From Alteromonadaceae bacterium Bs31 (lineage in GTDB: Bacteria; Pseudomonadota; Gammaproteobacteria; Pseudomonadales; Cellvibrionaceae), in the NCBI GenBank assembly GCA_900177435.1, contig FXAI01000004.1, positions 186,001 through 250,000 on the forward strand: a stretch of 64,000 nucleotides of DNA, read 5' to 3'. Below are positions 1 to 64,000 of the stretch, in pieces (the first letter of the stretch is position 1; every line of letters begins with the position of its first letter). Both the position numbers and the translations under genes were made by a program. Under the pieces are notes generated by a model, which worked only from the letters and a program-made list of their open reading frames with translations, was not told the origin of the DNA and searched no databases.

Positions 1-183
1 CTTTCTCTGCCAGAAGCATTTCGCCTTGTAGCCCAGCGCTATTATCGTGGTGATAAAGCAACGCTAAGCCAATTAAATGATTTTGATAACAGGCATTTTA
101 TGCTCTGTGATCTTTATGATTTTATTATGCTCAACGGTGGCCTTCAGCTTAAGCGAAAAAAAAATCAAAATGAAAATCGATAA
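1..183 (+). CDS. C-terminal 60 residues of an unidentified upstream gene (partial)
   Basis: Frame 1 is open from the first base to a TAA at 181-183 and encodes the tail of a protein whose start lies outside the window. The peptide begins LSLPEAFRLVAQRYYRGDKA and ends in a basic, asparagine-rich tail. It overlaps the start of the DUF364 gene (ATG at 170) by 14 bases, the usual sign of a translationally coupled operon. I do not recognise the family from this fragment. It is judged real because the frame stays open up to a neat overlap and because the competing upstream extension of the DUF364 gene in this stretch looks like low-complexity out-of-frame translation. Confidence 0.5.
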   Translation, partial: LSLPEAFRLVAQRYYRGDKATLSQLNDFDNRHFMLCDLYDFIMLNGGLQLKRKKNQNENR

Positions 184-1144
184 AAAATGTATTTATAGCA
201 TCATAGAAAATAAAGCCATAGAAACGAAAGGGGTAATAGAGCGGTTTAACCTAGGCCTAACCTGGAGTTCTTGTAAGGTGTTTTTTCAAGGAAATGAAAA
301 TTTGGGCTTTGCTATGAGTCCCCAGGATAAATCACGAATATTACAATGGCCGGGTACTATTGCGGGGCAAACGGTGGCAAGCGTTGCACATAATTTACGA
401 TCTTGGAATAATTTTGATGTCACTATGGCGCTTTCAGCGTGCAATGGCGCGATCAATTCGCACCATAATTTACTCTTGCAGGAGGCTGAGTTACTACCTG
501 TTGAAGGAAATGCCAATGTTACCGTTTTCAATTATTTCAAACCAAAATTGAAAAATAAAAAAATAGTGGTTGTTGGGCGGTACCCGCATTTGGATTCAGC
601 CATGGAGGGGCTGGATTATACCGTTTTGGAGCGGCAGCCCCAAAATGGTGATTTGCCGGATACTGCCGCAGAAGACTTGATTCCACAAGCTGATTGGGTT
701 TTTATTACTTCTAGCTCACTTATCAATAAAACGTTTCCCCGGCTTAGCGAGCTGGCTAAAAATGCTGTTACGGTTTTAATGGGGCCAACCACACCGTGGT
801 TAGCAGAATTTGTGGCGTTCGATGTGGATTTTCTTGCTGGCGTGAAGGTGACCGATGGCAAAATGGCAGAGCAAATTGCTATGGAAGGTGGTGGCACACG
901 TTTATTCGAAGGTGGTGTACGTTATGCGCTTGCAAATCTTAGTGCATCTCGGCTCAAGGGCTTAAAAAAAGAAATAGCTAAGGTCGCTGAAGCTCGCAGC
1001 GTGTTAAAGCGCGATATGGATGCATGGTACCAAAAGGGACAAGCGGGCAGATTTTCGCACTTTGCTGAATTAGAGGCTGCAGATCTTCGTCTTTCACAAT
1101 TGGATACCGCCTACAAGCGTTTGTGGGATGCAAACCGAGGTTAG
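170..1144 (+). CDS. DUF364/DUF4213 Rossmann-like protein (putative heavy-metal chelation domain)
   Basis: A soluble protein of 324 residues. The centre and C-terminal half carry a Rossmann-like block (KKIVVVGRYPH, then a long stretch with ADWVFITSSSLINKTFPRL and VTVLMGPTTPW) typical of DUF364 proteins, with a DUF4213-like N-terminal half. These proteins are proposed to bind heavy metals or act in metal handling and recur near molybdenum and nitrogenase genes; no reaction is established. An in-frame start at 77 would add a hydrophobic leader of 31 residues, but that leader overlaps the reading frame of the preceding gene, so ATG 170 is preferred. The next gene begins 3 bases after its stop, so they are co-transcribed. 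A role in Mo or Fe-S supply to nitrogenase is inferred from context only. Confidence 0.7.
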   Translation: MKIDKKCIYSIIENKAIETKGVIERFNLGLTWSSCKVFFQGNENLGFAMSPQDKSRILQWPGTIAGQTVASVAHNLRSWNNFDVTMALSACNGAINSHHNLLLQEAELLPVEGNANVTVFNYFKPKLKNKKIVVVGRYPHLDSAMEGLDYTVLERQPQNGDLPDTAAEDLIPQADWVFITSSSLINKTFPRLSELAKNAVTVLMGPTTPWLAEFVAFDVDFLAGVKVTDGKMAEQIAMEGGGTRLFEGGVRYALANLSASRLKGLKKEIAKVAEARSVLKRDMDAWYQKGQAGRFSHFAELEAADLRLSQLDTAYKRLWDANRG

Positions 1145-1147
1145 TTT

Positions 1148-1597
1148 ATGTCGATATCAGTAGGAGCATTCTTTCCTGACAGCGCTTTGAGAGAAAGTGA
1201 GTTTGCTAACGCCCTCACTCAGGTCGCAATGGCTTTGGCCAGAAAGAATGACCACCCGGTTCAAAGTGCTACTCCGGAAGTCGAAATTCTGTTCATGTTG
1301 AGCGGAAAGTATGATTACCCCGGTTTTTCCGGAATGCGGATACGTCGCTTTGATACAAAGCTCGCCAGTCTGGTTGTTGAGGTTGCAGTTCCAGTGACTA
1401 TGGTCGATTCGGGTAAGGCAGGAGAGTACGTAGTGGCAGCCATGTTAGACGCCACTGAAAATGCAGCAGAGTTTTTAAAGGAGCTAGATTTGGCATTCGA
1501 TGCTGGCGCACATATGACGCTCGTACAGTCCCTTTCCAAGTGCATTGCTTCACAGGCTAAGCCGGAGATACCACCGTATTATTCAGAGGCGCCCTAA
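1148..1597 (+). CDS. Uncharacterised nif-region protein, 149 aa
   Basis: A complete reading frame 3 bases downstream of the DUF364 gene, so very probably in the same operon. The product is soluble, has no signal peptide or membrane segment, and shows no cysteine cluster or recognisable catalytic motif; I do not recognise its family. The N-terminal half holds EVEILFMLSGKYDYPGF, the middle is hydrophobic beta-rich, and the C-terminal part looks helical. Its tail overlaps the tail of the convergent bfd gene by 15 bases. Function unknown; its position suggests an accessory role in nitrogen fixation. Confidence 0.65.
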   Translation: MSISVGAFFPDSALRESEFANALTQVAMALARKNDHPVQSATPEVEILFMLSGKYDYPGFSGMRIRRFDTKLASLVVEVAVPVTMVDSGKAGEYVVAAMLDATENAAEFLKELDLAFDAGAHMTLVQSLSKCIASQAKPEIPPYYSEAP

Positions 1598-1792
1598 CAC
1601 TACGTTAGGCTGTTGTTGTTCATGCTGTTGTTCAAGCGAGCTTTTCAGGCACTGTTTCGCACACCGGGTACACCTGCCGCAATCTTTGCTCACTCCCAGC
1701 AGGCTGCGTAGATCTTTAAGCTGTCGGGCCCCTTGATTTACTGCTTGCTCTACCTGTCTATCTGTAATCGCATTACACAAGCAAATGTACAT
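1583..1792 (-). CDS. bfd: Bacterioferritin-associated ferredoxin-like [2Fe-2S] protein
   Basis: A 69-residue protein with the Bfd signature: cysteines at 4 and 6 (MYICLCNAIT) and at 38 and 41 (DCGRC), the four [2Fe-2S] ligands, and the standard N-terminal start of the family. Bfd proteins reduce bacterioferritin-bound ferric iron to release iron; the same fold is the central domain of NifU. Two more cysteines follow (44, 48) and the C-terminus ends in a Gln/Glu-rich tail. A sigma-54 promoter on the same strand at 1964-1979 suggests expression with the nif genes, fitting an iron-mobilising role during nitrogenase synthesis. Bacterioferritin itself is not in the window. Confidence 0.85.
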   Translation of the reverse strand: MYICLCNAITDRQVEQAVNQGARQLKDLRSLLGVSKDCGRCTRCAKQCLKSSLEQQHEQQQPNVVLGRL

Positions 1793-1807
1793 GTCGTAAA
1801 CCTTACA
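1792..1807. promoter_or_regulatory. TGT-N10-ACA site (possible NifA box) at the bfd start
   Basis: TGT at 1792-1794 and ACA at 1805-1807 are separated by ten bases, the NifA upstream activator pattern. The site touches the bfd start codon and is about 240 bases from the sigma-54 promoter at 2050, farther than usual, so it may be fortuitous. Confidence 0.25.
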
Positions 1808-1963
1808 AAATTATTTTCCAGCCTTTCTATTCGTCACATACGCGACAAAATATTCGATAATGCTAAGGCCGGGCTAGCTCACGCTTACGCGCAACCATTG
1901 TTTTTTTTTCGGTCTTACTTGGCCTTTCACCAGGCTAAAAACCAGTCTTCAGTTATCTGTGCC

Positions 1964-1979
1964 TGCAAACCTTACGCCA
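1964..1979 (-). promoter_or_regulatory. Sigma-54 promoter for bfd
   Basis: Read on the minus strand the sequence is TGGCGT-AAGGT-TTGCA, with the invariant GG and GC separated by exactly ten bases. It would start transcription near 1952, giving bfd a leader of about 160 bases. It is back to back with a second sigma-54 promoter at 2050-2065. I found no well-placed TGT-N10-ACA site on its upstream side. Confidence 0.6.
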
Positions 1980-2049
1980 CTGTTAGTCAGAGCCTCTCTA
2001 GCGTATGGAAAGAGCTAAAACGATAAAACACTGAGCTTAGAACGTTTTA

Positions 2050-2065
2050 TGGATTGTCTTTTGCA
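2050..2065 (+). promoter_or_regulatory. Sigma-54 promoter for the hemerythrin operon
   Basis: TGGATT-GTCTT-TTGCA, with GG and GC exactly ten bases apart. The predicted start near 2077 lies about 58 bases before the hemerythrin ATG. The activator is unclear: NifA is likely from context, but no TGT-N10-ACA box sits in the usual 80-150 base window. Confidence 0.6.
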
Positions 2066-2134
2066 TTTACTCTAGATAGGAATGTTTAAAAGTGATTTTC
2101 TGTGTTTTTTTTAGGGTGATAAAGTGGCTTTACC

Positions 2135-2542
2135 ATGTTGATCGACAATCAAAATTCTGAGTATATGCTGGGTATTAATCAAATGGATACAACCCATGAG
2201 GAGTTTATTCATTTAGTCAACGAGCTTGAATTAGCAGATCCGCAGGTTTTTCAAAAGCGCTTTTCAGAACTTTTGAGCCATACGCAAAATCATTTTGACA
2301 ATGAAAGTGTTTGGATGGAAAAAAGTACATTTCCCGCCATGGATGAGCACATGAGTGAGCATAGGCGTGTTATGTCTGATCTCAAGCATTTTGAAAAGAG
2401 GGTGCAACGAGGCTCAATAATCATGGCCAGGGCCTACCTCATTGGCCAGCTGCCAGGCTGGTTCAAGCTTCACGCAACAACGATGGATTCAGCCTTGGCC
2501 AGACATCTGAAATCAAATGATTGTGAAGGAATGTTGGAATGA
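2135..2542 (+). CDS. Bacteriohemerythrin
   Basis: A single-domain hemerythrin of 135 residues. All seven di-iron ligands of the family can be placed: His21 (DTTHEEF), His53 and Glu57 (HFDNE), His72 and His76 (DEHMSEH), His113 and Asp118 (KLHATTMD). Such proteins bind O2 reversibly and some bind NO. In a diazotroph the product could scavenge or buffer O2 near nitrogenase or deliver it to respiration, which is an inference. Its stop overlaps the next start (ATGA at 2539-2542), so it is coupled to the rhodanese-ankyrin gene. A sigma-54 promoter lies just upstream. Confidence 0.88.
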   Translation: MLIDNQNSEYMLGINQMDTTHEEFIHLVNELELADPQVFQKRFSELLSHTQNHFDNESVWMEKSTFPAMDEHMSEHRRVMSDLKHFEKRVQRGSIIMARAYLIGQLPGWFKLHATTMDSALARHLKSNDCEGMLE

Positions 2543-3315
2543 GTTATTACGTAGAGATATCTGTCCGTGAGGCGGAACACAAAATAGTTGCGGACCCCAA
2601 GGCGCTTATTCTCGATGCGCGAGATGCCCACTCCTACAAAGATAACCATATTGAAGGCGCCATGCAGGCTCACGGAGGGCTAGTCGAGCATTTGCTGGCG
2701 AGCAAGCAGATTCATCGCCCTGTTCTTGTCTACTGTTATCACGGCACCAGCAGTAAAGAGTTGGCGGAGGTTTTTGGTCGCGCGGGTTTCACGGAAAGTT
2801 ACAGTATGAGAGGAGGATATACGGCATGGAAGAAACGGCGTTTTCTCTATACCGATAAGCAATATTCAACCATCACCAATGAGTGGTTGCTTAGGGAGTG
2901 CTTTGAAGAACAATCGCTAAACGCTAGCATCGATGGCCATATAAGCCCGCTTATGTTGGCTTGCCAGCAGGGACAACCAGAAATAGTCTCAGAGCTTCTA
3001 ATTGCCGGCGCCGATAAAGAAATGCGCAATGCCGACGGTAATACGGCACTCTGGTTTGCCTCTTATGCTGGTTGTGAAGATTCTCTCAATCTGCTTATTG
3101 ACGCGGGCGCTGATATAAATGCACAGAACGGCGAAGGGTTTACGGCGCTTATGTATGCCTCTTCGGCAGGTAAAACCAGTGTGGTGAAACTGTTGCAAAG
3201 AAAAGGCGCAGACCTTGAACTTTCGAGTAGAGACGATTTCACCGCGCTTGATCTTGCGGCTAATGCAGAGATTTTAAATTTTTTAAAACCCTTATATCGA
3301 GAGCCTGTTTTATGA
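2539..3315 (+). CDS. Rhodanese domain fused to ankyrin repeats
   Basis: Residues 1 to about 100 form a rhodanese (sulfurtransferase) domain with the active-site loop CYHGTSS (Cys66) and the CH2A-type LDARD motif. Residues 130-250 hold about three ankyrin repeats (for example GHISPLMLACQQGQPEIV and GFTALMYASSAGKTSVV). Rhodaneses carry persulfide sulfur; Azotobacter has a nif-linked rhodanese, RhdN, needed for full nitrogenase activity. The ankyrin part would bind a partner protein. The gene is overlapped at both ends by ATGA junctions with its neighbours. No signal peptide, so cytoplasmic. The fusion of the two domains is unusual, and I infer sulfur delivery to a specific Fe-S client. Confidence 0.82.
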   Translation: MSYYVEISVREAEHKIVADPKALILDARDAHSYKDNHIEGAMQAHGGLVEHLLASKQIHRPVLVYCYHGTSSKELAEVFGRAGFTESYSMRGGYTAWKKRRFLYTDKQYSTITNEWLLRECFEEQSLNASIDGHISPLMLACQQGQPEIVSELLIAGADKEMRNADGNTALWFASYAGCEDSLNLLIDAGADINAQNGEGFTALMYASSAGKTSVVKLLQRKGADLELSSRDDFTALDLAANAEILNFLKPLYREPVL

Positions 3316-3701
3316 TTATTGGACAAAGTCGTTATGAGAACTGGATTACTGCCCGCTGGAGAGATTGTTTAATTCAGGCGAGTGAGGCCATTAAGCAGGA
3401 ACAGCGCGATCAATTAGCAACTCGCATAGCCATGGCAACGGTAGTGGAGACCGATGAAATAATGGAAAGCCGCGTACAATTTGGGTCTCGCGTAACAGTG
3501 TTTGGTATAGAGGAGGAGGAAGAGCAGAGTTTTCAAATTGTTAGCAGGGATGAATCTGTAAGTGGTCATGGTCTGCTGGATCAAGGTAGCCCCCTTGCTC
3601 AGGCACTATTTGGTGCGCGCGAGGGAGACGTTGTTCGTGTGCTATTGGCAAACGGTTCCAATAGTGATTATGAAGTAACGCATATTAGAAAACCTTACTA
3701 A
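3312..3701 (+). CDS. GreA/GreB C-terminal domain protein (Rnk-like)
   Basis: A 129-residue protein whose C-terminal half matches the FKBP-like GreA/GreB C-terminal domain: VQFGSRVTVFGIEEEEEQSF, SGHGLLDQGSPLAQALFGAREGDVV. The N-terminal 50 residues are helical but too short for the full GreA coiled coil and lack its acidic tip, so it resembles Rnk-type RNA-polymerase-binding anti-Gre proteins. It is the third gene of the hemerythrin operon (ATGA overlap with the rhodanese gene) and is followed by a hairpin at 3721. A transcription-related role under nitrogen-fixing conditions is inferred only. Confidence 0.72.
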   Translation: MIIGQSRYENWITARWRDCLIQASEAIKQEQRDQLATRIAMATVVETDEIMESRVQFGSRVTVFGIEEEEEQSFQIVSRDESVSGHGLLDQGSPLAQALFGAREGDVVRVLLANGSNSDYEVTHIRKPY

Positions 3702-3720
3702 ACCTTGAGAGAATAATAAA

Positions 3721-3741
3721 CCGGAAAAATAATATTTCCGG
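3721..3741. terminator. Hairpin after the hemerythrin operon
   Basis: A perfect 7-bp stem (CCGGAAA / TTTCCGG) with a 7-base AT loop lies 20 bases after the stop of the GreA-like gene and between convergent genes. It has no clear T run, so intrinsic termination is uncertain. Confidence 0.4.
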
Positions 3742-3876
3742 AATTTCGGTTTACCACCTCCGCGGCTTTTAATACTTATTGAACTGTTTATGCGTGTGGC
3801 CTTAATGACAATTGAGCCCTCCATCTACAGAAATGTTATGAAAGCCACACACAGATTGATGCAGTTTGAGCAGTAC

Positions 3877-4245
3877 CTAAGCGCCCCCGGGCTCTCCTGT
3901 GAACTCCACTAATAGGTCTTCATCAGTGATGATTGTTTGACAGGCCAGCCGATAGGTGGGGGGGATATCATGTACATTTGCTCGCTTATCTTCATTGGGT
4001 GGAAGTTTACCAATGGATTTCAAAACGTTTCTTTCTTTATCTGTAAGTGCGACACCCTTGATTCTTTCCCCATCGAGATGTACAACCTTAACCAGACAGG
4101 AGCCGCATTGCCCATCTTCACATTCATGTGGGATTTTAATGCCATTTTCTTTGGCAATACCCAGCAGCGTTTTTCGCTGTCCCGCGATAGCTTCTAGTTT
4201 AAGGTTTTTCGACATAATAGGTGAGCTGAAATATATTGTAGCCAT
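3877..4245 (-). CDS. fesII: Shethna protein II-type [2Fe-2S] ferredoxin (FeSII, nitrogenase conformational protection)
   Basis: The 122-residue product looks collinear with Azotobacter vinelandii FeSII as I recall that sequence, including the start MATIYFSSP, the ligand motif CEDGQCGSC (Cys42, 47, 50), the downstream ligand in YRLACQT, and the C-terminus [12 protein letters not shown]. In Azotobacter, oxidised FeSII forms a complex with the MoFe and Fe proteins that is inactive but protected from O2 damage. The protein is cytoplasmic. The gene lies 37 bases downstream of an unknown 112-residue gene on the same strand and is probably co-transcribed with it. Strong evidence that this organism fixes nitrogen while exposed to oxygen. 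Confidence 0.92.
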
Positions 4246-4282
4246 GTGTTAGATCCTTCAGTGTGTGTAGTTTGTTGCTTGT

Positions 4283-4621
4283 TTAGGGGTTAAATATTCG
4301 ATGTCGCTGACAGAGATCCAAGTGGTCGCAAAGTACCTTTTTTAGCCCCGTGTATGACAAGTTTTCATAAGATTCCAAAAATACTTTTGACGATATGTCA
4401 AAAGGGAATTCCAGATGTACCCCATACCGATCTTTTGATTGCCAAAGTGTAAAAATGTATGCACGCATGGATCTCTCTTCTCGGTGTTCCAGGTATACAG
4501 CTTTCTCATCCAGGAGTATTTCGGTGTCGATCAAAAAACTATCTGACCCGAATTCATTTTCTAGTAGTAGAAGTAGATGCTTTACTGTGGTGTGTTTTTT
4601 TAAAGACCAAATGTTTAACAT
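4283..4621 (-). CDS. Uncharacterised protein paired with FeSII, 112 aa
   Basis: A complete frame upstream of fesII on the same strand. The product has no signal peptide or membrane segment. It contains LLLLLENEFGSDSFLIDTEILLDEKAVYLEH, rich in acidic residues, and a C-terminal part with two cysteines (LCDHLDLCQRHRIF). I do not recognise the family. Its tight pairing with fesII makes it a candidate partner in nitrogenase protection, which is only contextual. The start has no strong Shine-Dalgarno and could shift by a few codons. Confidence 0.6.
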   Translation of the reverse strand: MLNIWSLKKHTTVKHLLLLLENEFGSDSFLIDTEILLDEKAVYLEHREERSMRAYIFTLWQSKDRYGVHLEFPFDISSKVFLESYENLSYTGLKKVLCDHLDLCQRHRIFNP

Positions 4622-4669
4622 TTATTCGGTACAACTGTTTATTGCGAAAAGAGAATTTGCTGTAGTTAC

Positions 4670-4699
4670 TTACTGTCAATTATTTTACTGTCAATAATT
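4670..4699. repeat. 15-bp tandem direct repeat upstream of the FeSII operon
   Basis: Two adjacent 15-base units (TTACTGTCAATTATT then TTACTGTCAATAATT) differ at one base. They lie about 50 bases upstream of the 112-aa gene on the minus strand and 150 bases before the NifX/Y gene on the plus strand, a plausible operator position between divergent units. Confidence 0.6.
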
Positions 4700-4779
4700 G
4701 TGCCACTCTAGGCTTGGTAGGTACTTATAGTTATGCGCGCCGAATAGTTTTGATGAATACCTGCTGGCAGAAAACGAAG

Positions 4780-4795
4780 TGGTTTGTTTTTTGCT
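4780..4795 (+). promoter_or_regulatory. Sigma-54 promoter for the NifX/NifY-family gene
   Basis: TGGTTT-GTTTT-TTGCT, with GG and GC exactly ten bases apart, 55 bases before the start codon at 4850. The -24 half is non-consensus (TGGTTT instead of TGGCAC). No TGT-N10-ACA box was found in the preceding 200 bases. Confidence 0.5.
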
Positions 4796-4822
4796 GTAGT
4801 AATATTTTTTTGCTGTAGTAAT
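4787..4822. repeat. 17-bp direct repeat in the nifX/Y leader
   Basis: The 17 bases TTTTTTGCTGTAGTAAT occur at 4787-4803 and again at 4806-4822. A partial third copy, TTTGCTGTAGTTAC, lies at 4656-4669. The first copy includes the -12 part of the sigma-54 promoter, so the second may be a duplicated promoter half or an activator or anti-activator site. Confidence 0.6.
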
Positions 4823-4849
4823 TATTTAGAGAGAAAACCAGGAGGTGAT

Positions 4850-5317
4850 ATGAGTTCCAACTGTGTAGCAGCCAGTGTGCCTTCCAGTGCGACATTGGTC
4901 GTGGCCTTTGCCTCTTTGGAAGGGGATATGGTTGATCAGCATTTTGGTTCGTCCCAAGGGTTTTATGTGTATGAAGTAAACGCATCTGATGCAAAGCTGA
5001 TATGCAGAAAGGCCTTTGGTCGGGAAGCAAAGGACGGCAATGAAGACAAGCTAAAACCCAAGCTAAAATGGCTGGTGGGTAGCGATATTATTTATTGTGG
5101 TTCCATTGGTGGCTCGGCATCCAGGCAATTGCTTAGCCTGGGCATTACGCCAGTGAAGGTCTCTGGTGGGCCGGATGTTGAAGAGCTTATCGAGGCGCTT
5201 CAAATACAGTTGTCGGGAACTCAAGAGTTCTGGTTGGCCAATATTCTGAAAAAGAAGGATAAAAACCTTGCTAATTCTGACAGATTCTCCTCTGTCGATG
5301 ATGAATCCTGGGATTAA
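4850..5317 (+). CDS. NifX/NifY-family FeMo-cofactor binding protein
   Basis: A 155-residue single-domain protein of the dinitrogenase iron-molybdenum cofactor family. It has the family core VVAFASLEGDMVDQHFGSSQGFYVY and the segment SDIIYCGSIGGSASRQLLSLGI. Such proteins carry FeMo-co or its precursor, or hold apo-dinitrogenase open. The start at 4850 is fixed by a strong AGGAGGTGAT just before ATG; an earlier in-frame start would add an improbable hydrophobic leader. In Azotobacter the gene in this position before nifE is nifY, so it may be the functional equivalent, although it lacks the extra N-terminal domain of NifY/NafY. nifX proper is at 8578. Confidence 0.82.
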   Translation: MSSNCVAASVPSSATLVVAFASLEGDMVDQHFGSSQGFYVYEVNASDAKLICRKAFGREAKDGNEDKLKPKLKWLVGSDIIYCGSIGGSASRQLLSLGITPVKVSGGPDVEELIEALQIQLSGTQEFWLANILKKKDKNLANSDRFSSVDDESWD

Positions 5318-5322
5318 TCAAG

Positions 5323-5577
5323 GTGTCTGAATTCAATTACATTACTCAATTAGAAGGTAAATTAAGGGCTTGTATATCGCTGCAAAACAGGGAAAAAAAT
5401 GCAGGCTACTGGACCATGCGTGTTCAGCTCTACTATCAGAACGAGCCTGCTGGTGTAACCACATTTAACCTTCATGGCTATACACGCAGTGAAGCCGAAG
5501 ATGTGGCTAGAAATGTTCACAAGAATGCGTATCTAATGAAAGAAATAGATGAGTACCTTTGGGGAGAGAGTGAATAA
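5323..5577 (+). CDS. Uncharacterised nif-region protein, 84 aa
   Basis: Starts with GTG at 5323, five bases after the stop of the NifX/Y-family gene, so co-transcribed. The product is small and soluble: a helical start (MSEFNYITQLEGKLRACI), a likely beta part (YWTMRVQLYYQNEPAGVTTFNLHGYT) and an acidic helix. There are no metal-ligand clusters. I do not recognise the family. The gene ends 180 bases before nifE, which has its own promoter. Confidence 0.6.
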   Translation: MSEFNYITQLEGKLRACISLQNREKNAGYWTMRVQLYYQNEPAGVTTFNLHGYTRSEAEDVARNVHKNAYLMKEIDEYLWGESE

Positions 5578-5638
5578 GGCTTTTTTGAGATGGAGCCGCT
5601 CAGGTTTTGTCGTACTCTGGTAAACCCCCCAAATTGTT

Positions 5639-5654
5639 TGTAGTAAACCCGACA
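5639..5654. promoter_or_regulatory. NifA upstream activator site for nifE
   Basis: TGT-AGTAAACCCG-ACA, a perfect TGT-N10-ACA, about 70 bases upstream of the expected transcription start. It shares TGTAGTAAA with the site before iscA. Confidence 0.7.
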
Positions 5655-5695
5655 AGTAAAACTAAAAACTCTCATAAATTCAATAGCTTGAAAAC

Positions 5696-5711
5696 TGGAA
5701 TACGCTTTGCA
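5696..5711 (+). promoter_or_regulatory. Sigma-54 promoter for nifENX
   Basis: TGGAAT-ACGCT-TTGCA: the invariant GG and GC are ten bases apart and the -12 half matches consensus. It lies 46 bases before the nifE ATG and 41 bases after a TGT-N10-ACA box. Confidence 0.7.
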
Positions 5712-5756
5712 AAACCCCGGTTAAGACATCAGTGAACTACCAGGGGTTAGCTGTTA

Positions 5757-7172
5757 ATGAAAGCCAATGATATTGCCGAATTACTGGACGAACCGGCCTG
5801 CGAGCACAACAAAAAAGAGAAATCTGGTTGTGCAAAGCCCAAGCCCGGATCCGCTGCCGGTGGGTGCGCCTTCGATGGAGCGCAAATTGCGCTGCTGCCA
5901 ATTGCTGATGTGGCGCATATTGTTCATGGGCCCATTGCCTGTGCAGGAAGTTCCTGGGATAACCGCGGTACACGCTCCAGTGGCCCGGATTTATACCGCA
6001 TAGGTATGACTACCGACCTTACCGAGCAGGACGTGATAATGGGCCGCGGGGAAAAGCGTCTCTTTCATAGTATTAAGCAAGCAATAAATGATTATCAGCC
6101 TCCCGCAGTTTTTGTTTATAACACCTGCGTACCCGCACTGGTGGGGGACGACGTTGATGCTGTGTGTAAAGAGGCAGAACAACAATTTGATGTGCCGGTG
6201 GTGCCAGTGGACGCGGCGGGATTCTATGGCACCAAAAACCTGGGAAATCGCATAGCTGGCGAGTCGATGATCAAATATGTGGTTGGTACCCGGGAACCCT
6301 CGGAGAAACCTGTACACCCGATAAGCCCCGAAATAAAAATTCACGATATCAACCTGATAGGAGAATACAACATTGCTGGTGAGTTCTGGCATGTGCTGCC
6401 TCTGTTCGACGAACTGGGCATTCGTATTCTTTGTACCTTATCCGGTGATGCGCGCTTCCATGAAGTACAAACCATGCATCGCGCGGAAGTAAACATGATG
6501 GTGTGCTCTAAAGCCATGTTGAACGTCGCGCGCAAACTGCAAAGCAGTTTTGGTACCCCTTGGTTTGAAGGCAGCTTTTACGGAATTACTGATACTTCTC
6601 AATCCCTGCGTGATATCGCTCGCTTAGTTAATGACCCCGATTTAACCGTGCGCACAGAGGCGTTAATAGAACGAGAAGAGAAAAAAATACGCGAAAAACT
6701 ATTAGCGTGGAAACCTCGCTTGAAAGATAAACGTGTGTTGCTTTACACCGGTGGGGTGAAATCCTGGTCAGTCATTTCTGCGCTGCAGGATCTGGGTATG
6801 GTGGTTGTGGCCACGGGTACCAAAAAATCCACAGAAGAAGATAAGGCGCGTATTCGGGAGTTGATGGGAGAGGATGTAAAGATGCTGGATGAGGGTAGCC
6901 CTAAGGTTCTACTGCAAACCGTGGCCGATTATAAGGCGGACATTCTTATCGCTGGGGGCCGCAATATGTATACCGCGTTAAAGGCCAAAATTCCCTTCCT
7001 CGATATAAATCAGGAGCGGGAGTTTGCTTACGCAGGCTATGACGGCATGGTAGAGCTGGTTCGCCAACTGTGCCTCACATTGGAAAACCCCGTATGGCAA
7101 GCGGTGCGCAAAAAGGCTCCCTGGGAAAATGCCAGTACAAAGCTGGCAACACCACTGGTGATTGGAGCGTAA
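5757..7172 (+). CDS. nifE: Nitrogenase FeMo-cofactor scaffold subunit NifE
   Basis: 471 residues, the alpha-type subunit of the NifE2N2 scaffold on which the NifB product is converted to FeMo-co by adding Mo and homocitrate. Cysteines 37, 62, 124 and 250 fall exactly where the structural cysteines of Azotobacter NifE do ([37 protein letters not shown]). The protein is full length and cytoplasmic. It is preceded by a sigma-54 promoter with a NifA box and followed 5 bases later by nifN. The nitrogenase genes nifHDK are not in the window. Confidence 0.96.
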
Positions 7173-7177
7173 GTTTT

Positions 7178-8578
7178 ATGGCTGAAATAATTAAACGAAA
7201 AAAGGCGCTCTCTGTAAGCCCCTTAAAGAGTAGCCAAACCGTAGGTGGGGCGCTGGCATTTTTAGGCTTAGATAAAAGTATGCCTTTAATGCATGGTTCT
7301 CAGGGCTGCACAGCCTTCGCCAAAGTATTTTTTGTTCGTCACTTTCGCGAACCTATCCCCTTGCAAACAAGCGCTATGGATCAGGTTAGTTCAGTTATGG
7401 GCGCAGATGAAAATGTTATCGAAGCCCTGAAAACTATATCTGAAAAAAACAAACCGGCAGTGATTGGCCTGGTGACCACCGGGTTGGCCGAGACGCAAGG
7501 TTGTGATATCCAATGGGCTGTGAAGGAGTTTCGAGCCAAGTTCCCCGAGTACGAACAGGTAGCCGTAGTACCGGTAAATACCCCGGATTACGCTGGGAGT
7601 TTTGAGAGCGGTTTTTCATTGGCAGTAAAAGCCATTGTTGAAACCCTGGTTCCGGAAGACTCCAGCAGGGTGGGTTTGCGTCAAAAGCAGGTTAACGTTT
7701 TGTGTGGCGCCAACCTAACACCTGGCGACCTGGAATATATTGTTGAAAGCGTAGAAAGTTTCGGATTGCGACCACTGTTGATACCGGATCTTTCAGGTTC
7801 GCTGGATGGTCACCTGGAGCAAAACGACTTTAATTCAACCTCTACTGGAGGCACCTCACTGGCTGACTTGAAGACTGCTGGGGAGAGCATTGCTACTTTG
7901 GTCGTTGGCGATAGCCTGGCAAGTGCCGCTGATAGCTTACGGCGTAGAACGGGTGTTGCGGATTTTCGTTTCGGTCATCTCATGGGCTTGGAAGTTGTAG
8001 ACGGTTGGTTAATGGCCTTGTCCGACATTAGCGGGCAGGATGTTCCCCTTAAATGGCAGCGGCAGCGCAGTCAACTGCAAGACGCCATACTGGATACGCA
8101 CTTTATGCTGGGCGAGGCACGTATTGCAATTGCCTCGGACCCGGACCTGTTACTTGGCTTCCATCGGTTAATGGAAGGCATAGGGGCCCGCACCGTAGCG
8201 GCTGTCGTTCCAGCAAAGATGGCTGATAAAAATCCTGCCTTGGAAAACAGTACGTTGGCTGTCGTGAAAATCGGCGACCTTGAAGATGCGGAGATAATGG
8301 CTAAAGACAATGAGGCGCAAGTATTTTTGGGAAACAGTCATGCGGCTGAGAGCGCAAAACGTCTGGGTATTCCTGTTTTACGAATGGGTTTTCCTCAATT
8401 CGATTTAATTGGCGGCTTTCAACGCTGCTGGTTCGGTTACAAAGCCAGTCAGCAAACGCTTTTTGACGTGGCCAATTTATTAGTCGAGCACCATTCGGGC
8501 GTAGCGCCCTACAAGTCGTATCTAAAGCAAGCGCCAGAAGAAACAAACGACCTACTAAGGCAAATGGCCAGTCACTGA
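7178..8578 (+). CDS. nifN: Nitrogenase FeMo-cofactor scaffold subunit NifN
   Basis: 466 residues, the beta-type partner of NifE. Start at ATG 7178, five bases after the nifE stop; longer in-frame starts run back into nifE and encode unrelated sequence. Recognisable segments are [20 protein letters not shown] at the start, [13 protein letters not shown] with Cys44 at the conserved position, [11 protein letters not shown]-like text near residue 98 and [15 protein letters not shown]. Its stop overlaps the nifX start (TGATG). Confidence 0.95.
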
Positions 8579-9033
8579 TGGCGAACATAACGCGGCAGTT
8601 TAGTATTGTTGGTAAGGAAGACCAGAGTCTGGGCTTGAAAGTCGCATTTGCCAGTGACGACGGTAAAAATGTAAATCAGCATTTTGGCTCGTCCCGTTCG
8701 ATACTTATTTACACTTTAACGCCAGATACCGCGGAATTAACAAGTGTTGCCGAGTTCTCTCCTCTGGGAGAGCAAGAGACAGATGACAAACTTGCCGTGA
8801 AGATGAAATATTTGGAAGGTTGCGCAGCGGTTTATTGTCGCGCGTGTGGTGCTTCTGCCATCAGACAATTGCTGGAACAACATATCCAGCCGCTAAAGGT
8901 AGTTGAAGATGTTTCGATAAAAGATCTTATCAAAGCATTTCAACGAGAATTGCTTGAAGGCCCTGCAAACTGGCTGGCCAGGGCTATTGGTCGCCAGCAG
9001 AATGGCAGCCACGAATTTGAAATGCGAGATTAG
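8578..9033 (+). CDS. nifX: FeMo-cofactor carrier protein NifX
   Basis: 151 residues of the same family as the gene at 4850: core KVAFASDDGKNVNQHFGSS and the AVYCRACGASAIRQLL segment, which has two cysteines where the 4850 paralogue has YCGSIGG. NifX binds the NifB cofactor and the VK-cluster and passes them between NifB and NifEN. The ATG overlaps the nifN TGA by one base, giving coupled translation. Position directly after nifEN identifies it as nifX rather than nifY. Confidence 0.92.
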   Translation: MANITRQFSIVGKEDQSLGLKVAFASDDGKNVNQHFGSSRSILIYTLTPDTAELTSVAEFSPLGEQETDDKLAVKMKYLEGCAAVYCRACGASAIRQLLEQHIQPLKVVEDVSIKDLIKAFQRELLEGPANWLARAIGRQQNGSHEFEMRD

Positions 9034-9068
9034 AGCAACATGCTTAAAACATACTGGAAGGTGAATTT

Positions 9069-9539
9069 ATGAGTGACGAATTAGTTGTTAAAGATGGGGC
9101 AGAAGTTCTTTCCCATCCATTTATGAAGCAGATTGTTATTCAACTGCGTGCGATGGACGGTTACGGTACTTACGACACTTGGAGTGATGCACAAGTATTG
9201 GACCCGATAATTCTGACTAAGGCGCGACGCCGAGAAATACCGGTTGTGGGGGATCCCGACGAAACTGTTATTTCAAGAGTAAAAGCCTACTACAACGGTA
9301 TTGCACAAATGATTGAAAAAGAAACGGGAATTATGGCAGTCCCCGTTATTAATCTGACGCATGAGGGCTTTGGCCGGTCGATGATTACGGCTGGTAAGTT
9401 GGTAGTGTTGGACAAAACTCTGAGAGATGTTCATCGCTTCGGTTTTGACTCACCAGAAAAGCTGATTGGCGAAGCGGAAAAGCTTGTAACAAAAGCTGTA
9501 GAACTAATTAAAAAATTTCCAGAAGTGGCGGAGATGTAG
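9069..9539 (+). CDS. NifX-associated nitrogen fixation protein (DUF269)
   Basis: 156 residues, a full-length DUF269 protein: HPFMKQIVIQLRAMDGYGTY, RRREIPVVGDPDE, MEKxTG-type segment and AGKLVVLDKTLRDVHRFGF. The family is almost always encoded directly after nifX in diazotrophs (the ORF after nifX in Azotobacter). It is required or helpful under some conditions but has no settled biochemical role. The gene starts 36 bases after nifX. Confidence 0.92.
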   Translation: MSDELVVKDGAEVLSHPFMKQIVIQLRAMDGYGTYDTWSDAQVLDPIILTKARRREIPVVGDPDETVISRVKAYYNGIAQMIEKETGIMAVPVINLTHEGFGRSMITAGKLVVLDKTLRDVHRFGFDSPEKLIGEAEKLVTKAVELIKKFPEVAEM

Positions 9540-9556
9540 GCCCAGGAGAATAAGCA

Positions 9557-9763
9557 ATTACTGACGAAGAACTAAAAGCCCTTAATAAGGATGCGAAAAG
9601 GAAAAAGCGAATAGCAAGCGAATGGGCATCGCAGGTTCACGATCTGGTGGAGGATGCGCTATGGTCTGATTACCCGAAATTAACTGAGTTGGCGGAAAAT
9701 ACCATTGCAGCCTGTGAGGCCTGGAAAGAAGCAGAAGTCAAACTTGCTCAGGCGACGGCATAA
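9557..9763 (+). CDS. CCE_0567-family small nif protein, apparent ATT start
   Basis: A 68-residue helical-hairpin protein of the CCE_0567 (DUF683) family, which normally follows the DUF269 gene. Reading from 9557 gives, after the start, TDEELKALNKDAKRKKRIAS, then VHDLVED, YPKLTELAENTIAACEAW and KLAQATA, aligning end to end with the family start (M-T/N-D-E-E-L). The first codon is ATT. An in-frame TAA lies two codons earlier (9551-9553) and no ATG follows in frame, while AGGAG at 9544-9548 is ideally spaced for 9557. ATT starts are very rare (infC and pcnB in E. coli). A base-calling error of ATG to ATT is the alternative. Confidence 0.82.
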   Translation: MTDEELKALNKDAKRKKRIASEWASQVHDLVEDALWSDYPKLTELAENTIAACEAWKEAEVKLAQATA

Positions 9764-9782
9764 ACCAAGAGGGGTAAACCTG

Positions 9783-10094
9783 ATGACTGAAGACGTAATG
9801 ATTGGTAAAACACGGGGAGGGAGCGATTGGACTCCCGAATTTGTAACCGCACTGAACGCAGCTACTTGTATTGGATGTGGACGTTGCTACAAGGTATGTC
9901 CTCGGGATGTTTTCGAATTAGTTGAAAGGGCTGATTTGCTTGATAATTTCGATGATGATGACGACGACGATTACGATGATGACGATGAAATGAAGGTTAT
10001 GGCGATCAAAGACGCAATGGACTGCATAGGCTGTAAATCCTGTTCGCGTGTTTGTCCTAAAAACTGTCATACCCACGAGTCAATTGCCGCTTAG
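9783..10094 (+). CDS. fdxB: Nif-specific ferredoxin III (2x[4Fe-4S]-type), FdxB
   Basis: 103 residues with two cysteine motifs, [14 protein letters not shown] and [15 protein letters not shown], separated by a very acidic insert (residues 56-68, almost all Asp). This is the layout of FdxB-type ferredoxins encoded behind nifENX, which donate electrons for FeMo-co synthesis or nitrogenase. Start at ATG 9783, after GAGGGG a few bases upstream; an earlier in-frame start would lie inside the preceding gene and encode basic unrelated sequence. Confidence 0.9.
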
Positions 10095-10110
10095 TGAAAG
10101 AGTAAGAAAA

Positions 10111-10431
10111 ATGCCAAAACCTGATTGTCATATTTTCATTTGTATGCAAAAACGTCCGCCTGGCCACCCTCGAAGTTCCTGTGGTGAAAAAGGCTGTGAA
10201 GCTGTCTATAACAAATTTTCTCAAGAATTAATTCAGCGTAACCTGCAAAATGTAGCTCTCACACAAACAGCGTGTTTAGGGCCCTGCCAGGCGGGAGCCA
10301 ATGTACTGATTTACCCAGGCGGGACTATGTATGGTTGGGTAGAGGTGGACGATGTGCCAAAAATTATTGAACAGCATGTTCTAGGCGGTAAGATTTATGC
10401 CGACAAAGTAGCGCCGGCGGAGCTGTGGTAG
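10111..10431 (+). CDS. Thioredoxin-like [2Fe-2S] ferredoxin (Shethna protein I type)
   Basis: 106 residues. The sequence [20 protein letters not shown] and [18 protein letters not shown] match the thioredoxin-fold [2Fe-2S] ferredoxin of the Azotobacter nif region (FeSI). The ligands are Cys11, Cys24, Cys55 and Cys59; Cys6 and Cys29 are extra. It is homodimeric in the family; its nitrogen-fixation role is not firmly known. Start at ATG 10111; translation from farther upstream would overlap fdxB. Its TAG shares a base with a GTG start of the next gene (TAGTG). Confidence 0.9.
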
Positions 10432-10998
10432 TGGCGAGCGCTGAAAGTGCATCAAAAATTGTTCCACTACATGAAAGTGTTTTTTTCTCACCAAAACCAC
10501 CTATGGCTTTGGGCATGGTGTTAGAGCAGGCGCGAATTACCGAAAATATCGAGCGACGAGAAGTTGCCCTTTTAGCTGCGCGGGAGCGATGGCCGCACGA
10601 GCCCGATAGCCATATTGCGCTGTATAAATTTTATTTTATCAGTGGTAGATACGCCAAAGCGGAAGCTGCGGTGTGGGCGGTTTTAAGGTGTGCCGCGAAT
10701 TTGTTGGGCATAAATCGAAACTATCGTTTGTTAAGCCTTAAAACAGCACCCTCACGAGCACAGGGAGGGAAAGTGAGCGTGATACAAGCCGGTGCGATAA
10801 GTTGGCGGAAAAAATATGGCCCAGCGCGCTTGTATTTGTTTAGCTTAAAAGCGCTGGGTGTATGTCGCTTGCGCAGGGGTAGGGTGTTGGCTGCGCACTG
10901 CGCTTTTAAAAAAGCTAAAAGAGCTTGATGAAGCTGACGAAATTGGTGGCCATGCTTTTCTACATATTGCCAAAACCATACTTGAAGAAGATGAATGA
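10431..10998 (+). CDS. TPR-like nif-region protein with an apparent 1-base frameshift
   Basis: Starts at GTG 10431 (or 10425). The zero frame ends at a TGA at 10926-10928, but the paralogue at 20549 continues about 30 residues beyond that point. Skipping one base in the homopolymer block TTTTAAAAAA (10904-10913) joins the zero frame to a +1 frame ending at 10996-10998 with KKLKELDEADEIGGHAFLHI, collinear with the paralogue tail. That end overlaps the next start (ATG 10995) as expected in an operon. The body holds a TPR-like motif (ALYKFYFISGRYAKAEAAV). The cause may be a real mutation, slippage-dependent decoding or a homopolymer sequencing error. Function unknown. Confidence 0.65.
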
Positions 10999-11390
10999 AT
11001 AAGCGAAGGTGTGCAGATCTGCCTGGCGGTAATCTAGCTCAGCAGAGGCTAGAAGCGGAATGGCCGTTGATAGAGCAGCTATGGTGGGCGATGAGAGAAG
11101 CTCTAAGGCCTTTGGGTTTGCTCAATCACGTTCCCGCAGAATTAAAATATTTTGATTTACTCTATATTAAAAGTGACCCTTTTGATGCAAGCGAATCCTT
11201 GTTTGGTGAGTGGCGCGAGAACAACTCGTTGCTAGGAAGTGTAGTTATTCATGAAAATGGTAATGCCTTTGCTGAACTTGACATCCTTATACCTCATCCC
11301 TTAAAAAAAGCTTGGTTTATTGAAGCTGTTACCGCGTGGGGTACAAGAGAAAATATAAAAGCCGAGCTAAGGCTATTACCTTCTCTATAG
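10995..11390 (+). CDS. Uncharacterised nif-region protein, 131 aa
   Basis: Last gene of the nifE operon by spacing: its ATG overlaps the corrected stop of the TPR-like gene. The protein is soluble and tryptophan-rich (EWPLIEQLWWAMREALRP), with FGEWRENNSLLGSVVIHENG and an ELDILIPHPLKKAWFIEAV segment. No metal-binding motif or known catalytic signature is visible, and I do not recognise the family. It ends 675 bases before the pectate lyase gene. Confidence 0.65.
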   Translation: MNKRRCADLPGGNLAQQRLEAEWPLIEQLWWAMREALRPLGLLNHVPAELKYFDLLYIKSDPFDASESLFGEWRENNSLLGSVVIHENGNAFAELDILIPHPLKKAWFIEAVTAWGTRENIKAELRLLPSL

Positions 11391-12065
11391 AGCACGCTAT
11401 TCGTAGTTAACTCAAGGCACTGGCGTATTATTCTCAAATACGCTCGAGATATAAGCGAGACAGCCCAGTAGCAGTTACATCAGCGCTGTTATCAACACTT
11501 CAACAAAGCCATTGCTGCTACCCCGTTTTTCAGTGTGCAGGCCTGAGTGTCTGTACTACGTATACACCGCATTCCCCTAGCCCCTCTGCTCAGGCCGTCG
11601 ATCAATTCTCGTATCAGTACCGGATCAGTGAGTTAGCACAGTAACAGCGGACGTGTGAATATATATTTTAATTTTTTAAAAACCATACTAAAGCATTTAT
11701 GGTAGCTTCGGTGTGGTAATGCCAATGTTACCTTACTGATGTTAGCGGCTTAGTAGGAATACACTGGAGGTATACAAGGATACGAATGTTTTCTGGTCCT
11801 ATGACTTAGAAAGTAAAAATTTCGACGTAAAGTTACTAAAAATGACGGCTATTTCTTACATTTTTAATTCAAGTAGTTAAACTGGCCAAGCCAAAAAGGA
11901 CAACCAAGGCTTCTATGTGGTTCGACAACCCGGAAATCACGGTAAGTTTCGCAGTAGAGTTCTGGTGTTTTTTTGTTCAAGTCGCGAACAAATACTCAAT
12001 GTAGTATCGCAGTACTTAGTTCGTGGTCGATTAAAAGAAATAATTAATAAATAAAGGTCGTCACA
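11391..12065. other. 675-base gene-free leader before the pectate lyase
   Basis: No ORF of note, no GG-N10-GC promoter in the right place and no strong terminator hairpin are visible. An AT-rich block (about 11660-11690) and a second one (12030-12055) lie in the part nearest the lyase, so a sigma-70 promoter with a long leader is likely. This marks the left edge of the non-nif insertion in the nif cluster. I see no transposase remnant or inverted-repeat end. Confidence 0.5.
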
Positions 12066-15000
12066 ATGAAAAAATATCTAGGCGCCGTGAGTGCGCTAGC
12101 TTTAGCTTTGACCTGTGGGTCAGCTATGGCTGCAACGGGTTATGCAACCCAGAATGGCGGAACTACAGGTGGTAAAGGTGGTTCAGTGGTGCGAGCTACA
12201 ACGGGAACACAAATTCACCAAGCGATCTGTGGCCGTGCGAGCGACACTACTCCTCTTATCATTGAAGTTTCCGGCACTATCACGCCAGGTAACACCAAAA
12301 AAGCCAGTGGTAGCTGTAATACCAAAGACGGTGTTATTGAACTTAAAGAGATCGAAAATATTACGCTTATTGGCGTAGGCGGTGGTGCTACCTTTGATGA
12401 GATTGGCATTCACATCCGTAATTCCAAGAACATTATTTTACGTAACCTACACGTTAAAGATGTAAAAAAATCTGGCGGTACCACCTCCAATGGTGGTGAT
12501 GCAATCGGTATGGAATCCAACGTTTCCAACGTTTGGGTTGACCACTGCACCCTCGAAGCGTTTGGTGGCGAGAATGAAGGCTACGATGGCCTGTTCGACA
12601 TGAAAGCCGACACCAAATACGTAACACTTTCCTACAGTATTCTAAAAAATTCAGGCCGTGGTGGCTTAGTAGGGTCAAGTGATGGCGACACGAATAACGG
12701 TCCAGTGACTTACCACAACAACTACTACATTAATATCGATTCTCGCGTTCCTTTATTGCGCGGTGCCACTGCCCACATCTATAACAACTATTACGACGGT
12801 ATTAACAAGTCGGGTATCAACGCGCGCCTCGGCGGAAAAGCCAAGGTAGAGAACAACTACTTTGACAACGCTAAAAACCCGCTGGGTACGTTCTATACCA
12901 ATGATATGGGTTCATGGGATGTTAGCGGCAATATCTTTAGTGATAGTGTTACCTGGACTGCAGACGGTGATGATAATCACCCGGCCGGCCCAAATGTTAA
13001 ATCGACAACTTCCTTTAGTGTTCCATACTCCTACTCCTTGGACGACGCGAAATGCGTTCCCTCTATCGTAAAAGAGACCGCTGGTGCCAACAACGGCCTG
13101 CGAACGTCCAATGGGCAATGTAAAGTTGATAACAGCTCTTCAAGCTCAAGTTCGTCCAGCTCTAGTTCATCCAGTTCGAGTAATTCCAGCTCCACATCCA
13201 GTTCAAGTACTTCCTCTTCTGGCGGAAACGGAGAGCTGGGGTCAAACCTCAGCATTGGTGCGGGCTCAGATGGCTCCAGCAAAGGCGCGGGAAGTTATGG
13301 CAGTGTTCGTGATGGCGACATGAGTTCTTATTGGTCACCAAGTGGCACAAGCGGTCGAATCTCCATTAAATACAGCAGCCCTCAAACTTTGCGCACTGTG
13401 ATCATCAAAGAATCAGCAGATTCCGAAGGTAGTATTAGTGCCTGGAAACTGGTTAATAACGATAACGGCAGCCAAATTGCCTCTGGTTCCGGAGTTGGTG
13501 TTATTAACTTCAGTGCTGTAACACTGAGTAAAATCAACTTTGAGATCACCAGCGCAAGTGGTACGCCAAAAGTAGCGGAGTTCGAAACCTACGGCGAATC
13601 CGGTGGTAGCACTTCAAGTTCCAGCTCGTCTTCTAGCAGCAGCTCCTCCAGTTCTTCAAGTACTAGCTCTACCAGTTCTTCAAGCTCTAGTTCTACCAGC
13701 TCTTCGAGCAGCAGTTCTTCCAGCTCATCCTCCTCCAGTTCTACTGGTGGCAGTGGTATTTGTGACGGCGTGAATGTACATCCAAACTGGACTGCGAAAG
13801 ACTGGCCAGGTGGTATACCCAACCACGCTGAAGGTGGGGACCAAATGGTTTATCAGAACAACTTGTACAAAGCGAACTGGTACACTAACTCTGTTCCTGG
13901 CAGTGACTACTCATGGTCTCTGGTAGGTAGCTGTAACGGTACTGGCGGTTCTTCTTCAAGCAGCTCCAGTTCATCCTCGAGCTCTTCTTCCTCCAGTTCG
14001 TCCAGCACTTCCTCCTCAAGCAGCTCCAGTAGTTCCAGCTCTTCAAGCTCCGGTTCTATTGAATTGACTATCCAGGAAGAAACCGGTGGGTTCTGTAATG
14101 TTGATGGTTCTATTGACTCCAACAACGGTGGCTTCACCGGTGCTGGTTTTGCAAATACCGACAACGCCAGCGGAAAAGCTGTTGTGTGGGCCGTTAAAGT
14201 ACCTTACGGAAGCAGCTATTCTCTGGAGTGGCGTTATGCGAATGGTTCCAGTGATAATCGCAAGGGTGATATTAAAGTTAACGGCTCTAAGCTTGCTTCT
14301 GTAGATTTCGACTCTACGGGTTCTTGGAGCAGCTGGACCTCCGTGAGCAAGACCGTTAGCTTAAGTGGCGGCAACAATACTATTGAGCTGGTTGCGACCA
14401 CTGGCGGTGGATTGGCTAATATTGACTCCATTATGCTGGTGGGTAACGATCTTTCTCGGGGTTCTTGTGATAACTCCAGCAGCTCTAGCAGCAGTTCCAG
14501 TTCTAGTTCCAGCAGCTCTAGTTCCAGCTCTTCCAGTTCCACTGGTGGCATGGGCTCGGCCTGTACTTCTTCAAAAGGTAACGTCACTATTAAGAAGTCC
14601 GATCATCCAAATGGCTATGTTGTAAATGGCACTTTTGATGGTGGCTGTAAAACCTATACTCCTGATTGGGGTGATTGTGGCCAAGCAGAAGGTCAGAAGC
14701 CTGTGTTCCGTGTTAACGGCGGTACCTTGAAGAACGTGATAATTGGTCAGCGTGGCGACGGCGTGCATGTTTACGGCAATGCGACTATCGAAAATGTTAC
14801 TTGGCCAAACGTCTGTGAAGATGGTCTTACTGTTAAAGATGATGCGACAGTTACCATCAGAAACATTACTGCCAGTGACGCAGATGACAAATTTATACAG
14901 GTCAATGCCAAGGCAACCGTTAACGTATCCAAGGCAAAAATAAATAATGTTCTTAAAATGTTCCGTGAAAACGGGGGCAAATGTTACCCCATTAAAGTAA

Positions 15001-15140
15001 GCCTGAAAGACTCTGAGCTGACAAAAGTACGAGAAGCTATTTTCCGTACCGATTGCAGCAGCAGTACTTTCACTATGTCCAACACCAAAACAAGCGACAT
15101 CAAAGCTGTTTGTAAAGGTGATGGTAAGTGTAGCTACTAA
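12066..15140 (+). CDS. Secreted bifunctional pectate lyase: PL1 - F5/8-like - CBM5/12 - CBM35 - PL3
   Basis: 1024 residues. A Sec signal peptide (cleavage after SAMA, about residue 22) precedes five domains joined by four poly-serine linkers. Residues 23-353 are a PL1 pectate lyase (VWVDHCTL and the catalytic-arginine block NIDSRVPLLRG). Residues 387-510 resemble an F5/8-type galactose-binding domain. Residues 563-622 are a small Trp-rich module like CBM5/12 (ANWYTNSVPGSDYSWSLVGSC). Residues 664-800 are a CBM35/CBM6-type module. Residues 828-1024 are a second catalytic domain of family PL3 (GDGVHVYGNATIENVTWPN, CEDGLTVKDDATV, DDKFIQV). Both lyases cleave de-esterified homogalacturonan by beta-elimination; the other modules should tether the enzyme to wall polysaccharides. 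A terminator follows. The CBM family assignments are less certain than the two lyases. Confidence 0.92.
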   Translation: MKKYLGAVSALALALTCGSAMAATGYATQNGGTTGGKGGSVVRATTGTQIHQAICGRASDTTPLIIEVSGTITPGNTKKASGSCNTKDGVIELKEIENITLIGVGGGATFDEIGIHIRNSKNIILRNLHVKDVKKSGGTTSNGGDAIGMESNVSNVWVDHCTLEAFGGENEGYDGLFDMKADTKYVTLSYSILKNSGRGGLVGSSDGDTNNGPVTYHNNYYINIDSRVPLLRGATAHIYNNYYDGINKSGINARLGGKAKVENNYFDNAKNPLGTFYTNDMGSWDVSGNIFSDSVTWTADGDDNHPAGPNVKSTTSFSVPYSYSLDDAKCVPSIVKETAGANNGLRTSNGQCKVDNSSSSSSSSSSSSSSSSNSSSTSSSSTSSSGGNGELGSNLSIGAGSDGSSKGAGSYGSVRDGDMSSYWSPSGTSGRISIKYSSPQTLRTVIIKESADSEGSISAWKLVNNDNGSQIASGSGVGVINFSAVTLSKINFEITSASGTPKVAEFETYGESGGSTSSSSSSSSSSSSSSSSTSSTSSSSSSSTSSSSSSSSSSSSSSSTGGSGICDGVNVHPNWTAKDWPGGIPNHAEGGDQMVYQNNLYKANWYTNSVPGSDYSWSLVGSCNGTGGSSSSSSSSSSSSSSSSSSSTSSSSSSSSSSSSSSGSIELTIQEETGGFCNVDGSIDSNNGGFTGAGFANTDNASGKAVVWAVKVPYGSSYSLEWRYANGSSDNRKGDIKVNGSKLASVDFDSTGSWSSWTSVSKTVSLSGGNNTIELVATTGGGLANIDSIMLVGNDLSRGSCDNSSSSSSSSSSSSSSSSSSSSSSTGGMGSACTSSKGNVTIKKSDHPNGYVVNGTFDGGCKTYTPDWGDCGQAEGQKPVFRVNGGTLKNVIIGQRGDGVHVYGNATIENVTWPNVCEDGLTVKDDATVTIRNITASDADDKFIQVNAKATVNVSKAKINNVLKMFRENGGKCYPIKVSLKDSELTKVREAIFRTDCSSSTFTMSNTKTSDIKAVCKGDGKCSY

Positions 15141-15165
15141 TATTAAGCTCTAGTTAACATCCTTG

Positions 15166-15191
15166 AGCCCGCTTTTACAGCGGGCTTTTTT
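15166..15191 (+). terminator. Rho-independent terminator of the pectate lyase gene
   Basis: AGCCCGC, a 7-base loop, GCGGGCT and a run of six T, 26 bases after the stop codon. Confidence 0.88.
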
Positions 15192-15291
15192 ATGCTTAAT
15201 GGATTGCTAAAAAGCGAAGGAGAGCCCTGCAATAGCAAGGCAGCCAGCATTAGAGCCCATATGTTTACGGGCGAGCCACAAGCCCGTCAAA

Positions 15292-15561
15292 TCAATGGGC
15301 TTCGTCTATTAATATATGTAGTTCCTCCGGCCAGCAAGCTACCGGAGGTCCCAGTTCTCCAGGCTTGTTCTCGGTTTCAAACCTCACCAGTACCAGGCTT
15401 TTATCCGGCTGGTCTTCCAGGTGGCCGGTATTGATTATCACACCTCGCTGATTTTCCTGTGCGATTAAACCTTCTTCTTCATAGCCAGGCATGCTGCCGT
15501 CGTTAGTGATGTTCTTTGCTGCGTAAATAATATCCCCAGGTGCGAGAGTATCGATCAACAT
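15292..15561 (-). CDS. Short NifZ-domain protein
   Basis: 89 residues, essentially one NifZ domain: GDIIYAAKNITNDGSMPGYE, then EEGLIAQENQRGVIINTGHL, LVLVRFE and VACWPEEL. These match in order the NifZ at 21411 (VRVARNVRNDGTYPG, RGAIGCVNDVGTYLQD, VGCREEEL). NifZ helps mature the MoFe-protein P-cluster. ATG 15561 is chosen because AGGAG lies 6 bases before it; an earlier in-frame start adds an unrelated leader of 19 residues. The gene is opposite in strand to all nif genes around it, between the pectate lyase and iscA. No sigma-54 promoter is visible on its own strand. Confidence 0.78.
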   Translation of the reverse strand: MLIDTLAPGDIIYAAKNITNDGSMPGYEEEGLIAQENQRGVIINTGHLEDQPDKSLVLVRFETENKPGELGPPVACWPEELHILIDEAH

Positions 15562-15573
15562 GTGAGTCTCCTG

Positions 15574-15589
15574 TGTAGTAAATGTTACA
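15574..15589. promoter_or_regulatory. NifA upstream activator site for iscA-nifUS
   Basis: TGT-AGTAAATGTT-ACA, a perfect TGT-N10-ACA, about 95 bases upstream of the -24 element of the iscA promoter. It also lies just upstream of the divergent short nifZ gene. Confidence 0.72.
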
Positions 15590-15683
15590 AAGCTGAAGCC
15601 TAGTTTTCTTTGTAACATGGACGTCTTTGTGGGTACTTAATTCAAGTGTTTGAATTTATTGAAGTTTTTTCTTTCGAAACCGG

Positions 15684-15699
15684 TGGCACATGGCTTGCA
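15684..15699 (+). promoter_or_regulatory. Sigma-54 promoter for iscA-nifU-nifS
   Basis: TGGCAC-ATGGC-TTGCA, a full match to the sigma-54 consensus, 87 bases before the iscA start. The best sigma-54 promoter in the window. Confidence 0.88.
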
Positions 15700-15785
15700 C
15701 TTTTGATTTCGAGAAGCTCAATTTGATATTTGCAATGTCTCTGCCAAAAGCGGAGATGCAAAAAATACATCCAGAGGACGAATAG

Positions 15786-16109
15786 ATGATTTCATTGACT
15801 GGAAAGGCTGTTGAGGCAGTAGATAGATTTATTACCAGTGCTAACAAACCTATAGCGGGTTTGCGCATTCAAGTGGAAGGTGGTGGTTGTTCTGGCTTCA
15901 AGTACACCATGCGCCTGGAAGAAGAGTCCGCTGCAAATGATCAGCAAGTAGATTGTGGTGGCGTTACTTTGTTAGTAGATGAAAGCAGTGCAAACCTGCT
16001 TGAAGGTGTAACGGTTGACTTCGTTGAAAACCTGGAAGGAAGTGGCTTTAAGTTTGAAAACCCAAATGCTACGGGAACCTGTGGTTGCGGAAATTCATTT
16101 ACCTGTTAA
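15786..16109 (+). CDS. iscA: Nif-type IscA/HesB iron-sulfur assembly protein
   Basis: 107 residues of the HesB/IscA family: GLRIQVEGGGCSGFKYTM with the first conserved cysteine, and the C-terminal GTCGCGNSF pair. A-type carriers hold [2Fe-2S] or [4Fe-4S] clusters and pass them to apoproteins. As in Azotobacter (iscA-nif) it precedes nifU and nifS and is expressed from a NifA/sigma-54 promoter. Full length, cytoplasmic. Confidence 0.93.
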   Translation: MISLTGKAVEAVDRFITSANKPIAGLRIQVEGGGCSGFKYTMRLEEESAANDQQVDCGGVTLLVDESSANLLEGVTVDFVENLEGSGFKFENPNATGTCGCGNSFTC

Positions 16110-16163
16110 TCAAATGCGCCCTGTCGGGCAGGACTATACAGTCGTAGACTGGAGGTGCAAATC

Positions 16164-17105
16164 ATGTGGGATTATTCTGAGAAAGTTAAAGAACATTTTT
16201 TTGATCCGAAGAATGCTGGAGCTGTTTCTGACGCAAATGCTGTTGGTGACGTTGGCTCTCTTAGTTGCGGCGATGCCTTAAGGTTGACTTTAAAGGTAGA
16301 AGATAAAACAGACATCATTCTGAATGCCGGGTTCCAGACCTTTGGCTGTGGCTCTGCGATTGCGTCCTCCTCGGCCTTAACGGAGATGGTGAAAGGGCTC
16401 ACTGTGGATGAGGCACTTGAAATTAGTAATCAGGATATTGCCGATTACCTGGATGGCTTGCCACCTGAGAAAATGCATTGTTCTGTAATGGGGCGAGAGG
16501 CCTTGCAGGCGGCAGTTGCTAATTATCGTGGCGAAGAGCTGGAAGATGATCATGAAGAAGGGGCGCTGGTGTGCAAGTGCTTTGCTATTGATGAAGTAAT
16601 GGTGCGCGATACGGTAAGGGCGAATAGTCTATCGTCGGTAGAAGAGGTTACTAACTACACCAAAGCTGGTGGTGGTTGTTCCGCTTGCCACGAAGGTATT
16701 GAACAAATTCTAACTGAGGAAATGGAAGCTCGAGGGGAAACCTTTACTCCAGCACCCATTGCTGCCACTAAGAAGAATGTGGTTCATCTGAAGAAAGAGG
16801 ACGTGAAAAAAATAGAACCGGAAAAACCCGCGGCGGCAAAGTTAACAACTGTTCAGCGAATAAAGCTCATTGAAAAAGCGCTCGACGAAATCCGGCCCTC
16901 ATTGCAAAGAGACCACGGGGATGTTGAGTTGGTTGATGTGGATGGTAAAAATATCTACGTTAAGTTAATTGGCGCCTGTGTGGGTTGCCAGCTGGCTTCT
17001 GCGACAGTTGGGGGAATACAGCAAAAGCTTATGGAGGCGCTTGGCGAATTCGTTAAAGTGACGCCTGTTTCAGATGAGCAGTTAACCAATCTTGCGGGGG
17101 TGTAG
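16164..17105 (+). CDS. nifU: Fe-S cluster scaffold protein NifU
   Basis: 313 residues with the three NifU modules. The N-terminal IscU-like scaffold has Cys35, Cys62 and Cys106 (SLSCGDA, FGCGSA, MHCSVMG). The central Bfd-like permanent [2Fe-2S] domain has CKC and GGGCSACH. The C-terminal Nfu domain has CVGCQLAS. NifU assembles clusters for NifH and NifDK with sulfur from NifS. ATG 16164 is chosen over a GTG three codons earlier because GGAGG lies 8 bases before it. nifS begins one base after the stop. Confidence 0.95.
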
Positions 17106-17106
17106 C

Positions 17107-18315
17107 ATGAACGATATCTATTTAGATAATAATGCAACCACCATGGTAGACCCTGCGGTTGTTGACGAAATGCTTCCGTTTTTTTCAGAGCAATTTGGTA
17201 ATCCGTCTTCCATACACAGTTTTGGTAATAAGGTTGGTTTGGCGATTAAAAAGGCGCGAAAAACTATCCAGACACTTTTGGGTGCAGAATACGACTCCGA
17301 AATAATATTCACCTCCTGTGGAACCGAATCGGATTCTACCGCGATATTAAGCGCCCTCCGTGCTCAGCCAGAAAGAAAAGAAATTATCACTACAGAAGTA
17401 GAGCACCCTGCAATTCTTACGCTCTGCGAAAACCTGGAAACTCAAGGTTTTGTCGTGCACTACCTGAAGGTGGATGAAAAAGGTCGCCTTGATCTAAATG
17501 CCTATCAGAGGCTGCTCAGTGATAAGGTTGCCATCGTCAGTGTCATGTGGGCCAATAATGAAACTGGAACCATATTTCCAGTGGAGAAAATGGCGGAAAT
17601 GGCACAAAACGCGGGGATCATGTTTCATACCGATGCGGTTCAGGCGGTGGGCAAACTGCCTGTAAATCTAAAAGACAGTTGCATACATATGCTCTCTTTG
17701 TCTGGCCATAAGCTGCACGCGCCAAAAGGCATCGGTGTTTTGTACTTAAAGCGTGGTACGCGTTTTAGGCCCTTATTGCGTGGCGGCCATCAGGAGCGTG
17801 GTCGTCGAGCGGGTACTGAAAACGCGGCAGCAATTGTTGGTTTGGGTAAGGCTGCGCAATTAGCATTGGAGCATATGGCCTTCGAAAACAGTCATGTCAG
17901 TGCGCTAAGAGATAAATTGCAAGAAGGTATTTTAAAAGCTGTTCCCTGTTCCTTTGTAACCGGCGACCCAGATAATCGCCTGCCGAATACAGCAAATATT
18001 GCTTTTGAATACATTGAAGGGGAAGCGATTTTGTTGTTAATGAATAAGTTTGGTATTGCCGCTTCCAGTGGTTCTGCCTGCACCTCCGGGTCGTTGGAGC
18101 CTTCTCACGTAATGAAAGCAATGGGCATACCCTATACAGCAGCACATGGTACGGTGCGTTTTTCGCTCTCCCGTTACAACACCGAGGAAGAGATAGACAA
18201 AGTTATTGAGGCTGTACCACCTATTGTTGCCAAATTACGCAAACTTTCCCCTTATTGGGAAGGCGATGGTCCTGTAGAAGAACCAGAAAAATCATTTGCG
18301 CCGGTATATGCATAA
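17107..18315 (+). CDS. nifS: Cysteine desulfurase NifS
   Basis: 402 residues, a PLP-dependent class V aminotransferase-fold desulfurase. It starts MNDIYLDNNATTMVDP; the PLP lysine is in SLSGHKLHAPKG, and the active-site persulfide cysteine is in the mobile loop SSGSACTSGSLEPSHV. It supplies sulfur to NifU. ATG 17107 is used because it lies one base after the nifU stop; a start five codons earlier would overlap nifU. A strong terminator follows. Confidence 0.96.
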   Translation: MNDIYLDNNATTMVDPAVVDEMLPFFSEQFGNPSSIHSFGNKVGLAIKKARKTIQTLLGAEYDSEIIFTSCGTESDSTAILSALRAQPERKEIITTEVEHPAILTLCENLETQGFVVHYLKVDEKGRLDLNAYQRLLSDKVAIVSVMWANNETGTIFPVEKMAEMAQNAGIMFHTDAVQAVGKLPVNLKDSCIHMLSLSGHKLHAPKGIGVLYLKRGTRFRPLLRGGHQERGRRAGTENAAAIVGLGKAAQLALEHMAFENSHVSALRDKLQEGILKAVPCSFVTGDPDNRLPNTANIAFEYIEGEAILLLMNKFGIAASSGSACTSGSLEPSHVMKAMGIPYTAAHGTVRFSLSRYNTEEEIDKVIEAVPPIVAKLRKLSPYWEGDGPVEEPEKSFAPVYA

Positions 18316-18377
18316 GGCACTCACTATGTATTAACCCCCCGTATTTATCCCCCCTCCCAGTATTTTATTGGGTTACT

Positions 18378-18403
18378 AAGCCGCTTAATTGCGGCTTTTT
18401 TTT
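18378..18403 (+). terminator. Rho-independent terminator after nifS
   Basis: AAGCCGC, a 6-base loop and GCGGCTT, running into eight T. It separates the iscA-nifUS operon from nifV, which has its own promoter just downstream. Confidence 0.85.
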
Positions 18404-18415
18404 GTTAAAAGCTTT

Positions 18416-18431
18416 TGTCGTATTGCTTACA
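18416..18431. promoter_or_regulatory. NifA upstream activator site for nifV
   Basis: TGT-CGTATTGCTT-ACA, a perfect TGT-N10-ACA, about 85 bases before the -24 element of the nifV promoter. Confidence 0.65.
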
Positions 18432-18514
18432 TTGTTGTGTGGAACTTTAGAGACAGGCCTTTTTGCCTTTCCTCTAAGTATCTGAATACAAAGGAATTAA
18501 TAACTTTCTCTGCA

Positions 18515-18530
18515 CGGAACGATATTTGCC
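18515..18530 (+). promoter_or_regulatory. Sigma-54 promoter for nifV-cysE-nifWZM-clpX
   Basis: CGGAAC-GATAT-TTGCC with GG and GC ten bases apart. Transcription would begin near 18541, which removes the ATG at 18539 and every earlier in-frame start as candidates for nifV and leaves ATG 18572. Confidence 0.6.
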
Positions 18531-18571
18531 ACACAAGCATGGAGTTATCAGTTATACCAAGGCCTTTTAAA

Positions 18572-19720
18572 ATGAAATCTGTAGTTATTGATGACACAAC
18601 CCTACGAGACGGTGAACAAAGTGCCGGCGTTGCTTTTACCCCGGAGGAAAAACTATCCATCGCAAAGCAACTGGCAGAAACCGGGGTAAAAGAGCTTGAG
18701 GTGGGTATACCGGCAATGGGCGAGGAGGAGTGTGAGCTAATGCGCTCAATAGTTTCCTTGCGCTTACCGATAAGGCTGTTGGCCTGGGCAAGGTTAACGG
18801 AATGCGATTTATTGGCTGCAGCAGGTACCGGTGTGCATATGGTGGATCTGTCTGTACCGGCTTCGGATATACAGATTGGTAAAAAGCTTCAAAAAGACCG
18901 CGCATGGGTGTTAGCAGAAATTGCTCGGCTGGTTCCGCTTGCCAGAGAAAAAAACCTGGAGGTCTGTATTGGCTGTGAAGATGCCTCCAGAGCAGATAAT
19001 GATTTTCTCTACCGTATCGCAGAGGCTGCCAGTAATGCTGGGGCAATGCGTTTACGTTTTGCGGACACACTCGGTGTGCTCGAGCCTTTTAGCGTATACA
19101 GCAGAATCCAGAGTCTTCGGGAGCGTACAAGTTTGCAATTGGAAATGCACGCGCATGATGACTATGGATTAGCTACCGCCAATACCCTGGCAGCAGTAAA
19201 GGCCGGTGCGAGCCATATTAATACAACCGTGAACGGCTTGGGAGAGCGCGCTGGAAACGCGCCTTTAGAAGAGTGTGTTTTGGCACTAAAAAATTTACAT
19301 GCTATTGACACCGGCGTAGACACTCGAAAAATCCCAAAACTATCTCGCATGGTTGAAAAAGCTTCCGGGCGAAGTGTCAGCTGGCAGAAAAGTGTAGTGG
19401 GCGGCGGTGTTTTTACTCATGAGTCCGGTATCCATGTGGATGGCCTGATAAAAGATCGAAAAAATTACGAGGGGTTAAATCCTGAAGAGTTGGGGAGAAA
19501 TCATAGCCTGGTATTGGGTAAGCACTCCGGTCGACATCAGCTGCGATCTTCCTACAAAAAACTTGGGATTGCGCTTACGGATTTTGAAGCATCTAACCTA
19601 CTTGCTCGAGTAAGAAAATTTTCTACAGAGTATAAGCGAGGTCCGGATAAGGGCGAGCTGTATAACTTCTATCGGCAGATGCAGGACAGCCTTGCGATGT
19701 ATCTCGGGGGATCGCTATGA
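18572..19720 (+). CDS. nifV: Homocitrate synthase NifV
   Basis: 382 residues of the alpha-isopropylmalate/homocitrate synthase family. It condenses acetyl-CoA and 2-oxoglutarate to homocitrate, the organic ligand of FeMo-co. Visible motifs are [26 protein letters not shown] (metal-binding HxH) and the [11 protein letters not shown] loop. The start at 18572 gives the usual length and [11 protein letters not shown]; upstream in-frame ATGs precede the predicted transcript start. The stop overlaps the cysE start (ATGA). Confidence 0.94.
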
Positions 19721-20535
19721 ACGAAAGAACGCAGTGTTTGGCAGACCTTAGTGGCAAGCATACCGACAATAGCAGCCCTAAACAGACACTTTGGCAACAA
19801 TGGAGTGAGGACCTCAGCTGTGTTTTTGATCGGGACCCTGCCGCCCGTTCGAGGCTCGAGGTACTTACAACCTACCCTGGCGTACATGCCCTGTTGATCC
19901 ATCGATTAAGTTACCGCCTTTGGTCGCGAGGCTGGCTCTATTGTGCGCGCCTCCTGGCGTTTTTTGCCCGCTTGTTGAGTAACGTTGATATTCATCCTGG
20001 CGCCACCATCGGCAGAAGGCTTTTTATCGATCATGGCGCCTGCGTAGTGATTGGTGAAACTGCGCAAATTGGTAATGACGTGACGCTCTACCACGGTGTG
20101 ACCTTAGGTGGCACTACCTGGAATAAAGGCAAGCGTCATCCAAGCCTGGGAAATAAAGTTTTAGTGGGCACTGGAGCGAAAATACTGGGGCCAATAAGCC
20201 TTGGCGACGGTGTTCGCGTTGGTGCTAACTCTGTAGTTGTCGAAGATATTCCCGCTGATGTCACCGTTGTAGGCATACCCGGAAGAGTTGTAAATGTGGG
20301 TAAGGCGGAAGGTAAATATACCCACGGTATAGATTTAAATCATCACTTGATTCCCGATCCGGTTGGCAAGGCAATTAGCTGTTTACTTGATCGAATAGAT
20401 GGGCTTGAACAGCAGTTAAGTGAGCTATCAGACATGTCGGCTTATAGATCGGATATTAAAGGCGAGTGTAGACCCGATAACGAGTTTTGTTTGCGGGACT
20501 GTTCAATTGGCTTGGAAGCGAGTTCAGCCAAGTAG
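19717..20535 (+). CDS. cysE: Nif-associated serine O-acetyltransferase
   Basis: 272 residues. A helical N-terminal region is followed by a left-handed beta-helix of hexapeptide repeats ([20 protein letters not shown], then [22 protein letters not shown] and [20 protein letters not shown]). It makes O-acetylserine for cysteine synthesis, the sulfur source of NifS. This is the position of the nif-specific cysE1 of Azotobacter, between nifV and nifW. About 70 residues at the C-terminus beyond the helix are variable and include a region with several cysteines. Confidence 0.93.
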
Positions 20536-20548
20536 TAGGAGAGCGGCT

Positions 20549-21076
20549 ATGGATTTACAAGAGTTCAATGCAGAAATGTTGTATTTCGAAGGGGATGGTA
20601 ACCCGCTTGTTGATGAATTACTTGAAAAAGCAGCCAGTGATTACGGCCCAGCCAGTGAAGTAATGCTCATGCGTGCACTCGCATTGGACGGAAAAAACCT
20701 GGTAGCACTCATTGGTCTTTATCGCTTTTATTACTACCAGGGCCGGTATGCCGACGGTATCAAAGTCGCCCACAGAGTAATGGCCGTTGTTGGAGATAAA
20801 ATAGGCTTTCCCGCCAACTGGAAGGATATTTCTTTGCTGTCGGTTAAAAATGGTCTGGTTCACTCATTCTGCCTGGTAAGGTTGTATTTTTTTGCATTAA
20901 AAGCCGCAGGTTATCTCCATTTGAGAATGCTCAACTATGAAGATGGTAGAGAAATGATAGAGAAAGTTGTGGCGATGGATAGTTCCGATAGAATCGGAGC
21001 GAAATTACTGTTAGATATTCTAGACAACAAGAAGGCAGACATTGTGCCTTTCCCTAGACAACCGGAGGCGTGCTAA
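20549..21076 (+). CDS. TPR-like nif-region protein (paralogue of the gene at 10431)
   Basis: 175 residues. Start ATG 20549 follows AGGAGA at good spacing; longer in-frame starts run into cysE. The sequence is helical with a tetratricopeptide-like core (LIGLYRFYYYQGRYADGIKV) and a second helix pair (LVRLYFFALKAAGYLHLRML), both alignable with the protein at 10431. I recall an uncharacterised ORF at this position, between cysE1 and nifW, in Azotobacter as well. A scaffold or chaperone role in nitrogenase assembly is possible. The stop overlaps the nifW ATG (TAATG). Confidence 0.8.
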   Translation: MDLQEFNAEMLYFEGDGNPLVDELLEKAASDYGPASEVMLMRALALDGKNLVALIGLYRFYYYQGRYADGIKVAHRVMAVVGDKIGFPANWKDISLLSVKNGLVHSFCLVRLYFFALKAAGYLHLRMLNYEDGREMIEKVVAMDSSDRIGAKLLLDILDNKKADIVPFPRQPEAC

Positions 21077-21408
21077 TGTCAACTTATGAGTTTGAAGAGG
21101 AATTAGATGAGCTGAGTTCAACTGAAGAATTCTTAAATTATTTTGAAATAGAATTTGATCAGTCTGTGGTTCATGTTAATCGCCTGCACATTATGCAGCG
21201 CTATCACGATTATCTGGAAAAAGCGAAAGCATCCATAGCTTCGGCCAATGCGGAAGAGAGTAAGCACCAGATATACCGGGTGCTGTTACAGCAAGCCTAC
21301 TCAGATTTTGTTGAGTCAGATGCTGCCACAGAAAAAGTGTTTAAAGTTTTCAAAATGCAGGAGCCGCAAACGGGCTTTGTTTCTGTGGATCAATTACTGG
21401 GGCAATAA
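21076..21408 (+). CDS. nifW: Nitrogenase-stabilising/protective protein NifW
   Basis: 110 residues with the NifW start DELSSTEEFLNYFEIEFDQS followed by VHVNRLHIMQRYHDYL and QIYRVLLQQAYSDFV. NifW associates with apo- or O2-damaged MoFe protein and supports full activity with NifZ. ATG 21076 follows GGAGG at about 9 bases and overlaps the preceding stop. Confidence 0.94.
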   Translation: MSTYEFEEELDELSSTEEFLNYFEIEFDQSVVHVNRLHIMQRYHDYLEKAKASIASANAEESKHQIYRVLLQQAYSDFVESDAATEKVFKVFKMQEPQTGFVSVDQLLGQ

Positions 21409-21410
21409 GT

Positions 21411-21851
21411 ATGCAACCTAAGTACGATTACGGCGAAGAGGTAAGAGTGGCGCGCAACGTGCGAAACGATGGCACATACCCGGGAAAAGAAGTCGGTGAA
21501 TTACTGTTAAAGCGAGGTGCTATAGGTTGTGTCAATGATGTAGGTACCTACTTGCAGGATCAGCTTATATATCGTGTCAACTTTCTCGGTGAGGGGAAAA
21601 CAGTGGGTTGCCGCGAAGAAGAACTGATACCCGCCAGTGCCCCCTGGGTGGATAACAAATTCGAGTTCAATCAAAAGGTTCTCACAAAAATTCCAATCAC
21701 CGTCGGTGGTGAAACGGTTGTGCAGGAGAAACAGCAAGGCTTGATTATGAAGGTACTAAGGGATATCGAAAGGCAAAAAATTCAGTATCACGTTCACTTT
21801 AGTAACCGAGTGTTCCAAATGCCAGAAGCGGCATTAGAGCAGTTCGAATAG
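21411..21851 (+). CDS. nifZ: Nitrogenase maturation protein NifZ
   Basis: 146 residues. The N-terminal half is the canonical NifZ domain (EEVRVARNVRNDGTYPG, RGAIGCVNDVGTYLQDQLIY, VGCREEELI). The C-terminal half (from about residue 83) looks like a degenerate second copy (FNQKVLTKIP, QQGLIMKVLRDIERQKIQYH). NifZ acts with the Fe protein to form the second P-cluster of the MoFe protein. It starts 2 bases after nifW. A shorter NifZ-domain gene is present at 15292. Confidence 0.93.
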   Translation: MQPKYDYGEEVRVARNVRNDGTYPGKEVGELLLKRGAIGCVNDVGTYLQDQLIYRVNFLGEGKTVGCREEELIPASAPWVDNKFEFNQKVLTKIPITVGGETVVQEKQQGLIMKVLRDIERQKIQYHVHFSNRVFQMPEAALEQFE

Positions 21852-21880
21852 TGTTAACAGTCTCTGGTTTAGGTGGAAAT

Positions 21881-22765
21881 ATGAATTCCCACAACCCAAC
21901 ACTTGCATTTCAACTTTTCAAAGTTTCGCAGGAACAGTTTGGCGAGCCTCTGGATAAGCTCGATCCTCAGCAGTATCAGGATGCCTTGCGGGTAGCGCAG
22001 CGGAAGATTCACATAGAACAAGCTGTGTTATCCAGTGCAGAAGCTTCCCGGGTGGCAGTTGCCAGTACTCAGATAGATACAGCGCTAGATGAAATAAAGC
22101 AGCGCTACGAACAAGGCGACGATTTCAGTGAGGACATAAAACGAGTCGGCGTTGACGAAGCGTTTTTCTACCAAGCGCTATCGAGGGAATTGCATGTTGA
22201 GGCTGTATTGGATTTTGTCAGTGCAGAAGAGGGAAATGTAAGCGATACCGAAGTGAGCCTCTTTTATTACATGAACCTCACCAAGTTTAAGCAACCGGAA
22301 ATACGCACTGCGCGGCATATCCTTGTAACAATTAATGAAGAAGCAGCCGATAACACACGAGAGTTTTCACTAAAGAAAATAACGCAAATTGCCGACCGTC
22401 TAACCAAAAAACCCGCCAGGTTTGAAGAGCAGGCATTAAAGCACTCCGAGTGCCCCACTTCTTTGCAAGGTGGCTTGTTAGGTAAGGTAAAGCGCGGTGT
22501 TTTGTACCCGGAAATAGAAGCCGAACTTTTTCAGCTTAGCGTGGGGGAACATAGCTCCATCATTGAGTCGCCTCTGGGTTTTCATCTGCTTCGCTGCGAT
22601 GAAATACAACACGAGGGCGTAGCACCATTACAAGAGGTACAGGAAAAACTAAAACAACACCTGCAAAGCCGTAAGCGAAAGCAGCGTGAGAGACAGTGGC
22701 TGGAAGGTCTGTTAAAGACAAAGAATCAATCTCAAATATCGAACGGAGATGCAGTAAATGGCTGA
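21881..22765 (+). CDS. nifM: Nitrogenase Fe-protein maturase NifM (parvulin-type PPIase)
   Basis: 294 residues. A helical N-terminal region (about 1-130) precedes a parvulin-type peptidyl-prolyl isomerase domain (RTARHILVTINEE, ECPTSLQGGLLGKVKRG, SIIESPLGFHLLRCDEI). NifM is needed for mature, stable NifH. ATG 21881 is preferred over an in-frame start at 21851 because AGGTGGAAAT precedes it and the usual family N-terminus is short. The tail overlaps clpX by 8 bases. Confidence 0.92.
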   Translation: MNSHNPTLAFQLFKVSQEQFGEPLDKLDPQQYQDALRVAQRKIHIEQAVLSSAEASRVAVASTQIDTALDEIKQRYEQGDDFSEDIKRVGVDEAFFYQALSRELHVEAVLDFVSAEEGNVSDTEVSLFYYMNLTKFKQPEIRTARHILVTINEEAADNTREFSLKKITQIADRLTKKPARFEEQALKHSECPTSLQGGLLGKVKRGVLYPEIEAELFQLSVGEHSSIIESPLGFHLLRCDEIQHEGVAPLQEVQEKLKQHLQSRKRKQRERQWLEGLLKTKNQSQISNGDAVNG

Positions 22766-24062
22766 GCAGAATGTAATTCGTTGTTCATTTTGTGGTGTGG
22801 AAAAAAGTACGCAAGTACCGCTTATATCGGGCAACGAGGGTCGAATATGTGAAGCCTGCGTAAAGCTTGCCCATCAAGTAGTGACTAGCTGGGGGCACAG
22901 CAAGAACGAAGAAAAAATGAAACCACAGCTACGTACACCTGCTGCTATAAAAAAGCATTTGGATGATTACGTTGTGGGCCAGGAGCTAGCGAAGGAAACC
23001 CTGGCGATTGCTGTTTACAACCACTATTTGCGCTTATTGAATTCTCGTAAGGAAAGCCTGGATGAGAGTGATGCGGGTGTAGAGTTGGAGAAGTCCAATG
23101 TGCTTATGGTTGGGCCTTCGGGCACAGGAAAAACGCTAATTGTTCGTAGCCTGGCGAAGATTCTGGGGGTGCCCTTTATTTCCGCTGATGCAACCTCTTT
23201 AACCCAGGCTGGCTATGTTGGTGATGACGTAGATTCCGTTGTTACCCGCCTGCTAGACGCCGCAGAAGGGGATGTAAACCGGGCGCAATGGGGAATTATT
23301 TATATTGATGAAATAGATAAAATAGCTCGCCGAGGCGGGGGTGCTACCAATACGCGGGATGTCTCTGGCGAAGGGGTGCAGCAAGGTTTGCTGAAGTTAG
23401 TAGAGGGCACCGAGTTGAAAATGTCCAAATCCGGGCAGCGACGGGAAAACAGCGAAGAAGTTGTTCTGGATACACGCAATATACTGTTTATCGTGGGGGG
23501 TGCATTTCCCGGTTTAGAGGCCTTGGTAAGTAGTCGTATTCAACCTAAAGATAGCAGTATTGGTTTCCATAGTCGTCAGGAAAGCTCAGAGCCAGAGCTT
23601 AATGAGCTTTTGGAGAACCTGCTTCCAGATGATTTACAAAGTTTTGGTCTTATTCCGGAGTTCATAGGTCGTTTTCCAATTACTACCTTTCTACAAGAAC
23701 TCGATGTTGAAGCTTTACTGAAAATATTAACTGAGCCAAAAAACGCTTTAGTTAAACAATTCCGTCAATTGTTTGCCTATCAGGGTAAAAATCTTGATAT
23801 CAGTAATGAAGCACTCAATTTCATCGCGCAAGAAGCAGTAAATAGAAACACTGGAGCCCGTGGACTGCGTTCGGTGCTAGAGTCGGCGCTGCATAAGACC
23901 ATGTTCACTATGCCTTCCATTGTGGGTTTGCGGGAATGCGTACTGGATATTGAACACGGAGAGCAAGGCGGAAAACTTCAGGTTAGAAATGTGATTGACA
24001 ATATTGAGGAAAGCGACAGCCTGGCAGCTGAGCATGAGTCATCAGCGGCACTGGAGGTGTAA
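22758..24062 (+). CDS. clpX: Nif-associated ClpX-like AAA+ unfoldase
   Basis: 434 residues of full ClpX layout: N-terminal zinc-binding domain (CSFCGVEK and CEACVKLA), Walker A GPSGTGKT, pore loop GYVGDD, Walker B IIYIDEIDKI, sensor/arginine region and C-terminal small domain. The IGF loop needed for ClpP docking is present (SSIGFHS), although the next residues differ from housekeeping ClpX. It sits in the nif operon as in Azotobacter, where clpX lies between nifM and nifF. A role in nitrogenase or NifB-NifEN turnover is suggested by position and earlier work on the Azotobacter gene; the housekeeping clpX must be elsewhere. Confidence 0.9.
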   Translation: MAEQNVIRCSFCGVEKSTQVPLISGNEGRICEACVKLAHQVVTSWGHSKNEEKMKPQLRTPAAIKKHLDDYVVGQELAKETLAIAVYNHYLRLLNSRKESLDESDAGVELEKSNVLMVGPSGTGKTLIVRSLAKILGVPFISADATSLTQAGYVGDDVDSVVTRLLDAAEGDVNRAQWGIIYIDEIDKIARRGGGATNTRDVSGEGVQQGLLKLVEGTELKMSKSGQRRENSEEVVLDTRNILFIVGGAFPGLEALVSSRIQPKDSSIGFHSRQESSEPELNELLENLLPDDLQSFGLIPEFIGRFPITTFLQELDVEALLKILTEPKNALVKQFRQLFAYQGKNLDISNEALNFIAQEAVNRNTGARGLRSVLESALHKTMFTMPSIVGLRECVLDIEHGEQGGKLQVRNVIDNIEESDSLAAEHESSAALEV

Positions 24063-24063
24063 T

Positions 24064-24079
24064 TGTGGTAATTACGACA
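24064..24079. promoter_or_regulatory. NifA upstream activator site for nifF
   Basis: TGT-GGTAATTACG-ACA, a perfect TGT-N10-ACA starting right after the clpX stop, about 137 bases before the predicted nifF transcription start. Confidence 0.68.
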
Positions 24080-24188
24080 ATTGTCTCGATTTAAGCCGGC
24101 ATGGTACATATCCTCTTGTAGGTGTTTTCTTGTACATTAAAAAAACCTTGTTTATCAATAGCTTAAATATTTTAATCTCAGTGATAAT

Positions 24189-24204
24189 TGGCGTAGTTCC
24201 TGCT
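24189..24204 (+). promoter_or_regulatory. Sigma-54 promoter for nifF
   Basis: TGGCGT-AGTTC-CTGCT: GG and GC are ten bases apart; the -12 half has one mismatch to TTGCW. It lies 64 bases before the nifF ATG. Confidence 0.62.
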
Positions 24205-24213
24205 CTTTGTTAA

Positions 24214-24810
<597 letters not shown>

Positions 24811-24851
24811 CTCTATACTTCGGCGAATCAGGAGGCATCAACCATTCAATC

Positions 24852-24880
24852 AAAAAGGGGCCTGAAAAACTGGCCCCTTC
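24852..24880. terminator. Bidirectional terminator between nifF and a small ORF
   Basis: AAGGGGCC, a 9-base loop and GGCCCCTT, with a run of A on the left that would be a U run for minus-strand transcripts. It lies between convergent transcription units. Confidence 0.82.
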
Positions 24881-24885
24881 ACACC

Positions 24886-25002
24886 TTACTTGCATATCTT
24901 GTCGCCATAGTAATTGTCTTTATAATTGCATAGTGTTTCCGCTGTATTTTTTTCTGTGGAGCTATATACCCACTGTTTTACGGTTCGCATTACGTTTTTC
25001 AT
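24886..25002 (-). CDS. Small ORF, 38 aa, strong ribosome binding site
   Basis: On the minus strand ATG (25000-25002) is preceded by AGGAGA at 8 bases, an unusually good site. The frame encodes 38 residues starting MKNVMRTVKQWVYSSTEKN, with two cysteines in the second half, and ends 6 bases before a strong terminator in the same direction. The peptide is basic and soluble-looking. No family recognised. The combination of RBS, ORF and terminator supports a genuine small protein; it could be regulated with nifF or independent of it. Confidence 0.6.
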   Translation of the reverse strand: MKNVMRTVKQWVYSSTEKNTAETLCNYKDNYYGDKICK

Positions 25003-25101
25003 TTCTCTTCTCTCCTTTGTTGAATTTAAGACAAGTGTGCCCCCTGGCTTTAAAAAAGAACATCAGAATTAATAGAATATAACGATAAAAAAAATCGAAA
25101 G

Positions 25102-25998
25102 TCAGCTTTTTTGCAGGGCGCTTTTGAATAGCGTGATGAGTCGTTCAATGCTATTGAGCCCGGAGTATCCGGGGCGCACAATAAAGGCGATGGTACGGTG
25201 TGGGCTGGTTTCGTTTAAGTGGATGGCCCTAAGTTCTTTATAGGGGCTGACAAGTTGTTGCAGTGCCATTTCGGGCACAATTGTCGTTCCCATACCGGCT
25301 GCGACCATCGGCATAATGGTTGTGAGGCTGGTTGCACTTACAGAAAGCTGCTGGCTTCCCCCGGTAAACTTGCAGGCCGCCATGGCATGATCTTTTAGGC
25401 AGTGGCCATCTTTTAGCAACAACAGCGATTCTCTGTTGAATTCCTTGCTGGTGATTTCGTGCCTGCTTGCCAGGCTGTCATTCTTTTGTGTAACCCACAG
25501 AAAATCCTCTTGCCAGAATTCAAAACTCAGTAGTCCTTCAAGCGGAAAGGGAAGAGCCAGAATAGCGGTATCGATATCACCTTTGCGCACCATATCCACC
25601 AGAACGTGGCTCTGATCCTCGATAATCTGTAGCGCCAGTTTTGGGTAAGTCTTAGTCAGTTCCGGCAATATCCTGGGCAGCAGGTATGGCCCTATGGTCG
25701 GGATCACACCGATGCTCATAGGGAAGCTTAGTGGCTCCTTCTGGCTGTCGGCCAGCTGCTTGATATCGGCAAGGGAGTTACTCACCTCTCTTGCCTTATC
25801 GAGAATGTGCTGACCCAGGGGCGTGACCAGTACTTTCTTGTTATCGCGTTCGAATAGCGTTACACCCAGCTGCTTTTCAAGTTCATTTAAGGCATTGCTC
25901 AGGGCAGATTGGGAGATATTGCAGGCTTCTGCGGCCTTTTTGAAGTGGAGGTGCTTTTCCACGGCGAGGGCGTAGATTAGTTGTTTGGTTGAAATCAT
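25102..25998 (-). CDS. oxyR: Peroxide-sensing LysR-type regulator OxyR
   Basis: 298 residues. An N-terminal LysR-type helix-turn-helix (HFKKAAEACNISQSALSNAL) is followed by a regulatory domain with the two redox cysteines in GHCLKDHAMAAC, the disulfide pair of OxyR. It senses H2O2 and activates ahpC and related genes. It is divergent from ahpCF, the standard arrangement. ATG 25998 gives the canonical N-terminus (MISTKQLIYALAVEKHLHFK); a longer in-frame start would run through the operator region. Confidence 0.93.
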   Translation of the reverse strand: MISTKQLIYALAVEKHLHFKKAAEACNISQSALSNALNELEKQLGVTLFERDNKKVLVTPLGQHILDKAREVSNSLADIKQLADSQKEPLSFPMSIGVIPTIGPYLLPRILPELTKTYPKLALQIIEDQSHVLVDMVRKGDIDTAILALPFPLEGLLSFEFWQEDFLWVTQKNDSLASRHEITSKEFNRESLLLLKDGHCLKDHAMAACKFTGGSQQLSVSATSLTTIMPMVAAGMGTTIVPEMALQQLVSPYKELRAIHLNETSPHRTIAFIVRPGYSGLNSIERLITLFKSALQKS

Positions 25999-26049
25999 AA
26001 CGAGACCCAAAGTTTTTGACGCTATCTTACTCCCGCTAATTATAGTCTT

Positions 26050-26079
26050 ATGATCACTTTTATGAATCATAAAGATCAT
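26050..26079. promoter_or_regulatory. Nested palindromes in the oxyR-ahpC intergenic region
   Basis: A perfect 7-1-7 palindrome (TTTATGA-A-TCATAAA, 26059-26073) is flanked by the inverted pair ATGATC (26050) and GATCAT (26074). CTAT and ATAG half-sites at 26022-26045 resemble OxyR contacts. The region probably holds the OxyR operator and both promoters; exact sites are not resolved. Confidence 0.45.
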
Positions 26080-26201
26080 TATATTGAGTTTTATTTGTCG
26101 TCCCTCAGGGCGTAATCTTTCAACTGTTCCGAGTCGATACATCGGTTTCGGAGAAAAACTATTGAGTCTAAGCGCAATTTTAAACCTGAGGAGTTAGTCA
26201 A

Positions 26202-26765
26202 ATGTCCGTACTTAATACCAAAATTAAGCCTTTCAAAGCAGCTGCATTCAAAAACGGTGAATTTATCGAAGTCAGTGATAGCGATTTGGCTGGCAAGTGG
26301 TCTGTATTCTTCTTTTACCCCGCAGATTTCACCTTCGTATGCCCAACGGAGTTGGGAGATGTTGCCGACCACTATGAAGAGTTTCAGTCGCGTGGCGTGG
26401 AAATCTACTCTGTGTCCACCGATACCCACTTTACGCACAAAGCATGGCACGACTCTTCGGACACCATTGGCAAGATCAAATACACCATGATCGGCGACCC
26501 AACCGGTGCTATTACCCGCAACTTTGAAGTGATGCGGGAAGACCAGGGCCTGGCAGACAGGGGGACCTTTGTTGTAGACCCGGAGGGCGTTATTCAAGCC
26601 CTTGAGATTACTGCCGAGGGAATTGGCCGGGATGCTGAAGATTTGTTGAGGAAAGTAAAAGCCGCGCAGTACGTTGCGGCTCACCCTGGCGAAGTATGCC
26701 CAGCCAAATGGAAAGAAGGTGAAGAGACTCTGGCTCCTTCGCTGGATCTGGTTGGCAAAATCTAA
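26202..26765 (+). CDS. ahpC: Alkyl hydroperoxide reductase peroxiredoxin AhpC
   Basis: 187 residues, a typical 2-Cys peroxiredoxin. The peroxidatic Cys47 is in DFTFVCPTE and the resolving cysteine is in GEVCPAKW. It reduces H2O2 and organic peroxides with electrons from AhpF. GAGG upstream of the ATG serves as RBS. It is divergent from oxyR. Confidence 0.96.
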
Positions 26766-26840
26766 TGCACCGAAACACCATGGCAGAGGGCAAAGCCTTC
26801 TGCCATCGATTTTAGAAAATATTTGAGGAGTGGCAGCACC

Positions 26841-28436
26841 ATGTTAAGCAAAGATATTCTCACAGCAGTCAAAAGTTATACCGCCAATATGCAATCGAGT
26901 ATCACCTTGGTTTTGGAGCGGGGCGAGCATGCTAAGCGTGAGGAGCTTGAGGAATTTCTCCATTCGCTGGCCTCTGTATCAGAAAATATTCGTGTTGAGG
27001 TACGCGATAGCGTTGAAGGCTTACGCAGCGCAATGAGCTTTGCCTTGGAAGTGGATGGCAAAATGAGTGGCATAGTGTTCTCTGGCATTCCCAGTGGCCA
27101 CGAATTTAATTCACTTATATTGGCAATTTTGCACAGCTCTGGAACAGCTTTAAAGCTGGATGAAGGTTTAAGAAATATTGTTTCAGCGGTTAAATCACCG
27201 ATGAAATTCGAAGTGTTTGTGAGCCTCAGTTGCCACAATTGTCCGGATGTTGTTCAGGCTTTAAACCAGTTTGCCATACTAAACGAAAATATTTCTTCAG
27301 AAATGATTGACGGTGGTGTTTTTCCGGAATTGATTGCTGAAAGAGATATTCAAGGAGTACCCAGTGTTTACTTGAATGGCGAGTTATTCGCTAATGGTAA
27401 AGTAGAGACCGGCGGTCTTATCGATAAGTTATTGGAGAAGAATCCTGCTGCGCTTGAGGAGCTGAAGTCGGAAGCCTTGCCGCTGCAGGATGTGGTGGTG
27501 GTCGGTGGCGGGCCTGCCGGAGTAGCGGCCGCAATTTACAGTGCACGAAAAGGCTTAAAAGTCACCATCGTTGCAGACCGCTTGGGCGGGCAGGTTAAAG
27601 ATACCATGGGTATAGAAAACTTAATCTCTGTAGCTAAAACTACAGGACCCGAACTCACGGGTGCACTCCAGGCGCATATGAATGAATATGATATAACTGT
27701 TAAAGAGCACCTGCGTGTACGTGAAATTGAGAAAGGGCACATAAAGAAAATCACCTTGTCCTCGGGAGAGGTGATAAGTACCAAAGCGCTAATTGTTGCC
27801 ACGGGCGCAAAATGGCGTGAGCTCGGTGTACCTGGAGAGAAAGAAAACATTGGCAACGGGGTGGCGTACTGCCCTCATTGCGATGGTCCTTTCTTTAAAG
27901 GCAAAGATGTTGCGGTGATAGGTGGTGGTAATTCTGGTATAGAAGCAGCCTTAGATCTTGCTGGCATTGTTAGATCCGTGACGGTATTTGAATTTTTACC
28001 AGAACTAAAAGCCGATCAGGTTTTGGTGCAGCAAGCCCTGGCGCGAGACAATATCACTATTCACAAAAATGTGGCCACCAAGCAGATACTGGCCAGTGAC
28101 GGTAAAGTATCGGGCATTGAATACCAGAGTCGCGAGACTGGCGAGCTGGCCAGCGTGGATCTGGAAGGGGTGTTTATTCAAATCGGCCTGGTGCCCAACA
28201 GCACTTTTGTTGCTGATTTACTTGAACGTAGCCAATACGGCGAAATTGTTGTAAACGAGCGCTGTGAAACGTCTGAACCTGGCATATTTGCTGCCGGCGA
28301 TGTGACTACCGTACCCTATAAGCAAATTGTTATTGCTATGGGGGAGGGTTCCAAGGCCTCTCTATCGGCATTTGAGTACTTGCTAATGAAGCATTCGGAG
28401 ACAGAAGCAAGAGAGGAGTCGCTGAGCGAAGCTTGA
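26841..28436 (+). CDS. ahpF: Alkyl hydroperoxide reductase flavoprotein AhpF
   Basis: 531 residues: an N-terminal double thioredoxin-fold domain with CHNC, an FAD-binding segment ([20 protein letters not shown]), the redox-active pair CPHC and an NAD-binding segment ([19 protein letters not shown]). It passes electrons from NADH to AhpC. ATG 26841 gives the usual MLSKDIL-type start. A terminator follows. Confidence 0.95.
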
Positions 28437-28462
28437 GTGCAGGCTCTGCCTATAAAACCTTA

Positions 28463-28492
28463 AAGCCAGCACATCTAGTGCTGGCTTTTTTG
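28463..28492 (+). terminator. Rho-independent terminator after ahpF
   Basis: AAGCCAGCAC, a 5-base loop and GTGCTGGCTT followed by T residues. Confidence 0.88.
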
Positions 28493-28619
28493 TTTCTTAC
28501 ACAAGCTTTTTTATTCGATTTGCACGCATTTTAAGGAAATAGTACGGTCTTAGACGCGTTTATTCGCTGTGTTATCCTAAACTGAGTAGGATGGTAAAAA
28601 GGAACACAACTAACTGGTT

Positions 28620-31130
28620 ATGGTTATGTTAAACAACGCTCAGATCTTGGTTGTTAGTAGAAACGGAAATTTACTCGGTGAAGTGCAAAAGTACCTTGGC
28701 GACGGAGGCTTCCACTCAGTAATTACTGCGCGCTCCTCTCAGGCTGCACTGGGTATCTTGCGCAACAACCGTGTGGATATGCTCATATCCTCCCTGGACC
28801 TTGAGGACATGGATGGTTGGCGCCTAGCACGACTTGTGCGATGCGGTGCCTTACATTGTTCTGCCAACTTGCCAATACTCATGCTCACGGAAGTGTGGTG
28901 CCAACGTGTTGCCGAAGTCACTGCGCGAGAGTATGGCGTCAACAGGCTCTTACCCATTTCCGCGCTGCATGAATTGGTGAGCACAGTCTCACGGTGCCTG
29001 AAAGGCGAGTTTGTCCCCCATAAAAAACCCCGTTTACTGGTGATTGAAGACGCAAAAGATACCGCCGATTTAGTAAAGCGTGTATTGGACCGGCTTTATC
29101 AAGTCGACCTGGTGGATAACGGTGAAGACGGACTGCGGCTATGGCGCAGGTATCAGCATAGTCTGGTGCTTCTGGATTACATGCTGCCAAATATATCCGG
29201 CAAAGAAATTCTCAAAAAAATTATTGCAGAAAAGCCCGACCAGGCCGTTGTAATGATGACTGCGCATTCATCTGGCGAGCTTGCAGAGGAAGTAATGTTG
29301 CTGGGGGCAACGGATTTTTTATCAAAACCTTTTCGTACCGAGCAACTGAGAAAGGTGTGCGAACTTGCCGTAAGGCGGGAAGATTTTTTGCAGAGCAACC
29401 AGCAGTTCGCAGAGAAAGTCTGTTCCCTTGAGGAAAGCGAGCAGGCTTACAGAAAAATGTATGAAACGCACCAGCAGTTGCTTCACAACCTGCAAACAGT
29501 TGTGATGGAGCTGGATGGAGAAAACCGACTGACCTTCCTGAACTACCCATGGAAAGTGTTAATGGGCTACGAGGTAGAGGAGTGCATCGGTAAACAGTTA
29601 AAAGATTATTTACCTCCGGACGATGGCGCAGCTAGTGCCAACCTCGAAAGTAGCCTCAACGATGTATGGTCCGAACTGGTTCCACACCATGAGCTGGAGC
29701 TTTGCCTGCTGGATAAAGAAGGGCAAAAACTGTGGGCCCAAATGAAGGTTCGCCGCTCGTCCCACAATGAGCAGGCCAGCCTGACGATCTGCCTGGATAA
29801 TATAACCAAGCGCAAAGAAGCTCAGGAGCAGCTTGAATACCTGGCAATGCATGACTCGCTCACGGGGCTGTTCAACCGGCGTTACTTCGAAGAGTCGTTG
29901 CGGCATATTTACGCGGACGCTATCCGCAACAAGCGCAAGCATGGCCTTATCTATATTGACTTGGATTTCTTTAAAATTATTAATGACACCTTCGGACATC
30001 AGGAAGGGGATGAAGTGCTTCGGCAAATTTCCAACTTAATGAGTCGGCGAGTGCGGGCAAGCGATTTATTGTGTCGTTTAGGAGGGGATGAGTACGCCCT
30101 TTTGGTTCATGATGTGAATGAAAAAGTCCTTTATGAAATTGCGCAAGAGCTGCAGATTATTATCAACGATTTTACCTACCAGGCAAAAGGGCACAGGGTA
30201 AACCTGGGTTGCAGTGCGGGCTTGGCCGTTATTGACGGTGCAGCCAGTTGCGCCGAAGAGTACCTGATGCAAGCCGATATAGCGCTGTATGTTGCCAAAG
30301 GGCGTGGGCGCAATATTATTCATCAATATGATGAAGAGGATAACGAAAGTGAAGAGCTGAGAAGCCGAATCAATTGGACCCAGCAGGTTCGCAGTGCGAT
30401 CATTGATAATCGGGTAATATTGCATTATCAGCCGGTTATTGATTGCAGTGTTAACGACGTAGCTTATTACGAAGCCCTGGTTCGTATGGTGGATGAAAGT
30501 GGAAAAATAATATTTCCCAACAGCTTTATTCCCGCATTGGAAAATACCGGTGAGATGCATTTGCTGGATCGCTGGATTGTAAAGCTTGCGGTAGCGAACC
30601 TGGCAGAAAACCCCAATTTAAAACGTATTGCAATTAATTTGTCTGCTCAAGCTTTTAAAGATGAAAATCTGGTGCCGGTAATAAAAGAAGCATTGTCGGC
30701 ACACCTTGTCGACCCGGCAGCTATCACTTTTGAACTGACAGAAAGTGCCAGTTTATTTAATTTAAATGTCACTAAGCGTGTTATCGCGGAGTTGCATGCT
30801 ATCGGCTGTACCTTTGCAATAGATGATTTTGGTTCTGGCTTTAGCAGCTTCTCGTATCTCAAAGAGCTGCCTGCCGATTATATAAAACTGGATGGTTCAT
30901 TTATCCGGCAGCTCCACAAAGACGATGTAGACAAAGCGCTGGTGAGGTCGCTGATTCAGGTTGTACAGGCTCTTGGGAAAAAGGCCGTTGCAGAATTTGT
31001 GGAAAATGAGGAAATACTTCAGATTCTCAATGATTTCGGTGTGGATATGGTTCAGGGCTACCATATCGGTCGCCCAATGCCCCTGGAAGACATTTATCAG
31101 CGAGAAAAGACCTTCAGAGAGTATATTTGA
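28620..31130 (+). CDS. REC-REC-PAS-GGDEF-EAL cyclic-di-GMP signalling protein
   Basis: 836 residues. The first receiver-like domain (about 7-130) has Ser where the phospho-Asp should be (MLISSLDLEDMDGW). The second (about 138-255) keeps it (HSLVLLDYMLPNISG). A PAS domain follows (about 285-400). The GGDEF domain has an active-looking RLGGDEYALL and an RxxD inhibitory site five residues before it (RASD). The EAL domain has YYEALVRM and DDFGSGFSSFSYL. The protein could both make and degrade c-di-GMP under phosphorelay control. No membrane segment. The start could be ATG 28626. It lies opposite a hybrid histidine kinase, a possible partner. Confidence 0.9.
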   Translation: MVMLNNAQILVVSRNGNLLGEVQKYLGDGGFHSVITARSSQAALGILRNNRVDMLISSLDLEDMDGWRLARLVRCGALHCSANLPILMLTEVWCQRVAEVTAREYGVNRLLPISALHELVSTVSRCLKGEFVPHKKPRLLVIEDAKDTADLVKRVLDRLYQVDLVDNGEDGLRLWRRYQHSLVLLDYMLPNISGKEILKKIIAEKPDQAVVMMTAHSSGELAEEVMLLGATDFLSKPFRTEQLRKVCELAVRREDFLQSNQQFAEKVCSLEESEQAYRKMYETHQQLLHNLQTVVMELDGENRLTFLNYPWKVLMGYEVEECIGKQLKDYLPPDDGAASANLESSLNDVWSELVPHHELELCLLDKEGQKLWAQMKVRRSSHNEQASLTICLDNITKRKEAQEQLEYLAMHDSLTGLFNRRYFEESLRHIYADAIRNKRKHGLIYIDLDFFKIINDTFGHQEGDEVLRQISNLMSRRVRASDLLCRLGGDEYALLVHDVNEKVLYEIAQELQIIINDFTYQAKGHRVNLGCSAGLAVIDGAASCAEEYLMQADIALYVAKGRGRNIIHQYDEEDNESEELRSRINWTQQVRSAIIDNRVILHYQPVIDCSVNDVAYYEALVRMVDESGKIIFPNSFIPALENTGEMHLLDRWIVKLAVANLAENPNLKRIAINLSAQAFKDENLVPVIKEALSAHLVDPAAITFELTESASLFNLNVTKRVIAELHAIGCTFAIDDFGSGFSSFSYLKELPADYIKLDGSFIRQLHKDDVDKALVRSLIQVVQALGKKAVAEFVENEEILQILNDFGVDMVQGYHIGRPMPLEDIYQREKTFREYI

Positions 31131-31321
31131 GCGATAGTTGCGTGAACCAACATCCTGCCAGTGGTTCTTGAGGACAAAAGAGTAATTGCCAAAGCGTTCA
31201 GAGTACGGCGAGCAAGCGCAGAAATACGGAAGAATAGATAGTAGAGCTATATCAAAAATTATCAACGCAGGGCTGGATCTTTTGACGAAGCGAATGTTTG
31301 CACCGTTTTGCGCATGGCGCA

Positions 31322-33631
31322 CTAGCTTGTAATACTGAGCTCGCTTGTTAGTTTTTCAACCGCAAGCTTAAGTGCGGTGCGGGCGACGGGTTTAGTCAGG
31401 AATTCATCTGCACCGTATTGTTTGCCCCGCTGTCTGTCGTCGATGATAGAGGCGACGATAATTGGGATATCACATAAATGTGTATCTTCTTTTATCTTCT
31501 TAAAGAGTTCCCACCCGTGCATATCCGGCAGCAGCAGGTCTAAGGTAATGAGGTCGGGAACCACTTCTTTAGCCAAGCTTAAGCCTTCATCAGCATTTAT
31601 AGCGGTATAAACGGAGTAGTTCGCTTTTCTGAGGGTTCTTGACATTATGTTCAAGTATTCCGTGTCGTCGTCAACCATCAGAATGGTAATACTTTCATTT
31701 GCTTTACTGGAGGGAAGCTCAGTTTCGATCTCTAAAGCTTCATACTTATACTCTGGCTTATCTTTTTCTATGGCCAGCGAGGTATCAATGGGAAGAGGGA
31801 TGTTTACAATAAAAGTTGTTCCCATATTTACCTCACTATGCACATCAATTTTACCGCCCATAAGCTCAGCAAATTGCTTGCTTATCGCAAGCCCCAGCCC
31901 GCTTCCTTGATGACGTCGCGTAGTAGAGCTATCTGCCTGTTGAAAACGGTCAAATACAAAGGGAAGCTGATCTTCACTTATGCCCGCGCCGGTATCTTGA
32001 ACAGAGATATACAAGTGCTTCTCTCTGTGTTCGACAATGAGCTTCACCAAACCGGAATTGGTAAATTTACAGGCATTGCTTAGCAGGTTAAGAATGATGT
32101 GCAGTAGCTTCTCACCATCTGCAACGGCCAAGGTTTTTCCGTTATCGGATTGATGATGCAGTTCCAGGTTTTTTACTTCAAATTGCGGGCGAACATTGGC
32201 GACCGCATCGTTTACCAGTACGGACAGGTCCACAGGGCTAAGGTGGAGGTCCATTTGACCAGACTCGATTTTGGCAAGGTCGAGAACACCATTGATCAGT
32301 CGTAAGAGCCGCTCACTGTTATTGACAACACGATTTAAGTCCTTGGTATATATATCCAGGCCTTCCAGCTTTAACTCTTCAATTACGACATCTGTATAGC
32401 CAATTACCGCCTGCAAGGGAGTGCGAAGCTCGTGGCTCATGAGTGAGAGAAATTCGCTCTTTGCCTGGTTCGCCTCTTCTGCTCTCACCTTGGCAGAGGA
32501 AAGCTTGTCTCGCGCAACTTTCAGGTCTCTTCTCTGCTCCTCCAGGCGCTCGGCGTCGTGCTTTTTAGTAACGTATGCCCAGGCTGCTACAACAATTAAA
32601 ATAATTCCGAGGAAAACCAGAGCGATTAAATTGTTAACCATTAGCTCCTGGGTTTCTATTGTGGTATCTAACTCTATAATTTTGGATTTTTGCTTAATCA
32701 GAGTCTGATTAAGTTCGTCCAGTGCAAGCTCTCTCTCCGAGATCTTCTTGCCAATGCCGTCTAGCATTGACTGATTGTTACTAAGGTCCTGGGCGGTTGA
32801 TGTGAGCTCATTTTCCAGGCGTCTGCGTTCGGCGTGAGTTGCTTCTAGGCTAGCATTCTGTTTACTAATTTGCTCGTTTTGTGCCTTCAGTTGTTGCTCG
32901 TTTTGCGCGATGGTGTTTTTAAGTCTTAGCAAGTTTTTATTGAGGCTATTGTTATCCTGCTGAAGGTTTTTTACACCCATTTCCACTTGGTTTAACTTGG
33001 ATTCACGCTCTCTAAGACGTTGCTGCATTTTAATAAGGGAAGCCTGGCCCTCTTTAAAAAGCTGAGCGACATCAATTTCGCTGCCCCCGTGGAGAATAAT
33101 GTTGGGGTGTACTTTAAGGCCTTGAGCGATAATGTTGGCTTTATTGACCTCGAAGCGGATGCGGTTTTCTGAGGTGGAATACAGGTTGATCATTACCATT
33201 TGTTTATCAGTCACATTGGAGCTGACTAACAGTACGGGTTTTATGTCGATATCTTTATAGCTTTGCTCAAGTTGTTCCGTTTCTATCTCACCCAAATATA
33301 CCAGCTGAAAGTCCGTTAGTGCCTGAGCATTGCTTACCCGGCTGACGGAAATCGGAATACCGTTGATTTTGGTGCCGGAGAAGTGTGACTGTAGCTGGTT
33401 TACCAGATTGGGATCATTTGATTGGTACACGCCAAGTTTGATTTGCTTAAGCTTTTCCTGCTCAGGCCAGCGTATGTTTTTAATGAAATTATATAGATAG
33501 GACGCTGTGATCTGGTCTTTGCTAAGGCTTTGAGCAATAGACGAGGGGCTGCCGAGCATAAGTAGCAGGCCTGATAGCAATATCAGGCTTAACAATGCGC
33601 TGGTGCAGCTTGGAGGTATCATCTTGCGCAT
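31322..33631 (-). CDS. YfiR-domain hybrid sensor histidine kinase/receiver
   Basis: 769 residues: signal-anchor-like N-terminus; periplasmic YfiR-type (DUF4154) domain, about 35-180; long coiled coil, about 200-335; one transmembrane helix (LIALVFLGIILIVVAAWAYV); HisKA with SHELRTPLQAVIGY; HATPase (NLLSNACKF, DTGAGIS, GSGLGLAISK); C-terminal receiver with LDLLLPDMHGW. ATG 33631 is chosen because AGGGA lies 7 bases upstream. YfiR normally is a separate periplasmic repressor of the YfiN cyclase; here it is fused to a kinase. The neighbouring GGDEF-EAL protein is convergent and may share the pathway. Confidence 0.88.
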   Translation of the reverse strand: MRKMIPPSCTSALLSLILLSGLLLMLGSPSSIAQSLSKDQITASYLYNFIKNIRWPEQEKLKQIKLGVYQSNDPNLVNQLQSHFSGTKINGIPISVSRVSNAQALTDFQLVYLGEIETEQLEQSYKDIDIKPVLLVSSNVTDKQMVMINLYSTSENRIRFEVNKANIIAQGLKVHPNIILHGGSEIDVAQLFKEGQASLIKMQQRLRERESKLNQVEMGVKNLQQDNNSLNKNLLRLKNTIAQNEQQLKAQNEQISKQNASLEATHAERRRLENELTSTAQDLSNNQSMLDGIGKKISERELALDELNQTLIKQKSKIIELDTTIETQELMVNNLIALVFLGIILIVVAAWAYVTKKHDAERLEEQRRDLKVARDKLSSAKVRAEEANQAKSEFLSLMSHELRTPLQAVIGYTDVVIEELKLEGLDIYTKDLNRVVNNSERLLRLINGVLDLAKIESGQMDLHLSPVDLSVLVNDAVANVRPQFEVKNLELHHQSDNGKTLAVADGEKLLHIILNLLSNACKFTNSGLVKLIVEHREKHLYISVQDTGAGISEDQLPFVFDRFQQADSSTTRRHQGSGLGLAISKQFAELMGGKIDVHSEVNMGTTFIVNIPLPIDTSLAIEKDKPEYKYEALEIETELPSSKANESITILMVDDDTEYLNIMSRTLRKANYSVYTAINADEGLSLAKEVVPDLITLDLLLPDMHGWELFKKIKEDTHLCDIPIIVASIIDDRQRGKQYGADEFLTKPVARTALKLAVEKLTSELSITS

Positions 33632-33843
33632 ACACAATTCCCTGGGTGTGACCGATGATAATGTTAATTGTAGCTTCTTGAGCGCCGCTTGGAGCGGCTA
33701 AAACTGGGTTGAGCAGATAGTGTTTGTCTGTCATCAAGCGTCGTGCAAGGCCCTGGCGGGCCAGTATATGCTAAGCACTATTAATCTTATTTCCGAAAAG
33801 ACTAAGTGGTGAAACAGCCTATTGTGCTTGTCGATGGCTTAAT

Positions 33844-34335
33844 CTAGTTTTGAGTTTGTTTCACTTTATCCAGGTAACCCATGGCAAAGGCGGAACCAAC
33901 AAAGGTAAGGTGTAAAATAACGTACCATTTTAATTTATCTTCGTCGATACTGGGTACCGCCATAAATACTTTAAGTAGGTGAATGGAGGATATTGCTACG
34001 ATTGAAGCCGCTATTTTAGCTTTTAAAGAGGACGAGTCCATTTTACCCAGCCAAACCAGTTTTTCTTCCCCTTCAATATCCAGTTGGCTAACAAAATTTT
34101 CGTAGCCGCTCATCATTACCATCATGAGCAAGCCTCCCACCATGGCCATGTCTATTAGAGAAAGCACAACCAGAATCATATCGGCCTCTTTCATCTGCCA
34201 GACATGCACTAGTAGATGGAAAAGCTCATGAAAGAACTTTATGCCAAGCGCGACTACCGCAAGGCTGAGCCCAAGGTATATGGGGGCAAGTACCCAGCGA
34301 GAGCGGTACATCACGGTTTCTACTATCTTTTCCAC
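33844..34335 (-). CDS. YqhA/UPF0114 inner-membrane protein
   Basis: 163 residues of the UPF0114 (YqhA) family: [20 protein letters not shown], the hydrophobic segment [20 protein letters not shown] and a C-terminal membrane segment, three to four helices in all. GTG 34335 is chosen because GGAG lies 5 bases before it and it gives the canonical family start; an earlier TTG would add nine residues. Function unknown in the family. Confidence 0.85.
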
Positions 34336-34590
34336 GGTGTCTCCAAATAATACAGTTTTCAAACAGCGCTATTTTATATGTTCTGGGTGGTACAAATTCA
34401 AGCGATAACAACGAATTATTTCCAAGTTAGCGTCTCTGGCGCGCATTTCTTTGTGTGTTTAGGGTGAATAGAATCTGACGGCTGAGTGACGAGTACTTCT
34501 TAGGAGCTGACTATTAACAGACTGTTTGAGAGAAGATAGGTGTGAAATTTGGGAGAAGAGATTTCTAAAAAGGAGGGGAAATGTTAGGCA

Positions 34591-34620
34591 TAAAAAAAGC
34601 AAGCCTCAATAGCTTGCTTT
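34591..34620 (-). terminator. Rho-independent terminator of the cold-shock gene
   Basis: On the minus strand, AAAGCAAGC, a 7-base loop and GCTTGCTTT, running into a U-rich stretch. Confidence 0.85.
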
Positions 34621-34638
34621 CATTGTTAGCTCTAAGCC

Positions 34639-34848
34639 TTATACCGGAGCGATATCTTCAGCTTGTGGGCCTTTTTGGCCTTGAGTAACAGTAAATTCTA
34701 CCGCCTGACCTTCAGCCAGCGTTTTGAAGCCTGAACCAGTAATTGCACTGAAATGAGCAAAAACGTCTGGGCCAGATTGTTGTTCGATAAAGCCGAAGCC
34801 TTTTGATTCGTTAAACCACTTTACGGTTCCGCGAGTTTTAGTAGACAT
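34639..34848 (-). CDS. Cold-shock protein, CspA family
   Basis: 69 residues forming one cold-shock OB-fold. RNP1 KGFGFIEQ and RNP2 VFAHFSAI are intact. It binds single-stranded RNA/DNA as an RNA chaperone. The leader of at least 150 bases on the minus strand is consistent with a regulated 5' UTR. Whether it is cold-induced cannot be read from the sequence. Confidence 0.93.
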
Positions 34849-35215
34849 AAATTAACCTGAAATAAAAATAAAAAATTACTGTATGTGGGCAGGGAAAACG
34901 GAATGGAGACTGTAACTTAAATACTGCAGGAGGGAGCATCGCCAAGGCGACAACCAAATGTAGATGTAAATACGAGACTGTCTTTCGACCCGAGAAGGAC
35001 ACTACAGCAGTCGTTCTGGATTGTCCAGCAAAAGATAAAATACTTTAAAGTGGGGCGTTGTAATCCTCTTTATGTCAACCAAGCCGCTTGCTCTTGGGCA
35101 GGTCTGCGCCATGCTTGGCAGCCTTGATAGTATCTTCAAAAAGATCCAGATAATGTTTTTATCCGTATAAGGTGGGCGAGTGAAATAGTCTCTACCACAA
35201 TAAAAGGAAACCATA
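34849..35215. other. Intergenic region: csp leader and divergent promoters
   Basis: A gene-free 367 bases between the leftward csp gene and a rightward secreted-protein gene. The half next to csp is AT-rich and probably transcribed as its 5' UTR. No sigma-54 element, tRNA or sizeable hairpin seen. Confidence 0.4.
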
Positions 35216-36562
35216 ATGAGAATAATAGACCGCATTCGATTTCCGCTTAGTTTTATCAGCTTATTTACTCTGGCTGCCGAAAGCTTGGCGCATCTTCCAT
35301 CCTACGAAGGCGAACGCGTACGCAACGCTGGGCATTTTGCCACGGAGGGTTTTTCACAGCCTGTTCGCGGTGAATGTGATGTCAACGCATTTGGCCCTAC
35401 GGACCCCAATGCGGGTTCTGCCAATATCTATCTGGGTGCAGGAAACACACCTCCAAACTTTTTTTGCCTCTATGCTTCTCAGGACGATTGGAGCCCCCAA
35501 TATCCGGTGGATATTATTGAACAGTCGAGAACGCCGTCACCAGACTACGCTCAAACTCTGGACCCAAGTGCCAACCCGGGAGATACCTCCTATCTAGAAG
35601 AGGGCTATATTCCCTGTAACCCTAATGTGCCGGACCCTTTCCAATGTCCACGAGAGATTCGTAACCCAATGACCGGCCAGCTGATCTCCCTGCCTGGCAC
35701 CTGCATCGACGCAGCCAAGCCAGATGATCCCGCGTTGTGGCGGGAGAGAGAAGCGGCGGAAGAGCAAGGCCTTGAATTTGAAGCAGAGCCTGATGGTGTT
35801 TATCACTGTGCGATTCAAGCGGGTAGCCCGAGGCCTCGTACCAGTTCGGTACTTATGTCGACCTTGACGGGTATCGACGACGTCGATTGGGGTATCTATC
35901 GCTATGATCCGGTCTACGGCGAACAGCCTATTGTCGCTGCTCCGCAGGTGCCCGCCTGTGAAGAAAATCTCAAGCAGTTTGTTACCGTGGCTTACGCTGG
36001 GCCACTGGGTATGACAGACGCTCGAAGTGGTGAGGAGCTCTTTGTTCCTCTGCATGCTGCAGGCAGTTTACCCGAGGAAGTTGTCGACAACCTTCCCGAA
36101 GGCTACGGTATTAGGGTCGTTCGCCCAGACAGGTTTAAGCCCAGTTCGGAAAATCCTAGAATTGCGTATGCCTCGGGCTTTGCTCAGAACGCCTGGCTAC
36201 TGGCGCCACACTCAATAAAAGAGTGCATAGACAGCTTCGAAAAATGTTTATCGGTAGACGACTTACGCGCTCACTATCAAGGAAACGATATCTTTTTTAT
36301 TGATGAATCATTGCCGGTAGAATTAATGTTGATGTGGTGGGTTGACGACGAGGGCAAGTCGCGGCGCTGGCGTGACTACTTCAAAAAATACAAGCTGTAT
36401 GATGTTTCAATTACCACCGGAGTAGTAGATCAGTTTCTACTTGGCGACTTTATCAGTATTGGAACCACTGGACCATTTACAGGAAATGGCCGATACGTAC
36501 ACGGCCGTTGTGGTGATCCCCGAAAATATGGTCAGGTGGATTTAACCATAGAAACTAATTAA
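35216..36562 (+). CDS. Uncharacterised secreted protein, 448 aa
   Basis: A signal-peptide-like start (hydrophobic LSFISLFTLAAESLA, cleavage near residue 25) leads to a cysteine-containing, proline- and aspartate-rich protein. At least nine cysteines (CDVN, FFCLY, IPCNP, QCPRE, TCID, VYHCA, ACEEN, ECIDS, KCLSV, RCGDP) suggest disulfide bonds in the periplasm or outside. No catalytic motif or carbohydrate-binding module is recognised. It is isolated between csp and an HD-GYP-like gene. I do not recognise the family. Confidence 0.7.
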   Translation: MRIIDRIRFPLSFISLFTLAAESLAHLPSYEGERVRNAGHFATEGFSQPVRGECDVNAFGPTDPNAGSANIYLGAGNTPPNFFCLYASQDDWSPQYPVDIIEQSRTPSPDYAQTLDPSANPGDTSYLEEGYIPCNPNVPDPFQCPREIRNPMTGQLISLPGTCIDAAKPDDPALWREREAAEEQGLEFEAEPDGVYHCAIQAGSPRPRTSSVLMSTLTGIDDVDWGIYRYDPVYGEQPIVAAPQVPACEENLKQFVTVAYAGPLGMTDARSGEELFVPLHAAGSLPEEVVDNLPEGYGIRVVRPDRFKPSSENPRIAYASGFAQNAWLLAPHSIKECIDSFEKCLSVDDLRAHYQGNDIFFIDESLPVELMLMWWVDDEGKSRRWRDYFKKYKLYDVSITTGVVDQFLLGDFISIGTTGPFTGNGRYVHGRCGDPRKYGQVDLTIETN

Positions 36563-36584
36563 GCCGGCTGGGTAATTAGCTAGG

Positions 36585-36608
36585 GTGCGGTGCATGGATG
36601 TGCCGCAC
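36585..36608. terminator. Hairpin between convergent genes
   Basis: GTGCGG and CCGCAC pair around a 12-base loop, 22 bases after the secreted-protein stop. No T run follows, so function as a terminator is tentative. Confidence 0.3.
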
Positions 36609-36734
36609 ATAGTCAACAGCTTAGCTGCGGTAGCAAGCGATATTAAGGGCAAAAAAAGGGATGGACCTTATTTTCTTGAGGTGGTGTAGCGGAACGGCAG
36701 TCAGACGAACAAAATAGCTCTTTTAACTATGGTG

Positions 36735-38048
36735 CTAGTACCTTAAGCCAAATTCCATGGGCAGGTTTAGCACATCTACCAGAGATCTATCACAAAGTTG
36801 CCTTGGTTGGTGAAAGGCGATATTTCTGACAATATTCATCGCCAATGTGATGCGCTCGTACCAGGTGTCTGATTTACTTTTTATCATCAAACTCGCTTTG
36901 TCCCGAATACTTTTGTCATTGAGTAGGCCCAGAATTTTTTCCAGCAACTGGTTTGCTTCATCACTGGGTATATCCATGGATCTGAAATCACCTTCGCCAA
37001 AAATAGAAGAAAATACTTTAATCACATCTTCTCTATAGCGAGGCTTTACATTCCCTTGCCCCAGAACAAAGCCGCAGGTAATAGAGAACGCGAGTGTAGG
37101 GCTGTAGTCGGATAGGAAGCCGAAATACAGGTCGCTAATGCCAGAAATTTGAGCGACTTTGGGTATGCCATTTTCAATTTGTTGCATCACTAGCGGGTGG
37201 CGCATTCTCGCTAGGGGCCCTGAGCCGTCTATGAACTCATGGTGCACAACAATGGAAGATAAGAAATCAGGGCAAAATAAATTACTGGTATCTTTTTCTT
37301 TATCAAGCTCATTAAACAGCTGGTGGGTAACAAGAGGGTGCATAACTTCGAAATTGGATATCTGTTCTGACAGGCGCGTATATCCGACATCCTTGATAAT
37401 CCCCAGCACTGCCAGGTCGGTTTTTTCCTTTTCGCTGAGATTCAGTTGATTCGCAATCTCCATCATAAAGTACAAAGCGCATTGGTTTTGTATAAATTTA
37501 TCCTTCCATTCTTCGCTTTGGGTGTATACAGCCAAATGCAATTTGGCAGCCTCTGGTAGATTAACTGAACTGATCATGGAAAAGATTTGCTTGGAGATGC
37601 TGTTTAGATCAAGGTTTTCCAGTACTGGATACCTGGAAATCAGGCTGGGAATATCTTTTTCGAAATTACACCAGTCGGGCTGGTCGTCCCATGTTTCAGA
37701 TTTTACGATATCTGAAATGGAATTTACCCTCACGCACTCCAGCTCTATGAACGATTCCATTCCAGTGGGAATATCACCGTGAAAAAAGAAGTGGGAGTCC
37801 TGATATTTATACAAATCTACATCAAGCAAGGCCTCGATAACGCGCTTGGAAAAGTCGATATCTTTCTGTATGTAGGGAGAGCCATTAAGTTGTTGGATCA
37901 GAGCCTCAACACTGCTGCTGTATGAGTTCAGGCGGTATATGGGAACAATGCTTGAACAGCCCGAGGAGAATATCTGTTCTCGGTAGTAACGCTCTGTGGA
38001 GTTAATGGACTTCTTTACATTTTCATCGAATTTTTCTGCCTCGTTCAT
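36735..38048 (-). CDS. Degenerate HD-GYP-like protein, 437 aa
   Basis: The C-terminal half (about 210-400) has the helical layout of HD-GYP c-di-GMP phosphodiesterases: LAVLGIIKDVGYTRL, MHPLVTHQLF and VVHHEFIDGSGPLARM. The defining HD pair is replaced by KD and the GYP triplet by GP, so the metal site is incomplete. The N-terminal 200 residues resemble the divergent region before some HD-GYP domains. No signal peptide. It may bind c-di-GMP or act as an adaptor without catalysis; retained activity is possible but unlikely. Confidence 0.7.
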   Translation of the reverse strand: MNEAEKFDENVKKSINSTERYYREQIFSSGCSSIVPIYRLNSYSSSVEALIQQLNGSPYIQKDIDFSKRVIEALLDVDLYKYQDSHFFFHGDIPTGMESFIELECVRVNSISDIVKSETWDDQPDWCNFEKDIPSLISRYPVLENLDLNSISKQIFSMISSVNLPEAAKLHLAVYTQSEEWKDKFIQNQCALYFMMEIANQLNLSEKEKTDLAVLGIIKDVGYTRLSEQISNFEVMHPLVTHQLFNELDKEKDTSNLFCPDFLSSIVVHHEFIDGSGPLARMRHPLVMQQIENGIPKVAQISGISDLYFGFLSDYSPTLAFSITCGFVLGQGNVKPRYREDVIKVFSSIFGEGDFRSMDIPSDEANQLLEKILGLLNDKSIRDKASLMIKSKSDTWYERITLAMNIVRNIAFHQPRQLCDRSLVDVLNLPMEFGLRY

Positions 38049-39406
38049 TCTTTGATGTTTCCAAGTTCTTAGGTCGATTTTCGGCTAATGGCCAGATAGG
38101 TGGGGAGAGTTATAACGATCCCTAAGCAATATAGTAAAAAATGCTTATAGACGCCAATAGTCAATTGTTATCATTGGCCGGTTATAAAAATAGTACTGGT
38201 CTCTGTGTTTGGATAGATCTTTAGGTTATTAGCTGTTGGTTTCTTGCCACTCATAGTGAGAAATGTTGCAAAGCAACTGCAGAGTGCTACAAAGCTGTGC
38301 AGGTTTTAGTTAGTGCTTGTGATTTTAAGTAAAAAGAGGAGATGGTGCTGGGTTAATAAATAGCAGTGATGATCCGGCTCTAAAATCGGAAGGCTATGTA
38401 AGGAAAAGGTTTTAGCGATTGTCTATGAATTCGATTGGCTGGAAACCAAAAAGCGTAAAGCCAATATATTTGTAGGTGTATAGTGCAAGTCGCAATTTGA
38501 CGTTAGGCCTTCTTATGGGGAAGGGGCCAGGTGATACTCGTAAAATTGAGTACGACAGCATTTATTGTTCTTCTTCCTGCCGCACTCTAATCTTGATAGG
38601 GATAATAGTACGCTGAACTACCGTGCACGTTTCAGCGGGGTGCATTCTAACCATGTGGCGAATTTCTTATAAGAATTTGTTCACACTACAGGGCTTTATA
38701 TTTCAATAAATGGGGTGGTTAATGTGAAGCTATGATGTAAATCACCTTTTAGCTGTTAACTGAGGTGTATTAACTCTCTCTTTCTATAAATTCTATTGCG
38801 TTATAGAGCTGGCTGGATTCATCTGCCTGTGGTGTAAAGCTTATTTTGTTAAGTACATTTGGGTTTTTAACGTCACTTTCTCTTGCTGGGGAGAAAAGGG
38901 GCGACTTTTATTTTCTTGTGTTGGCGCCCCAATCTACCTTTTGTAAGTGAGAACGAAAAAACTCTCGGTACAATGAATACAAAATAGTTGAGATCCACAT
39001 TCGGGCCTTAAGCTCTGGATTAATACTTCCCCACTAAAGCCTGAAATAAAGTGAGACAATTATTGTTCTGTATTTTGCAGGGGCGAGATAGTTTGTGATT
39101 AATTATTAGCCATTATTGAATGGTTGCGGTAATTGCTGTTTGCAGAAACTTTTATTGTGTCTTCCTCTATGTTAGCCGCCAATAGCTTTCACAATAGGAC
39201 GTGTGCACTGTGTTTGGCTAGGGCCGATTAGGTTCTTTATGCTCTGGTTTGGTGCCAGAATATCGCACATAATACGCGCTCGACTGTTGAGCATACGCTT
39301 AACTAATCAGAGGTTCCTTCGTAGCGTAGAACACTGATTGTTTCTGCTGAACACATGCTTGAATTGCTATCTGCGCGTCCTGCGTATTTAAAATGGAGAA
39401 TAGACT
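38049..39406. other. 1.36-kb stretch without a convincing gene
   Basis: No long ORF, tRNA, transposase remnant or clear hairpin is visible on either strand. The bases next to 38048 should contain the promoter of the HD-GYP-like gene, and those before 39407 that of the YSC84 gene. The rest could be a decayed gene, a small RNA or a long leader; the sequence gives no decisive sign. Confidence 0.4.
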
Positions 39407-40003
39407 ATGAAACACCTGAGCCACATCATAATTTCAGTATTGTTGGTACTGCCGTTGTCTTTTGCCTACGGCGGAGAAGGCAAGGATGAAAAATACGCTG
39501 AATCTTTGGCTACGTTCAAAGAAAACCCCATAGTACAAAAGTTCTTATCTAAGGCTTATGGCTACGCCTTGTTCCCAACCATTGGTAAAGGAGGCCTCGG
39601 TATTGGCGGTGCTCACGGAAAGGGCCGGGTCTATAAAAGCGGCACCGAAACCGGCACAACAAAAATGACTCAAATAACCATAGGTTTCCAGGCTGGAGGC
39701 CAAGCCTACAGTCAAATTATTCTGTTTGAAAACAAAAAATCTTTCGATAAGTTTACTTCGGGTGAATTCGAGTTTGGCGCACAAGCCACTGCGGTGGCAA
39801 TAAAAGCCTCTGCCGGGGCGGCAGCCGGAACAACAGGGAATACCGCTGGTGCCACCTCAAAAGGTGACGCAGGCAAGCAAACCGCGGAATGGGTCAACAA
39901 TATGGTTGTCTTTACCTATGCTAAAGGCGGTCTAATGTATGAGGCATCTTTGGGTGGTCAGAAGTTCAGCTACAAGAGCAAAGGCGAATCCAAGAAAAAG
40001 TAG
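39407..40003 (+). CDS. YSC84/SYLF-domain secreted lipid-binding protein
   Basis: 198 residues with an N-terminal signal peptide (about 22 residues, ending FAYG) and a SYLF/YSC84 domain: AYGYALFPTIGKGGLGIGGAHGKG, FQAGGQAYSQIILFENKKSF and a final FTYAKGGLMYEASLGGQKF. SYLF domains bind phosphoinositides or other lipids in eukaryotes; bacterial members are envelope proteins of unclear role. An Ala/Gly/Thr-rich loop sits at about 125-155. Confidence 0.85.
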   Translation: MKHLSHIIISVLLVLPLSFAYGGEGKDEKYAESLATFKENPIVQKFLSKAYGYALFPTIGKGGLGIGGAHGKGRVYKSGTETGTTKMTQITIGFQAGGQAYSQIILFENKKSFDKFTSGEFEFGAQATAVAIKASAGAAAGTTGNTAGATSKGDAGKQTAEWVNNMVVFTYAKGGLMYEASLGGQKFSYKSKGESKKK

Positions 40004-40104
40004 CAGGGCCCGGGGCTTTCGCTTCCCTCAGCTCAAAGGCGAAATTAAAAAAAGAGAAAAGGGGAGAGATCCCCTTTTTCTCTTTAGCGATTAAAATTAG
40101 AACC

Positions 40105-40440
40105 TTACTTCTTTTTCCACCCAACACCTGGCACATTGATATAGTGCCCGGCTGCTGTTTTCTCAAACGCTTTTTTGCCGGCCAGGTTTTCGACTGCCTC
40201 CAGGGAAATACCTTGGCTTTTAGCTATCTCCATGTATTTGGCTTTGCGTTTACTGTTTATGTCTTTAATGAGTGCTGCGGCTTCCGAGGAAGCCTGCCCC
40301 TTAGGTGAGCCCAAATAGCCGGTGGCCATTTCTCCCACCAGGCCCTGGCTTTTGGCGTCCTGTAGGGAAATGGCATGGGCAGGCAGTACAATAAATGCGG
40401 TGGCCAGCAGGGTAATTATAATATTTTGTAGTGCTTTCAT
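40105..40440 (-). CDS. ydbL: YdbL-family periplasmic protein (DUF1318)
   Basis: 111 residues with a Sec signal peptide (ending AHA) and a small helical domain containing LQDAKSQGLVGEMATGYLG and the C-terminal NVPGVGWKKK. It is the last gene of the ydbH-ynbE-ydbL operon. In E. coli YdbL is thought to modulate or chaperone the YdbH-YnbE phospholipid conduit. Confidence 0.9.
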   Translation of the reverse strand: MKALQNIIITLLATAFIVLPAHAISLQDAKSQGLVGEMATGYLGSPKGQASSEAAALIKDINSKRKAKYMEIAKSQGISLEAVENLAGKKAFEKTAAGHYINVPGVGWKKK

Positions 40441-40449
40441 ATCGTCCTC

Positions 40450-40641
40450 CTAAAATAGTCCGGAATCATCAGACAGGATTGAATCCAATTCTTTATCAAC
40501 TTTAATGCGAATTTCGTGCTCGATTTTTACGTTTAGGTTGATGGTTATGGGTTTGTCCGACGGTTCCACTCTAACCGTTGGGCTACAGGCCGCAAAAGTG
40601 AGCAGTAGTAGCAGGGGTATGCCCAGCGCAATAATACGCAT
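40450..40641 (-). CDS. ynbE: YnbE-family outer-membrane lipoprotein
   Basis: 63 residues. The lipoprotein signal ends in TFAAC, with Cys19 as acylation site, followed by a short mature part (VRVEPSDKPITINLNVKIEH). ATG 40641 is chosen since it gives a standard lipobox; longer in-frame starts overlap ydbH. In E. coli YnbE multimers complete a beta-sheet bridge between YdbH and the outer membrane for phospholipid transport. Confidence 0.9.
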   Translation of the reverse strand: MRIIALGIPLLLLLTFAACSPTVRVEPSDKPITINLNVKIEHEIRIKVDKELDSILSDDSGLF

Positions 40642-40651
40642 TGTAGTTCTC

Positions 40652-43324
40652 CTAGTATGAGTTTTTGCAGAAAGCGGTGTTCTCACTTCCTGCGGTTCGA
40701 TCAAAGGTTTTTTCAAAATAAGCTTCCAGTCCTGCTCTTAAGCGCATCAATTGAATTGATGAAAGTAAAGGTACTTCTGTATTCAAATTTAGCTCGATTT
40801 CCTGCCCTCCGGGGATATCCGGGTTGGTACCCGAAATTTTTGAGCGCAGCATTAGATTGCTATCGGCATATCCGGTTTCCGTTTCAAGTTTGTGATAGTG
40901 AAAATTTTTAAGTACATCTAAAGTAAGTTTTAGCTGAGCATTCAGGCTTGCATCGTCGCTCAACACGCTAGTGTAGCTGATCACTCCATCGCGCGTATTA
41001 AGTAGTGTGCCCTTACTTAGCGAAAACTCGCCATCAGCAGAAATAGAAACAGGTTGGTGTCCGCTAAGGCTTCCATTGATGTTCAGGCCTTCAATACCCT
41101 GGCTTTGAACAATTTGTGCTAAATCGATGCCTTCTATATCAACAGTGATTTCAGCATCCTGCCCCTGTTGCCAGTGCTGATTTTCTGTGCTGATCTTTCC
41201 GTCAAATACTGAGGCTGTAAATGAGTGGATGGCGAGGGCTCTTGTCTCTGCGCCTGCCACTAGTTTAAGGTCTGCCTCAAGGTCTGAAATATCAGTTCCC
41301 ATGTTCAAGGTCTTTATTCCCAGCTTTAATGTGAATTCGTCTGCTAATTTTGCATCGATATTACTGAACGAAAGCTGAATATCATCAAAGCTACCAAGTG
41401 TGCCCTCAGCATAGGCGTTGTTTAGCCTAAAACCTATAATGGGCCCAGAGGCGGACTCCATATCCCATTTTAGCCCAAGGTCCGCGTTACCGCTGACGAT
41501 GTCGTTGGCAAATTTCATGTCTAGCCAGTTCGCCAAACTATTGTGCCCGTAAAAAGTACGCTGGCTGTTCAATTGCAGATGACGAAAACCTTTCAGGCTG
41601 CCAGTGCTGAGTGTTTCTCCACATTGATTCAGCAGCTTGATGTCTATGCTGGCGTTTTCGTCCAGCAGCTGAGAGAAGCCCTCACCCTTAGCGATGGTTT
41701 CAGAAAGTGCTGTGAGAGTGTAGGGGGGGATGTGGTAGTCGTCGTTGGCATCTGCCAGGTTGATGGCGAGTTGCTGGTTGCTTAACTCAGTTTGAAAGCG
41801 ATCATCATGCTGCGAAAGCCTCACGCTCATAGATACTGGTGAGAGGCGGAAATTTTCTGCTTCTGCTTTGTCGGCACTTATCTCCAGTAAGACAGAACGT
41901 GGCAGTAATTCAGTCCGGCTTATCTCAATGGTTTGCCGGGGTAGCTGAATATGGGGGTTCGTTATGGAGCCGAAGTCAGCATTAATTTCTTGTGCCTTGA
42001 AGACAGCGTTCTGCTCGATAGTGAGATAGATGTTTTCGTCATCCAGGCCCAGGATCACAGGCAATTCCAGCGTTGCCTGTTTCAGTTGTGGCATGGTATC
42101 GTAAGCTAAGCTATGGGTAACTTTACTTATATCGGCCTTTAGTAAGAGCTTGGAGCTAAAGTTGAAGCTGTCTTCGCCCATTACTATCCTTAGCTCTGGC
42201 TGGCTTAAGAGGGCAGTGCCGACTTTAGCTTTATTCATTTCAACTTCAGCTAAAATCGAGCTGCCTCTATCAAGGGTGATTGCAGTTCCCACTGTGCTTA
42301 TTAGCGGTGTTTCACTGCTTAATCTTAGGTCATATTCTGTGGTTTGATGATTTAGCTGAAGATGAAGCAGGGCATTATTTTTGTTGCCGTTTTGCAGAAC
42401 CAGTTTGATACTTTCATCTTCTGTTGTTGCACTGAATTGAGAGTCCAGCCTTGCCGTTAAACCCTTAGATTGCTGAGTTAGAAGCAGTTGGATAAGGCCC
42501 TCAATTGAAACGCCCCCCTCGGCCATCAGTTTTGACAGGGGAATGTCTGGCAGAGTAGCGCTGATTTCAGCGCTTAGCTGGCCCTCAATGTCTCTGAATT
42601 CAGGGCCATATTGAGCCTCAATTAGCGTTTCTAGCTGGCTGAGCTCATCTAATTTCAGCCGGGAATTTGCTGAGATTATTTCACCTTGTTGCAGTATGTT
42701 TGCTGTTAAGTAAATATAGGGTAGTGCTTTTTCTGTAGTGCTTGCTTGCAATGTTATGGAATTATCACGCTGAAGCGTCAGCTTTGCATAAGCACTGCTG
42801 CTTATCTTGTCTTGCGCAATGGTCACCTTGCTTGTTACTGCTGCAGTCTGCTCACCAAGGCTCACTTGAAGATTTTCCGCCGTAAGCGTGGTAAGGCTAC
42901 ACTGTAAACATTCAAAATTATGAATATGGGCGTTTATTTGCGGGAGCTTGTTTAATAAAGCACTTGGCAGGTAGCTAGATATTGACGGCTCAAACGCGTC
43001 TTTTTCTGTGTGTGCCTGAGCGCTTAGGTCGGCTACTACCGAGCTGACTGCTATATCAAATTGCTTGATAGATGCACCCATGTTAACCGCCAGCTCTTTC
43101 ACTAGCAGTTTTTCTCCGGAGCTCAGCGTCACTTCTAGTTCATTTATATAAATATGTTTCCATTGCGGCCGCTGTAGTTTTAGCGTTTTTACATCAAGGC
43201 CATAGTCTCGCAGTAAGTGCTTGGCGAGGGGTTTTGCGTAGTGTGGTGAAAAAAACCATAGCGAGGCAGGAGTTAGTACGAATAGTACTAGCAGTAGCAG
43301 CAGTGAGTAAAAGAGTTTGCGCAC
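40652..43324 (-). CDS. ydbH: Intermembrane phospholipid transport protein YdbH (AsmA-like)
   Basis: 890 residues. An N-terminal membrane anchor (LFYSLLLLLVLFVLTPASLWFF) is followed by a long repetitive beta-rich region and the YdbH C-terminal domain (SLSGHQPVSISADGEFSLSKG, LLNTRDGVISYTS, GQEIELNLNTEVPLLSSI). YdbH is one of three AsmA-like conduits with TamB and YhdP that move phospholipids between membranes. Its start is a GTG at 43324 with GGAAG upstream. It leads the three-gene operon with ynbE and ydbL. Confidence 0.9.
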   Translation of the reverse strand: MRKLFYSLLLLLVLFVLTPASLWFFSPHYAKPLAKHLLRDYGLDVKTLKLQRPQWKHIYINELEVTLSSGEKLLVKELAVNMGASIKQFDIAVSSVVADLSAQAHTEKDAFEPSISSYLPSALLNKLPQINAHIHNFECLQCSLTTLTAENLQVSLGEQTAAVTSKVTIAQDKISSSAYAKLTLQRDNSITLQASTTEKALPYIYLTANILQQGEIISANSRLKLDELSQLETLIEAQYGPEFRDIEGQLSAEISATLPDIPLSKLMAEGGVSIEGLIQLLLTQQSKGLTARLDSQFSATTEDESIKLVLQNGNKNNALLHLQLNHQTTEYDLRLSSETPLISTVGTAITLDRGSSILAEVEMNKAKVGTALLSQPELRIVMGEDSFNFSSKLLLKADISKVTHSLAYDTMPQLKQATLELPVILGLDDENIYLTIEQNAVFKAQEINADFGSITNPHIQLPRQTIEISRTELLPRSVLLEISADKAEAENFRLSPVSMSVRLSQHDDRFQTELSNQQLAINLADANDDYHIPPYTLTALSETIAKGEGFSQLLDENASIDIKLLNQCGETLSTGSLKGFRHLQLNSQRTFYGHNSLANWLDMKFANDIVSGNADLGLKWDMESASGPIIGFRLNNAYAEGTLGSFDDIQLSFSNIDAKLADEFTLKLGIKTLNMGTDISDLEADLKLVAGAETRALAIHSFTASVFDGKISTENQHWQQGQDAEITVDIEGIDLAQIVQSQGIEGLNINGSLSGHQPVSISADGEFSLSKGTLLNTRDGVISYTSVLSDDASLNAQLKLTLDVLKNFHYHKLETETGYADSNLMLRSKISGTNPDIPGGQEIELNLNTEVPLLSSIQLMRLRAGLEAYFEKTFDRTAGSENTAFCKNSY

Positions 43325-43417
43325 AAGTGCTTCCTTGTTTTGCTGTTTTTCTCGCGCTATTTAGCGTTTTCCCAATTTACATGGGTTCACACTGTTTTGG
43401 ATTAAGCTGTTAGCAAT

Positions 43418-44503
43418 TTACGATTTTTTGAGCCCAATTTTAGTAAACGCCTTAGAGAAATCCATACTGGCAAGACTAAAGGCCCCGACAATGTATAGAG
43501 TAAGGGTTAAAATTTGCAATATGCGTGTAACAAACTTCTCTAATGCGGTGGCATCCGCAGATAACAGCGCCGAGCCTACCAGCAATACTACCGTTGATAA
43601 CACCATTCCTGCGAGAGGTGAAAGCTTGTGATCAGAAAACGCAGTTTGTGCGCATAAGGACGCAACGATGAAGGTTAGCATTAGCATAAAGCCATAACTG
43701 GGTACAAAAATAAGCATAGAGAATATTACCCCTGCAACTATTCCGCCCAAGGTATTTCCAACAATTAAGGCAAGACAGCCTTTGTAGCCAGTTTGCAAAT
43801 CGGGGTTTTGAGCCAGCATCACCGCGAAAATCATTATTAAGGCTGAGTTGGTGAGTTCCATTGTAAACACGATAAGCACAACCGGCATTACCGCGATTAG
43901 ACTGGTAAGCGTCATTTTAACCCGCTGCGCAACAGGCTTCCCCTCTTGTACTTCGAGCGCGTCTGCGTTTTCAATTTGTTGCTCAGTTATATCGTTGTCT
44001 GGTAGCAGGCCGTGTAATAGCCAATTGATCAGCAAGGCTAGTAAAGCAGCAAAGAGTAAGCCAAAGGCGACCAATAGCGAAAGCCCAAAGCTTTGCTGGG
44101 CGAGCAGGGGTAGCAGGGTGCAACAAATAAGCAACAACACGACCAAGAAGGGAGAAAAACCACCGCTGTTAAGATAAAAAATATTCATTAGGGCCACACC
44201 GATAACGAGCATGCATATTACCGGGTAGTCGATTAAAAACCAGCTGATGGTTAAACCTGCAATGCAGGCAAGTACGATCACAATCAGCAAGCTTATTCCC
44301 TGCTTTAGCCCAGGGCAGGGTTTATTACCGTTCATAAATGAGGTGGTGAGGACGGGGGTAATAAAGGCCAGCGGCCAGGCAAAGGCTTGTGCAATAGCCA
44401 TGGCCAAAGTAACACCAAGGCTAAGGCGTAACGTACGAATGTGCGCCGGTTTCCAGTTAAGGCGCCACACCGGTAACGAAGGGATTCTTGCGAGCCTGTT
44501 CAT
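43418..44503 (-). CDS. DUF2955 (FUSC-like) inner-membrane permease
   Basis: 361 residues with about ten transmembrane helices, most in two bundles separated by a hydrophilic segment (PDNDITEQQIENADALEVQE). It belongs to DUF2955, a FUSC-like family that usually pairs with an HlyD-type adaptor, as in aromatic-acid efflux (AaeB) systems. The start overlaps the adaptor gene stop (TAATG). Substrate unknown. Confidence 0.82.
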   Translation of the reverse strand: MNRLARIPSLPVWRLNWKPAHIRTLRLSLGVTLAMAIAQAFAWPLAFITPVLTTSFMNGNKPCPGLKQGISLLIVIVLACIAGLTISWFLIDYPVICMLVIGVALMNIFYLNSGGFSPFLVVLLLICCTLLPLLAQQSFGLSLLVAFGLLFAALLALLINWLLHGLLPDNDITEQQIENADALEVQEGKPVAQRVKMTLTSLIAVMPVVLIVFTMELTNSALIMIFAVMLAQNPDLQTGYKGCLALIVGNTLGGIVAGVIFSMLIFVPSYGFMLMLTFIVASLCAQTAFSDHKLSPLAGMVLSTVVLLVGSALLSADATALEKFVTRILQILTLTLYIVGAFSLASMDFSKAFTKIGLKKS

Positions 44504-45627
44504 TAATTTAAATACGTCATCAAGCTTTTTATGCGAATGCTGATTTTGCCAAGGCTATTGAGTAAAAAATTGCCGCCGGTGTACACGATAATATCTGCTT
44601 GGCCCCCCTCTCTGCGAAGTCCTGCAGAGCTTTGGTCGGTAAATTGAATAATTACCGGGAAGCGCTGAGGGTCTCTCATCCAGCCGCCTGTAGCTTGTAC
44701 CACGGGCAGCTCACCGGGGCGGCTTTTTTGATCCCATTTAACGCCGAAGCCAAGGCTTTTTACTTCCGCTTTAAATACGCGGCCCGGGGCAACATCAAGT
44801 ACAACGTCTACCTGGTCGCCGGGTTTGATATTGCCAATGTTATTTTCCCTCATAAACGCTTCTATCCAAATTGCTCGGGTAGATACGAAGGTAAACAAGG
44901 GTTCTCCTACTCGCGCATATTGACCCACTTCCAGCTTCATATTGGTAACACCACCATCGGAGGCGGCGCGAACAACTGTGCGCTCCAGGTCCATAATGGC
45001 GTCTTCCAGCCTGGCCGATGCCGAGCGTACTTTTACATTATCTACACCGGTGTTTCCGAGGCTTTCTCTGGCCTTTGCAAGCTCCGCTTCGGAGGCTGCC
45101 ACTTGGGCCTCTGCCTGACCCAGCATGCCTCGTGCTTTATCGCCGTCGCTGTGGGGGAGAATACCCCGCTTTTCCATTTCGAACACCCGGGCGGCGTTAG
45201 CGCTGATGCTTTTATAATGTGCTTTAGCTGCCGCAACTGCAGCTTGTGCAGACACAATGCTCGCACTGCCAGCGCCAACATCCTGCATGGCTTTTTCCAG
45301 CTCGGCTCGGGCTTGTTCAACTGCCAGCTCATAGTCTCGGGGGTTTATTTCCAGTATAGCTTCGTCACTGTTCACCAGCTGATTGATACTCGTGTGAACC
45401 TTTACTATTTCCCCTTGTACCTGCGCTGCAACCGGCACAACGTAGCCTCGCACCCGCGCCTGATTGGTAGATGGTGTGATACGGTCTGCAAATAAATACC
45501 AGACAAAATATACCAGCGCGAAGATTAGAACTCTTAAGGTCCATTTTTGTATGGGGTTTACAACAGGCTTTTCCTCTTGCGGTTTTTCCGTTTGGTTTGA
45601 TACTTGCTCGGCTGTGTTGTCAGTCAT
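44503..45627 (-). CDS. HlyD-family membrane fusion protein
   Basis: 374 residues: one N-terminal membrane helix (LRVLIFALVYFVWYLFADRI), a barrel-sandwich hybrid (VRGYVVPVAAQVQGEIVKVH), a long alpha-hairpin (about 115-220) and a final beta-barrel. It is a periplasmic adaptor for the DUF2955 permease, probably meeting an outer-membrane channel encoded elsewhere. ATG 45627 lies 2 bases after the upstream stop; a longer in-frame start would overlap that gene. Confidence 0.88.
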   Translation of the reverse strand: MTDNTAEQVSNQTEKPQEEKPVVNPIQKWTLRVLIFALVYFVWYLFADRITPSTNQARVRGYVVPVAAQVQGEIVKVHTSINQLVNSDEAILEINPRDYELAVEQARAELEKAMQDVGAGSASIVSAQAAVAAAKAHYKSISANAARVFEMEKRGILPHSDGDKARGMLGQAEAQVAASEAELAKARESLGNTGVDNVKVRSASARLEDAIMDLERTVVRAASDGGVTNMKLEVGQYARVGEPLFTFVSTRAIWIEAFMRENNIGNIKPGDQVDVVLDVAPGRVFKAEVKSLGFGVKWDQKSRPGELPVVQATGGWMRDPQRFPVIIQFTDQSSAGLRREGGQADIIVYTGGNFLLNSLGKISIRIKSLMTYLN

Positions 45628-45628
45628 A

Positions 45629-46744
45629 CTATTTGCTCTCTTGTGCTTCTTCCAATGCGGTTTCCGCCATGACTTCACTGTCGCTGTGAACCCAGGCCAT
45701 TAACAGTACCCAGCCCAGTACCAACAAGATAGCGCCCACAAATAGGCCAATTATGCCAAAAGAAATAAAACCGCCAATTGCTCCAAGGAAAACCACAACC
45801 ATAGGGGCATCGATACCGCGAGAGAGCAGTACGGGTTTCAGAAAGTTATCAATCAGCGCAACGGCGAGGGAATAGATAAAGAAGACAATGCCAGGAAGGG
45901 TGTTTAGCTCCCCCAGCATATAGATGGCGATTGGCAGAATAATAATCATCGGACCCACCTGAATAACACCGAGAAACAGTACGATAAATGCCCAGAGGCC
46001 CGCTGCGGGTACGCCTGCAGCCATAAAACCCAGGCCAGCCAATATTGCTTGAATGATGGCGACGCCGAGAATGCCCAAGGTAACACTTTGAATTAATTTG
46101 CCAGAAAGCTGGCAGTAGAGAAGACCGGAATCACCGGCAAGGCGAACAGAGAGGTTTTCAATAAATTGCTTGCTGCCTTTGGCACTGGCGTGGAGTACGC
46201 CAGCAATAATAATAGAAATTATGAATTGCAGCACACCGGCGCCAGCACTTTTCATATGATCGAAAACCCAGTTGCCAGCACTGCTTAATTGCGGCCCGAA
46301 TTTTTGTACTGCCTGCTCAAGGTTCTGGGAGAAAAGCGTCCAGCTGCTGTGGAGATCTTTTCCAATTACAGGCCAGTCTGCAATATTGGACGGGGGAGGA
46401 GGGATGATCAGCTTGCCGTTTTGCAGTTCGGTGGCGATTTTCTCAACGCTGGTGAACAGGGTTGTGGAGAGCACTGTGGCCGGTGCGATGATTATCGTCA
46501 GTGCAATAAGCGTAAACACCGTTGCTGCCAAGCCATTCTTACCACCCAGCTTGCCTTTAAGGCTCTTAAATAGGGGGTGAGATGCAACCGCTATAATTAT
46601 TCCCCAAAGCAGGGGAAGCAAAAATGGCTTCAAAATATCAAAGCACAAGAAAAGCAATAGAAAGACCAGGCCAATACGAATAGCCGCTTCCAAGCTATTG
46701 TTGACAAAGGTGATTTCAGTGGAGCTAAGTTTTTTTACGGTCAT
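45629..46744 (-). CDS. AI-2E family (PerM-type) transporter
   Basis: 371 residues with about eight membrane helices and the family blocks FLLPLLWGIIIAVASHPLF, a periplasmic segment in the middle, and LKPVLLSRGIDAPMVVVFLG near the end. Family members export small molecules or, in some, sodium/protons; the substrate cannot be assigned. First gene of the three-gene efflux operon. Confidence 0.88.
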   Translation of the reverse strand: MTVKKLSSTEITFVNNSLEAAIRIGLVFLLLFLCFDILKPFLLPLLWGIIIAVASHPLFKSLKGKLGGKNGLAATVFTLIALTIIIAPATVLSTTLFTSVEKIATELQNGKLIIPPPPSNIADWPVIGKDLHSSWTLFSQNLEQAVQKFGPQLSSAGNWVFDHMKSAGAGVLQFIISIIIAGVLHASAKGSKQFIENLSVRLAGDSGLLYCQLSGKLIQSVTLGILGVAIIQAILAGLGFMAAGVPAAGLWAFIVLFLGVIQVGPMIIILPIAIYMLGELNTLPGIVFFIYSLAVALIDNFLKPVLLSRGIDAPMVVVFLGAIGGFISFGIIGLFVGAILLVLGWVLLMAWVHSDSEVMAETALEEAQESK

Positions 46745-46867
46745 TGTTGTGAATCCTTGCTGGGAGCGTCTCGCTTCGTAATTATTAAAGGCTTGGTTGC
46801 ATGGAAATGGGGGCTTCGGTATTGTAACTGTCTAACCACCTTGTCTCTAGCAATTTCTGGCGTTCCC

Positions 46868-48016
46868 ATGGCCTCTTTTAAGCTGTTTTTTCATGTATTT
46901 CTTCACTTGATGCTCGTCGGTGTTCTGCTGGTACCCTGTCGCATAATGGCAAACGCGAAAGTTACTCCTAACGCAGACTTTTCCCTGGAGCGTACTCTAC
47001 GCGTGCAGAAGCAGGAAAAAGGCAAGTGGTTACCAGTGCCCATTCCCATGTCTAACCCTACGTTGGGTTCGGGCTTGCAAGCGGTACTGCTTTACTTGCA
47101 CCCCAAAAAAGTGGGTGATGATGTGGATACCCCTGCGGCTACTTCAGGGCTTGGTGGTATGTATACCAATTCGGACAGCAAGGTAATTGGTGCTTTTCAT
47201 GACAATTATTTTGCCAATGACAAGTACCGGCTGAAGGTTTTATTTGGGGCTGCAGATCTCAATCTCGATTTCTACGGCATAGGTGAATCAGAAGGTGAAC
47301 GATTAGGGTACAATATAAAACCGAATATCAGCTTCGCGCAGTTTATGCGAAGAGCACCCTATGCAAAAAATAGTTACATCGGTATTAAGCACCTCTATAC
47401 CAATGCAAAAATTAAATTCGATAGTGAGTTTTTTATTCCCCCGGAGTGGGAGCTAGAAGTACCTGCAATTGAATTCGAGTCGGTAACATCAAGCCTTGGC
47501 TTTATCTACAATTACGACAACAGAGATGATAGCTACTTTCCATCAGAGGGTATTAATGCCGAGGTCTCATTAGCCAGCGATAGTGAAAAATGGGGCAGTG
47601 ATTACCGGTTTATGCGATTCTCTGGTAGCTACCGCCAGTATTTTTCCTTGGCTCAAAAGCATATTCTTGCACTCAAAATTGCCGTAAGCGACGTTGACGG
47701 AAACCCTCCCTTTTATATGCTGTCAACCTTGCCTTTGAGGGGCTTCGCCGCGGGTCGCTACCTTGATAACTCCAGCTTTTCCGGCCATGCCGAATGGCGT
47801 TATTCCTTTGCTTCGCGCTGGGGTGTTAATGGCTTTGTTGAGACCGGCAAAATAGGGGAGTCTTTTAACCATTTGCCCAGTAGCAATTCCGTCACAAGTT
47901 ATGGTGTGGGTTTACGTTGGCAGCCCATCGCCAGTAAAGAGCTTAATCTGGGTGTGGATCTGGCGCAGAGTGAAGACGATAGCGCTATTTATCTGAGAGT
48001 GGGCGAAGCGTTCTAG
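46868..48016 (+). CDS. BamA/TamA-like beta-barrel outer-membrane protein
   Basis: 382 residues with a signal peptide (VFLHLMLVGVLLVPCRIMANA) and the C-terminal 16-strand-type surface-antigen (D15) barrel without POTRA domains. Recognisable features are LGFIYNYDNRDDSYFPSEG, LPLRGFAAGRYLDNSSF and a terminal aromatic residue (GEAF). The compact form resembles patatin-type or TamA-like short Omp85 members. Start at 46868 is chosen because the earlier in-frame region is not signal-like. Precise role unknown. Confidence 0.82.
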   Translation: MASFKLFFHVFLHLMLVGVLLVPCRIMANAKVTPNADFSLERTLRVQKQEKGKWLPVPIPMSNPTLGSGLQAVLLYLHPKKVGDDVDTPAATSGLGGMYTNSDSKVIGAFHDNYFANDKYRLKVLFGAADLNLDFYGIGESEGERLGYNIKPNISFAQFMRRAPYAKNSYIGIKHLYTNAKIKFDSEFFIPPEWELEVPAIEFESVTSSLGFIYNYDNRDDSYFPSEGINAEVSLASDSEKWGSDYRFMRFSGSYRQYFSLAQKHILALKIAVSDVDGNPPFYMLSTLPLRGFAAGRYLDNSSFSGHAEWRYSFASRWGVNGFVETGKIGESFNHLPSSNSVTSYGVGLRWQPIASKELNLGVDLAQSEDDSAIYLRVGEAF

Positions 48017-48351
48017 CCTTAAAGGCTAGAACAAACAGTGTATGCGAGCACTTGCTCTTTACTAAATTGCTCCCGAGAGGCATGCCTTGGCATGTTGCGC
48101 ATCTTGAAAGAGCTGGAGAGCAAAGGGTATCCGCCAGTATTTTAGTCTCACTCTATATACAGGCTTAAACCACTAGTTTTCGTACTCAACTGCTTAAACG
48201 TTGGTAACAGCGAGCATCCTACGCGTCAAAAACTTTTTTATTTCATTTGGGTATAAAACTGCTGAACGTTTACACAAGGCTTAAACGTTTAACCTTTGTA
48301 GAGCTGGAGTGTTATACTTTTTGGCTAAAAATATTCTGCTTAGGAGAACGT
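48017..48351. other. Intergenic region with a terminator-like hairpin
   Basis: An 8-bp stem (TTCTAGCC / GGCTAGAA, 48011-48031) overlaps the stop codon of the barrel gene and may end that transcript; no T run follows. The rest should hold the promoter of the five-gene transport operon; no motif stands out. Confidence 0.4.
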
Positions 48352-49119
48352 ATGAGAACCTACAGAATGTGTTTGCTGCTATTGCTGCTAGCATCCGCGT
48401 TATGTCCTGCTGAGAGTTACGCACAAGCCCCTCCCGATGCCAAAAAAATTATTCGAGCTGCTATGGATTTGTGGCGTGGTAGTTCCTCGATATCTGAAAT
48501 AAGCATGACAATTAAGCGTGAAGACTGGCAACGCAGTATGTCGATGAAAGCCTGGACAAAGGGCGACAAAAAGACCCTGGTTCGAGTGACAGAACCAAAG
48601 AAAGACGCGGGTAACGGCACCTTGCAGGTGGACAATAAACTATGGACCTTTACGCCAAAAATTAACAGGGTAATTAAAGTGCCATCATCTATGATGGGGC
48701 AAAGCTGGATGGGCAGTGACTTTAGTAATAAAGACATCAGTAAATCCACAGAGGTACTTGATCAATATACGCTCACTCTATTAGACGTGATAAAAGAGCA
48801 GGGGCGCTCCACTTTTGTTATCGAAGCTGTCCCTCATGAAGATGCCGCCGTTGTTTGGGGCAAAGAAATATTTGTCATCCGCGATGACTATGTGATGATG
48901 GAGCAACAGTTCTGGGACCAGGACGGTGTTCTGGTAAAAAAAATGATGGCGCTGGAAGTTGCTGAAATGGGGGGCAGGCCCGTGGCGACAAAAATACGAA
49001 TGTTCGAAGTGGATACCCCTGAGCAATGGACAGAAATGGCAACCAGTGCTATCGATTTCGATGTGGAGCTTGCCGACAATCTTTTTACTCTTTCCAACCT
49101 CCGTAACCCGCGTAAATAG
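48352..49119 (+). CDS. LolA-like outer-membrane lipoprotein-sorting protein
   Basis: 255 residues, Sec signal peptide (ending SYA) and a LolA-like open beta-barrel fold: ISMTIKREDWQRSMSMKAWT, GNGTLQVDNKLWTFTPKINR and MMEQQFWDQDGVLVKKMM. This is the outer-membrane lipoprotein-sorting protein family that accompanies lipid-exporting permeases, not the housekeeping LolA of the Lol pathway. AGGAGA before ATG 48352 fixes the start. First of five tightly packed genes. Confidence 0.86.
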   Translation: MRTYRMCLLLLLLASALCPAESYAQAPPDAKKIIRAAMDLWRGSSSISEISMTIKREDWQRSMSMKAWTKGDKKTLVRVTEPKKDAGNGTLQVDNKLWTFTPKINRVIKVPSSMMGQSWMGSDFSNKDISKSTEVLDQYTLTLLDVIKEQGRSTFVIEAVPHEDAAVVWGKEIFVIRDDYVMMEQQFWDQDGVLVKKMMALEVAEMGGRPVATKIRMFEVDTPEQWTEMATSAIDFDVELADNLFTLSNLRNPRK

Positions 49120-49128
49120 AAGGTGGGC

Positions 49129-50370
49129 GTGAAATTAGCCATAGTAGGCCCCAGTGCAAAAATGGCTTGGCGCAATTTATGGCGTCATAGCCGCAGAACA
49201 TGGCTCACACTGGGAGCGATGATCTTTTCCAACGTGCTGTTGGTATTTATGATTGCGCTGCAGGCTGGCAGTTACAGCATGATGATCGAAAATAGTCTTC
49301 GGGCCTATAGCGGACACATACAGATTCAAGCGCCCCATTACCAGCAAGAACAGAAACTTCGCCAGGTGGTGCCCAGTGCTATTGCATTGGCCCAGCAAAG
49401 CAGAACTCTGCTAAACAACGAAAACATTGCTGCACGAGCAGTGGGTTTTGCAATGGCTTCCAGTGAAGAGCGTACCTTTGGCATTCAGGTGACAGGTGTG
49501 GAGCCACGCTATGAACCCCTGGTTTCGACTATTCCCGGCCTGGTCAATAAAGGCCGTTACCTGGACAAAGTAGATGCCCAGGAAATTGTCATTGGCAGTG
49601 TACTGGCTAGAAATTTAAAAGTAGCTGTTGGAAGCGAAATTACCTTGTTAGGCGGTGGCTACGATGGCTCCATCGCTGCAGCCATTGTAACGGTGGTGGG
49701 TATATTCGAATCCGGCGTAACAGAGCTGGACCGTAGCCTCGCGCAAATCCCTCTTGTCGCTTTTCAGCAAACCTTTGCCATGGGCTCCAATGGCCATATG
49801 GTTGTGGTCTCCGCGCCTAATCTGGATGTCGTGCCACAGTGGAAAACAGAATTGCAGCAAAATCTTGTTGATAAAAACCTCGAGGTATTGGATTGGAATG
49901 AGCTTCAGCCAGGTTTAAGGCAGGCGATACAGGCGGATATGTCCAGCGCTGCATTTATGTATCTGGTGTTAGTGTTACTTGTTGCATTCAGTGTAATGAA
50001 TACTCAGCTCATGTCTGTTCTGGAACGCACCCGCGAGTTTGGCATTATGATGGCTTTGGGTTTAAAGCCCTCTCGCCTTAGCTGGCTGGTAATAAACGAA
50101 ACTAGCATGTTAGCGGGGCTGGGTTTCTGCATTGGTGTATTTTTTGGATTTTTACTTACCCTGTATTTAAGTTACACCGGCTTTTCTTACCCAGGCATGG
50201 AAGAGATGGCCAGCAAATTTAATATGCCGGTAAGAATATACCCGAGCCTATCACTTTTATCCCTAAGCCTTGGCCCTGGTTTTGTATTTTTAGGTTCAAT
50301 ACTGGCGGCGGTCTATCCGGCGCTAAGAATACATCGTATACACTTGGTTTCGGCAATGAGGGCGGTGTAA
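49129..50370 (+). CDS. FtsX/MacB-type ABC permease, LolC/E-like (first subunit)
   Basis: 413 residues: N-terminal membrane helix (AMIFSNVLLVFMIALQAGSY), a periplasmic MacB-like domain of about 230 residues, and three C-terminal helices of the FtsX fold (NTQLMSVLERTREFGIMMAL). Start taken as GTG 49129 because AAGG lies 5 bases before it; GTG 49123 is possible. LolCE-type permeases extract lipoproteins or lipids from the inner membrane. Confidence 0.88.
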   Translation: MKLAIVGPSAKMAWRNLWRHSRRTWLTLGAMIFSNVLLVFMIALQAGSYSMMIENSLRAYSGHIQIQAPHYQQEQKLRQVVPSAIALAQQSRTLLNNENIAARAVGFAMASSEERTFGIQVTGVEPRYEPLVSTIPGLVNKGRYLDKVDAQEIVIGSVLARNLKVAVGSEITLLGGGYDGSIAAAIVTVVGIFESGVTELDRSLAQIPLVAFQQTFAMGSNGHMVVVSAPNLDVVPQWKTELQQNLVDKNLEVLDWNELQPGLRQAIQADMSSAAFMYLVLVLLVAFSVMNTQLMSVLERTREFGIMMALGLKPSRLSWLVINETSMLAGLGFCIGVFFGFLLTLYLSYTGFSYPGMEEMASKFNMPVRIYPSLSLLSLSLGPGFVFLGSILAAVYPALRIHRIHLVSAMRAV

Positions 50371-51609
50371 ATGCAGCTGACAGTTATTTTTACCCTTGCT
50401 TGGCGAAACCTGTGGCGTAACTATCGCCGTACTTTGATTATGCTTTTGGCCATTGTGATTGGTGTTTGGGCGATGATTTTTATGACGGCCATGATGCGGG
50501 GCATGGTAGATGATGTTATTGAAAATGGTATCCGCAATTTGCCGGGGCATGCCCAGGCTTTTCATCCTGATTTTTTAGATGATCCCAATATCGAGAACAC
50601 CATCCCAGCATTGTCGAACACACTAGCACAGCAACTAAATAGCCCGGAAATTGTCGCCTGGGCCATGAGGTTAAAAATTCCTGCGGCCATCTCTAGCGAA
50701 AGAGAAGTCCGTGGTATTCAATTGCTGGGCGTGCAGGCAAAAAAAGAGGCCAATATTGCTTTTGATACTGGTCAGGTAGTTGAAGGGCGATGGCTGGAGT
50801 CGGACAGTGACAAAGGAATTGTGATTGGCGCGAAATTAGCGGAGCGCCTGGAAACGCGCTTGGGCAAGCGCGTGGTTATTATGAGCCAGGATACTAACAA
50901 CGAAATCGCGGAGCGCGGCTTTCGCATAGTGGGTATTTATAAGTCCAAAGATGTCGCCCTACTGGAAGAGCTCAATGTATTTGCAGGCTTGTCCACTATT
51001 CAAACCTTGCTGAAAGCAGAAAACCAAATATCCCAGGTGGCGTTCGAGGGAAAAGACTACCGTAACAGTGCACCCTTGCTGAGAGTGCTGCAACAGAGCG
51101 ACTTAAGTGCAATGCAAAATGTAGCGCTAAAGCCATGGTACGAAATAGACAGCTACCTGGGAACCATGCTCGGAGTGATGGACGGTTTTGTTTTGATTTG
51201 GATATTGGTTATTTTCCTGGCGTTGTCGTTTGGCTTGGTGAATACACTGGTAATGGCGGTATTCGAAAGGGTAAGAGAGATAGGCCTAATGCAAGCGCTC
51301 GGAATGAAGTCACGCTTGATTTTACTGCAGATTATCTGTGAAGCATTCCTGCTGCTGGTTCTGGGGCTGGTATTTGGTAATGCGCTTGCGCTACTGAGTA
51401 TTCTGCCTTTTGCGTCTGGTATTGATGTCTCCGGTGTTGCTCAGGGCCTGGAAATGATGGGGGCAAACAGTGTGCTATATCCAGCGCTTTATTTAAAGGA
51501 TGTCGTCACAGCCAATGCTGTTGTGATTGTATTGGGTGTACTTGCCAGCTTGTTACCAGCCTGGCGTGCGGCCAGCTATGACCCCATTGTTGCACTTAAC
51601 AAAACGTGA
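50371..51609 (+). CDS. FtsX/MacB-type ABC permease, LolC/E-like (second subunit)
   Basis: 412 residues of the same layout as its upstream neighbour: one helix, a periplasmic MacB-like domain and three helices with VNTLVMAVFERVREIGLMQA. Its ATG follows the previous stop directly. Two non-identical permeases suggest a heterodimer like LolCE. Confidence 0.9.
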   Translation: MQLTVIFTLAWRNLWRNYRRTLIMLLAIVIGVWAMIFMTAMMRGMVDDVIENGIRNLPGHAQAFHPDFLDDPNIENTIPALSNTLAQQLNSPEIVAWAMRLKIPAAISSEREVRGIQLLGVQAKKEANIAFDTGQVVEGRWLESDSDKGIVIGAKLAERLETRLGKRVVIMSQDTNNEIAERGFRIVGIYKSKDVALLEELNVFAGLSTIQTLLKAENQISQVAFEGKDYRNSAPLLRVLQQSDLSAMQNVALKPWYEIDSYLGTMLGVMDGFVLIWILVIFLALSFGLVNTLVMAVFERVREIGLMQALGMKSRLILLQIICEAFLLLVLGLVFGNALALLSILPFASGIDVSGVAQGLEMMGANSVLYPALYLKDVVTANAVVIVLGVLASLLPAWRAASYDPIVALNKT

Positions 51610-51619
51610 TGAATAAAAA

Positions 51620-52303
51620 ATGACTGCAATTAGCTGCAAAGACCTATGTAAAACCTTTCATCAGGGTGATGCGACTATTACCGGGCTGGATCATGTATCC
51701 ATAGAGATAGAGTCTGGTGAGTTTGTGTGTCTCTCGGGGCCCTCTGGTTCGGGCAAAACCACCTTATTGAACGCCATGGGCGGTTTGGATACACCCGACA
51801 GCGGAGAGATCACTCTAGCCGGGCAGCCGGTACATTCGCTTTCCAAGTCTGCGCTGGCAGAAATGCGTTTGCACAATATTGGTTTTGTTTTTCAGGCTTA
51901 TAATCTGGTGCCAGTGTTGTCTGCCAGCGAAAATATAGAATTTGTAATGCAGGTTCAGGGCGTGGATAAAAAGGAGCGTGCAAAAAGAGTGAGCGAAACC
52001 CTGGAAGAGGTTGGCCTAGCAGGCCTGGGGGACCGTTTGCCCGCTCAATTATCGGGCGGTCAGCAGCAGAGAGTTGCGGTTGCTCGCGCGATAGCTTGTA
52101 GTCCGGAGCTGGTACTTGCCGACGAACCCACTGCAAATTTGGATTCGAAAACTGCCGATCAATTAATGGCCTTATTCGAACAGTTGAACGAAACGCGTAA
52201 AGTTACTTTTGTTATTGCCACCCACGATCAACGAGTAATGGCCCATTGTAAGCGCCTGGTTCGCCTGGAAGACGGAAAAATTGTCTCTGATGAGCTTCAG
52301 TAA
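51620..52303 (+). CDS. LolD-like ABC transporter ATPase
   Basis: 227 residues with Walker A GPSGSGKTT, Q-loop FQAYNLVP, signature LSGGQQQRVA, Walker B ELVLADEPTANLD and the H-loop ATHD. It belongs to the MacB/LolD/FtsE family and should energise the two permeases upstream. It starts ten bases after the second permease. Confidence 0.93.
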   Translation: MTAISCKDLCKTFHQGDATITGLDHVSIEIESGEFVCLSGPSGSGKTTLLNAMGGLDTPDSGEITLAGQPVHSLSKSALAEMRLHNIGFVFQAYNLVPVLSASENIEFVMQVQGVDKKERAKRVSETLEEVGLAGLGDRLPAQLSGGQQQRVAVARAIACSPELVLADEPTANLDSKTADQLMALFEQLNETRKVTFVIATHDQRVMAHCKRLVRLEDGKIVSDELQ

Positions 52304-53534
52304 ATATCTCCTTGTTAGCTTATGTTTCGCCGTTTCGGCCGCAAGTGCTACAGACTGGAGTGGCCACTTAAAATATCAGCCCTTAGTGGCCAACTTTCCC
52401 GAGGACAGTTACTTTCGTAATTTTACGGACTCTCCCACGGTGGATAATAATCTGGATGGCCGCTTTAACTTCAGTTTTTCAAAAAACACATTGTCTTTCG
52501 AGGCGCATTATCAGCTACTGGCTAAAACGGGCGATTCTGTAGAACTATACAAACAAATGCAGGGCCTTGAGCTTATAGCCCCCTTTTTTCCTGATGACTC
52601 CCGTCGTTTGTTTAACCTCAGTGATTACATTGTCGACCAGGACTCAGCCCTGCTTGTGCATCGCCTGGACAGGCTGAACCTTACCTACAGCGGCAATGCC
52701 AATGTGTTAAAAGTGGGCCGTCAGGCCATAAGCTGGGGTAATGGTTTACTGTTTAACCCCATGGATTTCTTCAATCCCTTTGACCCTACTGCGGTGGATA
52801 AAGAATATAAAACGGGCGATGACATGGTCTACGCCCAGCATTTGTTTGCTAACGGCAGCGACGCCCAGTTTGTCTGGGTAGGGCGGCGCGACTTCGACGG
52901 GGAGAGAGGCGCAGACTTTAATTCCGCTGCGGGTAAATATCACTTATTTGTGGGGCAGCACGAGGTAGACCTGCTGTTATCAAAGCACTATGAAGATACG
53001 CTTTTCTCTCTGGGTGGGGTTTGGACACTGGGCGGTGCTATTGCTCGTACAGATATTGTCTATACAGAAACGGAATTCGACAATTATGTTTCTGCAGTGG
53101 CAAACCTCAGCTATTCCTGGTTGTGGTTCGACAAAAACATTTCTGCGTCGCTGGAATATTTTCGTAATGGTTTTGGCATTGATGATGGCGATTACAGCCC
53201 CTCTACATTGCTTGCCAATCTGGACTTACTTAAAAGGCTGGAAAGGGGAGAAAGCTTTAACCTGGCAAAGGACTATCTCGCTGCCACGGCGACGATTGAA
53301 TTGCATCCCCTGTGGCTGGTAACACCCAACGTTTTTTACAATCTCAACGACTCCTCTTATCTATTTCAGTTTGTTTCTTCTCATGACCTCGCCAGTAACC
53401 TGCAATTGGTACTGTCTGTTAACTTACCTGGGGGTAATGAAGGCTCGGAGTTTGGCGGTATACAGGTGGATGTAGCGGAACACTACTTAAGTGCAGGGGC
53501 CTCGTTTTTTGGCCAGCTGTCCTGGTATTTTTAA
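52290..53534 (+). CDS. Outer-membrane beta-barrel protein of the LolA-like/ABC operon
   Basis: 414 residues. The signal peptide (SKYLLVSLCFAVSAASA) is followed by a long alternating-polarity sequence with many aromatic residues ending in LSWYF, typical of a beta-barrel with a C-terminal aromatic sorting signal. VGRQAISWGNGLLFNPMDFF resembles DUF1302-type barrels. It overlaps the ATPase end by 14 bases. Putative outer-membrane exit or receptor of the system. Confidence 0.8.
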   Translation: MSFSKYLLVSLCFAVSAASATDWSGHLKYQPLVANFPEDSYFRNFTDSPTVDNNLDGRFNFSFSKNTLSFEAHYQLLAKTGDSVELYKQMQGLELIAPFFPDDSRRLFNLSDYIVDQDSALLVHRLDRLNLTYSGNANVLKVGRQAISWGNGLLFNPMDFFNPFDPTAVDKEYKTGDDMVYAQHLFANGSDAQFVWVGRRDFDGERGADFNSAAGKYHLFVGQHEVDLLLSKHYEDTLFSLGGVWTLGGAIARTDIVYTETEFDNYVSAVANLSYSWLWFDKNISASLEYFRNGFGIDDGDYSPSTLLANLDLLKRLERGESFNLAKDYLAATATIELHPLWLVTPNVFYNLNDSSYLFQFVSSHDLASNLQLVLSVNLPGGNEGSEFGGIQVDVAEHYLSAGASFFGQLSWYF

Positions 53535-54262
53535 GTTTTTATTTTTTTTAACACAATTTCTTTGGCCACATTTACACGAGACGCGAGGTAATCATTGCCA
53601 CCATGATCGGGATGTAATTTTTGCATCAGCCTGCGATGAGCTTTCACCACCCTGTCTTTTTCTGGTTGGGCCTTACCTACATACTCCTCCAGCCCGAGAA
53701 TTTGCAGGGCTTCATCGTAGGAGGGGTCGCTAACGGATCGGTAATCCTGCTGGCTGTGGTTTTGCTGCTGCCCTCGGCCACCACCCATACGCTGGCGGAT
53801 AACGCGAATAAGATAATATGAACGGTTGTCCAGATTCTTGTAGTGCTCTTCCAGCTCTGCTAGCTGCTGGTCGTTTAGGCTTTCCAGTGCGCTATCTTTG
53901 TAAGGCCCTTTTATCACAGCTCCCGTAATGCTATTTTGCCCCAGGTTAATCTGCACTTTTAAGAACTCGGTAGAAAATACCGGGTTGCCGAAACCCTGGT
54001 TTCCCAGAATGCGCAGAAACGGCAGCACTCGCACCATAAAGCTGAAGCCAAATTTTGCAAAGCCCACAACTGCCGCTAATAAACCACCCAGCCAATGCAT
54101 TTTTCCGCTTACTACGCCCAGTAACATTACTGCTACGAAGGCGCCAACCGCAACCTTTATCATCCATTGTCTGCGTTTGTTTTCGGGTAGGCGCCTATAG
54201 CGTGCCATCAGGTAAAAAAGCACCATAAGAAGGGCGAGTGCAATGATCAAGCGGATAAACAT
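53531..54262 (-). CDS. DnaJ-domain inner-membrane protein
   Basis: 243 residues. Two N-terminal membrane segments precede a cytoplasmic part with a C-terminal J domain, whose HPD motif (LHPDHGG) is intact. It should recruit and stimulate DnaK at the membrane. Resembles the DnaJ-like proteins found next to Ppx/GppA in many gammaproteobacteria. Its tail overlaps the tail of the barrel gene by four bases. Confidence 0.85.
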   Translation of the reverse strand: MFIRLIIALALLMVLFYLMARYRRLPENKRRQWMIKVAVGAFVAVMLLGVVSGKMHWLGGLLAAVVGFAKFGFSFMVRVLPFLRILGNQGFGNPVFSTEFLKVQINLGQNSITGAVIKGPYKDSALESLNDQQLAELEEHYKNLDNRSYYLIRVIRQRMGGGRGQQQNHSQQDYRSVSDPSYDEALQILGLEEYVGKAQPEKDRVVKAHRRLMQKLHPDHGGNDYLASRVNVAKEIVLKKIKT

Positions 54263-54275
54263 AGGGGCCCGTTAC

Positions 54276-55760
54276 TCAGTTAAAACTCATTTCAATGCCA
54301 ATTTTACTCAAGTGCTGTTGCTCTTGCTCTAATGTGGAGCGCGAAAGAGGGTGGTGCTCCAGCCATTTTGGGTGTAGCTTCAAATGGTATTTTTTTCCGC
54401 TTACTTCGAGTGCGGGCAGAATATGATTGAGCTCTCTGCGCCGATGAAGTAAGGCGGCGATACGCAGGCAGAACAATATAGGATAGAAAGCTTTGGTGGC
54501 GGCTTTATCCATATCTTCAAACTTGGAGGCCACCAGCTTCTTTCGCTGATAGCGCACTAAATTGGCCAGAATATATTGCTCATAGCGACTGAATCCGGCC
54601 AGGTCCGAATGACGTAAAATGTAGTAGCCATGGGTTTGGTGCACAGAGTGAGATATGCTCAAACCAATTTCGTGTAATTTACTTGCCCAATCAAGTATTT
54701 TTGTTCTGGAAACACCCGCTAAATCGCCATCGTTTTCAATTTGCCGCCACAAGTGCAATGCCGTGGAACTTACAGCCTCTGCCTGTCGGGTATCCACCCG
54801 GTATTTTTCCTGCAGCATGGCAACGGTTTCTACTCGTGCGTCTTTATTGCTGAAGCGCCCTATATTGTCGTAAATCAAGCCCTCTTTTAGCGTGGCGTCA
54901 GCGATATGTATGCTGTCCAGCTGCAACTGGTCAAATATGGCCTGTAAAATGGCAAGTCCCGCCGGCAAGGTTTCCCGCCTCGGTTTAGAAAAGCTGGTGG
55001 CCGGCAAACACTTTTCTGCAATACATTTTTCTATAAATTTATCCAGAGCCTTTCGGTTTATTACCGCTCCACCATCCTGCTCTTCCAGCAGGCTGGCCAC
55101 TGCTTTCATGGTACCAGAGGTTCCGTATACCACTTGCCAGCCTTGCTCCAAATAGGGTTTACGTATTTGCTCCAGCTTGCTGCAGGCGAGTGTGTAGGCT
55201 TTGTTCATAGCTTTGGCAGAAAGTTTCTCTGCATTTAACTCGAAGTTTTCTGTGTAGGTAACACAGCCAATACCCAGGCTTTCCATGAGGTAAGGGTTTT
55301 GCGCCTGCCCGATAATAAACTCGGTGCTGCCACCGCCGATATCAATAACCAGGCGTTTGTCCTGATCGTTAACAACCGAGTGAGCAAGCCCACTGTATAC
55401 CAGGCGGGCTTCCTCGTAGCCGGAAATAATTTGAATAGGTACACCCAGCGCTTCGTTTGCCTTCTGTAGAAATCCCCCCGAGTTGCGAGCCGCACGCAAA
55501 GCCTTGGTTGCTACTGCACGAACCTGGGCTTTGGGGATGTCGCGCAGGCGCTCAGAAAATCGGCTAAGGCAGTTGAGTGCGCGTTCTTTGGCTTTTTCGT
55601 CTAACTCTCCAGACTTTTTCAGCCCTTTGGCGATCTGCACCATTTCCTTTTCCCGGTCAATGATTTCCACGCGGGAATCCGTAATGCGGGCAATCAGCAT
55701 ATGAAAACTGTTGGAGCCGAGGTCAATGGCGGCGAAGTAGGGGGACTTGAACTGCTTCAT
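54276..55760 (-). CDS. ppx: Exopolyphosphatase/guanosine pentaphosphate phosphatase
   Basis: 494 residues of the Ppx/GppA family: AIDLGSNSFHMLIARI at the start, then DIGGGSTEFIIG (ATPase-like phosphate loop) and a C-terminal HD-like helical region (WASKLHEIGLSISHSVHQTHGYYIL). It hydrolyses polyphosphate and/or pppGpp; the two activities cannot be told apart here. The DnaJ-domain gene follows 13 bases later. Confidence 0.92.
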   Translation of the reverse strand: MKQFKSPYFAAIDLGSNSFHMLIARITDSRVEIIDREKEMVQIAKGLKKSGELDEKAKERALNCLSRFSERLRDIPKAQVRAVATKALRAARNSGGFLQKANEALGVPIQIISGYEEARLVYSGLAHSVVNDQDKRLVIDIGGGSTEFIIGQAQNPYLMESLGIGCVTYTENFELNAEKLSAKAMNKAYTLACSKLEQIRKPYLEQGWQVVYGTSGTMKAVASLLEEQDGGAVINRKALDKFIEKCIAEKCLPATSFSKPRRETLPAGLAILQAIFDQLQLDSIHIADATLKEGLIYDNIGRFSNKDARVETVAMLQEKYRVDTRQAEAVSSTALHLWRQIENDGDLAGVSRTKILDWASKLHEIGLSISHSVHQTHGYYILRHSDLAGFSRYEQYILANLVRYQRKKLVASKFEDMDKAATKAFYPILFCLRIAALLHRRRELNHILPALEVSGKKYHLKLHPKWLEHHPLSRSTLEQEQQHLSKIGIEMSFN

Positions 55761-55894
55761 TAGCGAGCCTGGTAACTAATTCTGATATAAAGCGGTGATT
55801 ATACCTTTAGCGTCTGGGATTTCGCGGGTGTTTTTGCCACAATGCGCGGAAATCTCTGCTTTGCTCAGAGGTATCCGATTTACATAAGGGGGAA

Positions 55895-56566
55895 TTGGGT
55901 TTGGCGAAAAATGAACGAAAGGCCTTTGGGCTGCGTATATTGAACAATGGCCACAAAGACATCAAGCGCATACGCACTGCTGCGGGTGTACCAAATATTC
56001 ACGGTAACAAGTTTTGGAAGTCCAGTTTACTACTCATGGATTACCTGAGCGTATACCCGCCAGAGCTGCTGCCAAGCCATAAGGGTAAAGGGAAAAAGAA
56101 AAAAGCACGCTCGGTACGTGTACTTGAAATCGGTTGTGGCTGGGGCTTGGCCGGCATTTACTGTGCAAAGACCTTCGGTGCCGAAGTAACGGGCCTGGAC
56201 GCCGACGACACAGTGTTCCCCTACATGGAGCACCACGCAGAAATCAACGGCGTTGAAGTGGAAACCTGGCAATGCCGCTACGAAAAGGTGAGAAAACAGG
56301 ATTTAGCTCAGTTCGATATTGTCGTTGCTGCAGATATTTGCTTCTGGGATCAGATGGTAGATCCACTCTACAAACTGGTTCGCAGAGCCAAGCAAGCCGG
56401 TGGCGTTCGTGTAGTGATCACAGACCCCGGTCGCCCTACATTCACCACAATGGCCGAACGTTGTGTAGACAAGCTGGGCGCCTTTTATGAAGCATGGTCT
56501 ACACCGCACCCACACAATGCCTCTGGTTTTGTGTTAGACCTGGACACCCATTACGACGGCGACTAA
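55895..56566 (+). CDS. Class I SAM-dependent methyltransferase
   Basis: 223 residues. The SAM-binding motif I is [17 protein letters not shown], followed by [16 protein letters not shown] and the acidic motif [22 protein letters not shown] 55895 is the likely start, with GGGGG upstream. Similar to the small-protein-lysine or nicotinamide methyltransferase-like family (METTL-type), which would target proteins; the substrate is unknown. Confidence 0.85.
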
Positions 56567-56588
56567 GAACACCCACCTGGAGGTAGTT

Positions 56589-57239
56589 ATGGACTTGTTT
56601 GAACGAATTAATCAGAGAATGGCAAACAAGATCAAAGTGCCTGAGCCAGAGGCATGCCTGCCGGGAAGAGAGAGCCCCATAGCGACAGCGGAACTACATG
56701 CCGTACTGGGTGAAGAGCTCAAGCCGCCGTTTCCGGAAAACAGCGAAAGTATCATATTCGGCCTGGGCTGTTTCTGGGGGGCCGAGCGCAAGTTTTGGCA
56801 GCTAGATGGCGTACATGTTACCGCGGTTGGATACAGCGGTGGCTCTACACCAAACCCCACCTATAAAGAAGTGTGCTCCGGGCAAACAGGGCACAACGAA
56901 GTGGTGCTGGTGGTTTACCACCCCGAGGTGTGTTCTATCGATAAATTGCTTACCTGCTTTTGGCAATCTCATGACCCAAGCCAGGGCATGCGGCAGGGCA
57001 ATGATATTGGCACACAATATCGCTCCGGAATATATTTTACTACCCAGGCCCAGGCAGACGCGGCTGAAGCCAGCAAGCAAGCCTATCAAAAGAAAATAGC
57101 GGCAGCGGGTTTTTCTGAAATTACTACAGAAATAAAACAAGCCGGCCCTTTCTACTACGCAGAAGCCTACCACCAGCAATACCTGGAAAAAAATCCCAAT
57201 GGCTATTGTGGTTTGGGGGGGACAGGTGTTTCTTGTTAG
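56589..57239 (+). CDS. msrA: Peptide methionine (S)-S-oxide reductase MsrA
   Basis: 216 residues with the MsrA active-site motif [17 protein letters not shown] and the C-terminal [11 protein letters not shown]. It repairs oxidised methionine. ATG follows GGAGG 8 bases upstream and 22 bases after the methyltransferase stop. Confidence 0.96.
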
Positions 57240-57595
57240 ACATGACTCGCGGCTTTTTAATTTGATGCCAAACTATAGTTGCGGATTTACAACATAAAGG
57301 TGTTGTTGATAATCTCAACAGGGCTAGCGTGGGTGTCTTTGCTTTCTTTGCATTAAATTATGGATCGTGTTGTGTTTTGAATTCCTCCGGAAGCCGCTGC
57401 GCTTACCCGGCCTACGGCTCCTTGCTTCCTTTTTATCAGAATCAAATTGCCGAGCAGGCATCGGGTAAATCGCGCTCAGCCTGCCTTTATGCTTAGAATC
57501 GAGAATATCGAACTAAGCCCTCGTAAAAATCAGTTTGTTCCTTACTGTTAGCTTGTTGATAATCGAGTTGTTAAAGCGAACTCGAGGACAAATTT
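57240..57595. other. Intergenic region with a stem-loop beside the TerB-like gene RBS
   Basis: No gene is evident. A perfect 7-bp stem (TCGAGTT / AACTCGA, 57563-57585) abuts the GAGG ribosome binding site of the next gene and could affect its translation. A GC-rich stretch near 57390-57430 has no assigned function. Confidence 0.35.
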
Positions 57596-58261
57596 ATGAA
57601 TATCGGAAAAATGGTGTCTGGCCTGTCGAGCAGTGGCGTGCTGGGTGGAGTGGCTGGTGGACTTGTTAGTGGCGCACTGATGAATAATAAGAGTATTCGC
57701 AAGGGAGCTGGAGCCGCATTAAAACTTGGCGGCGTAGCTGCACTTGGCGGTCTTGCATGGAATGCCTACTCTAAATATCAAGCGTCTTCTCAGTCACAGG
57801 GGGCTAGCACAGCTGCTGGGCCAATAAAGCAGCAATGGCGCGATCTTAAAGAGCAAAATTTTCATATTAGAGAAGCGGATAGCGATGTTCACTCAAAAAA
57901 CTTATTGATTGTTCAGGCCATGATCGCGGCAGCGTGTTCGGACGGACATTTAGACGGGGATGAGCGAGCCAGAGTATTTACAAAAGTTGAACAGCTTAAT
58001 CTTGATAGAGATGAAAAAGCATTAGTGTTCGACTCTTTAAATTCACCGTTGTCCCTGGACCAACTGTGTGCGAGGGTAGATTGCTCCGAAACGGCTATTG
58101 ATGTGTATTTGGCTTCTTATCTGGCTGTGGATAGTGGTGCAACCGATGCGAAATTTTATCTTGAAGCACTTGCATACCGCTTAAACCTTCCAAGGAGCCT
58201 GGTTGAGCAGATTGAAACTGAGGTGCATGTGGGGCGGCCAGCGCTTACGCAATCCGCTTAG
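57596..58261 (+). CDS. TerB-like/DUF533 protein
   Basis: 221 residues: a glycine-rich, weakly hydrophobic N-terminus (SSSGVLGGVAGGLVSGALM, likely membrane-associated) and a helical tellurite-resistance-like TerB/DUF533 domain with AMIAAACSDGHLDGDERARV. Resembles YebE of E. coli. Function unknown in the family. Confidence 0.85.
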   Translation: MNIGKMVSGLSSSGVLGGVAGGLVSGALMNNKSIRKGAGAALKLGGVAALGGLAWNAYSKYQASSQSQGASTAAGPIKQQWRDLKEQNFHIREADSDVHSKNLLIVQAMIAAACSDGHLDGDERARVFTKVEQLNLDRDEKALVFDSLNSPLSLDQLCARVDCSETAIDVYLASYLAVDSGATDAKFYLEALAYRLNLPRSLVEQIETEVHVGRPALTQSA

Positions 58262-58280
58262 CCATATTGGTGATTAAATA

Positions 58281-58314
58281 AGGGCTCAGTCGAGCCCTGT
58301 AAGCGCTGTTTTTT
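58281..58314 (+). terminator. Terminator-like hairpin after the TerB-like gene
   Basis: AGGGCTC and GAGCCCT form a 7-bp stem with a 4-base loop, followed 10 bases later by six T. Plausible terminator with a displaced T run. Confidence 0.5.
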
Positions 58315-58347
58315 GGGTATATAATTATTTTTAACCTTATTTTTTTT

Positions 58348-58400
58348 CTCTTTCTCTTTCTCTTTCTCTTTCTCTTTCTCTTTTTCTTTTTCTCTTTTTC
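58348..58400. repeat. Hexanucleotide microsatellite (CTCTTT)n
   Basis: Six perfect tandem copies of CTCTTT (58348-58383) run into degenerate pyrimidine repeats to about 58400. Such tracts are prone to slippage. It sits about 200 bases upstream of a small ORF. Confidence 0.8.
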
Positions 58401-58595
58401 CAATATTTTCTCGTTATTGCTCTTTTTCCGCTAAAAGAAGGGTGCGCTATTCGCTATAGAAGATAAAACTAACTCTTCAGTTTAAAATAATAATGTTCGT
58501 TTTATTCGAGCATAGGATAAATTAAATGCGACTTTTTATTTTTAACGTTAGCTAATACATTGAGCATGAGCATCGTTGATTTAAGAGGAATAATT

Positions 58596-58796
58596 ATGAA
58601 CAGTTATGTGGGTATTAACAAAAATACAGAATCTGTAGCGGTATATTCAAGTGGCTCGATGACAAATATACAGCCTTTGCCCATGCTTGTTCAGGGAGAG
58701 AACCCTCTGCAGGTGGCGTCTGACTTGGCGCAGGATACGCCGTATAGTTCTTTGTTGTTTAGTCTGTATGTCTATTTGTTTTATTTGGACGCGTAA
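58596..58796 (+). CDS. Small hypothetical protein, 66 aa
   Basis: ATG 58596 has GAGG 7 bases upstream. The product starts MNSYVGINKNTESVAVYSSG and ends in a hydrophobic aromatic tail (LLFSLYVYLFYLDA) that could insert in a membrane. No family recognised. Followed by a strong hairpin. Moderate support only. Confidence 0.4.
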   Translation: MNSYVGINKNTESVAVYSSGSMTNIQPLPMLVQGENPLQVASDLAQDTPYSSLLFSLYVYLFYLDA

Positions 58797-58803
58797 AGTG
58801 CTG

Positions 58804-58833
58804 GCAGCTTGCGGTGGGCGCGTCGCAAGCTGC
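58804..58833. terminator. Strong hairpin between convergent genes
   Basis: A perfect 10-bp stem (GCAGCTTGCG / CGCAAGCTGC) with a 10-base loop. It lacks a T run on either side; it could stop the small ORF transcript or the leftward one. Confidence 0.45.
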
Positions 58834-58877
58834 TCTACAACCAGCTCTAATAGGGCGCTTAGCTCTCTGGCATCGGT

Positions 58878-60410
58878 TTAATAGCCGGAATATTTCACCC
58901 CGGAAAGCTTAGCCATTTGGTGGTGCCAGGTGGCTAGGTCATTGCTATTAAACTGGCTTAACGAGTGATGACCGCAGGCTCTTGCCATTACTTGCATAAG
59001 CTCAATTGATGCTTGGAAAAAGTTATTTAATTGTTTCGAGGATTTATCTACATTTAAGCGCTGACGTAAATCTTTTTTCTGCGTTGCAATGCCAGCAGGG
59101 CAATTATTTGTATTACACATTCTTGCGGCAACACAGCCTATCGCCTGCATTGCGCTGTTCGAAATTGCTATACCATCGGCGCCTAAGGCCAGTGCTTTTA
59201 CAAAGTCCATGGGCACTCGCAAGCCTCCGGTAATTATCAGGCTTACATTACCACTTGCTCCTTGTTGGTCTAAATAGCGGCGGGCTCTCGCCAGCGCGGG
59301 AATGGTGGGCACGCTGATGTGGTCGCGAAACATTTCCGGTGCTGCACCTGTGCCACCGCCACGGCCATCTAGGATAATGTAATCTGCACTGGCATCCAGG
59401 GCGAATTGGATGTCTTGCTCAATGTGGTTAGCGCTTAACTTAAACCCTATAGGAATACCCCCTGTCACCTCTCTTACTCGGTCTGCAAATTTTTTAAAGT
59501 CTGCGGTGCTTGAAAGGTCTTTAAAGGTAGGCGGGGAGATAGCAGGTTCGCCTTCGGGTATGCCACGAACCTGTGAAATTTTTCCAATGTTTTTGTTTCC
59601 AGGCAGGTGGCCACCAGTGCCGGTTTTTGCGCCTTGCCCGCCTTTAAAATGGAAGGCCTGAACATTTTTTAATAAGCCTTCGTCATAACCGAAAGCTGCA
59701 CTGGCTAGCTCATAAAAATAGCGTGAATTCGCTTGTTGCTCTTCGGGTAGCATGCCGCCTTCCCCAGAGCAAATGCCCGTGCCTGCAAGTTCGGCTCCTC
59801 TTGCTAGCGCGAGCTTAGCTTCTTCAGACAGGGCGCCGAAACTCATATCAGATACGAACAAGGGGATTTTAAGTGTTAGCGGTTTCTTTGCCTTGGGGCC
59901 GATCACTAGTTCGGTATCAACCGGCGTATCTTCCATTAATGGTTTAGTGGCCATTTGCGCAACCATTACTTGTAAGTCATCCCAATGGGGTAGCTGGTGG
60001 CGCGGAACGCCCATGGAGGTCATTGGGCCGTGATGGCCTAATGTGGATAAGCCCTCTCGCGCAAGTTGATGGATAAATTCAACGGTAGGCTCTTCTTTTG
60101 TAGCGGTGGCAATAGGTGTGTTTGTGGCCTGTATTTGTACGCCGGGCCCCTCGCTGCCTACTTGTTCTGCGCTGAATTGCTTGTGGCTACCATCGCAGAA
60201 GGGTGCATTGGCGCTGTGTTTACATTGGCAAAGGTAGGCATCGCCGGTGCCTTCGGCCTTAAAATTTTTGGGTTTAAATGCTGTGCCCGCGTGGGAGCCA
60301 TCGCAGAAGGGTTGATTGTTAGAACGGCCACAGGTACAAAAATAGTAGTCATCACCCTTTGTAAGGTTAATCTTTGCAGGTTTGTTGTCGGCAACGATTG
60401 GATTTGTCAT
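58878..60410 (-). CDS. Double CDGSH iron-sulfur domain fused to glutamate synthase-like FMN domain
   Basis: 510 residues. Two CDGSH [2Fe-2S] domains lie at about 20-40 and 58-76 (C-x-C near the start of each, then FCDGSH). The rest (about 105-510) is a GltB-type FMN-binding domain: SDMSFGALSEEAKLAL, KGGQGAKTGTGGHLPG, ILDGRGGGTGAAPEMF and the Fe-S motif CVAARMCNTNNC. ATG 60410 is chosen because AGGGA lies 6 bases upstream. GltB-like stand-alone proteins are flavin oxidoreductases of uncertain substrate; the CDGSH domains could feed electrons to it. Confidence 0.88.
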   Translation of the reverse strand: MTNPIVADNKPAKINLTKGDDYYFCTCGRSNNQPFCDGSHAGTAFKPKNFKAEGTGDAYLCQCKHSANAPFCDGSHKQFSAEQVGSEGPGVQIQATNTPIATATKEEPTVEFIHQLAREGLSTLGHHGPMTSMGVPRHQLPHWDDLQVMVAQMATKPLMEDTPVDTELVIGPKAKKPLTLKIPLFVSDMSFGALSEEAKLALARGAELAGTGICSGEGGMLPEEQQANSRYFYELASAAFGYDEGLLKNVQAFHFKGGQGAKTGTGGHLPGNKNIGKISQVRGIPEGEPAISPPTFKDLSSTADFKKFADRVREVTGGIPIGFKLSANHIEQDIQFALDASADYIILDGRGGGTGAAPEMFRDHISVPTIPALARARRYLDQQGASGNVSLIITGGLRVPMDFVKALALGADGIAISNSAMQAIGCVAARMCNTNNCPAGIATQKKDLRQRLNVDKSSKQLNNFFQASIELMQVMARACGHHSLSQFNSNDLATWHHQMAKLSGVKYSGY

Positions 60411-60540
60411 TTGTTGTCCCTGTATTTTCAGCAAGAATAATAGGCTTATTGATAGTAAGCCGGTAACTATGGTTGTCAAGTTAATGGAGGGTGTACAGAA
60501 AACCTTATGTACCGCCTCTGCACATCAAGAATGTTTTAGT

Positions 60541-60981
60541 CTACATGCTTAACTGGGCAAGGTAGCCGACAACAAGGTAACGCGCTAGTTTTCCAGCCGT
60601 GACCAAGATAGAAAACCAAATCAGGCGAACGCGCAGTGCGCCGGCTATCACTGATAGAGGGTCACCGATAACCGGTACCCAAACAAAACAAAGGGCGAGT
60701 AGGCCGTATTTTTCAAAGCGCTTCTTTGCAGCGGCAAGCTCTTGTTCGGACATTCTTAGCCACCTCTTAGTGGCTTCCATACTTATCCAGTAACCCAGCG
60801 CATAATTAACGAATGAGCCAAGTACATTGCCGGCTGTGGCCGTGGCAATAAGATAGGTGGGTGAATGTCCCGCGAGTATTAAAGCGCTCAGAGCCACTTC
60901 CGAGCTTAAGGGTAATAGAGTGGCAGCAAGAAACGCAGAAATGAATAAGCCGTAGTAGCTGAACTCTAAAAGAAATGCCAT
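60541..60981 (-). CDS. YqaA family inner-membrane protein
   Basis: 146 residues with about four hydrophobic segments, in the YqaA/DedA-like family: FAATLLPLSSEVAL-type start, an internal GNVLGSFVNYALGYWI and the KYGLLALCFVWVPVIGDPLSVIAG region. Probably a membrane transport or lipid-related protein; not assigned further. Confidence 0.88.
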   Translation of the reverse strand: MAFLLEFSYYGLFISAFLAATLLPLSSEVALSALILAGHSPTYLIATATAGNVLGSFVNYALGYWISMEATKRWLRMSEQELAAAKKRFEKYGLLALCFVWVPVIGDPLSVIAGALRVRLIWFSILVTAGKLARYLVVGYLAQLSM

Positions 60982-61122
60982 ATTTATTGCTTGATGAATT
61001 TACCGTTGGAGCCCGTTTAAATGACAGCGTTTGTGTTTGAGCAAGAACTTTTTGTTGAACACAGGCTAAAGCTGAATATTGCTTGCTGGCTAGATTGTTC
61101 CCTGGCACGATGAAGGGCTCGT

Positions 61123-61800
61123 TCAGTTGCCCGGTGTATTGAGTAAGTCCTTCTCTGTATCACTCACTGTATGATCTGTACGCCGCTTAACGGTGCCGTG
61201 CCGAACACAGTTTCTGCCTTCTTTTTTAGCTCGGTAAAGTTGTTGGTCCACGCGGGCAACAAATTCTTTTGGCAGCTCCTTGCTGCCTTGCAGTAGTGTT
61301 TCCACACCAAAGCTGGCACTTATCTCTAACTTTTTTCCCTCCCATTCGAATGCCCGCTCATTGATAATCAGGCGTAGCCGCTCTGCCACGTGTAAAGCTA
61401 CCAGCAGAGGGGTGGAGGGAAGCAGTATGGCAAACTCCTCACCGCCGTATCGGCAGGGTATGTCCAGCTTGCGAAGGGAAAGAAGAACGATGTCTGCAAG
61501 GGATTTTAAAACATAGTCTCCGCATACATGGCCGTGCTCATCGTTAATGCTTTTAAAGTGGTCTACGTCCAGCAGCACCAGAGTGGTTGGCTGACCAGTA
61601 CGTTGGGTTCTGTCAATTTCCTGCAGTAGTGCCTGTTCGAAGTGGCGCTTGTTAAACAAGCCTGTGAGGCTGTCCGTATGGGCTTGCTGGGTGAGTTGGT
61701 CCACCTGCTGTTTGAGCGAGTTAAGCTCATCGTAGATAGGGCAGGCTTGCTCACCATTTGGGCAATCAAGGTGGTTTGAGGTAGGTTCTATTGTATCCAT
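61123..61800 (-). CDS. Diguanylate cyclase with N-terminal coiled coil
   Basis: 225 residues. A short N-terminal region with a cysteine pair (SNHLDCPNGEQACPIYDEL) and a coiled coil precede a full GGDEF domain (HTDSLTGLFNKRHFEQAL, RYGGEEFAILLP) with an RxxD inhibitory site five residues before the active motif. It synthesises c-di-GMP. The C-terminal tail is variable. Confidence 0.9.
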   Translation of the reverse strand: MDTIEPTSNHLDCPNGEQACPIYDELNSLKQQVDQLTQQAHTDSLTGLFNKRHFEQALLQEIDRTQRTGQPTTLVLLDVDHFKSINDEHGHVCGDYVLKSLADIVLLSLRKLDIPCRYGGEEFAILLPSTPLLVALHVAERLRLIINERAFEWEGKKLEISASFGVETLLQGSKELPKEFVARVDQQLYRAKKEGRNCVRHGTVKRRTDHTVSDTEKDLLNTPGN

Positions 61801-61844
61801 TACAAAAGCTATCTAAGCAGAATGCAGCTGTGAAAGCTGGCAGT

Positions 61845-63023
61845 CTACGACAGACGCTGTTTAAAATCCCTATAAGAAAAGTGTTTTATTGATTTTGTTT
61901 GCTGCGTTGTGCTGTCCCACACAACGATAGCAGGCAAATTTATACCGTTAAATGTGGTGTTTTTTACCATAGTGTAGATGGCCATATCTTCGAACATAAA
62001 ACGATCGCCAGCATGCAGAGGCCTGTCAAAGCTGTAATCGCCCACGACATCTCCAGCCAGACAGCTAGGGCCGCCAAGCCGGTAGGTATAAGGTTTTTTT
62101 CCTGCGTCTGCCGCGCCGGTGAGTACTGGTCGATAAGGCATTTCCAGCACATCGGGCATATGGCAGGTTGCTGAAGCGTCGATGATGGCGATATCCATCG
62201 AGTTGTGCAGGGTGTCCAGTACCTCTGTAACCAGTACGCCTGCGTTAAGCGCTATTGCCTCTCCCGGTTCCAGATAAACCTCCACATTGTATTTTTGACG
62301 GAAGGCTTTAATTCTATGGATGAGCTTTTCCCGGTCGTAATCTTCTCGGGTAATGTGGTGGCCGCCACCAAAATTCACCCAGTTTACCTGGTGTAAATAC
62401 TGGCCGTAATTTTTTTCGATGGCGTCAAGTGTACGTGCCAAGGGGTCGAAATTATGCTCGCACAGGGTGTGAAAGTGCAGCCCACTCAGGCCTTGAAAAT
62501 TTAACTGTGCCATATCCTCTATACGTATGCCCATGCGTGAACAGGGCGCACACGGGTCATACAATGGCGTTTCACCTTCGGAATGTTGAGGGTTTATTCT
62601 TACGCCAAAGGACAGTTTCTCTTTGCTGTTTTTATAGCTTAGAGCCTGTTCTCTATAGTGCGCCCACTGGCTGCATGAATTAAAAACCACGTGGTCTGAG
62701 AGTTCTACAATCTGTGCAAACTCCTGGGGCCGAAAAGCTGCCGCGTAGCTGTGCACCTCGCCATTAAATTCCTCTCTGCCCAACTTTGCTTCGTTGAGGC
62801 CGCTGGCACAAACCCCCTTGAGGTATTTCATTACCAGGGGGGCCAGTGAATACATGGAGAAGGCTTTTAAGGCCAGTAATATCTTTGCGCCGCTTTGCTC
62901 CTGTACGTAGTGCAATATGCGAAGGTTGTCTTCGATTTTTGCTTCGTCCACTACGTAACAGGGGCTTGGCAGAGAGTGTAGGTCGAGCTTGTCAAAGCCA
63001 TGGGCGAGCTGCTTGAAACTCAT
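61845..63023 (-). CDS. nspC: Carboxynorspermidine decarboxylase
   Basis: 392 residues of the PLP-dependent alanine-racemase-fold decarboxylase family. It has LPSPCYVVDEAKIEDNLRIL, ILLALKAFSMYSLAPLV (PLP lysine), HFHTLCEHNFDPLARTL and YLEPGEAIALNAG. Together with the next gene it makes spermidine or norspermidine from aspartate semialdehyde. Its ATG overlaps the stop of the dehydrogenase gene. Confidence 0.93.
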   Translation of the reverse strand: MSFKQLAHGFDKLDLHSLPSPCYVVDEAKIEDNLRILHYVQEQSGAKILLALKAFSMYSLAPLVMKYLKGVCASGLNEAKLGREEFNGEVHSYAAAFRPQEFAQIVELSDHVVFNSCSQWAHYREQALSYKNSKEKLSFGVRINPQHSEGETPLYDPCAPCSRMGIRIEDMAQLNFQGLSGLHFHTLCEHNFDPLARTLDAIEKNYGQYLHQVNWVNFGGGHHITREDYDREKLIHRIKAFRQKYNVEVYLEPGEAIALNAGVLVTEVLDTLHNSMDIAIIDASATCHMPDVLEMPYRPVLTGAADAGKKPYTYRLGGPSCLAGDVVGDYSFDRPLHAGDRFMFEDMAIYTMVKNTTFNGINLPAIVVWDSTTQQTKSIKHFSYRDFKQRLS

Positions 63024-64000
63024 TAACGGCTAAGCCCTGTAGTATCCAGCTCGACAACTGTCCAGGGCAGCCCGTACTTATTGAGGTCTTCCATAAACGG
63101 GTCTGGATCGAACTGTTCCATATTCCATACGCCCGGTTTTTTCCATTTGCCTTCCAGCATCATTTTTGCGCCGATCATGGCCGGCACTCCGGTGGTATAG
63201 GAAATTGCCTGTGATTTTACTTCTTGGTAGCAGGTTTCATGGTCGCAGATGTTGTACACATATACGGTTTTTTCTACGCCGTTTTTAATACCTTTCGCCA
63301 CGCAACCGATGCAGGTTCGCCCTTTGGTAAGTGGGCCGAGGCTGGAGGGGTCGGGTAGTACCGCTTTAAGAAATTGTAGCGGAACAATATCTACTCCCTG
63401 GTAGTTAACGGGTTCAATACCGGTCATGCCAACGTTTTGTAAAACGTCCAGGTGCTTAAGATAGTTTTCGGAAAATGTCATCCAGAAGCGGGCACGTTTT
63501 ATTTCAGGGAAATGCTTGGTTAGGGATTCCAGTTCTTCGTGATACATGAGATAAATATCACGCTCACCAATACCTTCAGGGAAATGATAGCTGTCTTTGA
63601 CCGACAGGGGATCGGTTTCTACCCACTCACCGTTTTGCCAGTAACGACCTTTTGCGGTGACTTCCCGAATATTAATTTCCGGGTTGAAGTTTGTTGCGAA
63701 GGGCTGGCCGTGGTCGCCGGCATTGCAATCGATAATATCCAGTTCGTGGATTTCATCGAGGTAGTGTTTGCGCAGGTAGGCGGTGTAAACATTCGTAACG
63801 CCGGGGTCAAAGCCGCTCCCGAGTAAAGCCATAAGGCCTGCCTTCTCAAATTTTTCCTGATAGGCCCATTGCCAGCTGTATTCAAACTTTGCTTCGTTGG
63901 GGGGCTCGTAGTTGGCAGTATCGAGGTAATCTACCCTGGCATTCAGGCAGGCATCCATAATGGGAAGGTCCTGATAGGGAAGCGCTACGTTGATCACCAG
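63023..64000 (-). CDS. Carboxynorspermidine dehydrogenase, N-terminus beyond the window
   Basis: At least 325 residues, cut by the window edge, so the N-terminus with the NAD(P)-binding start is missing. The visible portion has the saccharopine-dehydrogenase-type fold: LPYQDLPIMDACLNARVDYLDT, LMALLGSGFDPGVTNVYTAYL and GRTCIGCVAKGIKNG. It reductively couples aspartate semialdehyde with a diamine in the alternative polyamine pathway. Overlaps nspC (TAATG). Confidence 0.92.
   Translation of the reverse strand: MVINVALPYQDLPIMDACLNARVDYLDTANYEPPNEAKFEYSWQWAYQEKFEKAGLMALLGSGFDPGVTNVYTAYLRKHYLDEIHELDIIDCNAGDHGQPFATNFNPEINIREVTAKGRYWQNGEWVETDPLSVKDSYHFPEGIGERDIYLMYHEELESLTKHFPEIKRARFWMTFSENYLKHLDVLQNVGMTGIEPVNYQGVDIVPLQFLKAVLPDPSSLGPLTKGRTCIGCVAKGIKNGVEKTVYVYNICDHETCYQEVKSQAISYTTGVPAMIGAKMMLEGKWKKPGVWNMEQFDPDPFMEDLNKYGLPWTVVELDTTGLSR

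Follow-up and report, generated by a model that had tools for sequence, protein, structure and literature searches.

How did a modular pectate lyase gene come to lie within a nitrogen fixation (nif) cluster, and does its position couple the digestion of plant material to the supply of nitrogen? The question arises in Alteromonadaceae bacterium Bs31, for which an earlier note described a secreted plant-wall enzyme, its own terminator and an opposite-strand nifZ-domain gene as interrupting a conserved Azotobacter-type nif order, and offered two readings: carbon and nitrogen genes brought together in one transferable block, or a chance insertion. We analyzed the window, meaning the whole 64-kb stretch of DNA at positions 186001-250000 of contig C25, from a 5,017,353-base genome that is a draft in 46 contigs. 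With a probability of roughly 80%, we read the lyase as a chimeric paralog that found a place between nif operons, in a gap that tolerates extra genes; the arrangement is most likely the outcome of ordinary gene shuffling rather than a combined food-and-nitrogen unit.

The nif genes of the window form two blocks, one on either side of the lyase:

4784-11390, + strand: left nif half, with a NifX/Y-like gene, nifE, nifN, a NifX-like gene, a DUF269 gene, a CCE_0567-like frame, ferredoxin III, an FeSI-like gene and two small unnamed ORFs
10995-11390, + strand: last gene of the left half, 131 aa, without a Pfam or NCBIfam match and kept beside the junction in most clusters seen
15786-24810, + strand: right nif half, with an iscA-type gene, nifU, nifS, nifV, cysE, an unnamed ORF, nifW, nifZ, nifM, clpX and a flavodoxin gene (nifF)

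Family models confirmed the Azotobacter-type order of the major nif cluster in both halves: nifENX through to FeSI, then iscA-nifUSV-cysE-nifWZM-clpX-nifF, the likeness to Azotobacter itself being taken from the earlier note and from the main text of PMC2699552. In the left half, nifE, nifN, TIGR02935 (DUF269) and the nif ferredoxin III scored over the NCBIfam cut-offs, and the two NifX-like proteins and the FeSI-like ferredoxin scored under them. The CCE_0567-type frame was called by its likeness to that of the relative G006: it opens with ATT at 9557, where G006 has ATG, and holds no ORF of at least 40 aa starting with ATG, GTG or TTG. The models identified the right-half products as an IscA-type Fe-S assembly protein, NifU, NifS, NifV, CysE, NifW (at 21070), NifZ (at 21411), NifM, ClpX and a flavodoxin; the ORF at 20420-21076 had no family match in Pfam or NCBIfam. 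The same gene set makes up the third nif cluster of Teredinibacter turnerae T7901 (nifENX and nifUSVPWZM), which the main text of PMC2699552 describes as showing particular similarity to Azotobacter; nifHDKT belongs to a different cluster there. The words "pectate lyase" do not occur in that main text. Among named genomes, a search with the FeSI-like protein returned one locus, that of Sessilibacter corallicola.

A search of 144 family genomes detected NifE in 10, Bs31 included, and the clusters of the nine others were searched with 24 reading frames of the window. All nine carry both nif halves on one contig with a gap of at most ~2 kb, and none gave a match to the lyase at 1e-4, so that the comparison of nif order proposed in the earlier note bears out an insertion into a conserved order. 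In G003, G005 and G006, the nearest genomes by NifE identity (89-90%), the last left gene, the opposite-strand NifZ-domain gene and iscA lie within about 0.8-1.05 kb. Some relatives have a shorter left half, which ends at DUF269 (G001) or at the ferredoxin (G058 and G060), after which iscA follows either straight or by way of cargo genes. A wider draw returned a NifU match at 1e-90 in 16 of 390 order genomes, Bs31 and two of its congeners among them. Twelve loci were fetched from the 13 others (G225, whose match lies at a contig end, was left out); the lyase was absent from all 12, with the junction visible in eight and out of view in G450, G188, G434 and G277. Judged by these searches, the lyase at the junction is specific to Bs31 among the genomes compared, and was seen in this one 46-contig draft only.

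Were the lyase an ancestral neighbor of the nif genes, it would have to have been lost in all nine family clusters and in the eight order-level clusters with a visible junction. A tree of 14 nif clusters gives Bs31 no resolved place among its kin, which leaves room for such a history; one gain is nevertheless far simpler than many losses. We therefore regard an ancestral position as extremely unlikely and, despite the open nif tree, read the lyase as inserted. Alignment of the flanks to lyase-free junctions, another check that had been proposed, did not yield exact borders: nothing in 11391-15319 matches the junctions of the relatives, and the insert cannot be delimited to the base. Part of this region precedes the lyase:

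11391-12017, + strand: intergenic stretch with no match in the relatives' junctions and no sigma54, NifA-type or terminator-like site

Searched against 122 loci, this stretch and 15141-15319 gave no match beyond short ones of 27-29 bases. The only repeat of at least 8 bases shared by the flanks is one 8-base word, no transposase or integrase gene was present among the junction ORFs scanned, and 11391-11700 folds about as well as its shuffles do (z -0.15). We found no paper joining Teredinibacter, nitrogen fixation and pectate lyase and, judging by titles and the beginnings of abstracts, nothing on a pectate lyase insertion in a nif gene cluster.

One further gene separates the two halves:

15292-15618, - strand: NifZ-domain gene (PF04319, 3.3e-7, over the cut-off), likely start 15561

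This gene is where the earlier note had placed it, but it is not part of the interruption: it is found at the junction in five of the nine family clusters (G003, G005, G006, G025 and G158), a distribution that marks it as an older resident, most likely predating the lyase. The rest of the junction content is not conserved across clusters. G003, G005, G006 and G025 have the NifZ-domain gene only, and G060 and G001 have nothing large. Other genes occupy the gap in three of the nine family clusters: a solute-binding protein gene (SBP_bac_1) in G058, DUF364/DUF4213 and UPF0114 genes in G151, and DUF364-like frames (by likeness) with an unknown ORF in G158. Elsewhere, the junction holds genes for an ABC ATPase with a TOBE domain, a permease and a binding protein (G349; in our reading, a molybdate transporter-like set), an SDR gene with two further ORFs, one lacking a Pfam match (G444), or an ORF without a Pfam match (G460). 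A DUF364-type gene was recognized by likeness at the junction of G349, G444, G387, G368, G265 and G310, and in part in G330; in the window, a DUF364 gene is instead located at 77-1144. Given that this one junction houses unrelated genes in several clusters, we suggest that the order of genes in these nif clusters is conserved inside operons, while the spaces between operons stay open.

The inserted gene and its surroundings comprise the following features:

12018-12065, + strand: 5' leader common to the lyase and its PL1 paralogs, from DNA likeness and a leader pattern
12066-15140, + strand: modular pectate lyase ORF (PL1, F5/8-type-C-like domain, CBM5/12, CBM35 and PL3, with Ser-rich linkers)
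12252-12863, + strand: Pfam core of PL1 (PF00544)
13206-13620, + strand: middle domain, with a weak F5/8 type C match under the cut-off and 77% identity to a stretch on contig C37
13755-13937, + strand: CBM5/12 (Pfam, 1.1e-31, over the cut-off)
14109-14438, + strand: CBM6/CBM35 (Pfam, over the cut-off)
14601-15116, + strand: PL3 domain (PF03211), whose nearest in-genome relative is a separate PL3 gene on contig C39
15165-15187, + strand: terminator-like hairpin with a T-run, 3' of the lyase, from a terminator scan

The frame is intact and encodes 1024 residues. Matches over the cut-off to PF00544 (3.3e-33) and to PF03211 (6.8e-34), which we take to be the PL3 model, place the product in polysaccharide lyase families 1 and 3, and the corresponding parts match the solved pectate lyases 7xks (2.8e-60) and 1ee6 (1.7e-37). 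Those two proteins (304 and 197 residues) have one lyase domain each, whereas the Bs31 lyase carries both. Its N-terminus is signal-like as judged by eye, and the protein is probably secreted, as the earlier note had it; from its modules, it is predicted to bind the plant cell wall and to cut polygalacturonate. The terminator assigned to the gene was also recovered: the hairpin at 15165-15187 has the longest stem among the terminator-like sites listed, a class that is not rare, with nine in the scanned stretch against 5.1 in shuffles. An Rfam Trp_leader candidate at 15116-15193, which overlaps this hairpin, was rejected at a score of 28.6 against the gathering score of 41.

PL1 matches occur at 17 places in the Bs31 genome, the lyase included. 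The PL1 part is 81-82% identical to three of the bacterium's own copies, one on C45 and two on C22, and the CBM5 and CBM35 are 74% and 76% identical to the C45 gene. In place of the PL3 of the lyase, the C45 and C22 genes carry a further domain of PL1 type, and they are at most 33% identical to its middle domain, for which the C37 stretch is the close relative; the PL3 end is 84% identical to the C39 gene, which encodes 417 residues. With best matches on C45, C22, C37 and C39, relatives of the modules lie at four or more genome places, and the lyase would have been built from the bacterium's own kind of modules: PL1 and CBMs like those of C45 and C22, a middle like that of C37 and a PL3 like that of C39. 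The DNA likeness to the PL1 copies starts 33-60 bases before the start codon. The leader pattern AATAA-N3-6-RGGTCRTCACAATG occurs at four genome places, each before one of these four PL1 genes, the lyase included, and nowhere in a reversed control; as the pattern was drawn from these four genes, it is informative only in that no other place has it.

G003 and G005 each have one gene with the front order PL1 - middle - CBM5 - CBM35 (at 65-68%, 61% and 52%), so rather than being a fresh copy, the front may descend from an inherited gene that changed place. Either duplication or relocation of an inherited gene may lie behind the lyase, and the chimera may have formed before or after insertion. In a PL1 tree of 18 rows, the lyase groups with copies from Bs31, G007, G020, G024, G003 and G005 in a 12-member clade, with no resolved sister. 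Its dN is 0.12-0.16 and its dS is saturated at >2, which makes the ratio rough; together they point to an old divergence under purifying selection, as expected if selection has maintained the gene. For nifE and nifU, used as yardsticks, dS was likewise saturated and gave no value.

Related modules elsewhere in the genome, five long Ser/Thr stretches in the gene and a draft in 46 contigs are the circumstances under which an assembler might misjoin the lyase, or its PL3 end, through Ser-rich repeats. However, the closest copies are only 72-75% (PL1) and 78% (PL3) identical in DNA, the intact ORF lies on a contig of 519,910 bases, and the flanks (11391-12017 and 15141-15319) match nowhere else in the genome except for one 28-base terminator-like stretch. 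A wrong placement would need two false joins; one within the gene is less easily dismissed. Overall, we consider an assembly error very unlikely.

The genomic scatter of the modules also bears on the proposal of a single transferable block into which genes for carbon and nitrogen are being gathered. The patchy presence of nif in the genus, with NifE in five of eight same-genus genomes (Bs31 included), would suit a mobile unit, but the lyase accompanies only one of the 10 family nif clusters and its module relatives are spread over other contigs. Furthermore, the 64-kb window contains no tRNA, and neither a mobility gene nor a second carbohydrate-enzyme gene was present among the part of its ORFs that was scanned by Pfam. 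The block put forward in the earlier note accordingly finds no support here, and we give it hardly any credence.

Does the insertion break a working nif unit? Two sites lie between the lyase and iscA:

15574-15589, + strand: NifA-type upstream site (TGT-N10-ACA) of the iscA operon, from a pattern scan
15684-15699, + strand: sigma54-like promoter of the iscA operon, from a pattern scan

A TGGYAYN5TTGC site, with TGT-N10-ACA 108-121 bases further upstream, precedes iscA in all 18 clusters scanned (the window and those 17 of the 21 fetched clusters that have the junction in view), a count made without a shuffle control; we take the two motifs to be sigma54 and NifA sites, respectively. TGT-N10-ACA alone is no commoner in the window than by chance (15 against 14.4), so its weight rests on the kept position, and the sigma54 pattern with one mismatch is not above chance either (2 against 3.8 expected). 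Since both sites are kept and the lyase lies upstream of them, no working nif unit is visibly split. The interruption described earlier is thus real for the gene order, and does not extend to a conserved junction content or to any visible splitting of an operon.

A different coupling would arise if the lyase were the last gene of the NifA-driven left operon, expressed by read-through, with pectin breakdown tied to nitrogen fixation in a wood-feeding symbiont; such control, if true, would link plant-wall digestion and nitrogen supply. In favor of this, the lyase and the left half share a strand, and a scan of 11380-12070 detected nothing terminator-like. However, that absence says little, as only 0.5 are expected in shuffles and the G006 and G003 junctions also have none in the same scan. 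In addition, 675 bases separate the last left gene from the lyase, neither a sigma54-like nor a TGT-N10-ACA site occurs in 11391-12065, which gives no sign of membership in the nif (NifA) regulon, and the gene retains its family's leader. A search for a sigma70-like promoter in front of the lyase found none. We consider read-through unlikely.

A chimeric paralog in a tolerant gap accommodates these observations. The gene, together with the 5' leader that its PL1 relatives share, would have taken up a place between two nif transcription units under separate control, and would be controlled by its own family's 5' region and not by NifA. The nif genes would have stayed working after the insertion, as the promoter and NifA-type site of the iscA operon lie downstream of the insert. 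Chance insertion, the second option of the earlier note, is the better fit: the site lies between units, other clusters carry unrelated genes there, and the lyase has its own leader and no sigma54 or NifA-type site.

By joining PL1 and PL3 in a single chain, the lyase itself illustrates on a small scale how cell-wall enzymes swap modules. Almost the same build is found in the T. turnerae E7MBN pectate lyase E7_MBN_01628 (PL1, CBM5, CBM35 and a second lyase domain), which the main text of PMC12055684 lists as secreted and reports from the pectin-grown secretome; the second lyase domain there is PL1, in contrast to the PL3 of Bs31, and the term "PL3" does not occur in that main text. The kin of Bs31 resemble Teredinibacter in that members with and without nif occur side by side, which fits the account in PMC8346767. 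Because a lyase of nearly identical architecture is secreted by T. turnerae on pectin, a wood-feeding life is suggested for Bs31, which by this analogy is probably wood-associated.

Unrelated genes also stand within or between the nif units of other genomes. Four non-nif ORFs lie between nifS and nifV in the nif cluster of G001 (locus L067, about 11770-15780 after reorientation; their functions were assigned by eye only), and are a further instance of cargo inside a nif cluster, in the same genus. At the junction equivalent to that occupied by the pectate lyase gene, between the left nif half and iscA, G349 from the order-level draw carries genes that resemble a molybdate transporter, a cargo that would suit nitrogenase:

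8479-11166 (L115, reoriented), ABC ATPase with a TOBE domain, permease and binding protein

Several other clusters hold a gene of the DUF364/DUF4213 kind at this junction. Three further genes accompany the nif genes in the window:

77-1144, DUF364/DUF4213 gene, close to the left-hand border of the nif region
2539-3315, rhodanese-ankyrin fusion protein, a neighbour of nif genes
20420-21076, ORF of 218 residues adjoining nifW, with no family match in Pfam or NCBIfam, retained in many of the compared nif clusters

G007, a genome in which NifE was not found, has at two places (L089, L098) PL1 copies that are split or broken by stop codons, which are signs of turnover within the PL1 lyase family.

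The CCE_0567-like frame at 9557-9760 begins with ATT where its G006 counterpart has ATG, so its translation may start at an unusual codon, or the original start may be gone.
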